64,000 nt of DNA. Origin: Mesostigma viride. Lineage: Eukaryota; Streptophyta; Mesostigmatophyceae; Mesostigmatales; Mesostigmataceae. Below the pieces are notes generated by a model. It saw only the letters and a program-made list of their open reading frames with translations. It ran no database searches and had not been told where the DNA came from. The stretch is taken from positions 6,066,654-6,130,653 of the forward strand of contig RPFO01000213.1 in the NCBI GenBank assembly GCA_009746045.1, given 5' to 3'. Below, one piece after another: positions 1-64,000 of the stretch. A program made the position numbers and the translations under genes. Position 1 is the first letter of the stretch. Each line of letters starts with the position of its first letter.

Positions 1-71
1 CTTCCAGATGGCAGGCACCTCAACACAGTAAGGCTCATTCTTGCTTCCACACCCTCCTGGCCACTTCTGGA

Positions 72-398
72 TCAGATTTTAAAAATGCCCTCTTTGAAGT
101 CCAGCAGCACTGATGACATAGCTGCTCCCCTGTTCAGCAACCCCACGTAGAGACATAGCAAAATTCTCCATGTGTCGTGTAGCATCCCTGGCGTGTATAG
201 CTCCTCTCCTGGCAGACTCCCCGTGCCGTGATACTCATTCAGGACAGGCCTGACATGGGGCACTGATACCTCATCCACAACCTTCCTCTTCAGCACAAAT
301 CTCAAAGCAAGCTTCCTTGATGCTGGGACGTCTGTCTGTTGGTGCAGCACACTCAAACTGCAACCACTCCTCCAAGCCTTGGAGAAGGCGAGCTTCAA
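72..398 (-). pseudogene. Reverse transcriptase N-terminal part, element 1
   Basis: The reading frame carries the copia-type RT fingers region: PHVRPVLNEYHGTG, then EELYTPGMLHDTWR, ending at the motif A region (LLDFK). Matching blocks occur in element 3 at 62.7-62.9 kb. Just after LLDFK a frameshift leads to a stop. The correct frame continues as RAFLKSDPEVARRVWK toward position 1 but then meets stops. So this is a decayed RT of the Ty1/copia class, interrupted also by the window edge. Confidence 0.8.
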
Positions 399-560
399 GC
401 CTCAAACAAAGTAGGCGAGCTCATCTCTTGGACCAGCTGGTCATATGTCAAAGGAGAGTGTGCAGCAAAGGCTCCTGTGAGTTATGCCAATACTGCTGGG
501 GTGCAACACCAGCTGGAATCACCAAACTGGCCGCTGGGGGCACCTCCCCTTCATCCCATT

Positions 561-997
561 TTACACCCTTGACCGGCTTGCCCTGCACCTGACTGGAATG
601 TTGTCCTGAAGTTTTTTTAGGGGAATCATCCCCCAGCCATCTCTTCTCAGAGCTGTAGCTCTGATAGAAATCCCAGGATTGCCCAGAAAATTCTGACCCA
701 AAATCACAGGGCCATCATAGTCCTCTAGGACAAGGAAGGTCACATCCACACCATGACAGGGGCAGTAACCTCTCCCAACACCCTTAGATGCGTCCTACCA
801 CTGAAATCAGACACCCAGGGGCAACTTGGTTCTCCGACCAGCAGTTTCCTGTATGCTGAGGTCCCATGACAGAAACCTGTGGCATTGGTATCTATCTCCA
901 TGGCAGCTGCCTCAGGTTCATCCAACTGGACAAGCTTGGACACCTTAGGCTCCTTCTTGGCTCTTTGCAAAGCCTGTACAATATCTGATAGACGCAC
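561..997 (-). pseudogene. Retropepsin-like aspartic protease domain, element 1
   Basis: Two overlapping frames (997-740 and 749-561) together give a clan AA aspartic protease pattern: MEIDTNA at the active-site position, VSDFSGRTHLRVLGEV in the middle, and the closing PVILGQNFL motif. The usual DTG/DSG triad is DTN here. A frameshift at about 745 separates the halves. The domain sits between integrase (upstream) and RT (downstream), the same unusual place as in elements 2 and 3. The N-terminal segment LQRAKKEPKVSKL is nearly the same as in element 3. Confidence 0.75.
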
Positions 998-1140
998 ACC
1001 CCTAGGCCTGGTGTCGGGCCGTCCCGGAGGTGCACCTGTCCGCCTGCTTGCCCAACCACCGTATGTGAAGGTACCCCAGGGGCCGGGCCAGGGTCACCCT
1101 GAGGGCTCGATACAGCTGTAGCACCCTGATCAGGAAGCTC

Positions 1141-2461
1141 TCACGTCACCCCGCCTTGTACACCAGCGGGCACCTGGAAGAGGTCTCCTTGATTACCTCC
1201 CCGGGACGGATCTTTGACCCAGGACAGACGGTGTACTGCTTGGGAGCCATCAATGGCCACCCAGCACTTATGGCCAGCGGCTTCTACTCGGGTCACCACC
1301 CCATCATGCCAGCTGCCACGTTTCCCTGGAAAGCTTGGTTCATTCCACACAACAACCTGTTGTCCAACGTTAGGTTCTAGGACACTCCAGCCCTTGTCTT
1401 TCTGCCTCAGCTTGAGGAACTTGGCCTCTAGCTTCTCCTTCCATGCCTGCTCAGCACCAGCTGGCAGCATCCTGGTATGCAGCATAAGAGGATTGATGGC
1501 AATGTCACCAAAGAACATGGGAGTCCTGAGGTTCAGCCTATCCTCCACAGAACGTAGCCATGCAGATGTCACAATGGCAGATGACGTCCTTGGAATCCTC
1601 TCCACCAGCAGCACAGTCTTGATCTCTTGGATGGCTCTCTCCACCACCCCTTGCTGGCCGTGGCTCTCCCTGGGTGTAATCAGCAACTCTGGAAACTCTG
1701 GCAGGTTCTCACAGCACTCAAACTGAATGTCACACTGCAACAACTCCAACCCAGGGTACCTGCTCCTTGTCAACTTCAGAGCAGCAATCAATGTAGGCTT
1801 CTCCATGTCAGGCAGGATTTCTAGGGTCTTGTACTTGGTATAATATCTGTCCACTGCCACCAGCAGCTTCAAACCCCTGATTCTCTGAATATCTACCTGC
1901 ACATGGCCTGGCTGCAAAATAGGAGTCCTGGCATGAGACTGCTTGGGCTTTCTAGCAACTAGCCTGCACTTGCAAGCTTGAGCAACCTGTTGGCAGATGG
2001 AGTACAACTCACTTCCTCCCAGCCGTCTAGCAACTTGCAAAGACTGCATGAGCTGCATGGCCAAACATGGTATGCAACCTTGAGGCAATGTCATACAAGA
2101 GAGAAAACCTTTTATTGTCATTATTAGCACTCAAGGTATGTACAGATCCCTTATGTACAGGAGGCACCAGGGTCGTGCCTGTCAGACTGTCTCCAGCCCT
2201 ATCCTCATCCTGACCATCCTGTGCCAGTCCTGCACGGTCAGAATGCTTCTGAGATCCACCTGGGTCCACATCACCAGGTCCTACCTCAGGCTCAGCACCG
2301 CCATGGCGGGCACGTTGGCGAGTAACCACTGCAGCTACAGCTGGCATACTCTCTGTGGTAACCAAGCTTGCCCCATCGTGTCCAATAGGCTCTTTCATTA
2401 GAGCATGGGGCTGCCCCTCACTGCCGTCACTAGCAGCTATATTACACACCCCTGGGGGCAC
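1141..2461 (-). pseudogene. Integrase of copia-like element 1
   Basis: The N-terminal part (2461-2027) ends with a GAG-pre-integrase-like helix (LYDIASRLHTMFGHA). After a frameshift near 2050-2100 the main frame (2130-1141) continues with CKC, completing an HHCC-type zinc site. The catalytic core shows VQVDIQRIRG (first Asp), LQCDIQFE (second Asp) and HGQQGVVERAIQE (Glu), the D,D-E triad of rve integrases. The C-terminal part has a conserved WNEPSFPGKRGSW block that elements 2 and 3 also carry in related form. Integrase inserts the cDNA copy into the genome. Here it is broken by a frameshift and so inactive. Confidence 0.82.
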
Positions 2462-3605
2462 CCTCCAGGGTTCAGGGATGTGTGCAGGCTCAAGTCAATG
2501 ATCAGCAGCCTTGCCCTTGCCCTTATCCTGGGATGGACCAGCCTTGTCCTTGCTGCCACCCTGAGCTGGCTTGCTCTGACCTTCCTGCCTCAGGTACGAG
2601 GGACACTCATTCCTGAAGTGACCCTTCCCCTGGCAGAAATAACACTCCACCTGACTGATGTCCCGTGAGGTCCCACTGCTGGGCCCAGCCTTGGGAGGAC
2701 CACCCACCCTCTTGAAGTCAAACTGGGACTGTGGATGTCCCGACTTCGGCGGGGTCCCCCGTCCAGCCCTTCTGTCACGCCCCCTCCTGGACCTTCCTCG
2801 ACCCCTTGAAGAGGTCTCAGGCCCTCTCGAGGGCGCTGGGCCCCCGTGGCCCGATCCCCTCATGGACTTAACCGTAGGTTCAGTGGCCTCCTCATCACCC
2901 GGACGAGGGCGCTTACCACCCACGTACTTGCCGCTGAAACATTCATACAACTGGTCCGTCATGGCTGCCCAGCCATGGACCTGTCGCATGTGGATGGTCA
3001 CATTATCCATGGTGACCGGATCCAGCTGCAGCGACTTGAGAAAGTCGCCCATGGCCATCCGATCTGCGACGAAGAAGCCCTTGGCCATGGCGTCCTCCCT
3101 CAGCTTGACGAAGTCTTCAAAGGCGTGGACCACTAGCTGCCCCTTGATGGGCTTGTAGTCCAGGTATTCTTGCTTCAGGTGGGACCCATCTATGGTCCTC
3201 TTGTCACTCAGGAACACCCTGAGTCGCGTCATAAACGCCGCCCAGGTGTCCCCCGCCGCGTGTCGCTCCCGAACAAACTTGAACAGCCGCCTCGCCGACT
3301 GCCTTATGTAGGCACTAGACGCTAGGATGCGAAGCTTGTCCCCGGTGTATATCTCCGTGTACAAGTTCATGTCCTCTAACATCCTCTCAGCATCTCGGGG
3401 CTGCCAATTGTCCTTGATGGACTGAAACTGGCCTAGCACCGCGTACCCCTCAGCCACCGTTGGTCGCTTAGGCGCCGCTTGATCTGCGGCTGGCGCGTTC
3501 TGACCGCCCTGCGATCCTTGGCTCTGATTATCTGGCACCTCAGCCTGGTCTCCCAGAGCCTGGCCGTCCCCGCGTCCATCGCGTCCACCGCGTCCATCGC
3601 GTCCA

Positions 3606-3613
3606 TCTCGTAC
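3606..3613. repeat. Left target-site duplication of hAT element
   Basis: TCTCGTAC immediately precedes the CAGTG terminus at 3614 and recurs exactly at 5307-5314. Eight bases is the duplication length known for hAT transposases. Confidence 0.85.
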
Positions 3614-5306
3614 CAGTGTGAGCCAGTACGGCAATACGGCAATACGGCAAAACCTCGGCGTATTGCGTATTGCCGTATTATACGCGTATTATACGCGTAT
3701 TATACGCCCAAAAAAAAAAAGTGGTTTTTTGACCGGAAAAGTGGATTTTCAATTAGGATAAAATATTCTAAGGTGTTTATCCCATGGGCGTGCCTCTCAA
3801 AAACTCTAGCTAATGTCTCAATCTTGATGAAAAACAATACAATGCACGTAGAGGTCGCCGGTAGCCGTTTGACACTCACTTGGTTGTCTCATCAATTGTA
3901 TGAAGTGTAATTAATTAATTAATTAGTTAATTATCACGTGACTGCGTCACGTGGGTGCCAATACAAAGTAGAGGAACCTTCAACCCCTGTACACAATGAG
4001 AGGGAGGGAGGGCGCCCTAGCTTCTCTCACTGCCACCGCCCACCAGTCGGTGGGCAGGCCACATCGAGCGCTCTATCCACATCACGGGGCCGGGGCGCAT
4101 CACTGTGGGACAACCATTATTAACGATACCAGAGGTAGGCTGAAGCATAGCTGATGCTGTACAAGAAAGGTGAAGTGGGCTCAACGGGCGTCTGCTAAGG
4201 CATAAGCAAATGGCCACGCTGAGCCATGGCTGGGCTAATGTGATTGCGTTCATGCCACTCTAAACCGTTGGGGCTACTCTAAGCCGTTGGGGCTAGATCA
4301 GTATACTATGCTCGAGAAATACATGGCAAGTCATGCTATAATGAAAAAGCTATGTCGATTGCCCTCTTCTAGACAGCTGGCTAGAATCTATTCTGGGGGA
4401 GCCCTAGGGGGTGTCGACAGTTTGTTGTTTACATAAAGGTCATGAAGTGTGATACTCATCCACTGCATGGTATATAGATTGCTAATTGAACTAATTCCTT
4501 ATTACAACCATGAACTTATTGATAGGTATACGATTCGACCCAAAACCTTGATACAGTATGCAATAAAACGTGAACAGGATAGCACATACCAGATCAAAAC
4601 CGCAGATTAATTACCTTCCTTGCTGGAGCTAGCCGGATGCCCACCTCATCGATGTAGCTGCGAGCCGCTTTCCTGGCCGTCGTCGCCAATAAAACATGTC
4701 AGCAATATATTTTACACATCTATCCGCGTACAAACGTATCGACTTATTTCCCGCCTAGTAACAGTTAGCACATGCACGGCGACCAACCTGGTCGCTGATA
4801 AAACGAGGTTGCTGCACCGAGCATAGGGTCGAGACATATCTGCGCACACCCAGGCGTTGCCTGCCAATGATATACGCTGTTTAGGACCTATGGATCATGC
4901 CTGCAAAATTGCAGTTCAAAATGTCAAGCCATGCTCCCATACCAGTCAGATTTCTGCACCTCCATGGCCGCGGAGGTCAACTATCATATTTATGCAAGTC
5001 GGTCTCGTTTTGCCATCGTTTACCCACGCCGTCAACTGGCAGAGATGACAAGCGGGACCAACCGTAGGCCCGTACTCCCCAAGTACGGTTCAGGCTGCGT
5101 ACCTGCCTAGGTCAGCAACGCCAAAACTAGCTCTGGCGCCAAATTCCGGAGCCGGGCGCCGTATAATACGCGAAAAATACGTATTATGCGCCGTATTGGC
5201 GTTGAGAACGCAATACGGCGTATTTCTAGTACGTTAGTACGCCAAACCTCGCCGTATTGTATAATACGGCGTATTTACCGTATATACGGCGTATTGGCGT
5301 TCACTG
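3614..5306. mobile_element. Non-autonomous hAT-type DNA transposon (1693 bp)
   Basis: The left end begins CAGTGTGAGCCAGTACGG and the reverse complement of the right end begins CAGTGAACGCCAATACG, an imperfect short terminal inverted repeat starting with CAGTG. Both ends hold many subterminal copies of TACGGC / CGTATTA-type words, and the block AAACCTCGSCGTATTG occurs near each end. The 8-bp direct duplication TCTCGTAC flanks it. Inside I find only short ORFs and no hAT transposase (no dimerisation domain), so it would need a transposase in trans. It interrupts the 5' end of gag of element 1. Confidence 0.85.
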
Positions 5307-5314
5307 TCTCGTAC
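5307..5314. repeat. Right target-site duplication of hAT element
   Basis: Exact second copy of TCTCGTAC directly after the CACTG terminus at 5302-5306. Confidence 0.85.
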
Positions 5315-5478
5315 ATCCATTCCAGCGCCGCGCCGCGCGAAGCCCATAAAGCCCGCTTGTTGGTTGATAGCACCCTCACTCATGATGGCTTCTGTTCAGA
5401 TCTGCTACAGCCAGCCAAGTGGCCAAGCAGTAATTAAAGCAATATAAGCTACTGAACAAGAAAGGAAAGTGCCAAGTG

Positions 5479-6407
5479 TTACCACTCAGGCAAGACCACC
5501 ACGCGGCTGGCCCCAGGCGCGTCCTGGTTCTCCTTGTCGCTGTCGTCGTCGCTGTCGCTCACCACAATCAGCTCTGGCACCCTGCTCCCCGCTGCGCCGT
5601 CGTCGACCCGCTGTCGGCCCGCGATGACTGAATCGTCACCGTTGGTATAGTAGACAGGTGACAACCCGTCGTTGGACCCCGCGGATTGTATCTTGGCACC
5701 TCGTGGTCGCCAAGTGTCTCGTCGCCTAGCCCAGCGACACCCCCAGCTGCTCCCACCTCAAGGTCACTATCGTACCCAAGAGGTGCAAACTCTCCCAACG
5801 CGTCACACGAACGCGAAGGGGCTGGGGCAGTTCCTGAAAAGGAACTCTTGCTCGCTCCGGAAACCTGCCGACTCTTGCCGCGCGCTGTCCTCCGGTGATG
5901 GCTTCCGCTGTCGCCCCGACCTCTGCAAGCCGCCTGTGATGCTCCGCTCCGCGTCGTTCACGCCTAACTGGTCCCGCTGCGACACCCTCGTCGCCGATGA
6001 CGCCTGCGAAAGTACGTGGTAAACCCGCACCCGCTGCTGTCGGTACAAACTCGTGTCGCCCTGCGCCAGCTGCCTCCGCCCTCGCCTCGCCTTGTCGCCA
6101 ACTCCGCACGCACTCGCTCAGCTACTGCTGTAATCACCGTCTGGATACCGACCAAACCGTGAAGCTCCTGCTCGAGGTCGTCGATGCTCCGGTGCTCCGG
6201 AATGACGATGGTTTGTACGTGCCGCAGAATTCGCTCCCAATCTTCGACCTGGTCGTCGACGAATTGCACGAAGCTGCGATTAACAGGCGGACGATCTGCA
6301 AGCAATAAAGATAGATCCCGAACGACACGACGCAATTCAGGCGAAATCGAACCCCCAGCAGACTGCCGAAACCGGAAATCCTGCTGCCGTTGTTCTTCCT
6401 GCACCAT
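5479..6407 (-). pseudogene. ORF upstream of gag, element 1 (unknown function)
   Basis: An open frame starts at 6407 (MVQEEQRQQDFRF) and runs to about 5964 with a charged, helix-rich segment (FVQFVDDQVEDWERILRHV and LEQELHGLVG), then passes by frameshifts into frames ending at 5479 with a strongly acidic tail (SDSDDDSDKENQD). It stops about 95 bases before the gag ATG. Elements 2 and 3 have an ORF in the same place. I do not recognise a domain. It could be an accessory protein or an ancestral N-terminal extension of gag; the frameshifts mean this copy is dead. Confidence 0.5.
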
Positions 6408-6703
6408 TCACCACCGGACGAACTCCTCGCGTCGTCAACGCTGCACACCGCAACCGGCAACGACCCTCCTGGCCGTTCCGCTGAGACTGGTTGTAATTTG
6501 AGTTAACGTTCCTAACAAACGCAATGTGAAGGATATGGTTGCAATGCAGCAATGTGTGAATATGGTTGGAAACGGAGCTTTGTTAAAATCGGATAATGTT
6601 ACAGCGCTCACACACTTGAGGCTTGTACACGCGCTTGCCAAGTCAAGGCACAACACGTGAGGCGGGCTCGCAAGAGATCTACCCAAATGGCACTGGCCTA
6701 TTG

Positions 6704-6711
6704 TTTATATA
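6704..6711 (-). promoter_or_regulatory. TATA-like box, putative promoter of element 1
   Basis: On the minus strand the word TATATAAA lies about 300 bases upstream of the first ORF of element 1, in the place where the U3/R part of a 5' LTR is expected. Sequence-only call. Confidence 0.35.
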
Positions 6712-7107
6712 CTTGTGCACTGTGCTTGCTAGTCCTGAGCAACCTAAGAGGTATGCTCAGTAATAACACCCCCGGTACAGTATTCACTACCTGTACAGCG
6801 CCCAGCTCCTATACAGTAGGTCTGCCATACAGGCACAGTGACCACAGAGCACAGTCCACAGTGACTATTGCATCTGCACCTAGAAGTCCAGGACTAAGCC
6901 TGCGGTACCAACAGACCACAGGTTAAGGTTCCTATTTCCTGCGTACGACGTATTAATCCAATACCGTCATAGGTACAGCACCTAATTCCTGTCAGCCCAG
7001 GAATTACTGTCGACCCCATATGTCGTCGGCAAATATTCACGTCCGACTTAGAAGAACAGCCGGCTCGCGCTCGCGCGCGACCGGGAAGTCGGAACGCCAT
7101 AACTTTC

Positions 7108-8909
7108 TTGATACTTGTCGGAATGAACTCGTTCCGGTGCCGCTGGAATCGCAGAGATATGCCGAATCAGGATCACGCCAATGCGCTTGGCGTTAACTCA
7201 ATCATTTCAGAAATCCAGGATGAACAAGGCACACACACGGCCACAACCCCCATTCTAGAAAGTGGACATCGTTTCTACACCTCGCTGTTCCAAAATGAAC
7301 CCAACCCCGAAGCCGACGCGGCCATAGCAAAAATTTTACAAGCTATCCCACGCCGCCTCACACTTGCGCAACAACACCAACTAGACCAAACCCCCTCCAT
7401 GGAGGAGGCTACTAATGCCATGCAAAACATCCGGACCGGTAGTGCCCCAGGGGTGGATGGGCTTCCCATCGAGTTTTGGAAAACTTTTTGGTCCCTTTTA
7501 CACGTAGATTTCTATCAATGCATACTACTAGAAATCTGGCAACATGGACAAATTACGGGTCAATGGGCCGAAACAGCCCTCATTTTATTGTTCAAAAAGG
7601 GTGACAAAACACAGTGGAAAAATTACCGGCCAATACGCCTCCTTACGGTTGCGTACAAAATCATAAGCAAGATAATTCAGCAAAGGCTCTACTCTGTTCT
7701 CGACTGCCTTATAGGCCCGGAGCAAGTAGGCTTCCGTGCTAACCTCCATATCAACGATAGCATCACCCTCATAATGGACATAGTAGAGAAGGCATGGCGC
7801 GACGACATTGCTGGCTTTATCCTCTTCTGGGACTTTGAAAAAGCGTTTGACCGCATGTGCTGGGCATACCTCCGACACATATTGATCGGCTTAGGGTTTG
7901 GCCCACGCATCCTAACGGTCATCATGGGAATGATCAAATCGCTAACCTGGTACATCCTTATCAACGGTCATAAATCTGCACTTGGCCACAGCTCAAGATC
8001 CCTCCCCCAAGGAGATTGTATGTCCCCCATCTTGTTCCTACTGGCACACGCAGGATTGTTTTGGCTCCACCAGCACGACCCTCGTCTGCAGGGCTTCCCG
8101 CTTGCAGGCAGTGCCAAAGGTATTGTACAGATAGCCTATGTGGATGACACCACCAATGTTTGCATCTCTCTACAGGAAGTGAATGCTGTCTTGGAAAATA
8201 TCAACACGTACTCTGCATGTGGCCTCACAACAACGTTGTAATGTGCAAAAGTCCACGGGACTGCACATCGGCAAACCCAACCCATCTCGGATAAACCCCT
8301 CTCACCTGGCCATGACATGGGTCAAACCAGGTGAACACCATCTTTTGCACAATTGCCCCATTGGCTGCACGCCAGAGGGACGTTTGGCTGAACATCGTGC
8401 GTTTTTATATGACGAAACCAACCACGTGGGCAAACTTGCACGAGTGCTCCTCACGGCAGGGCGGTGGGGTGGCGTCCAGCGGATGAGCTTACGAGGAAAA
8501 GCACTAATCGTCAACCAACTCTTGTTCTCCAAGGTTTTATACTACTGTCTGGCACACCCTCCCAACGATCATACCATACAGCTTATCCAACGCATCGGCA
8601 GCAATTTTGTTTGGAAACAGAAAGGTTTGATATCTCACACGGTACATGGTTGGATCAGCCGGGATATGTCCTTTATGTCATGGTTGCACGGTGGTCTAGG
8701 GCTACACAACATACAATGGCGCTTGTGGTCGATGTATGCTAAACAAGTGATCAGCGTGTACATGGAAGTGAACACGCACCCTGGCTGCCTGTTGGCAAAA
8801 GAGTCTCTCTCCGCTATTTACACCCATGCTAATGGCACATCATGGCACCTTGACGCTGGAGTACTTGGCTGCACACTGATATCATACAAGGGGCTCCCCT
8901 GGTACTGGT
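7108..8909 (+). pseudogene. LINE reverse transcriptase, 5' part
   Basis: The first frame (to 8241) has the ordered RT motifs of non-LTR elements: GSAPGVDGLPIEFWK, NYRPIRLLTVAYKIISK, GPEQVGF, LFWDFEKAFDRM (catalytic Asp), SLPQGDCMSPILF and IAYVDDTTNV (the YxDD box). After a frameshift at about 8225 a second frame (8183-8911) continues the thumb region (RLAEHRAFLYDETNH, MSLRGKALIVNQLLFSK). The coding sequence stops where the LTR of element 2 begins. Target-primed reverse transcription would be its role; this copy is inactive. Confidence 0.9.
8905..8909. repeat. Left target-site duplication of element 2 (CTGGT)
   Basis: CTGGT directly precedes the LTR start AGTTAG at 8910 and recurs at 17372-17376 directly after the 3' LTR end CCAACT. 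Five bases is typical for LTR-retrotransposon integrases. Confidence 0.85.
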
Positions 8910-9361
8910 AGTTAGATGAGATGCTTAGGCTGACACACGGATTTCCGGCCTGCGCGCCGCGTATTGCCTACCGCGGCTGAGCGGGACACCTCAGTACAGT
9001 ACGGCAGGGTGTACGGTACTGAGGTGTCATGTGGACCGATGTGCGGTTAGTGCCAGACTGTTCCTAGGTGCTAGCTCGACCCGCCAGGTCCGGTGTAGCC
9101 GGGCCTGACGGGCCGAGTCTTAGCTGGTTGCTAGTGACGTGGTCGCATGGCATTGCAGTGTACAGTTGTCCACTGGTGTGTGCTGCAGGTAGCACCGCCA
9201 TAGGCATATAGGCGTAGCACTGGGGAGTGCCGCAGCACCCGAGTTTGCCCAGTTCCATTCTGAGCCTCAGCTTCATCGCTCTCTCATTGTATTATTGTAA
9301 TACAATCATCATTCGCTCTCAGCTTTCGCAGTTGTTCGTCGTCCCTAGTCTCCATCCAACT
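8910..9361 (+). repeat. 5' LTR of element 2
   Basis: 452 bp, ends AGTT...AACT as short inverted repeats instead of the common TG...CA. The first 339 bases match the 3' LTR base for base by eye; all differences (about ten substitutions and small indels) fall in the last 113 bases. It contains a perfect 13-bp hairpin and near its end an ATTGTATTAT/ATAATACAAT-type palindrome. Confidence 0.92.
8985..9028 (+). promoter_or_regulatory. Perfect 13-bp inverted repeat in U3 of element 2 LTR
   Basis: GACACCTCAGTAC at 8985-8997 pairs perfectly with GTACTGAGGTGTC at 9016-9028 around an 18-base loop. The same structure is in the 3' LTR at about 16992-17035. It could be a protein-binding site or an RNA hairpin; function is inference. 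Confidence 0.45.
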
Positions 9362-9406
9362 TGGACTGAAAAGTTCGATATTTTTTTTACAAGCAAAAAA
9401 AAAGAT

Positions 9407-10947
9407 ATGGCTTCCAACAACGGCAACAACGGCAACAACAAGGGGAAGGCGCCTGCCAGGCGCACCTCACCCCGCCTTTCGCCGGAGGGCACGCCCTCCA
9501 CCACCGATGCGAGGGTGACGCCCAACGTCACCTTCCGCACGGTGGTCGCTGACCAACCCAGGCGTCGGGGCCCGCAGGTGGGGCCCGGCGCCCGGGGGAT
9601 GGCGAGCGGGCGGCCGTTTGCCACTGGCGGTTCGTCCGCCATGGCACCTGGGGGGCAGGTCCCCCGGGCACGACGTTCCCCGTCGCAGGTGACGGGGGTC
9701 GTGAGCGGAGTGATTCCTCCGAGGAGGATGGCGAGGTGCCGCCTGCGAGGCCTCGGCCTTCGCTTGAGCTTTCGTCGCAGACACCTGCGACGTCTGGCAA
9801 CCTTTCCGTGGGCCGACAGATGGCCACCATGGACATTGACCGGTATGGGGAACATGTTCCGCCCCCGGTCGCGTTCGGGCGCCCACCCCATTTTCTCCCC
9901 CTTGGGGAGGACGACATCCCGGCGTTCATTTCGGTGAACGGCCGGATCTTACTCAACGTTTTCAGATGCTTCCAGATGAGGAGATGCACGCGATAGAGGT
10001 TCATCGGGTGCACGCTGATCGAGGGGCGCTTAGGATGCAGTCTCTGGTTCAGGTGGCAGTTTGGCTGTACTGTTTCGCCAATCGGCCGCGGCACAACCCC
10101 GGCACTGTTGATCAGTGGGCGTCCAGGCAGCGCCAGAGAGAGGCGCTGCGCGTGGTCGCCCGACCGAGATCCGCTGACTCCGTTGCCGCGTGGCCCCAAG
10201 TCACGCCAGTTGGCTGGGGCCCGGATAGGCGTGAGGCGGCTGCGATGCCGCCTGCGACGGGCGCGGGGCGGCAGACGCCCCCAACACGCCCATGGGTGGT
10301 GAAGCCACCCAGGACCCTCTGGCAGGTCAGAGGGTCCAACCTCAGCCGCAGGCTCCCCCGCCCAGCGTGGGGGGCCAGGTGGCTGAGGAGGCCACCGGGG
10401 TCGCAGGGACCCCGGCGGCGACACAAGCGCCCGGGGTCGCAGGGACCCCGGCAGCGACGCCGGCGCCTCCGGCGCTGGCGGGGGATGCAGCCCCCATGGA
10501 GGGTGTCACGGGCACCTCCAGCGGCTCTGGGGGGCAGGCCCCCTCTAGTCGCAACAAGGACAAGTCCCTGGCAGGGCCGGAGGGGCCCCAGGGTCCCACC
10601 GCAGCTGGGCAGCAACCAGCACTGCTGGAGGGCGACCTGCAAGGTCGCGACTTCATCACCCTGGTGATGAGGCCGTGTGGCGTGCCATACAGACAGCCAC
10701 AGCCTCCTTCCGTGGGCTGGCCGACAGGAGCCAGCAGATGCACGTCGCGGAGGCGGGCAGCCTGGTGTGTGCAATCATCACGCACATCCTGGGCCTGCCC
10801 AACCTCCAAGAGGGCACACGCAGGGTGTGCGACGACCTGCTGCCTGCCCTGCAGGCTCTCCTCTCAGGGAGGAGGGTGCAGGGCAGCAGGGTGCGTCTGG
10901 TGCGTTTGCTGGAGCTCCTGCACAACGCCATCCTGAGGGGCGGGTAG
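9407..10947 (+). pseudogene. ORF upstream of gag, element 2 (unknown function)
   Basis: Starts at ATG 9407, 46 bases after the 5' LTR, with an Asn/Gly-rich start (MASNNGNNGNNKGK) and a basic Pro/Arg-rich segment. Frame changes near 9650, 9980 and 10280 are needed to follow sensible protein sequence: an acidic Ser/Glu segment (RERSDSSEEDGEVPP), a folded-looking stretch (GEDDIPAFISVNGRILLNVF), a Pro/Ala-rich linker, and a helical C-terminus (VCDDLLPALQALLSG, VRLLELLHNAIL) ending at 10947. No domain recognised. It lies where elements 1 and 3 also have an extra ORF. Frame changes in homopolymer runs point to decay or sequencing errors. Confidence 0.5.
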
Positions 10948-11096
10948 GTGGCTAACTCTGCCTACCTGGTTGCATCATGATCTTACTAACCCTACTGACG
11001 ATGAGTGTCCCTCTCTCCCACCTTCCATGATTGGGAGGAGGCCCGCAGCAGGAGGCGGGAAGTGACACACACTCACACCCCCACCAGCCCACCCCT

Positions 11097-12054
11097 ATGT
11101 TGTCTAACCCTCCTACACAGCCCATGTTTGCCCATCCTGCTCAGCTCACTCAAGTAGCACTTCCCTCTCAGCAGGTCTCTCCTGTGAATGCTGCAGCAGC
11201 AACACCATCTTCTCCCTCTCCCCCTGCATCCCCCTCTAGGTTGCCCACTTACAATGAAAACCGTCCTGTGGATAGGATTAATGTCAGGGGGCTGCCTGAG
11301 GGGTATACTAGGGAGCAGGGGAATCATGCACTTCTCTCTCTGCAGCTGGCTAGGGAGGAACTGAATGTCAAGAATTGGTTTGGATCTCTCATGCAGGGGG
11401 ATTTCTACCATCAGTCTTCTTCCCAGATTCAGAATCTCATTCTTGTCTTCCAGCGTAGGTATCCCAAGTGGCAGGACACGCAGGCTAGGACAGTTTGGGA
11501 GGCTTTCATGAAGGAGCTAACTGACCTCCTCTCCACCCCCTCATCTGTGGATATCTATGGGGCATTCAGGTGGGTAGAGGAATACAGGGTCACATCAGTG
11601 GACTATGTGGCTGAGACAAAGAAATATGAGCTAGCCATCAAAGCACGTCCTGATGTTCAGCAGCTAGATCACAAGTTCTTGCTGCGTTCCTTCCTTGAGA
11701 AACTCAAACTTGACAAAAACACCTACGCTATGCTTGCCACAGGAATGGCAAAGTACTGGGAGGACATGAAGGAGGCATTGGATTATATCAAGCTGGCCTT
11801 GGCTCCCCTTAGCCAGGGGGCCATGGGCACCTCTGTAAAGAGGGTCAGGGGGGAAGAGAGGGAGGAGGAGGATAGGGAGAGGGAAGACAGGAGCAAGAGA
11901 CCTGTCACTATGGCAGAAGTCAAGTCCCTGCTGGGACAAATGTTTAAGGGCAAGGGCAAGGGCAAGGGCAAGGGCAAGGGCAGGGGCTGGGGCAAGGGCA
12001 AGGGTAAGGGGCAGTCTCCCTCCAAGGGGGGCAGCTCCAGCAACAACAACAACA

Positions 12055-12114
<60 letters not shown>

Positions 12115-12535
12115 GAAGCAGGACAAGGAGGACAAGTCTTCTCAGCGGTGCACCCGCTGTGGCATGAAGTACCACCTGCGGCCCACCTGCCGCAAGAACG
12201 TGGACGAGCTGGGGCATTTGGACGTCCTGTGCCACAAGTGCCACGGGCCGCCCCACGGTGACCCCAAGGACTGCAAGCGGCCTCCTTACGGCAAGAAGTG
12301 TGAGTCTCCCTCTCATGCTGGCTTGAGTGTGCCTGCTTCACCTCTTTCATCTGCATGCCCCACTGTCAGAGCAGTGAGCAGTTCTGGAAAGGTGCTACAG
12401 CTGGTTTCAGAAGATTATGTCTCTAAACCAACCTTCACATCTATGGTTCCCAAGGTGTGCAGAGTGTCCCCCAGAGGATGCTCAGATCAGTTTTCAGGAG
12501 CTTGCTTTGCAGTTGCATTTCCTTTATGGGCATGA
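11097..12535 (+). pseudogene. Gag with two zinc knuckles, element 2 (frameshifted)
   Basis: First ATG in frame is 11097. A Pro/Ser-rich start is followed by a helical capsid-like region (about 11290-11800), a charged Glu/Arg segment, and a (GK)n basic stretch. A CAA/AAC microsatellite at 12040-12115 contains one extra base, shifting to a Thr repeat and a stop at 12167. In the other frame the protein continues through CTRCGMKYHLRPTC (C-x2-C-x4-H-x4-C) and CHKCHGPPHGDPKDC (C-x2-C-x4-H-x5-C) to a stop at 12535, overlapping the integrase ORF by about 120 bases in another frame. The overlap would suit a frameshift-expressed Pol; that is inference. Confidence 0.8.
12040..12115 (+). repeat. CAA/AAC trinucleotide repeat in gag
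   Basis: About 24 AAC/CAA units broken by one AAAA run at about 12053-12057, which shifts the gag frame just before the zinc knuckles. Confidence 0.85.
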
Positions 12536-14045
12536 AGTGAGTGCAGAGGTGGTGGCAGCAGCAATAGGGGGGGCAGCACTCAGACGTGCATGCCAGGTGG
12601 TCAGATCCCACTGCCAGCATTGTCAGTTCAATGCACCCAAACCCCCTAAGTGGCATGTAGCTACCCCACCTAAGAGCAAGGGCAGGGTGGTAGGAGATGT
12701 CTTTCATATCAAAGGACAATCTTACTTGGCACTTAAAGATGCATGGTCAAGGTACACAACCATTGAACCATTACCTGGAATGGACAAGACACAGTTGCTC
12801 AGGGCTCTCTTGATTGCTCAGGCCAGGTACTACCCTGTGGAGGCATTGTTACTGGATCAGCAGTTCACGTGTCTTGCCAATGAACCAGGGTGTGAGGCTA
12901 TTGATCTGGCTGGGCTAGAAGATCATGAGAGGCAAGGCATTATTGAAAGGGCCATCAGGTCCATTAAAACCCTTGTAGCCAAAGAAGATGGCAATCTGCT
13001 GGCTGACAGTGGGTCATATGCTGACAGAGCTCTGTGGTCCACCAGGTTGTGCCAAGTCCTCAACAGGAGGCCACTCATGAAAACCCCACAAGGGGTGGTC
13101 ATTACACCAGATGGATTGCATGCAGGCATTTATCCACCTGAGGTACTAGCCCTCTACAACGCACAGCGAGCACAGACAGCTAGCAGGTTAGCTGTCAAGG
13201 ATGCAAAGCATCCACGTCCCACCTTCAGAGAAGGGGATCAGGTCCTATTCTACAAGGAGTCGGGACTAGGCAAGGTGGGTACCTGGCATGGGCCAGCCAC
13301 CATCCTAAAGTTTAACACCACTGGCAGGACAGTGTTAGTTAAACACAATGACACGGGAAAAATTCACAGGTGTTCACCTCACAGGATGAAATTGTATTTT
13401 CCAACTGTGTCAGACGTGGCAGAGGAGGAAGAGCTGTTGGCCGACAGCCCTGTACAGTTGCCTGGCATCCCAGCGTTGCCCAGTGAGTGGTTGTTTGGAA
13501 CACCCACTGGTGAGTGTGAGAGCCACACCCACTGTGACACCCAGGTCACCCTTGATGATTGCAGGCAGTCACTGCAGGATTGGCCCCCTGCAGCAGAGGG
13601 TCACATTGGCAAAACAGGTGATCAGCAACCTATCACCTCTACAAGTGTGAACATAGCTCAGCCACTAGCTGCACCTTCCAAACGCAGCCTAGCAGACGCT
13701 GTTCGCATTTTACAAGCAGCTCATAGAGCCAAAGCTCAAACTGCTGCAGGATCAGCTAAGGTGGGGAAGGTTGGGCAGAATGACAATAGCCCATTTATGG
13801 TTGCAGTGGACACACAAGCCCAGGTCAGCATTATCAGTGCCCTGGCTGTGCCCCATTTGCCTTTGGAACCTTCACCCTGGCACCATGTGGCTGATTTCTC
13901 AGGGCAGTCATCCCTCAAGGTATTAGGTCAGGTCATGTTGACTATACTCGGTATCCCCACTCCTTTTCAGGTATTGGAAGGTTATAAAGGGAATGCTTTG
14001 TTGGGGGATCCTTTTCTCTGTTACCCTGGTGTTCATCTCCAGTGA
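12417..14045 (+). CDS. Integrase plus retropepsin-like domain, element 2 Pol
   Basis: A 542-codon uninterrupted ORF. Residues about 30-70 carry an HHCC-type zinc site (LHFLYGHEVS then CQHCQ). The rve core follows: GDVFHIKGQSYL (Asp), LLLDQQFT (Asp), ERQGIIERAIRSIK (Glu). A C-terminal region (REGDQVLFYKESGLGKVGTW) resembles the DNA-binding tail. After a linker, residues about 455-540 form a retropepsin-like fold: FMVAVDTQAQVSII, LKVLGQVML, NALLGDPFL. Integrase and protease are thus in reverse order to Ty1/copia, inside a single frame, so rearrangement by assembly is unlikely. The active-site triad is DTQ instead of DTG. Confidence 0.88.
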   Translation: MSLNQPSHLWFPRCAECPPEDAQISFQELALQLHFLYGHEVSAEVVAAAIGGAALRRACQVVRSHCQHCQFNAPKPPKWHVATPPKSKGRVVGDVFHIKGQSYLALKDAWSRYTTIEPLPGMDKTQLLRALLIAQARYYPVEALLLDQQFTCLANEPGCEAIDLAGLEDHERQGIIERAIRSIKTLVAKEDGNLLADSGSYADRALWSTRLCQVLNRRPLMKTPQGVVITPDGLHAGIYPPEVLALYNAQRAQTASRLAVKDAKHPRPTFREGDQVLFYKESGLGKVGTWHGPATILKFNTTGRTVLVKHNDTGKIHRCSPHRMKLYFPTVSDVAEEEELLADSPVQLPGIPALPSEWLFGTPTGECESHTHCDTQVTLDDCRQSLQDWPPAAEGHIGKTGDQQPITSTSVNIAQPLAAPSKRSLADAVRILQAAHRAKAQTAAGSAKVGKVGQNDNSPFMVAVDTQAQVSIISALAVPHLPLEPSPWHHVADFSGQSSLKVLGQVMLTILGIPTPFQVLEGYKGNALLGDPFLCYPGVHLQ

Positions 14046-14496
14046 TAGACTATCCATCCAGGACATGGGTGGTGTTGATCTGAATCATTTCAAAATTTCT
14101 CTTGAAAAACTTCTTAACACCAACATTGCTTCTGTAAAATTTGCTACACCCAAGTATGCCCCAGGGCAAGAACCCTGTGTGGCAGACTGGTTCACAACCA
14201 AAAACTTCATCCCAACTCATTTGGATTGGGCAAGCATGATGTGGCTAAAATGTCTCCTCTTTCTTATGAACAGATAGAGCAAGACTGTCGCACACACATA
14301 GGATTCCTAAAATGGGTGGAGGCCTTTAACAAGGCCAGGGAAGAATGGGTAGTGCCAGATCCTCTTAGTCCTTCTCATACTCCCCTGTCACACCTATTGA
14401 CAAAAAGCCTGCAGGGTGCAAGCACTTGCGCCTGAAGTTTGTGTGTAAACATAAGCCAGCAGCAGATGGGTCAGTCATTTTCATGCTAGACCTTGT
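14046..14496 (+). pseudogene. Decayed linker and RT N-terminus, element 2
   Basis: Between the Pol1 stop and the intact RT frame, three short frames carry the linker and first RT block (for example HARPCVTEFKG spanning about 14485-14515), broken by small indels and stops. This breaks Pol of this copy. Confidence 0.6.
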
Positions 14497-15852
14497 GTGA
14501 CAGAGTTCAAGGGCACCACTGATCTGACAGAGGCAGAGTTGTACACGCCAGGCATTCAGCAAACATCCCTAAAAATCTTGCTGTCTGTCTTTGTGGGTCA
14601 TCTCAATGATGGGGATGACTATATGTGTAAGGCTACAGACATTAAAAGGGCTTTCCTGAAAGGCTCACCTGAGATAGCACAACAAGTGTGGCATGGTCAG
14701 GTGTATGTAGTCTCCACTCCCAGAGTTTGGGCAAAACACATCCCTCAGCAGTACCTGAAAGCTAACATAGGTGTTGAAGGGCTGCAATCAGCTCCTCGCA
14801 TTTTCAGGATGTCAGCTCAGGCTGTGTTTGAAAAGTTAGGGGCTAGATATGATGACATAGACCCTTGCTTCTTTGTGGTCCCACACCCTCATGGCATTCT
14901 CACCTTTGTGTGGCATGGGGATGATCAGCTGATTGCTGGGCCAAGGCGTGCTGTGGATGATTTTATTCAACAAGTGTCACAGCATTTTGAGATTGGCAAG
15001 CAAGTAGAGCTGGGCACCACTGCCATAAAATTTTGTGGCACAATGTTACAACTCCAGCAGCATCAAAACCAGTGGGTGTGTGCACTCTACTCTCCCAATG
15101 ATTACATGCACAGCTGCTTGGAGGTTTTGCAAACAAAAATCAAACCTGGAGCCTGTCCTACCATTAGAGGCAAGCTGGGGTGGTTGTGCTCAACGTGTGC
15201 ACCTCACCTGGCTGTGGTTAGCAGAGTTGATGATGATGTCTTGATGCAAGTAGGTCACAAAGCCATCACCAAAACTCTCCAGGAAGGCCCTCCCCTTATC
15301 TTGCACTCCTTGGATCTCCACAAAACCATTCACATCCAAGCTATGATGGATAGTTCCATGGAGTCCAGGCAGATTACCAAGTTGCAGGCAAGGGAGTCAG
15401 GCTTGTATTTTGTGCAGAATGATGATGCACCCTTGTCTCTCATTTCATGGTACAGCCGGTTGCATAGACGCAAGGCTGTCAGCAGCAATGCTGCTGAGTG
15501 CAGGGCAGTGGTGTCAGCAGTGCTTCATGCCAGGTACTTGAATCATGTGCTGGTTTGGTTGCAGATGCAAGCAGGCAGCAATGCTGGGGTGGTGGCACAC
15601 TTGCTCACTGACAGTCAGTCAGTCCTCAGTTTCCTTGCTAACCCCTATGCTGTCCACACTGATCTTGACTGGGTGGTCCTGAAACAGGAGTCCACCTACT
15701 GGGAGTCCACCCGTCACGTGGAGGACAAACACAACGCTGCTGATGCACTCACTAAAGTGCCTCAGCAGGCAGCTGAACAATATCAGCTGTTGTACCACTT
15801 GATGAACCCCTATGGCAAGCAGGCAACCCTGCCCCATAGGGGGGACGCCTAG
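14497..15852 (+). CDS. Reverse transcriptase and RNase H, element 2
   Basis: 452 codons open, 5' end lost to frameshifts (first codon is GTG, not a real start). RT: TEFKGTTDLTEAELYTPG, motif A ATDIKRAFLKG (catalytic Asp), then LQSAPRIFRMSAQ, and motif C FVWHGDDQLIAG, where copia elements usually have YVDD. RNase H: AMMDSSMESR (Asp), SSNAAECRAV (Glu), LLTDSQSVLSF (Asp) and the closing RHVEDKHNAADALTKV (His/Asp), all four catalytic positions present. Ends 1065 bases before the 3' LTR. Confidence 0.9.
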   Translation: MTEFKGTTDLTEAELYTPGIQQTSLKILLSVFVGHLNDGDDYMCKATDIKRAFLKGSPEIAQQVWHGQVYVVSTPRVWAKHIPQQYLKANIGVEGLQSAPRIFRMSAQAVFEKLGARYDDIDPCFFVVPHPHGILTFVWHGDDQLIAGPRRAVDDFIQQVSQHFEIGKQVELGTTAIKFCGTMLQLQQHQNQWVCALYSPNDYMHSCLEVLQTKIKPGACPTIRGKLGWLCSTCAPHLAVVSRVDDDVLMQVGHKAITKTLQEGPPLILHSLDLHKTIHIQAMMDSSMESRQITKLQARESGLYFVQNDDAPLSLISWYSRLHRRKAVSSNAAECRAVVSAVLHARYLNHVLVWLQMQAGSNAGVVAHLLTDSQSVLSFLANPYAVHTDLDWVVLKQESTYWESTRHVEDKHNAADALTKVPQQAAEQYQLLYHLMNPYGKQATLPHRGDA

Positions 15853-16254
15853 CAGGGTCCTGTTCACCAGGGCCGCCTAGGTCACCCAGTACCCCTTGGG
15901 CAGGTCCAAGGGGTAGGTTGTGGCTTCCAGCAAGGGGGTTGGTTGGAGTCTGTTTTCATACATCTGCGTGCCCTATGCCCAATAAAATCTGTTTTGATTT
16001 TTTCAACACCATGGAATTTCGTTATGCACACCTTCATAGGTGGGCATGGGATGTATCTCACACCTTTATTCCACTAGGGCGTATGCCTTGGTGGATTGGC
16101 CTTGAGCTCAGTGGCTCAGGTGCCCCCATTCAAGTGGAGGGTCAAAGCTCCCTTGACAGGTGGTTACCCAGGACCCCAGTTCACTGTGGCTATCCTGGGC
16201 CACCTGGCCTTACTGTTCAGTGGCAGTAAAGGCATGGGTGCTGTCATGTTGTCT

Positions 16255-16510
16255 AGTACAACGTGCTCAGCACAGGTGCAGGATGAAATATTCCTGTCAC
16301 CTGTCACCAGGACTTCAGTCACCCATGTGCAGGGCAGGGGTGGCTGGTCTCACACGTTGTGCAGGTGCAATGTGGCCAGGTCCAGGATGTCATAGTCCTG
16401 TCACCTGTCACTCGGACTTCAGCCCCCTCTGTGCAGGGCAGGGGTGGCTGGTCCTCACATGTTGTGCAGGTACAACATGGACAGTGCAGGGTGCAATAAA
16501 CCTGTCCACT
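16255..16510 (+). repeat. 117-bp tandem repeat (about 2.3 copies) before 3' LTR of element 2
   Basis: The blocks CCTGTCACCTGTCAC, CAGGGCAGGGGTGGCTGGT and TTGTGCAGGT recur at a spacing of about 117 bases between RNase H and the 3' LTR. Confidence 0.7.
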
Positions 16511-16916
16511 GTCACTCCTCAGGTTGCAGGTAACCTGAGCTCAGTTGACCCAGCCTGGCTGGGTATTTTTCTCTGAGTGGGCGATGATGATGGAACAACA
16601 TGGAACCTCTTAAACGGTTACCTTGGCATTTTTTACAATGGCTCTCTTGGCTGGTGATGCACTCCCTGGATAGGCAGACAGGCATAGCTATCTCCCTTGT
16701 GAGCTCGCGAGGAGGAGGAACTCCCCGGGCATGTTGAGCTAAACGTGATGCCATCACAAGTATTGCACGAGTTCTGGGGCCCATCTTTTTCAGTCCAGAT
16801 GTTGCAGTATGGGTGTCAGTTGCTCAGCACCTCAGTCAGCTTGGAGTCAGTCTCCTAGCTGGGCAGGGTCAGGCTTGAAGTCGCTAGCCTTCAACCTGAA
16901 AGGAAAACATAATGGG

Positions 16917-17371
16917 AGTTAGATGAGATGCTTAGGCTGACACACGGATTTCCGGCCTGCGCGCCGCGTATTGCCTACCGCGGCTGAGCGGGACACCTCA
17001 GTACAGTACGGCAGGGTGTACGGTACTGAGGTGTCATGTGGACCGATGTGCGGTTAGTGCCAGACTGTTCCTAGGTGCTAGCTCGACCCGCCAGGTCCGG
17101 TGTAGCCGGGCCTGACGGGCCGAGTCTTAGCTGGTTGCTAGTGACGTGGTCGCATGGCATTGCAGTGTACAGTTGTCCACTGGTGTGTGCTGCAGGTAGC
17201 ACCGCCATAGGCATATAGGCGTAGCACTGGGGAGTGCCGCAGCACCCGAGTTTGCACAGTTCCATTCTGAGCTCTCAGCTTCCATCGCTCTCGTATTGTA
17301 TTATTGTAATACAATCACCATTCGCTCTCAGCTTTCGTCGTTGTTCGTCGTCCCTAGTTCTCCATCCAACT
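16917..17371 (+). repeat. 3' LTR of element 2
   Basis: 455 bp, AGTTAG...CCAACT, identical to the 5' LTR over the first 339 bases and diverged over the rest. It is followed directly by CTGGT, the second target duplication. Confidence 0.92.
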
Positions 17372-18854
17372 CTGGTCGCGCCTATCTATGGTTAGGTTAT
17401 CACAAGCTCAAACCTGGGCGCCTCGTTTTTCCCACCACTCGTGAGGAGGTTGCACGACAGATTCTTTATTTCAATGATTTGATCGTGGACAATGCGCGCA
17501 AGCCCTTGGGCACGTTACATGGGCACAACCCTTATGCTGGCTTCCTGTGCGCATCACCCCCTGTTCTGAGAGTGCTCGATCTCTACGCGTGGCAGGGGGA
17601 CAGATATCGGTTACGGGCATACACTGAAGTTAATGCTTGGGTGCAAAACATGCCATCGCTACACGCTTGGAACACCCTCATCCAGGCCATCCCAGCTACA
17701 TGGCATGCTCTGATGATGGCCCCCGGCAAGGCCCTGCAACCGGGTGATTGGATCAGTTTTTACCCAGACGGGATCACATCCACATGCAAAGGTCTGGTCC
17801 GGGGAGTGTTGCCTCCGGCCGGAATTCAAGTCCAAGTGGCCGACACCCTTCCAGGCCACAATGGTTGCCTCAATCAGTTGGCGACATTATGTGTCTGTCT
17901 TCCAGCCCACCAATGTCACCGTATCCGGATGGTCCCGTGGTTAGTATCAAGGTCCTGCATGTTCCAGCCGGACCCCACGACCCCGGCGGAGGCCATCACT
18001 TGGTTACACGTAGGCAATACGAGATTGGATACTTTACCATTGGACCCCCTGGAGTTTGGCTGGACCTTGACCAAGGGGATGTCTAGGATTAGCAAATGTC
18101 TTTACGAGTACACGGCAGAATGGGGTTATGACATTTTATTGCACGAGAACCATAAGCTCCACCCTGGCCGCCCACGATGGGGCTTTCAATGGCCTGGGTA
18201 CAGTTGGATTAAACTTATCACCGTGGCGGTCGATCACCCTTTGGTGGACCGCAGAGCGACCGACATTCAACATCTTTTACTGCACAGAGCCATTGGGGTA
18301 AACGCGACCCTCAGCAGCCGGTTTCACCACGATGCGACATGCCTGTGCACCTTCCCTTCGGAAACAATTGAGCACCGCTTTCTCTACTGCCAAGTGAGCG
18401 GGGTGTGGCAATGGTTGTTTAACGTATGGTCCGCATGGACCGCGCTACCACATTCCACACTAACGCTATCCGTGCGTTGTATCATATTCGGTATGGCGGG
18501 GACCCCGGGGAGGAGCTATCCAACAGTCAACTAGCCTGGGTATGGCTCCGAACTAATATGCTATACGCGATCTGGACTATCCGGAACGAGACGGTTTTCA
18601 AAGTGCGGCACGAATACACCAAAGCCGCCGTGGTGAGGCGGTTTATCTTTCTCTGGAACTCAGCAATGCGTCGCGCTTGGCTCTTGGCGCAAGAACAATA
18701 CAAGGTGTGGGACCCCGGGCCCAACAATGACAAGCCCAGCCCCTTGGAGCTCTTCCATGCTCTCCTGGGACGCAACAGGGTGTTTACCTGCATTCCTCAC
18801 GGTGACCTTACGCGCGTCACTTGGCTCCCCTGGTCACACAATGCTCCTTTCTAA
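17372..18854 (+). pseudogene. LINE ORF2 C-terminal part with zinc-binding RT-associated motif
   Basis: Two overlapping frames (to 18534 and from 18426 to 18854). The first continues the LINE polyprotein and has the motif CLCTFPSETIEHRFLYC, the C-x-C...H-x4-C pattern of the zf-RVT domain found after RT in plant and algal LINEs. The second frame (LYAIWTIRNETVFKVRH...) is the usual conserved tail with a W-x-x-R-N pattern. A frameshift at about 18430 separates them. Confidence 0.82.
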
Positions 18855-18960
18855 ACCTTTCACCTATCACACTACCCTCAGAGGGTAACCAGCTGGTCGA
18901 TACGTGGTACCTCTTCACCTAATGATATTCCTATTGGTTAATAAAAATACCCATTTACCC

Positions 18961-20928
18961 GGAAAACAACAACAGATGACGCGGCCGGCGGCACTGAACA
19001 ATCCGTCCGTCCGGCTTCGTCAGTATGGTATTGGTCTACGATGCAATCAGTCAGTGATCCCACGCCGCTGACTGACTACGATGCATTAGTCCTTGTGGGT
19101 TCAGTCCACGCACAGGTGGGTAGAACGAACATGACTACAGTACAGTACTGTACTGTAACAAGACGACGCTCGCCATAATTGCCCGTGACTGGAAAATATT
19201 TGACGACACAGGCAGACGATCTGGTCTACAGAGACGTTGACGACAGGCCGAACAGCTACGACTCGAAAGACTCGCAGTTGATGTCCGCACAACGTATCTA
19301 GTCCTGTTACAGCTGTTGCAGCGGTTTCGTTGCTGCACGAGTGCCCGAACACTAACGTTGGTCGTCCCTAACGTTGGTTGCGGAAACCCCGGCTAAAGCG
19401 CAACCATACCGACGGCAACACCTCGGATGGTGAGATGCCGCAAATTGGTCAGGCCCAATTTTGGGATAGCGCACCCAAGCCGTACGTGACTGGCTGGTGT
19501 GCCCTATCTTACTCGTGCTTGTAGTGCATCCCACGATGGAGACTTGCCTACGTCATCCGGGATAATTGACTAAAGATGCCAGCACGTGCAAAACGAATCG
19601 AAGGTTTTGTGGCGAGGTAGTCCTATATATCTGAGCAGCTCACGGGGCACCCTATTTTTCGGGGGGTTCCACATTTGTGTAGAAATTTTCACGCAAGCCA
19701 ACTCTCAGGATGCTAACTGACAGATTGCCCGGCTAACGGCACACCGTTTGGGCGACATGAGCGAAACCTCGCCTTTATCCAGTGACCTGCTGCCGCGGCC
19801 CAGCGTAAGCTACAGTGGCAGGTCCTACGAAGGCAGGGAGGACACAATCTCTAAAGTTAAAAGCTTTCTGCGCGCATCAGGTCCGTCTACATTCCCCTGC
19901 ACATTATGGCGTGACGGGTATACGGGTGTAATGCAAGTTCTTGAAGAGGCACCGCACTTGTGGCAGCGGGTAAAGGGATGAATGGTGTCCAGGTTTGCTT
20001 AGAGGCAGAGTGTCAGCTTTAGCCAGCGCACTGGTCTGTTTAGGCCAACTAGCGGATCCTGTAAAGTTCCACCCCTAATACATTATCGAAGCAACCAATA
20101 TGTATCCACGCTATATTACAGATCTAATGTCCCTTCTTGCAAGCCCTGCTGTATAAAAAATTTTCGCCAGCCCTTCCCACTTTCCATTCCTAAGCCGTCA
20201 ACTGCAATCCTGTCGAGCAGACCCGTCAAGTTAACCCCTTGGTTAATCCTGTCAATCAATCCAGTTAACCAACGTAGTTTAATTCATGTCCGTTGCTTCC
20301 CGTCCAGTAGATGCTGTGAAGCCAAGCATCAAGCAGATCCTGTGATGCCGTTGCGTTCTGTCCTGGTTCTGTCAATATTTTTCCGCCGGTCCATTTTTCC
20401 CCGTCCCTCACTTCCTTTCAGTCACTTCCTGGCCATGTCCACCCCCCTTCGTCGGTTTTTCCTTCCCGTTTTCTTTGCGCCCGTCATCCTTCCCGCCCGC
20501 CAGCTGCCTACTTCCAGCCCAACGTTTCAGTATTTCCACCTGCGTTCCACATTTTGCAAATCCGAACTTACAGTTAGGTCCCTCTCCTTCTTGACGTGGC
20601 AGAAGGTGCAGCGGGCATGTCCCAAATAAATTAGTACATCATCCTTCGTGTGGTACCCAGTAGATAGCAAACGTCTTGGCTTGCCTTGGCCTTATCTCTT
20701 GTTGAGCAGATGAGAACTAGAATGTCCTGGATTGGCCCTATGATCTTGTCTCTTGTTGAGCAGATGACAAATAGAATGTCCTTGGTTAGCGCTTTTCTTC
20801 CTACTACAGTGTATATGGGGTCCTCTCAGTTGAAGTGCCTTGAGGATGGCCACCTTCCTTTCTTCAAGCATGTCCTATGTAGCCCCATACCCCGGTGGTC
20901 TTAATTTGTGTTCACTTCCTGGCCGTTC
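18961..20928. other. Intergenic, no gene recognised
   Basis: Only short ORFs without recognisable domains (for example 19748-19981 plus, MGDMSETSPLSSDLL). A short palindromic ACAGTACAGTACTGTACTGT lies at about 19138-19157, and a two-copy repeat of about 60 bp (CTTGTTGAGCAGATGA...AGAATGTCC) at about 20695-20785. Confidence 0.5.
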
Positions 20929-22090
20929 CTCCCCCCCCCCCCTCCTGCCTCCCCCCCTCCCCCGTCTCCCCCTCTCCCCCTCTCCCCCTCTCCCCCTCTC
21001 CCCTCTCCCCTCTCCCCTCTCCCCCTCTCCCCCTCTCCCCTCTCCCCCTCTCCCCTCTCCCCTCTCCCCCTCTCCCCCTCTCCCCCTCTCCCCTCTCCCC
21101 TCTCCCCCTCTCCCCTCTCCCCCTCTCCCCCTCTCCCCCTCTCCCCTCTCCCCCTCTCCCCCTCTCCCCTCTCCCCTCTCCCCTCTCCCCCTCTCCCCTC
21201 TCCCCCTCTCCCCTCTCCCCTCTCCCCCTCTCCCCTCGCCCCTCGCCCCTCGCCCCTCGCCCCCTCGCCCCCTCGCCCTCGCCCCTCGCCCCCTCGCCCC
21301 TCGCCCCCTCGCCCCTCGCCCCTCGCCCCCTCGCCTCGCGCCCTCGCGCCCTCGCGCCCTCGCGCCCTCGCGCCCTCGCCCCTCGCCCCTCGCCCCCCGC
21401 CCCCCCGCCCTCTCGCCCCCTCGCCCCTCGCCCCTCGCCCCCTCGCCCCCCTCTCCCTTCCTCCCCTGCTCCCCTGCTCCCCGCTCCACTGCTCCCCCGC
21501 TCCCCTTCTCCCCGGCTCCCCCGCTCCCCGGCTCCCCCGCTCCCCCGCTCCCCGGCTCCCCGGCGCCCGGCCCCCGGCCCCCGGCCCCCGGCCCCCGGCC
21601 CCCGGCCCCTGGCCCCCGGCCCCCCGGCCCCCGGCCCCCCGGCCCCCCGGCCCCCGGCCCCCGGCCCCCGGCCCCCCCCCCCGGCCCCCGGCCCCCATGC
21701 CCCCGGGCCCCGGGCCCCCCCCGGCCCCCCAGCCCCCGGCCCCCGGCCGCCCAGCCCCCTGCCCCCGACCGCTGGCCCCCTGGCCCCCGGCTCCCCGGCT
21801 CCCCTGCTCCCCTGCCCCCCTGCTCCCCTGCTCCCCTGCTCCCCTGCTCCCCTGCTCCCCTGCTCCCCTGCTCCCCTGCTCCCCTGCTCCCCTGCTCCCC
21901 TGCTCCCCTGCTCCCCTGCTCCCCTGCTCCCCTGCTCCCCTGCTCCCCTGCTCCCCTGCTCCCCTGCTCCCCTGCTCCCCTGCTCCCCTGCTCCCCTGCT
22001 CCCCTGCTCCCCTGCTCCCCTGCTCCCCTGCTTCCCTGCTCCCTTGCTTCCCTGTTTCCCTGCCTCTTTCCTTCCCTCCTGCGCTCCTCC
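20929..22090. repeat. C-rich satellite mosaic, 1.16 kb
   Basis: Successive blocks: CCCCTCTC-type (about 20960-21235), CCCCTCGCC-type (21236-21460), CCCCCGG-type (21540-21790), then about 32 copies of the 8-mer CCCCTGCT (about 21800-22060). All frames on both strands stay open because of composition, giving false ORFs of over 400 codons. The minus strand is a dense run of G tracts able to form G-quadruplexes. Confidence 0.92.
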
Positions 22091-22439
22091 CTTCCTTCCC
22101 TTCTCCCCTCGTCCATTGTTCCCCCCTTGCCTCTTGTCCCATTCTCGCAACCCTTTTACTGGCCGGTGAACTCAATATCTACTCTTTCCCCTACACACGC
22201 GCGCCCTCCTGCCCTCCTGCCCTCCTGCCCTCCCCCCCCGCCACCACCACCACCACCACCACCACTGTGCCGTGTGCCAGAGTATGAGCAGAATGCGACC
22301 AAGGGCAGCCAGGAGCGGCAGATATCGCGGCTCGCCCAGCCAAAGTTCGCTGCGTCAGAGCCACACGATTGGAGCGCGGACCGGTGGAAGCTTAAGCGCG
22401 CGGGGTGAGCTGTGCCCTGCCTCAGCTGCCTTGTGGCTT

Positions 22440-22640
22440 CCTTGTCTGCCTCTCTTTTCTGCCTTGCACCTTGCCTTTCTTTTCTGCCTTGCACTTTGCC
22501 TTTCTTTTCTGCCTTGCACCTTGCCTTTCTTTTCTGCATTGTACCTTGCCTTTCTTTTCTGCATTGTACCTTGCCTTTCTTTTCTGCCGAGTACCTTGCC
22601 TTGCTTTTCTGCCTTGCATCCTCCATGCCTTGCTTTCCTC
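22440..22640. repeat. 25-bp pyrimidine-rich tandem repeat (about 7 copies)
   Basis: Unit close to TTGCCTTTCTTTTCTGCCTT plus GCACC, with variants GCATTGTACC and GCCGAGTACC. Confidence 0.85.
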
Positions 22641-22854
22641 TTGCCCTCCACTTGGCCTCGGACAATCAGCTTACCTAGCTTCCTTTGCTGGTTTACGGGG
22701 TCCATGAAACAGGGGGGTTGGGGCGTTGGAAGGGGAAGACGGTTCATGCCCATGTTCATGTGTGTGCGCCTGTGTCTGCATATGCGTGTATTTGTATATG
22801 CATGTGCATGTATGGGCGGGCGCATGGTGTAGGACAAAGGCGATGGGCATTTGC

Positions 22855-23165
22855 CCACCCACCCACCCACCCGCCCACCCACCCACCCGCCCACCCACCC
22901 ACCCGTCCACCCACCCACCCACCCACCCACCCACCCACCCACCCACCCACCCACCCACCCACCCACCCACCCACCCACCCACCCACCCACCCACCCACCC
23001 ACCCACCCACCCACCCACCCACCCACCCACCCACCCACCCACCCACCCACCCACCCACCCACCCACCCTCCCTCCACCCACCCGCCCCGCCCGCCCGCCC
23101 GCCCGCCGCCCGCCCGCCGCCCGCCGCCCGCCCGCCCATCCAGCCAGCCAGCCCACCCACCCACC
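22855..23165. repeat. (CCCA)n microsatellite, about 210 bp core
   Basis: Uninterrupted CCCA units from about 22910 to 23065, with CCCG variants on both sides. Open frames on both strands (HPPT and WVGG repeats) are composition artefacts. Confidence 0.92.
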
Positions 23166-24858
23166 TTGCCTGTGTGTGCTTTTATCATGGAGTGTCAATC
23201 CCATGAGTGTCAGCATGTCGGCATGTCTGCGTGGTCTGTTGGGCTTGCTGGGAGGCAATATATGGGTGTGTAGCCTGGGGTGAGCTATGCCCGTCCGGTG
23301 TGTGACTGATTTGCACCAAGTGGTTGAGCCTAGTGAATACCTAGGTTCATCTTATTTATCTGGCCCATCGTCGACACGCGAAGGCGTTACTCGGGAAGCA
23401 AGGGTGTATCTGCATTCCCTTGTCCATGCAGCACCTTCGTGGCTTTCATCAAGCATCTCCAGCGCGGGGCCTACTGATGTTCGAACTTCTGACACCTATA
23501 CTTAATACTGGCACCTATGTAATGATGTTGTACTTATCATACTTACTTATAATACTGATACTGTCCGTCTCTTGCTGTGTTATGCTGCCGCCGCCGGGCC
23601 CCGCCTGTGTGATTTCCCCCTCCCGCCCTTCTCTCTCGCCTTCTTGCCGCGCTCCCTCCCCCCCTCCTTCCCTGGTTTTGTCTGGCATGGCCCGCAGTGA
23701 CCACAACGCGAGCCATGCGCACAAGGACACGGGCCAGCACTCGCCCATGGTGAGTTGTAGCCACGTTTGCAAGGTGCCAGCCCCCCATGGTCTAATTAAT
23801 AATAATAGTGTGTAAATGGATTCTAATTAGTCGTAGGCCCGTAGTTTTTCAAAGGATGATGGGGCGCCGCGATCTTATAAGAAATTTTATAGTAGTTGTT
23901 GATGGACGGATGCATGCCTGGCTGCATGCGCCATGCGTAGTTTCTTGGTCTGTTCTTCAGTGACAGTGAATACTCTGATGAGCATTGTCAACCTGGTTTA
24001 TTCTGGATCCTGCTGGCTGCAGTCTACGAGATGATTAAGTAACTAGTCCTGGCTGCCGCATTCCCCCGTCGTCTCCCGTTGAGTTGCCGCAGTTTGCGTG
24101 CACGGGTCATGCATTGTGGGTAGAGGTAGCAGTGCTGGCGGCACAAGTACGGCATGATGAACGGTTGCACTGAATCATGCTTCCATCGCGCTGTTGAAAA
24201 AGGAAGCCTGCATTTCCCAAGCTAGGCTTTGTGTAGGTAACCTCGTATGCGAGGTTGGGTTTGGGTTCATCACGTTCCAGGGCACAGGCCACGAATAGGC
24301 CCGCAATTTCTTGTCACAGTACTTGTTGTTGTCATCACAGGCAAGTCCATGTCATGATAGGCCAAACGTCGCTGCTCTTCTTGCTTTGCACATGGCACCC
24401 TGTGTTTTCCGTGCCTGCGACCACAATCCTGACATCAACACTTCACAAGAAGCTTTTTTTTCACTACTCGCCTTTTACCTCACTTTACTTAATTCGCCTT
24501 CCGCGTCACCCTAACCCCCACTCTTTCTCTGTTAGATTCTTTCTTTGCGAATAGCCCATGTCCTTCGATTCTTCCTGCCAGCCACGCTGCCATCGACAAC
24601 GGCCATCATTCTTTCTTTACTCTGCCTCTGAATCGGTTTTCTCTGAATATAGGTTTAGTTGACGCATGGGGGAAAGATAGGGCCACTATGCCTTGGCCTG
24701 CGATGCGGAAGGTTGTCTACGACATGGGTTGACTTATCCGATGTTGCAAACGGTTCCAAGCTCGTCTTATTTTCTTTGGAGGACCAGGTTGTTTATTAGC
24801 GCTGGTTGTCTCCTTGATAAGGGTCGGTGGCTCTTGTTAAGGGGTCCGAAATTTTTTT
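23166..24858. other. Intergenic, no gene recognised
   Basis: Only short ORFs without recognisable domains or splice-linked coding signal on either strand. Confidence 0.45.
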
Positions 24859-25062
24859 AAAGATTTGATACGACTTGCTTATGAAGATTTGATACGACTT
24901 GCTTATGAAGATTTGATACGACTTGCTTATGAAGATTTGATACGACTTGCTTATGAAGATTTGATACGACTTGCTTATGAAGATTTGATACGACTTGCTT
25001 ATGAAGATTTGATACGACTTGCTTATGAAGATTTGATACGACTTGCTTATGAAGATTTGTAA
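24859..25062. repeat. 24-bp perfect tandem repeat (8.5 copies)
   Basis: Unit AAGATTTGATACGACTTGCT plus TATG, repeated without a mismatch by eye. Because 24 is a multiple of 3 it encodes an 8-residue repeat (IRLAYEDL) in one frame; there is no flanking coding sequence, so I treat it as a minisatellite. Confidence 0.9.
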
Positions 25063-25584
25063 TTGTTTGTTAAGTGAGCACCAGCTATGATGCTAGGGAC
25101 CTGTGGGTAGGCTGGTTGCCTAACGAATCTGAGTGTCGGAGTATTTTTGGTAAGTCGTGATTAATTGTTGGTTATCGGGCTCGAACTGACCCGAATGGTC
25201 GATGGGCCAGATTGGTGGCTGTAAGTTTGAGGGACTTTATGTACTAGTACTGGTATGATTAGCTAGCGTACTACCCTGGGGGTGTCTGGCTACTCTACTT
25301 GTAGTGGCGTTTTCAGCATTTTTCAGGCCGGTGCGTGACGCAGGCCGGTTTAGGATGATGTCCGCTTGTGTGTCGGCGGACCATGCCTTACACAAGCTAG
25401 GCAGTCAATTGTTTTGCTTTCCCTCCCTCCCACCCTCGAGGCTTTTCTTGCTTCCGCGTGCAGACTGAAAAACATTAAGGCCACTGTAACTGTTGCAATT
25501 GTGGCAGGGCTCCACGTAATGTTTCAATCAATGCTGGTATTCTTGGGAGTTGAATGATCTAAATCGTTCTGCGGTTCACCTTCC
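25063..25584. other. Intergenic upstream of hypothetical gene
   Basis: No recognisable coding or structural feature. It would contain the promoter of the gene starting at 25585 if that start is right. Confidence 0.4.
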
Positions 25585-27286
25585 ATGTCGCACTCCTTCC
25601 GCCTGCCACTTAACCGCCATGCACCCACACTACCCACTGACCACCAATGCACCAAACATCCCGTCATGAACCGCAACGATACTCTCTTCCTGCCTGCCCC
25701 ATCCCCCAAACCACAGTCTCATGCCCACGCACACAGCACACCCGGGTCCCCCAGCCGCCTGGCGCCCCTCTCGGTCCCCGCTGCTGCCCGCCGCCACACG
25801 GTCGGCCCCCGCTCGCTGGACAACAGCCCCAAGTCGCCCGCGCTGCGGCGGGGGTCGTGGACGCCGGACGCGCGCAGCTCCGAGTTTGACGAGAAGTACT
25901 CGGAGACGCCGATGCACTTGCAGGAGATGCACAGCAAGGTACTTCTATAAGGGCACGCATCGATGCACGTGCAGGAGATGCACAGCAAGGTACTTCTAGA
26001 AGGGTATCCATTTGACGATGGCTCATGATGGCATGCTGTCGTACGTCACGGCGAGAAGTCCACGGATACGCCGATGCACTTGCAGGAGATGCGTGGCAAT
26101 GTGGGTGGGTAAGGTGTCGGGGCCAAGGGCAGGGATGCTGGCTTCATGTTGGCATACTGGCACCCGTGGATGACAACTTTCTCGAAGATGCCGATGCACC
26201 TACAGGGGGTGCGCAGCAAGGTGTAAGGGAACCCGTGGAGGCACCATCAGTATAAGGATGTGCACGTCAAGGTAAGCGCGCCCGCCGCATTTACTGGTTG
26301 TGATGGGATACCCAGTGTGCCCTGGCGTGCATGGGTCCAACGTCGGGATGATGCGATGGAAAGGTGCTTGTTGTACTGGTGCACAGATGGCATGCTAGCC
26401 ACCGAGCAAATGTGTCCTCTCCCCCATCAGGCTTTCCCTGCAAGTTGGCTGCTGACCACCGATTCGCCGTGTATATAGGAAGCCATGGTTGTTGACAGCT
26501 ACGCTTCACGGGCTCCTTGTCCCACGCGAGATGGGTCAAGACCGCCCTACATGCCATTCCCCACCACCTGATTGCACCCAGCATTCTTGCGTGACTAATA
26601 CATCAGAATGCCAAGCAACCAACGAATCAAGCACGCCTACTTCCAGAACTTTGCATGTGTTGGATATCGCTGACTTTGGGCACCCGCCAGGTTACTGCTG
26701 AACACTTGGGTCTTAGTGCACCCACAGCAGGTGCCAGACTCTCCTCGTGAGTAGTTTCGATTGCAGCTGTGGCTTGCCTTTGGGCATGAGGGAAGACGGT
26801 TGTCCCTGCCCCCTTCTCATCGTGCAACACACAGAGATGGCATGCACTAGAGGTGTGCCGCATTCCCCCCATGGGCTCGCGTGTAATCAATTCACTGATG
26901 CCCAGTTAGCCAACAGATTGCACGTGCTTGCTTCGATCCCCCCACCCCCCACCCCCCCACGCAGGTGTTTGACATCCTTACTTCGTACCCAAATAACCAA
27001 CGGAATAGAATATGCTTGCTTCCTTGGACCCCCCCCCCGCAGGTGTTTGACATCCCACTCCACTCCCACGGAGAGCATGCCCCATTAACCAGCGGATGGC
27101 GCGTGCTTGCTTCCATGCCCCCCCCCACCCCACCACCCTGTAGGTGTTTGACATCCCGGACTTCATCGCACGCGAGCGTGCAGTCATCACCGCTGGGCGC
27201 ACATTCACGTGGGGGGGCCGCATGCGCTACAAGCTGCCGGGGTTCAACCCGAGTCGCAACCATGTGCTCAAGTCTTTCCATTCCTA
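25585..27286 (+). CDS. Two-exon hypothetical protein
   Basis: Exon 1, 25585-25938, starts MSHSFRLPLNRHAP and ends ...LQEMHSK at donor AAG|GTACTTC. Exon 2 begins at 27144 after TGTAG with VFDIPDFIARERAV and reads to a TAG ending at 27286. The phases join (0/0), giving about 165 residues. The N-terminal half is Pro/Ser-rich and disordered-looking with basophilic-kinase-like sites (ARRHTVG, LRRGSW). The exon 2 part (TAGRTFTWGGRMRYKLPGF) looks folded but I do not recognise the family. More exons up- or downstream are possible. Junction copies: the exon 1 donor recurs at 25971-25998 and in weaker form at about 26070 and 26190; the exon 2 acceptor recurs at 26961 and 27040. Confidence 0.5.
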
Positions 27287-30200
27287 GCCACCGGTGCACA
27301 CAAGTCTTCCCAGTCCTAGCGGACATGGTTTCGTGTGCTTCAGCTTTCCACTTCTTGCCGCCGGCACATGGAACCACAAGGATGATGCACAAATCGTTTT
27401 GATATCCTAGCCGCCGGCACATGCAACCGCGTGGCCAAGCTTCGTACTCCTAGCCACCGGCAAGCATGATCCTGTGCCCAGGCTCCTGCGTTTCTAGCTG
27501 CAGGGTGTGGACCACAGTATAGGGGACACCCCTAGGAATAGGGAATCTGGGCCCTTTGGGGGCTGCCCTTGTGAATTCTAGCCCGAGACGGTGGGGTCCT
27601 TTTAACCTCCGCGCAGGTGACCGGAGGGCCTTTTTTTTTTTAGGGTTTGTACTTGTTGGAAGGGACAAATGGGTCTGTTTTATCGAGAGGCTTACACCAG
27701 TGACACGGTGCGATCTAGTTGGCTGGTGGGAGAAGAAGGGAAGGTGGCCCCGCTGAACATGGACTGCATGCCATTTGATGATAGTGGGCCCGATCTATAG
27801 ATGCCTGCCCATTTTGTTACTGAGAAGTGCCAAAGGAGGGCGCGGCAAGAAAAATGCCTCATCTGGCGCAAGGTGGGAGGTGACAACAGCCCGTGGGCTT
27901 GTACTGTCCCAATATCAAGCCAGGGTGAAGTGTACAAGTCGCCTTTGTTGTGCGTGGAACGCTACAAGATTTGTTGTATAGCCGTTGGCATAGCTCATGC
28001 CCTTGCTTGTTGTAGATAGATGTTGTAGATAGATGTTGTAGATAGATTAGAACGGTAGGACTGTTTGCACCCATCCATCCATCGGGGTTAATGCTCCGTG
28101 ACTCCCCAACGGGAGCACGAGTCTAATTAATTAATTAATTATAATTAATTAATTAATTAATGTCCTTGCTGCGGCCCTTAATGCTAGCATTAAAAAAATA
28201 TGTTTCACTCCCACACGAGACTTTGCCTAATGGGGTCTGCCTGAAGTCTGCTGGGTTATGACAATGATCGGCGCATGTTGTCACGCACATGTATATTTCG
28301 GATTCCAGACTTCAGGGCTGCGCTGGTCGTCTAATCCATTTGCTTGCATGAGCGATTTTTTAAACTTTTGTGTAGTTATTTTTTTCTAATTAGATTAGCG
28401 TAGTACTCCGTGGCATGCCTTTGCGCATGACACGCAAGTACTTACTTACTTACTTAATTAATTAATTAATTAAAATCATAGCTCCGTGGGGAGCATATGT
28501 AACACATAGCCCTGAGAAAGGGGCATCTATGGGTTTGTAATACAATCAGGGCGACAACCTGCAGGTGTAGGATGTACAACTATCACCTGCTCTGGGTGCA
28601 CTTACTTACTTGCTTGAGCGATGGCAAGTCTCTACTATGCAGCCACCATTTACGGATCGAGAAAAAGTGGGTTAGTTCTTCAGGTTAATTATGTTACATG
28701 TACGATTCTGTAGGTATTGATAAAATGGTTGTACATCTCCTATAGCGAGCAGACTCTGGCTAAAATTAAATTAAATTAAATATTATAACATGACGTAGAT
28801 CCGTTGGGAGATCATGTAGCACATAAATTCCCTTGCTGGACGGATGGAGGTGGGTGAATATTAAGCCGTGAAACCGAACTAATCTAACTCTTAGCTAATC
28901 TAATCTAGAAAACCCTAACTATTCTACTCAGCAAAGCGCCCCTTCCTCTTGGGGGGGGGGGCTTGCCCACAAGGGCTGGCGTGTGGGCCTGGACAATCGA
29001 TCTTCCACCTCTTCTTGTTCTGCATAGCAGTCCAAGCAAGAGAGAGGGAGTGAATGCGATGTTCATGAAACGGGGCTGGGACCACTAGGTTGGCCAGCAT
29101 GCAACTGCTGTGGGTAGGTCATGGCATGTTTACCTATCTTTTTAGGAATGTCCTTGGGGCCAGGCCAGGTCAGGACATGCCGCCCTTCCTGGCCAAACCA
29201 CTGGGGGCCCGCTAGACCGAGGTCGGTGTGTATTTGACTGGTGCGAGCGAGATGTCCTACGAATGCTATCCTACGCTGACTCCGGCTAGCTCCAGCATAG
29301 ATCAGCATGGCCTTATCTAGAGTACAGAGCTCATCCAGCGTGATTTGACAATCGACCGTGAGAGGGGTGGCCCCGCACGTAGCAGCATGTGAGACATTAT
29401 GTACACTTACAATTATATAACAAATCATGCAATTAATTTTACAATTGTTTCCGTTTGTACATGAGAAGCGGGTGTGGTCAATATGTCCTTAGCGCCTAAC
29501 CACAACTCTTCATGAGCTCTTAGTCAGACTATTATACGCCACATGTCCACGGCACCTTATCCCTTGACTACAACAATCGGTCGCAACTTCACACACTTCT
29601 TGGATATTCCGGCCGCATGACCTGGATGGAATCACACAGCAGCATATGTGGAAAGACAACATTAGTAGAGAGATGATACCATATTTTGTGGCAAAGCTTT
29701 TACTGCTAGACAACTAAGATGTTAACAACTAAGAATAGCCACCTCCTGGGCACAACGCACCATCATCAGACATAATCTGGTTGTCTCCTTGATAACTATG
29801 ACAATTCAACATGACATGCAATTTCATGGTGGTATAGAATCAACATCCCAGCATCAAACAAACCAGCAAACTAGCATGCCCGCTGCAGATAACTAGCAAA
29901 CTAGCTGCCGGAAAAGGCGCAGTAGGCCTGCGTGTTTGACCGCCTGACCAGCCCGAGCACAACTAGCATGCCAGCACAACAAGCAGGCATATGCTTGCTC
30001 TTGTTGTACTACAATATCATCTCCCAAGGCTGGAACAGAGGCAATGCAGCAACCATGGGGGGCATGATCCACTAAGCAACAGTTCTAGTCGCATAGTTGT
30101 CTCATCATAGCGAGCTTACATTTGAGGCTCAACGAGCTTCCCAGTCCCATGCACAGCCAAAGCAAGCAGATCTTCCCCAGTGCGGCTTTGGAGCCACACT

Positions 30201-30844
30201 GAAAGCGCTGGGTCATTTCCTCAACTCCACCCGACTTCATGACTTCCCAGAGACAGAAAAGACTTTCTTATTCCAGCCAGGTGCAGATTGCTCTGGTCCC
30301 CATCTTGTCCATTACATCTCCATCCCAGCAGCCAAGTATCTAGCACACAAACCACAAAAGCAAAAATGCGCTTCTGGAATGATATTTACTCCCCAAAAGA
30401 CTGCTCTCACACGCACCGCAGAGACAACAACAATCCTGCAGGCCTGATGATGCAAGGACCGGTACCAATGAAACGCAAGCCAACCTTTGCACAAGCTGCA
30501 CTGTACCCAAATGCCTGCACTTGCAACTAGGAGGCACTGCCTTGCCATTTACCAAGGCTTCTCAACTTCAGTCCACAGATACAACAAATCAAGGGTGGCT
30601 GCAAGGGGCTGCGAGGGGCTGCGGGGTTGCCGAACGTAGGGTGACAGGAGGGGCGTGATTATGCAGGTAAAACGTTCTCAGCTTGTGAACATCTTCTTCG
30701 CTTGTTCAGATCCCAAGGCAAAAAGCATTGCTTGACCCTGCGACAAACGATACCCTACGAGACTCCTTGCCTAGCCATCATCTGTGGCTTCTTGGGCATT
30801 CAAGGACACAAATGGGAGAAAAAACGTAGCAGAGTGACACTTAC
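27287..30844. other. Intergenic between convergent genes; TTAA-linked hairpin repeats
   Basis: No gene recognised. (TTAA)n tracts adjoin a short hairpin-like word built on GCTCCGTTGGGGAGC at about 28090-28160, 28440-28510 and 28760-28825; a fourth copy is in an RtcB intron at 34145-34200. A minus-strand ORF at 29428-29063 has no recognisable domain. The short last exon of RtcB (expected to encode about 20 residues ending in IKG) should lie here but I could not find it. Confidence 0.45.
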
Positions 30845-33800
30845 AAGTATCAACCACTTGCGTGACGTCTTTATAGGACTCCGGCGCCTGCAAGGAGCGA
30901 CACAAGGAATCGCGGCAGGCACCACCGGCAGCAGCAGCAACCAGCGTACAAGATACGCAATTGTTGGTTAAACCAGCAGAAAGCTGTGCAGAAAACCCAC
31001 AGGGCTCTGGAAGCGGGTCGAAGGACCATCCACTGGTCACTATATCACAACTGGTCATTAAACACAAACCAGCTCGGGACGGGCTCCAACACTCGTCACA
31101 TGAGGGAACTAATAGGGCATACACAAACTACTGTTTGGGGTGGGTGTTATCATGACTGGTACCTCCTCCATGACCAGCTCGGGGCTCATCGTACACACAT
31201 GTCACATATCGTAGATGGGACCTGATCTTATGTAGAAAACGATAACTACTATGGGGCCTTCCCCATACCTCCTCCATGACCAGCTTGGGGCTGGCCACGC
31301 GAATCGCGATCCCCTTCTCCTTGAGGTTGTTCAGCACGGTGTGGTAGTCCAGCTTGTCCCTGGCAGGGTGGGGACGAGCAAATCGATTGGGGGGCATGAC
31401 AGAATTGGACCTTGTTAGCTTTAAAAGATTAGTCCCCTGGCAGAGGTAGGCAAAAGGTGCGGGCAACATGCAGGGCGAGGAGGGTTCTGCGTGCGAGCGA
31501 TGGAGATAGGGAAAAAAAACAAAGGAATATACTAGAGAAAAAATGGGAAAATATCAAAGGCACGCGATAGAAACAACAATGATTCATATAACTAGACAAA
31601 GTAGACAAGTCAAGCCAAATAGGCATAACGCGAAGGAAATGGACGAGGGAAATGGGGGGTGAGGGGGGTTTCATGGCCTCGATTATCCTCAAAGAAATAT
31701 CTACAGGAGGCCTCAAGACCGTGACATTCTTCAGCATCTTGCAACAAGGCATGCCTCGATGACTAGTGCAGCACGCTTGGCTCCTTCCCCACTGCCAACA
31801 TTACACCAAACACACACACATACACACACACACACGAAGAAAAGAAAAAAAAGACTACCACCTTGCAAGCCAGCAGTGGTAGGGGATGCAAGATGACACC
31901 TTGGGATTAGGATTTTCTAGTAGACGACAGGGGTATCATACCACGGAGAGTTACATGCAGAGGAGTACCATATACCATATACCATATGCCATATACCATA
32001 TACCATACACCATACACCATATACAATATACCATATACCATATACCATATTCCAATGAAGGTATCTCTTGCCGCCTGGGTTATCTCACCGTGACTTTGCC
32101 CGGCTCTGCGCCCTGCCTGCCCCGTGGCACGTGCTGCCAAACGTCTCCTCCATCCCCTTCTCCGTCCCCGTGAGCACGTAGCTACAGGTGCTGTGGCGGA
32201 TGAAAGAGAGGAACGTGTGGCGCGCACGGGGGACCCAACATTGGGGACATCAGGTGTCAGCGTTCTAGTGGGAAGTGATGTAGCTCCACGTGCTGTCGTG
32301 GATGGATAGGGGCATGCGATATTGGTTGGTGTTGCTGGGGGGGCACAACGTGGGACACCAAACCGCTAGTTAGCGTGGACATGCCACAACCTAATCACTA
32401 GTTTACAAGTTCCGTTAGTTTGCTCGTAGGTCGCGTGGACGACGGGCGAAACGGGGGCGAGAACGAGACGAAAACAGCAGCCTTCAAGTGATCAATGTAA
32501 AACAAGCATGGTCAAGGATATGAGCTGGTAGTCAACGTGACCCATCTACGACATGACTACCCAACTATTAGATGGCACATTTAGATGCCTAATAAATGAT
32601 GGCATGCTGGCCTACCCCATCATTCCGCTGATGACGTCACGACAGCAATCCCCCATCCCAGAACCTCCTATACTACGATCGCCTAGTACTATAGCCTACA
32701 CCCTATGGCACTAAGCCTACTACAGCCCCCCCCCCCCAAATGCACCATAAGCTGGCCTGTGAGCTACTACTTGGGGTTGCAAAGACATTGGCACATGACA
32801 TCAGGAACAAGAACAGCCACTGATGATGGCAGACAAAAGTGACAACTCCACTTGCCATTCTGTATAATACAACATTATTAGTTTGGGATCCATTCATATA
32901 CACAATAGTGGCATGATATCATTGGAGCCCAATAAATGTGACAACCTCTCTCGCCATTCTGTATAATGCGAATCACAAACAAAGCTCCAACAAATACAGC
33001 ATCGTTCCATATACACACCCCATCGTTCCATATACACACCCCATGGTTCCTCTGATCAGCACTAGCTGGCCCGTGAGATGTTCGTCAACGCAGCCGCATC
33101 ACAACTACATCATCAAAAGCGATGGCACAACATTAACCTATACCCAACCCATGGTTCCATATACAGACATGGTTTAATCTGCACACCCCCATGGTTCCAT
33201 AAACACCCCCCCATGGTTCCATATACACACCCCATGGTTCCGCCGATGAGCACCGGCTGGCCCGTGAGCTGGTAGTCGACCGGGATGAGCGGGTGGTGCG
33301 GGGGGAACGCGCGCGTGGAACCCTTGCGATGGACCAGCAGCTGCATCGGTTTGCCATCCACCATCTGATGGGCGTGGAGGGGGGGACGTATACGAGAGGA
33401 TTTGAAAGGAGGAATGAAAGTAAGGAGGGGGGGGGGGGAGTAGTCAAGACGGGGGGGGAGATGCACCCACTCAGGGATGTAGTTGGGGGGGGGGGGGGGA
33501 AGATGGGGAGGGGACTTGTTGGAAGAGTGTGTGGGGGAAGAGGTGATATGAGTGTCAACTCCCTTGAGGTGGGAATTGGGGGGGGGGATGGTCAGAACCG
33601 CAAACTGTGTTCCCGAGAACAGGTGCCGGGGGGGGGGGGGGGGAAGGTCTGGGGGTGAGGGAAGACGCTGAGGCTCACTTGGTTGCTGGTGGATGATCTG
33701 GCATTGGGGCACCACCTCCTGACATGAGGAAATGACTTGCCAAAAGATTATGTGACATTTTCTTGGGTGTCGTGCACATATCCTGAGGGGCACTGAGGGG

Positions 33801-36787
33801 AAAAAAGGTGATCTCGCGACATGGAGGGAGACCATCCGGTCGAATCGGAAAAAGCCGCCGCGAAGCGGGGAGGGGAAGAAAGCATCATGTTGTGGCGGCG
33901 GTCCGTTCCCATGGCACACCGACCGAGGGAGGATCCTGCTGCCGTGTGGTTAGCTGCACGTGCAAGTGCTGGGATGTCAGGCGGAGCTCACAAACTGTTC
34001 CCGAACGTGAGGACTGTAAATAGCCATGTCTACATGGGACTGCCATGACATAATAATAAAGCATGACATGATAAGCCCAAACAGGTTCATGTTCTGTTCC
34101 CATGTTGCAGTGTGACTATGTAGATGTGCGTACAGACAAGCTACATATTAATTAATTAATTAAACACATGCTCCCGTTGGGGAGTCACGGAGCACCAAAG
34201 TGCTTTTAATGCCTATGTGTGCACAACGGGAAGGCCAGGGACCCCCCTCTTCCCTCATGCCAGTGGCTTGCCACAGGGTGCACAATCGCACCCGTCGAAA
34301 CGATCCGGCATCCCCTGTGGGTGCAATAAGACCCGTGTGAGCACTGCATGGCTGTGGTGCCGTGAGCGAACGTGCGATGCAAGGCGGGGCATAGCTAGGC
34401 TGGCGGTAGGACTACTGGCTACAGACGGTAGAGCAAGGCTAGGCCGTCTACCCTGCATTATCAATGCAGATTTGGCTACCGTGGCTAGGCCTCAGCTACA
34501 ATGGCTACAGTGACTACCAACGGTCACAAGGGCTAGTTAGGCCTCGGCTACAATGGCTACAGTGACTACCAACGGTCACAAGGGCTAGTTAGGCCTCAGC
34601 TACAATGGCTACAGTGACTACCAACGGTCACAAGGGCTAGTTAGGCCTCAGCTACAATGGCTACAGTGACTACCAACGGTCACAAGGGCTAATCTAGCCC
34701 GCGGGGGGCGTCCACATCTTGTGGTTGATAATGAAGTCCCCACCCTCCAGAACACCTTGAGCTTCTTGGGGTCTAGCTTGCGGCGGCATTCCGGCCACAG
34801 GTCGCGTCGCTGCTGTTGCTGAGCGGGGGTGAGGTCGTCGTCCAGCGTCCAGGGGAGGTCTTGCAACCCCTTGCGACGAGAGAGCCACAGCCGCTTATCC
34901 TCTATGGAACTGAAGGTGAGCAGGACTGGTAGGGGGGCCGCCTTGTCCCGTGTGTGGGCAAGGAGGTGCCCATGCAGCTCTACGTCACCTGCCAGGCCAA
35001 GGAGGGTAACAAGCTTGCTCTTGAGCTCGTCCACAAGAGTGGCTGCCGTCTCCTCTGGATCATGGGGGAAACTACTACATGGGGGAAGCTACATAGTACT
35101 GTACACAACGTAAGCTATCTAGACCCGTAAGCTACCTAGATCGTGCATACTGCACGCTGTACATGACGCGGTTGCCACGGTACGCGTGTCCTGAAAAACA
35201 CAACGGATCAAATGGACTCATGTGCTGCTCCACTTGGTGGCATGCCTGAAGTCACCAGACCCACATGCTCAAGTACAGCAAATGAAGCACACTGCCATGC
35301 TCCTCCGTTTGAGCCAACGCACCCACGTGCTTCTCTGCTCTGTCAAGCACGTGGGCAAGCCCCTCCATCGAAACAAACCCACTCGCATGCTCCTCCACTT
35401 TCGCAGGCATACTGGCATGCATCTAAACAAACCCCCATGTGTTGCTCCTCCACTTTGCATACTGGCATGCATGTGAACAAACCCACTCACATGCTCCTCC
35501 ACTTTGGCGATGTTGTGGCTCACGTCGTAGATCACGTGCATGTCCAAATCATCCGGCGGTTGCTCAAACACTTTAGAGAAAGCCTGGCAAGATCGGCAAG
35601 CAGGACACAAAAGGGGGCACGGTACCGTCAAACACTCCAGAGAGCGTGAGAAGGCCTGGCGATCAGGACACACATGCAGGGGAGAAGAGGCAAAACACTT
35701 ACGAGAAGGCCTGGCCAGCGAGGCAAGCAAGATACAAAATGGGGGGGAAAGGTGAAGTCAAATACTTCAGAGCAGGCCTGGACTCATTTTTTCTCTTGAA
35801 AAAGGTTTTGGCACCAAGCCACATGTAGCCTACCATGACTCCTGTAGACTCAGCCACCGCGTGGCCTTCAGAAAAAAAATAAATTAGGTTCAACACGGCC
35901 ATGTGTGGCGGGCTGCCCAAGGGGCTTCCGACCCTCCTTGGTGCAGCGAAGTGATTCCCCGGCGCACAGACTGTTACTACCAAGTTACATGGCGCATCGC
36001 TACGCTGACCTCATTGGCCCCACGCTGCTCGATCGTCCCTGCTCACTGCGCACTGCCCATTAGCCCATTGCTAGGCTCACCGGCGGGCCGGCAGTGGCCA
36101 GCCCGCAGCAGCCCAGCCCCCGGCGCGGCACAGGGTCGTCAGTCAGGTTTTTTCCTACGCAGAACAGCGTGCACTGTGTCATGTCAAAGGGACGCCAAGG
36201 GCCATGTGAAAGGGCCAGTACACGATGCAACTTGAGAGTGCCACCTGGCTATTAGTTCCTAGCGAGCATTTTGCCGTTTAAGGGTGACTGGCCAAAGCCT
36301 CGTCTGCCACTGTCGATTTATTTTTTTTTGTGACACATGTGCTATGGTCGAGTTAATTCATGGCCAGTCCATGCCGAACAGCACCGCCTGATTGCGGCAT
36401 ATGGACCCCCGTCCCAAAGGTTGTGGCACAGCCACAATTCACCAAAATTTGCGCAACACCGCCACAATTAGCAGCAAAACGCCACGACAAGAAACACTGC
36501 CTGGACGCAGCAGATAGCACGTGGTGGGGACGGGGGTTCGGTGTCAAAGCACCTCAGGAAGGCCTGTGCGCTGCGGTTCTATTCGTGCGCATTGGATTGG
36601 GGTTTTGCTTGGGTCAAGGGCGATCATCTCATGCAGTGAGGACACGATACCGCTTGGGCCATGATTTGGATCATGATTTGGGTCATGATTTGGGTCACAT
36701 TGGACTGGCCTTGGAGGACAGCCGAGTCATTATGCCTCATTCATCCACAGTTGCTACACGATAACTTCATGCAGTGACAAAACCTTG

Positions 36788-36829
<42 letters not shown>

Positions 36830-39800
36830 TTCTTTCAACTTCACCCAGGCCCCTCACCTGCCTCACGAGGAAGGTCATGGAGGACCGGTTGACCCAGGCA
36901 TAGTTGGCTGCGGTGCCAGTCGACAGTAGTGACAAAGCCGGCGACACAGGGGAGCAAGGAGGCGTTGTTAGCACATGCGAAGACAAGATGGCTACTTTGG
37001 GAACAGTACGAGGCTTCCAATCACCTCATGCAAATCAGGGCATCTGCCAGGAGCGCGCCTGGCACACAGACAACCTTTTTAGAAGAATCAATACCGCAAA
37101 TATCTTCAGAAAAAATATCGATCATACAATTCGCAGTGCCCGGTCCCGCATATCATTCACGAGTGCCTCGGAGCAAATGATAAACCGGAATCCCCACACG
37201 CATCTCATCATCATGATCAAAACAGACAGCTTCATCGCGAGTGCCCGGACCCACCCGCGGCGGCCATCCCTGCCAGGTAGTCCTGCCCCTCGGCCGACTG
37301 TATCCGTGCGCACGCCAGCTGGCGGTCGTTGGTTTTGATCTTGTCCCTCGCCATCGCGCGCTCCATCACCGTCAGCGCGTCCGTCGCCACCTGGTGGCCC
37401 AGACCGCGGCTGCCGCTGTGCAGCATGATGCACACCTGCTCACGATGAATGAGGTTTGCGCAGAGGTCCAGATTGCGCACGCAGGCATTCGTGGGTGGGG
37501 GTGGGGGGGGGGGGTGGGGGGACGCGGTGGGTAAATCGGCAAGGCACAGCGGGGCAATGGCATGTTGGGACGTGGGGGGCATTCGGTTGATTCCAAACAT
37601 CGTGGCTCCTCATAATAACAAATGTTAAGCCCCCCCCTACCCCGGTGGTGGAGAAATGCAAGCCTTGTTTTCACCCTCATGTGCTATGATCACAGCCCAG
37701 TTGGGAGTTGCTAGCTGCTACTTGCTCTCACCACTGCTCACAGCTGGCATCTCTACCTGACCTGCAAGCTATACCTGACAAATAATCTCCTTATTGAGGT
37801 ATACTATTCTTACCAACTTACTCTCATTCATTCGTATTAAAGTCCCACTCACTATCGCAACTCAAGAACTGGTCATCGCGCTGATAGAAGCCACCCGGTC
37901 GATCCCCGTCTTGTTGATGCCCACCTACAGCTTAGAACTACCATGCCCTATGTCGTGACTAGCCCTATGTTGTCCCACCCGGCCCTCACCTGCCCCACGC
38001 GGTCGATGCCCATCTTGGACGCGCTGAACTTGTCGAAGATTTCGTCCACAACTTGGATCTCCGCGTAGTGGTTGCCCGCGCCCAGCGTGCCCAGCTGCAT
38101 GCGGTGACAGCGGTGCAGGCAAGGCATAAGAGAACAGACAATGCATCTTGTACAGGCATTGTGATGATACTGGCTCGATAAATGATGGTTGACAGAGTGC
38201 CCAGCTGCAGTGGACATGGTGTAGGTAGGCAAGGCATCCATTGGAAGAGCATTTTAGCTATAAATACAGTCATGGAGTATCTATATGGGTTGACGGCGCC
38301 CAGCGTGCCCAGCTGCATATGGTCACAATGTGACAGTGGTGCAGGCAAGGCATACAGTACAGCCAATGCGCACATTTCAGCATGCATTGCAGTTAATATA
38401 GGAATCGCAATACTGTCCCGCGCCCAGCGTTTCCAGCTGAAGGCGGCCGCATGAGTGCAGGCAAGGCACGCGGTGCACGTGCCGCATTATGGTAGGATGG
38501 TGCATGTGCGAAGTGAAATTGTGGATAGGACCCCACTTGACAAACTGCAATGCCTCTCGCAACAGGCGAAGGAGGACACTTTAATGTGTGATTGCACGCA
38601 AAAGGTGGATGTTAACTTAAAACAAATGCCCTAATGGCTGGAATCGCCAGCTGAGAAAAAGAGACAGCCGGGACAGAAAGCCGAAAAATATAACGTACGA
38701 CCGAAAGAACTACGAAGTTATTAGTATGTTTTGTAGTACACTCATACACACACACCTGTGGCAGCCCCCTCTTCTTGGCTCGTTGGCTGACTTTGTTGGG
38801 GTCGGCCGTCAGCATGCGGCCGTACTCCTCGCAGTGCTCCTTGTCCTCCGCCCATGAGTAGCCCTGCAGGGGTAGGGCCAGGTGACGGAGGACCAAAAGA
38901 TATACATTATATAAAGATATAGTAGTAAGATACTACTACATGAAGATATAAGATATATATTATATAAAGATATAGTAAGATACTACTATATGAAGATATA
39001 AGATACATATTATATAAAGATATAGTAGTAAGATACTACTATATGAAGATATAAGATATATATTATATCTTTATATAGTAGTAAGATATATAAAGATATC
39101 TTAGATATCTTATACTACTATAAAGATAAAGAAGTAAGATATACAGAGATATAAGATACATATTATACATATGAGCATGCTTGACGCGACAATTTCTACC
39201 ACAAGAATCCCATCAAGCCCACCTCCATAACAGGTTTTCATGCATCAAGTACTTGCAGAGGGGACAGCGAGGCATGCAACCAGTAGTGTAAATGCTACTG
39301 CACTACTAGTACATATTTAAACCCTCCCTATTGACCCCGATGCAGCATGCCGAGTTCACTATAGCCTTCCCGCGAAATACAACGCCACTGCACACGACCC
39401 GCCTCCAGGCACATGCTGACTCCAGTGGCGAATCCCAACCACGCCCCCAACAAAAGAAATTCAAAGTTAAAAAACGAGAACAAGACGCACCTCTCGCAGC
39501 GACCAGTCCATCCCCATCTCCTGCGCAGGGCGTTTGATGTGCGCCAGGACGTTTGCATGATTGTGGGTGGGGTGGGGTGGGAAGGGGGGGGGGAGGGGGA
39601 GGCAATGGCCATGAGAGTGAGCATCATCAGCACATGGTCAGGTCACGTGGTTGACGGCAAAACCACATAAAAGGGGTAACCCCTCCCTTGTAACCCCTTG
39701 CGAACACTGAGCCCGACCATGCACATCCCTACCTTGTACGAGGGAATGAACACTTTGGAAAGAAAAGAACTAGCCCAGCAACGCGCCCCTGGGGGCCCAT

Positions 39801-42800
39801 TCGCACCACTGGGGGGCCATTTCACCTTCCTGTTGGGCTACTGTGTGCACCATGTCACGCATCACGCTGTGCACTAAGCCACATGAGATCCTATTACAGT
39901 ACTCCATGGGATGCTGTTACAGTGCCGTTATAGTGCTCCATGGGATGCTGTTACAGTGCCGTTACAGTACTCCATGGGATGCTGTTACAGTGCCGTTATA
40001 GTGGTCCATGGGATGCTGTTACAGTGCCGTTATAGTGCTCCATGGGATGCTGTTACAGTGCCGTTTTAGTGGTCCATGGGATGCTGTTACAGTGCTGTTA
40101 CAGTGCCGTTATAGTGCTCCATGGGATGCTGTTACAGTGCCGTTATAGTGCTCCATGGGATGCTGTTACAGTGCTGTTATAGTGCTCCATGGGATGCTGT
40201 TACAGTGCTGTTATAGTGCTCCATGGGATGCACCCAGCTGAAACAACAGCACCACTACGCAGCACGGTGCCATGCCCTATGCCAGTATGCCGCCCACTGC
40301 CACACGCAATGCAAGTACGCTGCGTAATGCCGCTCCCACTGGAAATATCGGACCGCCCTGTGTCACTACACCGCCCAATGCCATAGCCCAATGCAGCTGC
40401 GCTGTTTGCCGAATGCCACGCCCAAATGCAATGGCACTGCCCATAGGCCATGACACCACCCGACATCAACCCACTTGCCACACCCTGGCCCACACACCAG
40501 GGCCTCCTCTAGGTTGCTCGACGTGGTGGGGATGATGCCCTGCGAGCCGACGCCCACAGGGATGTGGTCAAACAGCGACTGGGCGATCTTCTCCTTCAAC
40601 GGGCCCACGTCTTTCTCAGTCTGGGGCAGGGGTCAGCGGTGCAAAGTGGCAGGAGGGGCAACGACAACAAGTAGATAACAGGGGTGTATAGAACAGGGGC
40701 GTATGTAACAGGGGCATATGTAACAGGGGCGTATGTAACAGGGGCGTATAATCACAGGGGCATAAGAGACCAGCATGCAACGCATCAGCAATGCATCAGC
40801 CAAAACTTTACAAACCTAGATTTACCGGCACAGAAACAGGAATAGTTAGGGCAGAGTTACAGGTTCACTCGGCATTTTCACGATCCAACCAAGGGGTGGG
40901 GGCTGCCTTGCGAAGCCGCAGCTTACAGGCGTTGCCCTGTCTCCTGTTTAAAGGTGATTAATAAGCCCCCAGCCGATGATGCAAGGCTGAAATTGATGGC
41001 TTGCGGGTGCACCGATGGGAGGATACAATAAGAGACTAGAATAGGTGGACCAACTTTCAGAAAGAAGCCTTAACTAATGATGCATTCACCTTCTTTATTC
41101 TTTTCCTCCACATTTGGGCGCGACTGTGGATGATCCATGGAGAACTTACCCATGGTGCACGTACCCATCGTCCACAATCCACATGCAAAGGGCCACGCCC
41201 GCATGGGGAGCAGCAGGTGACAGCATAACCAGAGCAGCAGGCGACGCCCTCGTGCGAGGCAGCAGGCGACAGCTTAATGGGGAGCAGCAGGCAATGCCCG
41301 CATGGGGAGTAGCAGGTGACAGCATAACCAGAGCAATCTGCGCGACAACAACGACATGACGGCTGCTGATTGATTCGACGACGACTCATCTGTGCATTCA
41401 AATAACTGGGGACTGCTACCGCACGCGACTGCACTTGATTGCTGCAGCCCAACTTGCTTGACCTCTACGCGAGACTGCACAAGGCACCGCGAACTCTGAT
41501 GCTTGGCAGGCCACTGGCTGGTTGAAGCCAGACGACTCCGTTTCCATGGCCAAATAGCAGGACAAAATCCATCCACGAAGGGCTCAAACTCCACCAAGGT
41601 GGTTGGCTAACTAGGCTGCTTATTAGATAATGGCCTACAGGACCCTAAGCCCATCCACTCACCAGGTTCGTTCGGACGAGCCGCACGCCACAATTGATGT
41701 CAAAGCCGACGCCGCCTGCGGACCCCCGGCAAGTGCATCAGCCATAAAAAAGGGCAGAAATAAGCGTGGTGCTGTCAAAGGCAACATCTTGCAGAAACCG
41801 CTTTTGAACAGTCCAACATCAACGATAACGTAAATAATAAGAATTGATGAAAACTTGATTGTGTGTGACGGGCGAGACACCAAAGGTGGGCACGGCAGCA
41901 GACATGAGGTAGATAGGCCTGGCATGGGCCGTTTGGCCTAGCGGTCGCCATTGTCCCACACCGCAATCAGCCCCTGCCAGCGCCAACAACATAAACACAC
42001 ACGAGGGAAGTGCCCTGGGAGAACACCATGTGGCATGACCTCGAACGCCATGCTACTTGAACCGATTGGTGGCGCCCCTCCTGCCTCGCCTCACTCTAGC
42101 TTGCGGACAGCTGACGGCGATGCCATGCAGTGCCTAGTAGAAGTAGAAGTAGAAGTAGTAGCAGCAGCAGTAGTAGTAGTAGTAGTAGTAGTAGAAGAAG
42201 AAGTAGAAGTAGTAGTAGTACTTGTAGTAGTAGTACTTGTAGTAGTAGTAGTAGTAGTAGCAGGAGGAGGAGGAGGAGGAGGAGGAGGAGGAGGAGGAGG
42301 AGGAGGAGGAGGAGGAGGAGGAGGAGGAGGAGGAGGAGGAGGAGGAGGAGGAGGAGGAGGAGGAGGAGGAGGAGGAGGAGGAGGAGGAGGAGGAGGAGGA
42401 GGAGGAGGAGGAGGAGGAGGAGGAGGGGTGGCGGGCCAGCACTCATCTGGCGAGATGACCACGCAACCTGCCAGAATGGGGCCACCCATCCGCGCCTACC
42501 TCACATACCAAAACATACGCAATTTGATGCTGGCACCTGATGCTGGCATCGCACCTGCTCTCACATGAGTGGCCGCCTCATCCCACGAGTATATCACCTC
42601 CCCCCTCCTCCCTCTCCCCCTCCCCAGACACATGCGTGCATATGCAATGTGCACGGGCACCTCAACTACGAGCAGGGGGGCTATCATGGTGGATGCTGAC
42701 ATGTTTGGCTACCCCTTTGCCTCACTAACTCACCTGACCTGGTATGGCGAGACGACCGCCTCTAACAATACCTCTCGTCTACCTCGAACATAAAAAAAGG

Positions 42801-45106
42801 TGAACTTTTTCATCCTGACCGAGAAAGGTGGCGGAAAACGCAAAGGCGGGGTGAGGGGGGCGGTCCGACTGGGTGGACTAGTGGCCCGTTGGAGCCCCCC
42901 AAAGGGAGACATTGGTGAAGGAATCCTATTGGGTCGGCGGTGGCATATCAAATGGTCCTGGAGGGGCAACCTGTGGCAGAGCGACCGCCGGGACAGTTAC
43001 ATCAGGGTACCGCAGAACCCGGACAGAGGCCAAGGGGGGACTACTCAAAGGCGTGGAGGCTCCCCCAATTGCGGTACGTAACCTGTGCGCGGGTAAACAA
43101 AGCCACCTGTGCACATGGCTTGTGTACTGCCACCCACCTGGCGACACGACCGACTCTGGGTTGCTCATGTCAAACGCGGCGACATTGCCAATGGCGAAAC
43201 CATAGCCGGAATGGACGTCGGGTAGGCCGATGGAGGCCTGCGCATTGGCACAAGGGACAAGGGGAGACGACGGGGACAAGGGGGGGGCAAGGGGGCAGGC
43301 ACGGCCAGCGACGCCGATTCAGCAATCTTGCGCGAGGTAAAATAATGTGGGTGATGAAGGCCCGCGCGTGGGAGACCAAGGGACACAGGGACATGGGGGA
43401 AAAGGGGGGCAAGGCGGACAAGGGCACACGGGGGCAGGTGTGACTCTAGCCACTAGGTCGTGCGACGAGGTGGCGGGATCTGACCGATACAGAGTGCAAC
43501 AAGAAGGCAGCGAGCGGGCAGGCCTGCGGGCTGGAGGAAGGGAACGTGTACAAAAAGAGGACACGGACGAGATCAGAAAACTACTTACGTACTTTTTGAA
43601 AGAGGATAGGAGGACAACCGCGACTTGACCAGCACGACGAGACGTGATCAGCATAAGATATGAGGCGTACAGAGACGTGATCAGAATAAGATATGAGGCG
43701 TACAGAGACGTGATCAGCATAAGATATGAGGCGTACAGAGACGTGATGGCTTGCCCTTGCGACGCGCAAGCACGCGCTCGCTGACTTAACAACACGCTCG
43801 CTAACTTAAGAACGCGCTCACAAACTCAACCAACCGCTCGCTAACTTTAGAACGCGCTCGCTGACTTAACAACGCGCTCGCTGACTCAACAACGCGCTTG
43901 CTGACTTAACAACGTGCTCGCAGACCGCTACTTGCACCAAACTAGATGGTTGGCTCCAGTGTGCTTTGATAACTTGGTGCGACTTGCTGGGTCATAGGCT
44001 CACCGGGTTTGCCAGGCTTTAACCAGCTCTCCCGTTGTCTGTTCTAGGTCCCTGGGATGGTTTTCTTCCCCCCCCCCCCGTTCATGCCCAGGGTGGTACC
44101 TCAGCGCTCCCTTAACAAGCGTAAATCTGTAACAAGGATACCCAAGCACGATAAGTTCGGAAGACACGCTAGAGGGAACGTGGACTGGCAGCATACCACG
44201 TTCATTGGCAGCAACGCGCCACAGGGTAACAACGTACCACGCCATCGAAAGTCTACTTGTGCTTTGTCACCATCACGCAGCTAAAGCGAGTGAGTACCTC
44301 AGGTGAGTCCGGTCCATATTTATAAAGTAGTACTGAAATTACAACCACAGTGTTATCTAAGAGTTTTAATTTTATAGACCATCACGAGCCGTGCAGTGTC
44401 CGCAAGGCACAGAAGGCACAGGTCTGCCCCATGGGTACGCGAGGTTTTTCTGATGGATGATGCTATGAGTACCCCAGCGTGCACTTCCAGCATGCATGCG
44501 CAGACGCATTTCCGACGTAGGAGTCAAAAGCGGGCCTTGGGCAACGCCTTCCTCAAGCTCCGCACTTCACGAGAGTGTGCGACGGCCGCATGCATCGGCA
44601 AGCAGGGACCACACTTCCGAACAGCTACAAATGCTATTTTCCATAATCACTCACCTTGACAATGCCCGGAAGCCCGGCCACGTTGGCAATTTGTTTCACC
44701 GCGGGCAGGAAGCCTCCCACGCCCCCCCTCGACACGTGCTGCTGTAGCTCTTCGAACATCAGCTTCTCCAAATGCTGATTAACATAAAAATAGCCAGGCA
44801 CGCGCATCCCAGGCACGAATCCCTGCAAGCCAGCGCGCCGCAGCCAGCAAAGCAAGTGCGGCATGTAAGTAAAACATTGTGCAACAGTGTTCGCCGCTGA
44901 AAGGGCGTCATCCCATGAAGTTATGCGTGCAACGTACTTGAGCAAGCAAGAACTTGCGTGGTAACAAACACAGCGTCCATGCACACTGCAAACCCGTAAG
45001 CAGCAGGAATGCGTGCAGGTTAATCAGCAATCCTTACATCATCGATTTTGAATTTCTGTCCATCAATTTTCGTGATAAATTTTCTTTCGTCGTCGTATGT
45101 CCTCAT
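30845..45106 (-). CDS. RTCB: RtcB-type tRNA-splicing ligase (3'-P/5'-OH RNA ligase), 15 exons found
   Basis: RtcB joins RNA 2',3'-cyclic phosphate/3'-phosphate ends to 5'-OH ends using GTP and Mn2+, in tRNA splicing and in repair or unconventional mRNA splicing. Exons (minus strand): 45106-45038, 44822-44655, 43237-43138, 41715-41663, 40620-40498, 39520-39491, 38863-38756, 38094-37990, 37435-37255, 36907-36858, 35583-35491, 33364-33231, 32190-32089, 31359-31269, 30887-30845. All junctions are GT-AG and the phases join, giving 483 codons; about 20 residues of the C-terminus are missing, so the total would match the usual length of about 505. Metal and guanylylation residues are present: GFDINCG (Asp, Cys), AGNHYAEIQ (His), [10 protein letters not shown] (His), [11 protein letters not shown] (His), STCHGAGRA (the His that takes GMP). 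Start [10 protein letters not shown] fits the family N-terminus. The introns hold many repeats and a LINE fragment. Confidence 0.95.
31968..32050. repeat. ACCATAT-type 7-bp repeat in RtcB intron
   Basis: About eleven units of CATATAC/CATACAC type close to the donor of the 32190-32089 exon. Confidence 0.8.
33000..33240. repeat. About 20-bp repeat copied from the RtcB exon 12 donor junction
   Basis: The true junction (minus strand CCATGGG|GTGTGTATATGG) is at 33231. CCCATGGTTCCATATACACA-type copies recur at about 33000, 33020, 33150, 33190 and 33210, and 33040-33077 also copies the last bases of the exon itself. Confidence 0.8.
33420..33652. repeat. G-tract-rich intron segment
   Basis: Several runs of 9-14 G (33427, 33485, 33577, 33628) separated by purine-rich sequence. 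No coding potential seen. Confidence 0.7.
34145..34200. repeat. TTAA-linked hairpin repeat, intronic copy
   Basis: (TTAA)4 followed by TGCTCCCGTTGGGGAGTCAC and GGAGC. Twenty-five bases are the exact reverse complement of 28092-28116. Confidence 0.6.
34484..34691. repeat. 52-bp tandem repeat (4 copies)
   Basis: Unit beginning GGCCTCAGCTACAATGGCTA and ending GGTCACAAGGGCTAGTTA, nearly perfect, in an RtcB intron. Confidence 0.88.
34694..35034 (-). pseudogene. LINE ORF1-like (transposase_22-type) fragment in RtcB intron
   Basis: A frame of about 110 codons shows [19 protein letters not shown], then [23 protein letters not shown], then KVFWRVG and (after a small frame change) [11 protein letters not shown]. 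This follows the order of the RRM/C-terminal part of L1-type ORF1 proteins: a 'P-V-L-L-x-F/K-D-K' strand, a 'D-L-T/S-P-x-x-x-x-R-R-x-x-W' helix and an 'I-I-x-x-x-K' end strand. It has no start and no partner domains, so it is a remnant. Relation to the LINE at 7-19 kb cannot be tested because that copy lacks ORF1. Confidence 0.55.
35378..35515. repeat. Tandem copies of the RtcB exon 11 donor junction
   Basis: The real junction CACTCAC|ATGCTCCTCCACTTT lies at 35491. Copies with the same exon and intron words occur at 35378-35400 and 35434-35457, with weaker ones further left (about 35225 and 35295). Confidence 0.8.
36789..36830. repeat. (AAT)n microsatellite
   Basis: About 14 AAT units beside the donor of the 36907-36858 exon. 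Confidence 0.9.
38080..38470. repeat. About 110-bp tandem repeat copied from the RtcB exon 8 acceptor junction
   Basis: The real exon 8 start (38094) and its intron side read CCCAGCGTGCCCAGCTGCAT...GTGCAGGCAAGGCA. The same words recur at about 38195-38235, 38298-38355 and 38420-38468. Another copy, of the exon 8 end (ACCCGGTCGAT), is at about 37890-37925. Confidence 0.8.
38900..39175. repeat. AT-rich tandem/inverted repeat in RtcB intron
   Basis: Repeated AGATATAGTAGTAAGATACTACTATATGA-type words (about 50-bp units) followed by inverted forms (TCTTTATATAGTAGTAAG), so the segment can fold on itself. Confidence 0.75.
39897..40230. repeat. 34-bp tandem repeat (about 10 copies)
   Basis: Unit GCTCCATGGGATGCTGTTAC + AGTGCCGTTATAGT with few substitutions, in an RtcB intron. 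Confidence 0.9.
42139..42426. repeat. (AGT)n then (GGA)n microsatellite
   Basis: AGA/AGT/AGC units to about 42260, then about 55 GGA units. Homopolymer-like ORFs in all frames are artefacts. Confidence 0.92.
43648..43746. repeat. 33-bp tandem repeat (3 copies)
   Basis: GACGTGATCAGCATAAGATA + TGAGGCGTACAGA three times in an RtcB intron. Confidence 0.88.
43779..43925. repeat. 20-bp tandem repeat (about 7 copies)
   Basis: Unit close to AACAACGCGCTCGCTGACTT with variants. Confidence 0.85.
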
Positions 45107-46820
45107 CCTCGCAAGTAATCAGCAGTCGTATTGGCAAAACTGCGACGCTTCAATGTCGAGTGCACTCGCCTGAAAGGCGAGCAAGTAAGCTGCACGCTGC
45201 CAAAACCACTGCCGAACTGGATAAGAAGCGGCCTCGTCGATTTACGCGTCCTTGCCGGTTTTACGCGTGCATGAACAGAGCATGTATTTTGCTGGGCACG
45301 ACTGCATCCAACCTGGGTATGGAAGCCGGACTCGCATTTCCACGCCCAAGTTTTCTGCTTCTCACACTGTAAGCCCTACTGTAGCACAGAAGACAAACAC
45401 CCAAAATGCGATGCACAACAACTTGATGCCAGCATCCCATGCATCTGCCGACGATCACGAAAAGGTACGGTAAGGGTACTACAGTAGTAGTAAAAACCGC
45501 GGAATGCACATGAATGCAGGGCAAAATTCTGGATTTCCAGGTTACTCCGCAGCGGGCTGGCCAGGAGCAAGCGGTGGGCCATGGGCCCATGGGCCCATGG
45601 GCCGTGGCACGGGGCATGCGGCGCGGCATTTCACTGTACATTTCACTGTATGTAGTTTCTACAGTACTGTAATATAAAGTACTGTAATATAAGTTGGGTT
45701 CGAGGTTTGTGAGGGTCAACGGTAAACGCGTGAACCCAACTTAAGGCGTGAATGATAATAATAGATTGTAATTATTTGAACTAAAGATACTTTTATTACT
45801 ATTCTGAAATACTTTGAACTTAGAATGCAAAAATCCTATGCGACCCAACTGAGAGTCGTGAACACAACTTAAGCCAACCCAACTTAAGGCGTGAACGACT
45901 GTATTGCTTTCGAGTGTACTGCAGCGCGGCGCATGCGAGAAGACCAGAACACGATCAGAACAGCTACCAGCAGCAAGCGTAAAAGCAGGCAGTCGTCGCA
46001 GGGATAAGTTTTTTAGCGGGAAGAGCGCGGGAGGCCATCAGTTTCCGGCAGTTTACAGGCGTAGTGGCGGGAATGCCACATGCCACGCACGTGATAGAGG
46101 CGCGTGTAACACCAGGAAGCACTCCTGTCCCGGCCAGGCATCGTGTGTTCGATCGGGTTGCAGGTGGGACCTGCGAGTGCATAGCAACAACGATGCAGCA
46201 GTGCGCCCCACGTTGCAGATCAAAGTCGCTTCAAATTTCGTCGTTGGATCGACCCCTTGAACGTTACTCGTGAATAAATCATGCCTGCATGAGGTAATTA
46301 ATGATGAAAGATAGGGCACAGAATCAAAATCTAATGTGACGATTCGCCATGAAAATATCCACTTACTGGATGCAAATGCGGACAGCATCGAGTTTGATTG
46401 CCGTGCCAACATGAGGTTTTCGTATCTGCGCTAGCCTGTTGCTTCTTGCGCAGCAGAATCACGGCAGCTAATGTCTGCACTTGAAACAGTGAGAGTCGCT
46501 GTCGTTAACGTGGCACTGCCCGTGCGACCCGCGCTGGTGCCATGGCTTCCATAATTTCATGCTGTGACCGGTCCTTGCAGGTAATCGGCTGATTATGTTG
46601 TAACGACCGTCATTTTTGTCCCATCTGTTTGCTACTAGAGTGGTTCGAGCCGGATCTTGTCGTTCTCATGCGGTGTGTTTGCCATCGATCAGTCTCGTGA
46701 TGCAGGTGGTAATGCTCTGAGCTCTCCTCGCACTACTAAAGGAGGCAGAAACTAAGCTATGCCGCTTAGTTCTCAGCTATGTTCGGCATCTGATCGAAGT
46801 TCTCGCATGCATCCACTGCA
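45107..46820. other. Intergenic between divergent RtcB and trehalase genes
   Basis: 1.7 kb that must hold the promoters of both genes, or a shared bidirectional one. No TATA box I would defend. Repeated words ACCCAACTTAAGGCGTGAA occur at about 45735 and 45880, and GGGCCCATGGGCCCATGGGC at about 45583 is palindromic. Confidence 0.45.
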
Positions 46821-49800
46821 ATGATAACACTAATCGAGTCCGTGTGCTTGAAATGGTCGTGTGCCTTATTGCTGATCTTGTGTGGGTGGGTGGGTGGGTG
46901 GGTGGGTGGGTGGGTGGGTGGGTGGGTGGGTGGGTGGGTGGGTGGGTGGGTGGGTGGGTGGGTGGGTGGGTGGGTGGGTGGGTGGGTGGGTGGGTGGGTG
47001 GGTGGGTGGGTGGGTGGGTGGGTGGGTGGGTGGGTGGGTGGGTGGGTGGGGTGGGTGGGTGGGTGGGTGGGTGGGTGGGTGGGTGGGTGGGTGGGTGGGT
47101 GGGTGGGTGGGTGGGTGGGTGGGTGGGTGGGTGGGTGGGTGGGTGTGTGGGGGTGTCGTTTCCTGTCATGCTGGCAGGAGATTTACTGTTGCGGGCAAGT
47201 GCTGCACGCGGTCCAAAGCCAGCGGCTGTTCCCCCACGACGCAAAGCACTTTGTCGACCTGCCCATCCTGGCCGGCAGAACTCCCTGCCAGGTGCTGGCC
47301 GCGTTCAGGGAGCTTCCCAGGGACACGGACGGCAGCATTCTCCAACGTGCGGCAAGGGACCCTCGAGTGTGGGCCAAGGGGCAAGGGGGCAGGGGGCAAG
47401 GGGGCAAGGGGCAAGGGGGCAGGGGGCAGGGGGGCAGGGGGCAGGGGGCAGGGGGCAGGGGGGCAGGGGGCAGGGGGCAGGGGGGCAGGGGGCAGGGGGC
47501 AGGGGGGCAGGGGGCAGGGGGCAGGGGCAGGGGGCAGGGGGCAGGGGGCAGGGGGGCAGGGGGCAGGGGGCAGGGGGGCAGGGGGGCAGGGGGCAGGGGG
47601 CAGGGGGCAGGGGGCAGGGGGCAGGGGGCAGGGGGGCAGGGGGGCAGGGGGGCAGGGGGGAAGGGGGCGTTGAGTGTAGGGCAAGATTCCTTGGGTTGCT
47701 CGTTCCTCATCTTTTAAACAGAATAATGACAGGCAATGTTATGTGAATGTCATGGGATTTGTTTTCTCCCTCATTTTCTCGAGGCCATGCCACATCGTTG
47801 GTCACCACCGCTTTGTGGCGAAAGGTGGCTGGGTTTTCTTTTTCTCTCTGCTGTGTACAAACCGCTACATGGATTCAAGGTATTGTGCAACCCTTCATCC
47901 TACCTGACCTACCACGTGCTCGCGCCTATACCGCCAAAAACATTCTTCTTTTTTTCTTCTTTTTCCTTTTCGTTTGTGTTTGCGTGTGTGCACGTCGGGT
48001 CGAGCTCCGTTTGTCACGTGCTTCTTAGACATTTCTCTTTCCAATATCACCTTCCATGCTGGCCCTGCCGTGGATTGCCTGGAATCCGGCACGCAGACGC
48101 GCTCCGAAACTTTGTTGCTGCCAACTTTGGCTCCGTGCCGGATGAAGGAGACGTCAATGCCGGCTCATTGTTGGAGGACTTTGACTCCTGCCCACCCTCG
48201 GGCCCACCGGGCAGCTTCCTGCCAGGTGTCACGGATGCCAGGCGGAGGGCATGGGCGCTGTCGGTCCACCACGTGTGGCCACTGCTGGCACGCGCCACTC
48301 CCCCGGTCACAACAGGTACATAGCTGACTTGGCCGATTTGGTGTTGGAAAGCGTCCTTGTTCACATGCTTGTTCACGCACATGCTCAGTCACGCACATGC
48401 TTGTTCACGCACATGCTCGTTCTTGCACTTATTATTAAGCATCATGGTTGTGGCATCGTGGCTGTGGCAGGTCTAATAAGCTACGGACTGCCCAAGCTGC
48501 TGACCGAACAATGGACATGCGCCACCTGTATGCACCTTCATTAATGTCTATTCCATCTCATTTCTCTTCCAAGTGTTTTTCCAAGCACTTAGCAGCTGAT
48601 ATTTGAGAATTTCCCAAGCACTAAGAACATGCTTAGTAGTCCTCAGCATGCTCTAGTACTCCTCAGCATGCTCTACTAGTCCTCAGCATGCTCTAGTAGC
48701 CTCAACCTCACCTTCTGTTTCTTAACCATCCATTTTATTTCTGTTTATCTCCGCTCTGTTGACCCCTCCCTAACTTTCACTCAACTTCCCCCACGCCTCC
48801 CTTCCCCCCTCCTAACTGGAATGGTGGAGCTCCTAGTGTTCTTGATCCAGTGGTCAGAGGCCATCATGGTCACAGCTCTGTGTGATAGGTGCACTGGCCA
48901 AGGCGCAGCTCCCTGCATGGGCGGAGTTTCAGCAACTGTGCATGCCATGAGTGTGCTGGCAAGGACCATGCGGACACGGGTCAGCAGTGACAGAAGGCCG
49001 TGTCTTTACAAACTGTCATGCAGATCGATGGGCTCAAGCCGCTCGACAGCTTTATTTTCAGAGGGGATTTGAGTTATTACTGAGCCATTTGTCTGTGACC
49101 CGGTCAGGTCCCCGAGCAGTGCAGTGTGCCCATGCGCCGCATGGGCTGCCAGATGCTAGCAGGCACAAACATGGCGGGCATGCTTGCGCCCAGTCTTGGA
49201 TCCTGCAAGCACGTGCGTGACCACCCTACACTAATAATATAATACTTAATAATGCAGTTATTACTTGCATGCGCCTGCAAATTTGTCGTGCAGGCATACT
49301 CACGCCTGGAAATGATGAGCAAGGCAAAGAGGACGAGGACAGTAGAGAGCAGGGCGTCAGGTGTCAGGGCTTCCCTGGCGGCTACTCCACACTGCTGTCG
49401 CTGCCCCACCCCTTCCTCATCCCGGGCGAGCGGTTTCGGGAGATGTACTACTGGGACACCTACTGGGTGGTCAGGGGCCTGCTGGTGCGTACGTGCGGGC
49501 TGACAGAGAGAGCCGCATGCGTGTGTGGGCACATGCGCGGTGTCACTGGTGTGTGTGCCCTAATACTGGGTGCCCTAATATTGGGTGCCCTAATATTGGG
49601 TGCCCTAATATTGGGTGTTCTAATACTGGGTGCCCTAATACTGGGTGCCCTAATACTGGGTGCCCTAATACTGAGTGCCCTAATACTGGGTGCCCTGATA
49701 CTGGGTGCCGCAATACTGGGTGCCCTAATACTGGGTGCCCTGATACTGGGTGCTGCAGTACTGGGTGCTGCAATACTGGGTGCTGAATTATGGCTCTGTC

Positions 49801-52800
49801 GGCTCATCCAGAAACAGGTTTGCCACCAAATGGTGCCTTGCAAAGCTGCTGCCAGCTTGTGAATGGGGCCAGTGATTACTCTTTGGCATGACCTTACAGA
49901 ATGCATTTCAGTCATGTTGTGGGAGAGGCCACAGAGAACTGACAAACCCTCTACTGTGTACTTTGTGGGTAAGAAGCAAACTGTGCCTGGGGCACCGAGG
50001 CATCTTCATGCTGTGGTGGCATTCTTCCAGACGTCATTGCTTCTGTCCTGGTCCTACTCTGACAACCTGACACCCCCACTAAGGAAGAGTACTGAATAAG
50101 AAGTTTTGTGTCACTCTTCAATGTCCATCCTCAACGAAGTGGTCCAGTTCCCCATTATCTAGTGCAGTGCATGGCAGGCCGCTGACCCTACGTCCTGCTT
50201 TCTATCCGTGCCACTGGTGCGAACGATTCTTTACAGCAACTCATTCGTTTTTTAATAGAAACTCACGTTCCTTGGTCCTCTTCCTCTGTTAACTCTGGCA
50301 GCCCCTTGGCTTTCTTTGTGGCGCTGCCTCAACTGACCTCGCACCCTGCCAGGTGAGCCGCATGCCCCAGACGGCGCTGGGCCTGGTGCGCAACCTCCTC
50401 CACCTGGCACGCACGCATGGGTACGTCCCCAACGGCGCTCGCCGCTACTACCTTCACCGCACGCAGCCGCCGCTGCTGAGCGCGATGGTCCGAGCGATCT
50501 TTGAACGTTTCCAGGACGTCGGGTTTTTGCGGGACGAGGTGATGCCTGTGCTGGAGCGCGAGTACGACTACCTCACGTCACCGGAGCGCGTCGTGAGCGT
50601 CCGTGACGGGAGGGGCAGAGTGCACTCCCTGGGGCGCTACCACGCGCGATGGGAGCAACCGAGGCCCGAGTCCTACTGGCAGGTATGTCTTGGTGTCGTC
50701 ACTGGCGTGTGCTCTAGTGCACAGTACGACTTGTCAGAGCATGCATGGTGTTCTGGTCCCTCTGGCGCGTAAGCTCAGCCCCGCTGGTGATGTCTGCAAC
50801 TTTTGGTAAGAACGTACACTTGGCAACAGCAGCCCGGCGACTCCCTCACCATGTTCACTCCCATTCCATGCGTATGGTGCCTTGATTCGACCAACTGCCA
50901 CCTCTATGGCCTCGCAAGGCAACCATTGTGGATGCCCACTAGAGTGACCGCGAAGTGCCCACTAGAGTGACCGCGAAGTGCCCACTTGCTCTACGGCCTC
51001 GCAAGGCAGCCCTCACTTGCAGTGGCTGGTATCCGATCCCGTTCTCACGATCACGCGTCTAAACCCTACTGGTTCTCCTTGTATTCCCTCTACTATATTC
51101 CCCTTCTACATAAACCTTCTATATAATACCTTCTATGTAATACCTTCTATATTCCCCTTCTATGTAATACCTTCTATATATTACCTTCTATATAATACCT
51201 TCTATATATTACCTTCTATATATTACCTTCTATATAACACCTTCTATATATTACCTTCTATATATTACCTTCTATAAAATACCTTCTATATATTACCTTC
51301 TATACATACCTTACTGGTATGGTTCTGCTTCTATGCCCTTCTGATCCCATTTGTGGCTTCTATGCCCAGCCTTTTGATCCCATTTCTGTCAACCCCTTCC
51401 ATTCTCCCCGTCCCCAGGACATTGAGGTGGCGCGCGGGTGTGAGGCAGCGATGTCGCGCCGCCTGTATCGAGAGATCGCGTCCGCTGCTGAGTCAGGGTG
51501 GGACTTCAGCTCGCGGTGGACCAGCCACCCCCGCAATGACAAGAGCCGTGACGATGATGGTGGCGGCCACGATGGTGGCGGTGGTCCTGGTGGCGGTGGT
51601 CGTGATGGTGGTGGCCCTCGTCATCTTGCCGTTGCTGCCCAGAGCGGGGGTGCTGCTAGCCAGGCTGGCCATGATGCCAGAAGAGCAGCAGGCCACCTGG
51701 TGGACGAGATGGGTGGGCAAGGAGGTCAGGGCGGCGAGAGCGGCGGGGATAGCGAGATTTTGGGGGGTGGCGAGGATGGTGGGGGTGGCAAGGATGCTGG
51801 GGGAGGCAAGGGTCTGACGGGGGGCGAGAGGGTTGGGGGAGGCGTGAGGAAGGAGGCTGTTTCCCTGAGAACGCTTCGGGTGACGCGCACGCTGCCAACG
51901 GACTTGAACGCATTTTTGTATCAGGTTGGTGCCATGGCCTAGCAAATGTTCTTCTGTAGCAAATGTTATTCTGTAGCAAATGTTCTTCTGTTGTATATGT
52001 TCTTCTGGTTGTCTCATTGGTATAACAAATGGTTCAAGGATTGTGCGTGTATCAGGTAGGCGCCAGTACCGCGATGTCATCCACACACCAACACAAATGT
52101 CATTATATGTTATACTACAGTATTATGTGCTATACTACAGTATTATGTGCTGTACTATATAGTATTATGTGCTATACTACAGTATTATGCGCTATACTAC
52201 AGTATTATGCGCTATACTATAGTATATATTACACTGAAGTAGTATAACATAAATGGTTGTCAGATCAGAAAGCAACAAACGTGAAAACACTAGCGGCCCA
52301 ACATGAATGACTAGATCCATGCGCACGTAGGGGGCAGCCGGGTGCTTCTGTGGTGGGCTGATCAAAACACGGCCGCTTGTGATGCATGCGCACGTAGGGG
52401 GCAGCCGGGTGCTTCTGTGGTGGGCTGATCAAAACACGGCCGCTTGTGTCAGGAACAGGAAGGCTGTTGATGCCATGTCCTCGTCGAGAATCCGTCAGCG
52501 TTGCTGTCATCAGCAGGTGAGCTGTCTGTGTAGCTATGCCCAGGCTCTGCAATGCAACCGCCAAGGTCCCAGGTGCGTGAATTACTAATGCAGTGCATGC
52601 TTGTGTCCCCCCTCCGTTCTCCTTCTGTAAAATTATAATAACAATAACAATAATAATATTAATAATTATAATAAGATCGAGCCGAGCGTGGGATGATGAT
52701 TATATCTCTCTTCATTCGCGTACCTGCACTCTCTTGCGGACCATGGCTCCCCCACCCACTTGGTGCACACCAGATGGAGGAAAACATGGCTCCCGCGTCC

Positions 52801-55800
52801 ATGCTCGCCCATCCTGGTAGAAAGGGAGCAAAATCGCCCTCATCCAATGTTGGCAACCAACCCCACCACCTCTCCAATCCTAACTTCTGCAACCCACCAT
52901 TCCAAACACATAAAACCCGCACACACACACGCACTGCTTGTCACCTTGTGCGCGGCAGATGGAGAACAACATGGCCTACTTTGCTGAGGCCTGCGGCGCC
53001 CCTCCCGAGAAGGTGGCCTTGTACCAGCGGGCAGCAAGCAGGCGCGCAGGGGCCATCCGGGAGCTGCTTTGGGATGCCAGTAGTTACCAGTGGCGAGACG
53101 TCATCCTGGCAGATGCCTTCCAGGGTGATCGAGGCGAATGCGATGAACAGGTATGCAGGCGTACTAGCTAAAGGATCGGATCTGTCTGTCTCAGTGTCCA
53201 TCGATCAACCTATCTCATGCTCAGTGTCCAATCGATCAACCTATCTCATGCTCAGTGTCCATCGATCAACCTATCTCCTGCTCAGTGTCCATCGATCAAC
53301 CTGTCTAGTGCTAGTTTTAGACGTCTTGTTGTGTCTCGTATTTCTTTCAACCAAAAAAAGAGGACTGGATGAAGCTTACTTAAATGGCTGCTCTGGGCAT
53401 AGATTATGTTTCCTAGTTGGCCGGCTACATTCTCCATATGGGGCTCTAGGAAAACTCCAGATTGGCCACCCTGGGGTATGTTGGGGCGCCCTGAACCGTG
53501 GGATGCTAGGCTTTGCAAGGGCAGCCCCTTACTTGGGGTCCACCTACAGTGACCATTACAGTGACCATGACTGTCATACAAGGCATTGCGAGTACCACTC
53601 CTCAAAAGAGGTCGCTGTGCCCAGTTCTAGTGGGCCCGAGCCGTCGGATACATCGTCAGGTTTTTCATGAGGAACAGGCGGACATACATCGTCAGGTTTT
53701 TCATGAGGAACAGGCGGACATACATCGTCAGGTTTTTCATGAGGAACAGGCGGACATACATCGTCAGGTTTTTCATGAGGAACAGGCGGACATACATCGT
53801 CAGGTTTTTCATGAGGAACAGGCGGACATGGCTGTGTGTTCGCGGGCATGGGGACCCTGCGTGAGCTGGGCTGTCCATGCGCGCGCAGGTGTTGCTGTTT
53901 GCGCACGAGAGCAGGTGTTGTTGTTTGCGCATGAGGGCAGGTGTTGCTGTTTGCGCACGAGAGCAGGTGTTGTTGTTTGCGCATGAGGGCAGGTGTTGCT
54001 GTTTGCGCACGAGGGCAGGATTGTTGTTTGTACACGAGGGCAGACGTTGCTGTTCGTGCACGAGGGCAGGTGTTGCTTTTCATGCACGAGGGCAGGTGTT
54101 GCTGTTTGCGCAAGAAGGCAGGTGTTGTTTTTTGTGCAGGTGTTGCGGTGGTGCTTGCATCATGCTGCCCCCACCTCACCCATAATGCATGATGCTTACG
54201 TGAGCCTGGAGGACCACCGTCCTTGGCTTAAGCTGCTATTCTTCTGGCGTTTGTCGCCATGGGGGGCCCATCCATGACCTTGCTTCGCCAGCTGCGCAAG
54301 CAGATCGACTGACCCTGCTAGGTAGCAGACTAAATGGGGGAGCAGGGAGCTGGCAAGCTGCAGGATACTTGGCCCGTCTTCTTTGTTCTCAAGATAAGTG
54401 TTTTAGTCAAGTAAGATGACTACATTTTTTGCCCAGGGCTCTATCTATTATGATGTATACATATATATATTGCCCAATGCTGTCCTGCCTATGTGGTCGA
54501 CCTCCCATCGTTTACATGGGCATCTGGAAAAATGTTTTCAAAGGTAAACTGATTTAGGTACACGCCTTAGCTCCTTCTGCTTGTAATTGTTTCCCCGGAT
54601 TGCTGCCTGACGTCACACATAAACACCCCTAGTTGCTTATACGTTGTAACATTCTGTAGTGATGTGCGTCCTGTGAAGCATTAAGCATTATTGGGATGAC
54701 CCATCGTCCGAACCATCGTTCACTATATGATGGCATACTTATGTCAACAACTGGCCTGGAAGATGTTTATCCACCTAACGATGGCAGGGCCCCAAATGCC
54801 ACCTGGCAGCGTCCGCAGGCTCCGTCCCACGCGGCAGGCGCTCTGGTGGACCCGCACGTGTACGCGCGTGGCGAGTGGCAGCATAACCGGGAGCCTTACG
54901 CGTCCAACTTCATCCCCCTCTGGTGCGGGCTGCATCGTGCCATGACGTGCGGGGAGGGTTCGGTACCTCGCATGCCTCCATTCAAAGATGATGTCGTGGG
55001 CGCCGGGAGTGAGGAGAGGAATTCTGCCGCTGGCACGGCTCCCGGAATCAGGAGAGGTGATGAAGGCGGTGCAGCAAGCACTGCTGGTGTACTATCAAGT
55101 GGTGACAAGCGCGGAGGGGGTGCCAGCCATGCCAGCATGAGCAAGGAGCGCGGGTCTGGTGGCATTGCAATAGTGGCGGAGGGGAACCGAGGCTGCACGG
55201 CCAGCGGTGGTGGTGACGGAGACGCCAGCGTTGCAAGCAGCGAGGGAGGCTCAGGGCCTGATTCATCTTGGATGCTGAGGCGGGGAGGCGGGCCGGAATT
55301 CGCCAGTATAATAGATGCCAGATGTCAGGACCGATGCGACGTCAACGATGCACGCGTGTGTGCGAGTGCATCAAGTGACAGAGCGGAAGCAGCGACGGCC
55401 GGTGTTCACTATGCCGTTGTGGACCATGCTGACATGGCTGTTGTTGACAATGCCGGCAACTACACAGTTGATGGCTCTTCCATCGCGGACATGGAAAGGG
55501 GGATCGTGGGCGCGCTGGAGGCCAGCGGGCTGATTCAGCCCGGCGGGTTGTCCACCTCGTGCTGGGCGTCGGGCCAGCAGTGGGACTACCCGAACTGCTG
55601 GCCCCCACTGCAGCACATGGTCGCGGAGGGTCTGGCAGGGATGGGCCATGCATCGGGGGGGCCAGCATTAGCGCGTAGGATCGCGCGTTCTTGGCTGGAT
55701 AACTGCATGGCGGCGTCGGCCCAGGGCCCTGAAGATTCTGGGAAATCGGAGATTGCCGAGGAATCTGCCAAGGGGGTTGCAGGGGTCGTCAACACCAGTT

Positions 55801-55961
55801 TGGCAAAGGGGGGTCTGCAACTAATTGCATCCGGAGAAGAGGGAATGGACCGCGGTGGTCCCGGATCTTGTGGGCAGGTGCAGGCGCGTGCGCGCATGTT
55901 TGAGAAGCAGAGCTGCGAGCACGTGGGGCAACCGGGAGGGGGAGGCGAGTACGAAACACAG
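46821..55961 (+). CDS. TREH: Trehalase (GH37), 8 exons found, 3' exon missing
   Basis: Hydrolyses trehalose to two glucose molecules by inversion. Exons: about 46821-46889 ([20 protein letters not shown], a likely secretion signal; the donor is inside a GGGT repeat and cannot be fixed), 47178-47346, 48097-48315, 49294-49484, 50353-50682, 51418-51924, 52959-53150, about 54819-55961. Internal phases join. Family landmarks: HFVDLPI; signature 1 [16 protein letters not shown] (family PGGRF, here PGERF); [40 protein letters not shown] with the catalytic acid Asp; [32 protein letters not shown]; signature 2 [12 protein letters not shown] (family has G/A/V at the Cys); MFEKQS with the catalytic-base Glu; GGGGEYETQ. 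The block GFGWTNG that should follow is absent to the window end. Gly/Ser-rich inserts after [10 protein letters not shown] (about 85 residues) and after the PLW block (about 165) make it far longer than the usual 550-600. Confidence 0.92.
46879..47150. repeat. (GGGT)n microsatellite, about 67 units
   Basis: Starts directly at the end of trehalase exon 1, with one extra G at about 47048 changing phase. It offers a GT donor-like site every 4 bases. Confidence 0.93.
47380..47662. repeat. GGGGGCA-type G-rich repeat in trehalase intron
   Basis: Runs of 4-6 G separated by CA over about 280 bases, directly downstream of the 47178-47346 exon. Strong G-quadruplex potential on the coding strand. Confidence 0.9.
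49556..49790. repeat. 15-bp tandem repeat (about 15 copies) in trehalase intron
   Basis: Unit TAATACTGGGTGCCC with variants. It is a multiple of 3 and so reads as ALILG repeats without stops, but lies after the strong donor at 49485. Confidence 0.9.
51112..51310. repeat. TACCTTCTATATAA-type repeat in trehalase intron
   Basis: About 13 units of 13-15 bases, pyrimidine-rich, ending about 110 bases before the acceptor at 51417. Confidence 0.85.
52118..52230. repeat. 20-bp AT-rich tandem repeat in trehalase intron
   Basis: Unit close to GTGCTATACTACAGTATTAT, about 5 copies; each unit contains an ATACTACAGTAT near-palindrome. Confidence 0.82.
52321..52448. repeat. 67-bp direct duplication
   Basis: GCGCACGTAGGGGGCAGCCG ... 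CACGGCCGCTTGTG occurs at 52321 and again at 52388 without a visible mismatch. Confidence 0.9.
53199..53305. repeat. 30-bp tandem repeat (about 4 copies)
   Basis: Unit CAGTGTCCATCGATCAACCT + ATCTCATGCT with variants, just after the 52959-53150 exon. Confidence 0.88.
53655..53828. repeat. 36-bp tandem repeat (5 copies)
   Basis: Unit ATCGTCAGGTTTTTCATGAG + GAACAGGCGGACATAC, near-perfect. No unique spacers. Confidence 0.9.
53886..54140. repeat. 26-bp tandem repeat (about 9 copies)
   Basis: Unit GTGTTGCTGTTTGCGCACGA + GAGCAG with variants. Confidence 0.88.
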
Positions 55962-57014
55962 GTGCGTGTGTGCGCTGGTGCTGCCAGTGCCAGAGATCAA
56001 CCCAGGTTAGTTACCTGCCAGCGTACGTTTTGGTCACCCGGGTTAGTTACCTACCAGCGTACTTTTCGGTCAGTGTTGTAGTGAGCTTGACGTGCAGCTC
56101 AATGGGTTTATGTCAACAAAGGATGCCAGACTTGCATCGCATTTTATTGGATCGCATGATGGCTAGCTCATCTTGACCAGTGTACAATGGCTGTTGGTCG
56201 ACTGAGGTCATTGTCTGACATGATACCACCATAGCCGCCATATTACCCTGGCCATTACTGCCACGCATTTTGCATTAATTACTAGAGTAATTAAGCAATT
56301 TCATGGGCCGGAAGGTGCCAACCCAGAAATTTCAAAAAACGTCGCATTTAATTTGACCTCTGCCGATGGCTAGTATTCGGGAGCAGCTTTAGCGTTAGCT
56401 TTCGCGTTACCTTTCGCGTTAGCTTTTGCGTTACCTTTCGCGTTAGTAGCTTTTGCGTTACTTAGCTTCCACGTTAGCTTTCGCGTTAGCTTTAGCTAGC
56501 TTTATTGTTAACTTTAGCATTAGCTTTCACGTTAGCTTTCGCGTCAACTTTCGCGTCAGCTTTCGCGTTTGCTTCGGCAAAAGTCTGACAAGCAAACCTT
56601 GGGAAACCGAAACGTAAGGCTTACGTAAATGCTTGTGACTGTGACAGTCAGCGACTGGCTTGGAGAGCGGACCAAAGCTAATCTGATTTCGCTCGGACAG
56701 AAAAGTCCTGCTTTGCCTTGATGGCATGCTACTTCAGATTTACAACCGCGGCCTTGAACGTGCAGAATATTTTTTAGTTCTGACACTCCCGTTGCAGTGT
56801 CGCACTGTCATGCATTATTCTGCCGGCCCTTGCATGAAGAAAGCTGCGCGCCTGGCTTTGAGCAGCGTGCCAGGTGGCTTTTGACACCGTGTTAGCGCAA
56901 TTAACATGGCTAGCGCAAATTATGCCTGCAAGTCCGCGATGGATGCTGCTGGCTCTTCCGATGCTGCCGAGTGGCGAGACAGAGGCGCTCATGTCGGACG
57001 CCGGCGATGGCGAT
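55962..57014. other. Region downstream of last trehalase exon found, no gene recognised
   Basis: Starts with a two-copy repeat of about 50 bp (GGTTAGTTACCTRCCAGCGT). A tandem array of GCTTTCGCGTTA-type 12-mers lies at about 56390-56570. I looked for the last trehalase exon (GFGWTNG) and did not find it. Confidence 0.45.
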
Positions 57015-58105
57015 GGCTGCTCGCTGGCCGCCAGAATGATAAAAGACTCACAAAAGTGGTCAAAGCAAGCCATTACAGTAGCACGCATTGCTGAAGCGGC
57101 TAAACACTGGCCGAACAGTGTTTTTTTCTCTAACAACTCAGCAGGGCCGGCCGTGGGGCCGACGCGAATGCGAAGACCCAATGAAAGGCAAAATGCAGCT
57201 GGGATCGTGAGGTGGGGGTGGACGTTGATGCAGGCATAGAAATTCCTTGAGCCGAGAAATAGATTGCCTAAGCCGGTACGCAACTAGAGGGAAAGGTGCC
57301 AACACCAATATAAGTATACGGCGCTGAAGGCCACTTAGGAACATCGACCAATATTTATCCTCTGGATACCGTACTGCATTATTTCGACCGAGAAGGTGAT
57401 GGCATGTGAGGCGGCGGCCAAGTGGGAAAAAAAAGGGCATTTGACCCGTTAGCCGGACCTGCCTGATGACATCGTCAAATCAGCGCACGCGCAGTTCAGG
57501 GCGGCGGCGATGTCACCACGGGGCAGCAAGACTGCTGCCCCGGATAGTGAAAACCTGGCAGGCGAGCATGCAGGCGGATGAGTGACATAGCAAGCAAGGG
57601 GAGGCAGCAGAGGGGTATGGAGGTGAACTAGAGGAAGAGAACGAGGTGGGTGGGCAGGCGGGCGGCCCGCGGGTGGGTGCAGGGCGGGTGGGCAGGCGAT
57701 CGATCCATCGATGTTTGCAGACACACGCGGCGGGCCAAGGGGTTGGCGACGGCTAACGTTACATGCAGGTTTTTAACGCAATGCCGGCTCTTTTGCTTCA
57801 ATGCGGCCTTCAGCGCCTTACATTGGCGTTGGCACCTTTCCCTAGTTGCGTACTTTTGGGGCATGCAAGGTGTCTTTCGGCTGAAAAAATTGCATGCATG
57901 CATCAACGTCCACACCCACCTCAGTCATCCCAGCAGCATTTTGCCGCGGGGGCTCCTCGCATTCGGGTCGGCCCTGCAGCCCCGCTGAGTGGGTAGAGAA
58001 AAAACCACTGTGCGGCCAGTGTTTAGCCGTTTCAGCAATCAATGGGTGCTTGGCTAGCTTTGACCACAAGTTCGTGAGTCTTTCACGCTGGCGGCCGGCA
58101 GTTGC
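57015..58105. repeat. Long imperfect inverted repeat (about 300-bp arms)
   Basis: The left arm (about 57015-57335) is, as reverse complement, clearly similar to the right arm (about 57803-58105). Shared words include GTTGGCACCTTTCCCT, GCATCAACGTCCAC, GCCAGTGTTTAGCCG and GCTTTGACCAC. Identity by eye is about 75-80%. The spacer is about 465 bp. This could be long terminal inverted repeats of a DNA transposon or two opposite copies of a dispersed repeat. No transposase is visible. Confidence 0.7.
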
Positions 58106-58129
58106 CTTATCTCACTCGAGGTATTATCT

Positions 58130-58435
58130 CAGTGGGAATTCGGAAATCGAAGGAATTCGGCATGAGTGAGATTCGGCGAGTAATACGAGTTGTGAGAGAG
58201 AGATGCGGAAGTTCGCCATAGTTCTTGCGTGCACGTACTCTTGGCACTGCGACCCTGTCGCCTGTGCTGCGTGCAGTCTTGGAAGTGACGTGACTTACGT
58301 CTGTGTTTCCTTATTCATAATAAAGGCAACATTCCTGCAAGAACCATGGCGAACTTCGGCATCTCTCTCTCACAACTCGTATCACTCGCCGAATCTCACT
58401 CATGCCGAATTCCTTCGATTTCCGAATTCCCACTG
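58130..58435. repeat. 99-bp inverted repeat with 108-bp loop at the 5' side of element 3
   Basis: 58130-58228 and 58337-58435 are reverse complements with only 3 mismatches in 99. The right arm contains the ATG of the ORF at 58402. Confidence 0.9.
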
Positions 58436-59151
58436 ACGAGGAAATAGCTGCTCCGCCGGCAGATCCATTACCGGCTCCACCACCGCGTGGTCCGCAGCCG
58501 ATTGCTGCGCCGTGGCAAGCTCTAATTGACGAGGTCACGACATCGCTCGACGAATTGCATCGTCGACAGCTGGCAGCTCTACCGTTGCTGGGCGATTTCC
58601 CGGAAGATCCACGCCTGCCGCAGCTGGTGCCGGCGATTCGTGGTCCGTTGGACTCAATTCGGTCAATTCTATCGGCTTTTACGGTCCAGGTCCGCGGAGG
58701 CCTTCGTTCGGTTAACGAGGTCACCACCGCCATCGAGGAGGTGGACAACGCCATTTCGTCGCTCACCGGCTACCAGCGGAATCTACAAAACTGGGCTGCG
58801 ACGCGCACGGGAGGCGCGCCCGTGGTCTCAACAAATTTATTCCAAGATATCGCGTTGCTATCGCTGCTCACTCGCGGTGTACGCACTCGCGAACGCCAGG
58901 TTCTCATTAAGCTGGTGGCGTTTCTCTCTGCTCTGCATGAGTGGATCCCAGCTGGCTGGGAACTTTTATCCATCTTCACGCATCCTCTCCGCATTGTCGC
59001 GCGTCGGCGCATCGCAGTTTTCCTGCCGACACAAAACCAGGCGAGCACGCCTGTTTTAATCCACGCCGACGCAGGTCCGGCTATTACGCCAGACATGGAG
59101 GACGCTGAGTTCGCGTACGAGTACTGCGACTTCCGTGGTCTCGATTATTAA
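58402..59151 (+). CDS. ORF upstream of gag, element 3 (intact, unknown function)
   Basis: 249 codons without interruption from ATG 58402 (MPNSFDFRIPTDEE) to the stop at 59151, 160 bases before the gag ATG. Composition is normal for a folded, largely helical protein: a Pro-rich N-terminus, a long helical region (about residues 40-125, with DEVTTSLDELHRRQL and LDSIRSILSAF), a second hydrophobic region (LLSLLTRGVRTRERQVLIKL) and an acidic C-terminus (DMEDAEFAYEYCDFRGLDY). No domain recognised. It lies where elements 1 and 2 have their (frameshifted) extra ORFs. The intact copy makes it the best sequence for a database search. Confidence 0.7.
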   Translation: MPNSFDFRIPTDEEIAAPPADPLPAPPPRGPQPIAAPWQALIDEVTTSLDELHRRQLAALPLLGDFPEDPRLPQLVPAIRGPLDSIRSILSAFTVQVRGGLRSVNEVTTAIEEVDNAISSLTGYQRNLQNWAATRTGGAPVVSTNLFQDIALLSLLTRGVRTRERQVLIKLVAFLSALHEWIPAGWELLSIFTHPLRIVARRRIAVFLPTQNQASTPVLIHADAGPAITPDMEDAEFAYEYCDFRGLDY

Positions 59152-59311
59152 AACGTCGGCCATTTTTCCAGTACTCGTCGGCATTTTGTCGGCATTTCGA
59201 CGGCATTTCGCGGCGGCGTCGACACCGGTGCAGGCGGCATTACTCGACAGTTTTGTACATATTTTGTTTTGCTGCTTTGCTCCAGTGTTCTAGAACAGCT
59301 TGTAGTGCATC

Positions 59312-60436
59312 ATGGCAGACGGGCGACGTAGCAAGGGCGCCCCAGCCAGTGGGAATAATGGGGGTGCGGGTAGTGGGACAGCTCACGTAGATGACGTGGG
59401 TGTCACCGGTGAAATAACCAATATCCCTCTCAACAATAATAATACACAAGCTGTGCATGGATTTGACCTCACCACCCAGGGTCTATTAATTGTAAATCAG
59501 CTACAACCTGTGACCTCAGACTCCAAGCCTAAGCAGGCTGAAGAGTTTGTAGAAGGATTGGAAGGGTTTCCTAGAATGTACGGGGGTACCAACTACTATC
59601 AGATCTGGATAGGAAGTAGCACGTTTGGTGGAAAGTGTACTGACCAGATCAAGGACCTGACCAGGGAGTGCAAGAAGGCCAACAAGGCCTGGGCATTATA
59701 TGTAGCTGAGCTGAAGGAGCTGCTTGAAGACCAGCGCAAGAAGGTCGGCATCCATTGGCAAGACAAGTATCAAGGGTGGGAGGTCAAGGGGGATCTCATC
59801 CAGAATTTCCTTAACTGTTGCAAAATGGTTGAGGAAGGCAGGGCCCACGGTTTCAACGTGGCAGACAATATAGCCCTGACCAACTGGTTGAAGGCCTAGG
59901 TCTCTGGGCTGGATAAGGCCACACGTGGATCTCTCAAGGTCATGTGTGCTCCTCACTCCACCATGATGAAGGCCTACAAGGTCATCATCAAGCAAGCCCT
60001 CGAAGCTGAGGAGCTGTTTGAGGGGGGGGTGCCAGCTGTGAAGGCAACCCATGCAGGTGGGCGTGCCCAGGGGGGCTCCAAAGCGTCTGAGGCTGACAGA
60101 AGCCAAGGAGGGCGTAGGGGCAACCACAACAAGCGCAAGGGCAGCCGTTCCCCCGACCCTGACGGGAGGTCACACTCCAAGTCGGTGTTCAGGCGGGTGG
60201 GTGGCAAGCCCAAGCAGGGCAACGCATCTGACAACGGGGGTGGTGGCCAGGGCAAGTCAAAAATCCAGTGCTACCTGTGCAAGGGGTGGGGGCACATCAA
60301 GAAGGAGTGTCCCTCCTTGAAGAAGACCCAAGGCCAGGGCAGCAACAAGAATAACAACAACAAAAACAACAAGAACAAGTCCCAGGCAGGCCAGCCTTCT
60401 AAGGGCAGTCAACAAGAAGAAAACAAGGAGCAGTGA
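59312..60436 (+). pseudogene. Gag with CCHC zinc knuckle, element 3 (one in-frame TAG)
   Basis: Starts ATG 59312 (MADGRRSKGAP). A helical capsid-like part runs to an amber TAG at 59897-59899; the same frame then continues without other stops to 60436 with a basic region and one knuckle CYLCKGWGHIKKEC (C-x2-C-x4-H-x4-C), ending in an Asn/Lys-rich tail. Corresponding residues continue across this point in element 1 gag, so the TAG is most simply a point mutation. Readthrough is a less likely option. Confidence 0.82.
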
Positions 60437-60638
60437 CTGTCTGAGGCAACCCCTACACACCTTAATTCACCCAAGGGGGAGGCCGGGTGCTCCAATGCAG
60501 ATCTTATATCTGGGCAACAAGAGGGTGATCTCCAGGTTCAGGATGGCCCCAGGTCACCTGGAGAGGTTCAGGTTCCTACTATGAAGACGTCCTTGACAGC
60601 TGGTGCAGCTGTAAGAATGTCTGACCCCATGCATCCTC

Positions 60639-61962
60639 GTGCTACGCACGAGGGTACGTGGACCTCTCATTTTGAGAGAAACCAATGTACAACCACAGAG
60701 GGGTGTGAAGGCCTCTGGTGGTATGCATGTGGTCCCTGCTGGCGGTCCAGGTGTTGGGCATGAGCAGGGTGACTCAGGCTCTGAGTCAAATATGGATGGA
60801 AGTCAGCATGGTGATGCTGGACAACCTGACAGCACAGTCCTGACTGTGCCAGGGACTGCTTCCTCCGTGTACCAGGAGTTGGGTGCCCAGATCCACAACA
60901 TGTTTGGGCATGCCACTTCTCTGTCAAACAACTTTGCCTTCCGTATGGGCAAGGCACCCCTTCTCAAGGCGTGCCAGCAAGCTGCCTCACGGTGTAAGTG
61001 CCAGTTGTCCTCCAACAAGCCCAGGAAATCACATGCCAAAGCTCTACCTCAGGGCATTGGTGATCTGCAGTGTGATATCCAACACATCAGGGGCATGCAA
61101 CTGTTGGTGTGCGTTGACAGGTACACAAAGTACAAGGTGCTAGAGCATTTACCTTCTATGAAGAACAGGTACTTAATTGCTGGCTGCCCTGCAGAATGTG
61201 AGAGCCAAGTTTCCTACCACAAGGATCCAGGTGGACATGTTGTTTCAGCATCTCAAGGGTGATCCCACCCTTCCTGAGTTGCTGGTTACACCTAGGGAGG
61301 CTCATGGGCAGCAGGGTGCTATAGAGAGGGCAATCCAGGAGGTCAAGAAATTGATCATCTCTGAAGACTGGGTACCCTTGTCTGCACCTGCACTTGTCAG
61401 GAGTGCATGGTTGAGGAACGTGGAGCAGCAGCTGAACAGCAGGGTCAATTTCTACTATGATGGAGTTGTTGTCAGCCCAATGGGTCTATATCATGGCCTG
61501 TGCCCACCACATGTGCTGGAGGGCTGGAAACATGCTGCACATGTCACCTTTGCCAAGCTGAGGGAGAAGGACCGGGGTTGGAAGACGCTGGAGCCAACAG
61601 TGGGTCAGAGAGTATTAGCTTGGAAGGAACCGAGCCTGTATGGCAAACGTGGTAGCTGGAGTCCTGGGGTGGTTACCCAGGTTGATGAAGCTAGCCACGC
61701 ATGCTTGGTCAGCATGGAGGACGAACCAAAGCATGTACACCGGCTGAGTTGGTCATATGTCAAGCCTAACCTGATGAATGAGGGCAGTCAGGCACAAGGC
61801 TCACAGGATCTGCAGGATTTTCAGGTCCCAGGTGACATCACTGACGCAACGACCACATCTGTTGCAGGGGAATCTGTCAGCCCTGGCCAGGTTGCAGAGG
61901 TACTTTTGAACAGGCTGCAAGGTCAACAGCTGGGGAGTCAACTGTCAAGCCCAAGGCTCTAA
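60639..61962 (+). pseudogene. Integrase of copia-like element 3 (frameshifted)
   Basis: The first frame (to 61262) has the HHCC-type site (QIHNMFGHA, then CKC) and the first catalytic Asp (LQCDIQHIRG). After a frameshift at about 61180-61200 the second frame (to 61962) has the second Asp (IQVDMLFQHL), the Glu (HGQQGAIERAIQEV), and the C-terminal WKEPSLYGKRGSW block. The core is close to that of element 1. Confidence 0.83.
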
Positions 61963-61982
61963 CCAAGCCCAGGGGGACTAGT

Positions 61983-62549
61983 TTGGCTGGATTGATTTGG
62001 GCTCTGCAAAGGGCCAAGAAGCAGCCCAAGGTAGCCAAGCTCAGGTGGCATGGCAATCTGGGGCTGGACACTGCCTTAGAAGTAGACACTAATTCTCAGG
62101 TTTCCATCATTGGGACCAGAGCTGCAGCAGGGTACAGCATGTCTGAGCCCAGCTATCAGTTTGTGTCTGACTTCAGTGGCGGGGTACACGTGAAGGTACT
62201 GGGTGAGGTATCTACTCCTATCCTTGGACAGGACACTGCATTTTGTGTCTTGGAGGGCTATCAGGGACCTGCTCTTCTGGGGCAGAATTTCCTATGCCAG
62301 GATGGGGTAGTGATCACGTCCTCTCTCCTGACTAAGGAAGGGGCTGGTCAGGTCCCACTGATTAATTTCAGGACCACTCACCTATCACATGCAGTAACCA
62401 GGTCGGTTACTAGCGTGTGCAAGTGTGCCAGGGGCAGGAGCCCTTGGTTGATGACCTCATATTGCCAGCTGCTAGTCATCCAAGCAGTTTGGGCATTGGT
62501 CCTCACTCACTTGCTGGACACAGCCCTATCAACTACCAAGGCCTGGTGA
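61983..62549 (+). CDS. Retropepsin-like domain, element 3 Pol fragment
   Basis: LQRAKKQPKVAKL is followed by LEVDTNSQVSIIG at the active-site position, FVSDFSGGVHVKVLGEV in the centre, and PALLGQNFL at the end, the full clan AA pattern with DTN in place of DTG. It sits after integrase and before RT. The upstream boundary is a stop after the integrase frame; the frame continues without function past the domain and overlaps the RT frame from 62417. Confidence 0.8.
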   Translation: MAGLIWALQRAKKQPKVAKLRWHGNLGLDTALEVDTNSQVSIIGTRAAAGYSMSEPSYQFVSDFSGGVHVKVLGEVSTPILGQDTAFCVLEGYQGPALLGQNFLCQDGVVITSSLLTKEGAGQVPLINFRTTHLSHAVTRSVTSVCKCARGRSPWLMTSYCQLLVIQAVWALVLTHLLDTALSTTKAW

Positions 62550-63298
62550 AGCTCATGTCCTCTCCCATTATGTGTCCCCAGGTCACACTGGGTCTGATTA
62601 AATCTGGGGAGGACTGGATCTCCAAGAAATGCGTGGAACCTGTCAATGACCTGCCTCCTGCACGGCGTCTACTCAAGCTCAAGTTTGTCATCAAGATGAA
62701 GGAGGTGGACGGGGTCAAGGTACCACATGTCAGGCCAGTGCTGAATGAGTTCAAGGGTACTGGTGAGTGCACTGCTGAGGAGTTGTATACCCCTGGCATG
62801 CTGCATGACACTTGGAGGCTGCTGCTGTGTGTATTTCTAGGCCTTCTCAACAAGGGCTTGGACTATGGCTCAGTGGTGGTAGATTTCAAGAGAGCATTTC
62901 TGGAGGGGGATGCAGATGTGGCACAGGAAAAGTGGGAGGGCAAGACGCCTTTCTATGTTAGGGTGCCTGCTGTATGGAAAAGGGACATTCACACTGAGTT
63001 CCTTAAAATCCTCAAGGGCCTGGAGGGCCTGAGGTCAAGTCCAATAATCTGGAGGGAGACTCTCAACCGTTTCCTGAAGGAGCATTGCAACTTGAAGGTT
63101 TCTCCTGTAGACCTCTGTATGTTTCTGGGGCAATGGGAAGGCCTACCAGTGTATGCTTCGCTGCACGGGGATGACCTGCACCTGCTGGCTCCTACGTCGT
63201 GGCTTAAGCAGTTGATCTCCATCATTAAGTCCAAGTTTCCTCTGGGTAGGGAGCAATGGCAGGTGGAGAATGAATTGTTAATCATCCCACGGTCCTAA
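62417..63298 (+). CDS. Reverse transcriptase, element 3 (C-terminally truncated)
   Basis: HVRPVLNEFKGTG, EELYTPGMLHDTWR, motif A VVVDFKRAFLEG (catalytic Asp), LRSSPIIWRETLNRF, and motif C ASLHGDDLHLL, again HGDD where YVDD is usual. The frame runs about 35 residues past motif C and ends in sequence (IIPRS) unlike element 2, at the junction with the next repeat. RNase H is therefore absent from the window. Confidence 0.86.
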   Translation: MQVCQGQEPLVDDLILPAASHPSSLGIGPHSLAGHSPINYQGLVKLMSSPIMCPQVTLGLIKSGEDWISKKCVEPVNDLPPARRLLKLKFVIKMKEVDGVKVPHVRPVLNEFKGTGECTAEELYTPGMLHDTWRLLLCVFLGLLNKGLDYGSVVVDFKRAFLEGDADVAQEKWEGKTPFYVRVPAVWKRDIHTEFLKILKGLEGLRSSPIIWRETLNRFLKEHCNLKVSPVDLCMFLGQWEGLPVYASLHGDDLHLLAPTSWLKQLISIIKSKFPLGREQWQVENELLIIPRS

Positions 63299-64000
63299 AT
63301 TTAGGACTTTGTCCTAAATCGTCCTAGTGGTCACTATAACCGAGGTACCGGGGGGGGGGTCACTATATGGACCGTACCCCATGTGGACCGTACCCGGCAT
63401 GATGTACCCGACCCGTGGTACCGGCACATGGTACCCGGATTCCGTACCCGGGTACCGGGTATAATGGCGGGAAAGTAGGTACCTCGACCAAAAATATAAC
63501 CGATTTTGGAGCGAAAAAGTGGGTGCGGGAATGAAGTGAGGTGGATATGGCGACCTGACAATGGTGGCCGGCGTTTTCACGTGCGTTTATCATTTCGGGC
63601 GCCCAGTAGCAAAAACGAAAGGTTGTTAGTTATGCTTAAAGGCTGTGAATATTTTCTGCGCAAGTTTTTATGTGTAGCGCTGTATCACAGCGGCACAACA
63701 CAAATGGGTCGCAGATCGCCTGCTCGCGGAGGGTCGATTTTGGCACAAACATGTTAGTGTATTAGCAATGGTGGTGCGAATCAAGCCAGGAAATTTTTGT
63801 GGACGATTTTTATTATAGTCTGGAGTTTAGAAACGGAGTATTTGACATGGGAGCGCCTGGGCCGTGATATTCTTGCCCGATTTCCATTGTCGACCATGTT
63901 TTAGGGACGTTCAGGCTGGGCAGCGAGCGCACCTTATAGGTCTTCACTTTCGGTATTTCTTGGACCTAGAACGCAGCACAAGCGTGGTTTATATCATTGT
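63292..64000. mobile_element. Probable DNA transposon left end, truncated by window
   Basis: Begins at the point where the RT of element 3 breaks, with the perfect palindrome GTCCTAAATTTAGGAC (63292-63307) and further GTCCTAAAT/GTCCTAGTGGTCACTA words, then many GTACC/GGTACC repeats (63345-63480) like subterminal transposase-binding repeats. No ORF with a recognisable domain. The superfamily cannot be set without the right end. Confidence 0.4.

Follow-up and report, generated by a model that had tools for sequence, protein, structure and literature searches.

Elements in the window

The window, i.e., the whole stretch of 64,000 nucleotides of Mesostigma viride DNA that was analysed, carries three copia-type retroelements with long terminal repeats (LTRs), which we designate E1, E2, and E3. 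E2 is flanked by its LTRs and a target-site duplication (TSD). Its features are the following:

8905..8909, + strand: left TSD, 5 bp, CTGGT
8910..9361, + strand: 5' LTR, termini AGTTA...AACT, aligned to the 3' LTR
11031..12167, + strand: gag open frame, no Pfam match above the curated cut-off
12149..12277, + strand: gag zinc-knuckle region with two Cys/His clusters, from translation
12516..12623, + strand: integrase zinc site HX4HX26CX2C (HHCC), from translation
12696..12947, + strand: integrase D,D-29-E core, from residue spacing (rve E=0.009, below the Pfam cut-off)
13794..14045, + strand: retropepsin-like domain, DTQ at 13809-13817 and LLG at 13998-14006
14455..15852, + strand: reverse transcriptase (RT) and RNase H (RH), HGDD at 14914-14925 (RVT_2 E=4e-7, 30.2 bits, just below the cut-off of 31.6)
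16917..17371, + strand: 3' LTR
17372..17376, + strand: right TSD, CTGGT

The original prediction had described an uninterrupted ORF of 542 residues in E2. Translation recovers it exactly as claimed (window:12417-14045) and bears out the order within it, from the HHCC site through the D,D-E core and the integrase tail to the retropepsin-like stretch. RT-RNase H had been predicted to follow. It does so in order, but in this copy it sits in another frame, as the reading frame breaks after the protease-like stretch at 14045. The catalytic residues of the integrase are D (12696), D (12855), and E (12945), the second D being separated from the E by 29 residues; the usual spacing is 35. The LTR pair is identical in 446 of 455 alignment columns, 3 of the 455 being gapped. 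The gag knuckles of the window copy are in a frame other than that of the gag start; in two further E2 copies, L024 and L062, they share the frame of pol.

E1 and E3 were claimed to have the same domain order as E2, and tblastn comparisons among the three elements agree with this. The features of E1 are:

1222..2034, - strand: integrase (tblastn from E2, E 3e-26)
618..1024, - strand: retropepsin-like domain, DTN at 892-884 and ILG from 704, frame-broken here and unbroken in the E1 copy L081
75..326, - strand: start of RT (tblastn)

The features of E3 are:

59306..60436, + strand: gag with CCHC knuckle, ending in TGA, broken in the window copy (zf-CCHC E=0.001, below the Pfam cut-off)
60849..61833, + strand: integrase, frame-broken in the window copy (tblastn)
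62070..62309, + strand: core of the retropepsin-like domain, DTN at 62085-62093 and LLG at 62274-62282
62414..63295, + strand: linker and RT, HGDD at 63164-63175 (RVT_2 E=1.4e-7, 31.8 bits, above the Pfam cut-off)

The tblastn matches in E3 span 61863-62309 for the protease-like (PR-like) domain and 62726-63253 for RT. The domain had been predicted to begin at 61983; its place in the order holds, and we correct the start of its core to about 62070. The integrase zinc site ends in C-x-C in E1 and E3, whereas it ends in CX2C in E2. All three families have HGDD in place of the RT motif Y/FxDD (window 14914-14925 and 63164-63175; L081:2952-2963). RVT_2 also matches the E3 copy L061 (E 8e-7) and is not reached at E 0.1 in an E1-family copy. 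The LTR start AGTTA recurs in L061 (L061:1419 onward).

Other features of the window are a non-LTR-type reverse transcriptase adjoining E2 (6973-8911, RVT_1 E 3e-21), exons of a trehalase gene (49221-51942, PF01204, E down to 1.9e-24), and long simple and minisatellite repeats (20834-23200, 42000-42500, and 46770-47700) with frames of the PSP/GAGEQGSR, poly-G, and WVGG types.

Families across the genome

The same assembly (440 Mb in 2243 contigs) was searched for further copies. Places 93-100% identical to the query number at least 80 for E2 (best of 7053 candidates), at least 146 for E3 (best of 5383 candidates), and at least 122 for E1 (best of 5660 candidates); the full order was read in one or two unbroken copies of each family, not across all listed places. 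A related-locus search gave no relatives in viral contigs or genome contigs, and tblastn gave none in phages.

L024 (E2): This copy has one natural open frame that leads from the gag knuckles over HHCC, integrase, PR-like domain, and RT into RNase H, within which the analysed stretch ends.

L061 (E3): An ORF before gag is followed by gag, an in-frame TGA, and a pol frame of 1208 residues with the same order as in the window. The LTR pair is identical over 502/502 readable bases.

L081 (E1): The pol frame has 1198 residues and the same order.

Integrase, PR-like domain, and RT share one open frame in these unbroken copies of all three families. Among the 146 listed E3-family places, 39 have the 1208-aa frame and 17 have a frame of 581 aa. 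The frame is broken just after DTN in 7 of 30 E3-family loci (L031-L060). These observations may reflect either a broken subfamily that has multiplied or a signal for frameshifting. Broken E3-family copies have multiplied too.

Odd domain orders commonly stem from chimeras, according to the accessible part of a plant survey (PMC6317226), and the window copies are broken, as would be expected if misassembly, recombination, or decay had produced the order. This has next to no probability and was rejected, as the same order is present in unbroken copies of three diverged families, and the near-identical places run to hundreds, although the order itself was read in few of them. Hence, the order belongs to proliferating elements and not to decay or misassembly. 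We confirm that the order gag-IN-PR-RT-RH (IN, integrase) is real and common to the three families.

For the pairs E1-E3, E1-E2, and E3-E2, identity is 49%, 37%, and 48% in the PR-like domain, 49%, 30%, and 34% in the integrase, and 64%, 36%, and 36% in RT, respectively. As the PR-like domain is about as conserved among the families as the integrase, it is probably under selection.

Search for a second protease

The original prediction saw no DTG or DSG between gag and integrase. One DSG does occur there, in a low-complexity acidic stretch of the E3-family pol; it is the sole D[TS]G before the integrase in the scanned frames and is absent from E1. The claim stands in the sense that, in the scanned frames of E1, E2, and E3, no D-[TS]-G was accompanied by an hhG at the distance typical of retropepsins. 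The scan covered ORF0 (the ORF before gag), gag, and pol of E3 (L061), gag and the pre-integrase stretch (window) and pol (L081) of E1, and two frames of E2 (L062). In the E2 frame, D[TS]G occurs twice, both times within the integrase. The pre-integrase stretches of E3 and E1 are without Pfam matches up to E 10 and 0.1, respectively. A true protease between gag knuckle and integrase, which had been named as the finding that would speak against the order, was thus not found in the scanned frames.

The gag-pol junction differs between the families. In the E2 copies L024 and L062, gag and pol form a single continuous frame. In E3, a single in-frame TGA followed by CTG separates gag from pol (L061:4042-4074; window 60415-60460). 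TGA followed by CTG is a possible readthrough context. Because pol continues in the same frame beyond the gag TGA, it is probably expressed by readthrough in E3. The gag of E1 ends in TGA too and the pol of L081 is in another frame; in E1, pol may be expressed by either readthrough or frameshift.

A canonical protease could also lie elsewhere, in an extra ORF before gag or reached via splicing, and the new order would then be only apparent. Unexplained coding sequence does precede gag in E2 and E3, with extra ORFs at L061:1970-2767 (E3 family, 266 residues), window 58324-59151, and window 9407-10000, none of which has an informative Pfam match, and by inspection an intron could be concealed at the gag-pol junction of E2. 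We nevertheless regard this explanation as very improbable: D[TS]G is absent from ORF0 and gag of E3, from the ORF0 piece of E2, and from gag of E1; neither ORF0 nor gag of E3 has a Pfam match to a protease; and the frame of L024 runs on from gag into integrase without interruption, with a spacer of 80 residues from the last knuckle Cys to the first HHCC His.

Identity of the retropepsin-like domain

The HMM search that had been proposed along with the original prediction matched rve and RVT_2, while its retropepsin match, to PF13975 (gag-asp_proteas), is sub-threshold and was obtained in two of the three families. The E values are 0.026 for the E2 piece (L062; profile positions 6-90 of 92) and 0.089 for E1 (14-91 of 92), both far below the Pfam cut-off. 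The matches are colinear with the PR-like domain and cover nearly the whole profile length in both families. No protease was recognised by Pfam in the complete E2 frame, the window pieces of E3, or a 154-aa piece of E3. NCBIfam gave nothing useful, and PDB sequence searches gave no informative match.

An AF2 model of the E3 domain reached a pLDDT of 84.7 and a pTM of 0.76 with an alignment that included genuine retropepsins: besides the three families, it comprised five genuine clan AA proteases from this assembly, four of them gypsy and one bacterial-looking. An earlier model with 3 rows and no genuine proteases had a pLDDT of 38; its target was longer, so it is not a strict control. A bacterial-looking clan AA protease occurs at L065 on G000:C2011, a contig of 1.49 Mb that may be a contaminant or an endosymbiont.

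Foldseek against the PDB listed 50 of 559 matches (E up to 10), and all 50 are retropepsin-like with probability 1.00, comprising retroviral proteases and one bacterial retropepsin-like peptidase. The best PDB match has an E value of 1.2e-3, with none below 0.001, and TM-scores of the listed matches are about 0.41-0.57. In the viral library, most Foldseek matches were aspartic proteases or polyproteins of retroviral or caulimoviral origin.

The direct sequence tests for homology to retropepsins are weak. In a column-shuffle test against the five genuine clan AA proteases, the observed score was reached by 38/1000 (local) and 55/1000 (global) shuffles, and when the DT motif was left out, by 526/1000 and 325/1000, respectively. 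As controls, five integrase windows were reached by 62 to 229 of 300 shuffles. With hhalign, P was 0.019 over just 23 columns around the DT motif (integrase controls, 0.05 and 0.37). When 212 sequences were searched by hmmsearch with a narrow retropepsin HMM, E2 ranked second, below one shuffle, and E3 fell among the shuffles.

These statistics, and the dependence of the AF2 model on an alignment with genuine retropepsins, would suit a domain that is not a retropepsin at all, namely a small beta-rich linker from the integrase tail to RT with a chance resemblance at two motifs. We consider such a linker improbable, as two families match the same Pfam retropepsin family over nearly its whole length and the Foldseek matches are aspartic proteases in the PDB and, for the most part, in the viral library. 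A retropepsin fold of the PR-like domain is likely, though not proved, as judged from the profile matches and the model.

Active-site triplet

The D-[TS]-G triplet of clan AA retropepsins is absent from the PR-like domain in all three families. The original prediction quoted DTQ, and the motif is present, but the absence of the DTG glycine went unremarked. DTQ occurs in 31/31 loci of the E2 family and DTN in 31/31 loci of the E3 family (together 62/62 with DT[NQ]), counted among the best-scoring loci, so that rarer variants could be missed. Both E1 copies read (window and L081) have DTN. In unbroken copies, the three families have in common hydrophobic-D-T-[NQ]-[AS]-Q-V-S and a second motif hhG, which is LLG or ILG with an invariant G. 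D[TS]GA is present in all 18 clan AA stretches taken from this assembly, a set biased by its selection with PF13975. As DTQ or DTN is found in every copy read, proteolytic activity cannot be assumed. Of the predicted identity as a protease, the fold is thus retained as likely on the basis of the Pfam match and the AF2 model, but not the activity.

Human ERV-K proteases that lack this glycine are a minority and are predicted to be only “potentially active” or “inactive” in the available part of PMC6058741 (Table 4). This listing is no proof in either direction for the activity of the PR-like domain.

The main rival to a working enzyme is a conserved pseudoprotease, i.e., a relocated domain that has ceased to cleave and acts between integrase and RT as a module for dimerisation or assembly, with particles maturing via a host protease or without cleavage. 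DT[NQ] throughout the copies read, D[TS]GA in the clan AA stretches of the same assembly, and the minority status of the glycine-less ERV-K proteases would all fit this reading. Against it, features that a working site would be expected to keep are conserved at 34-49% identity, namely the catalytic Asp and Thr, the A/S that follows the triplet, and the glycine of hhG; in the copies read, only N or Q takes the place of the missing G. Overall, loss of cleavage appears somewhat unlikely.

Discussion

Our preferred explanation, which we hold to be slightly more probable than not, is that the elements form a Ty1/copia-type clade whose original protease has disappeared and in which a relocated retropepsin with a modified active site is used instead. 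The LLG/ILG motif and the position adjoining RT suggest that the copia protease was lost and that a retropepsin of another kind took its place. The ancestral protease on the gag side would have disappeared, and the retropepsin that now lies between integrase and RT would be of the hhG type rather than the copia “ILS” type. This relocated domain may still dimerise and cut the Gag-Pol precursor, with Asn or Gln replacing the active-site Gly. Cleavage would then set free both the integrase and RT-RNase H, which flank the domain. A further-reaching proposal, which we put forward tentatively as possible rather than probable, is that of a superfamily-level LTR lineage with a pol order IN-PR-RT-RH undescribed in the literature searched and a working D-T-[N/Q] retropepsin, in which case the clan AA glycine would be replaceable by an amide residue.

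Domain order defines the LTR superfamilies, and pipelines drop elements with odd orders. The plant survey, for example, kept 5410 Ty1/copia elements and removed all odd-order cases as likely mispredictions (PMC6317226, in the part available). A proliferated odd-order lineage would mean that genuine diversity can be lost to such a filter and that the place of the protease within pol is not fixed. Should the DT[NQ] domain cut, a residue supposedly required in aspartic proteases would turn out to be dispensable; should it not cut, abundant LTR elements seemingly manage without a canonical protease.

The original prediction knew of no described family with this order, and gag-IN-PR-RT-RH was likewise not found in the searches made, which covered openly accessible papers but neither subscription papers nor Repbase. 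The order is not described in the accessible portions of PMC12440569, PMC8226300, PMC2806351, PMC6058741, PMC2642776, and PMC6317226. Diatom copia elements have the usual order, as far as the available text of PMC2806351 goes.

Troyka: This LTR lineage likewise has termini other than TG...CA but differs by its PR-RT-RH-IN order, 3-bp TSD, CG...CG ends, and animal hosts (PMC12440569, accessible part).

Ty3/gypsy (Metaviridae): Elements of this type in the same genome (L063/L064) are alike in having PR directly upstream of RT and a second motif of the hhG type. They differ by a DTG protease, the order gag-PR-RT-RH-IN, and another RT type. The PR-RT-RH-IN order is found in none of E1, E2, and E3. 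Gmr1-like Ty3/gypsy elements have a rearranged pol with integrase before RT, but their order is PR-IN-RT, with the protease first, and their RT is of the gypsy type.

Ty1/copia (Pseudoviridae): The likeness lies in the integrase before RT-RNase H, the RVT_2-type RT, the 5-bp TSD, and the CCHC gag; by eye, we also take the RNase H motifs of our elements to be copia-type. Ty1/copia has its protease between gag and integrase, whereas here the PR-like domain comes after the integrase. The RT motif HGDD and the D-29-E integrase set our elements apart as well, and the E2 LTR ends in AGTTA...AACT instead of TG...CA, which is usual but not universal. In the accessible part of PMC2642776, ILS is usual in Ty1/copia proteases and ILG is found in nearly all other clan AA peptidases. 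Our elements have hhG instead of ILS and DT[NQ] instead of D[TS]G, and thus depart from both motifs of family A11.
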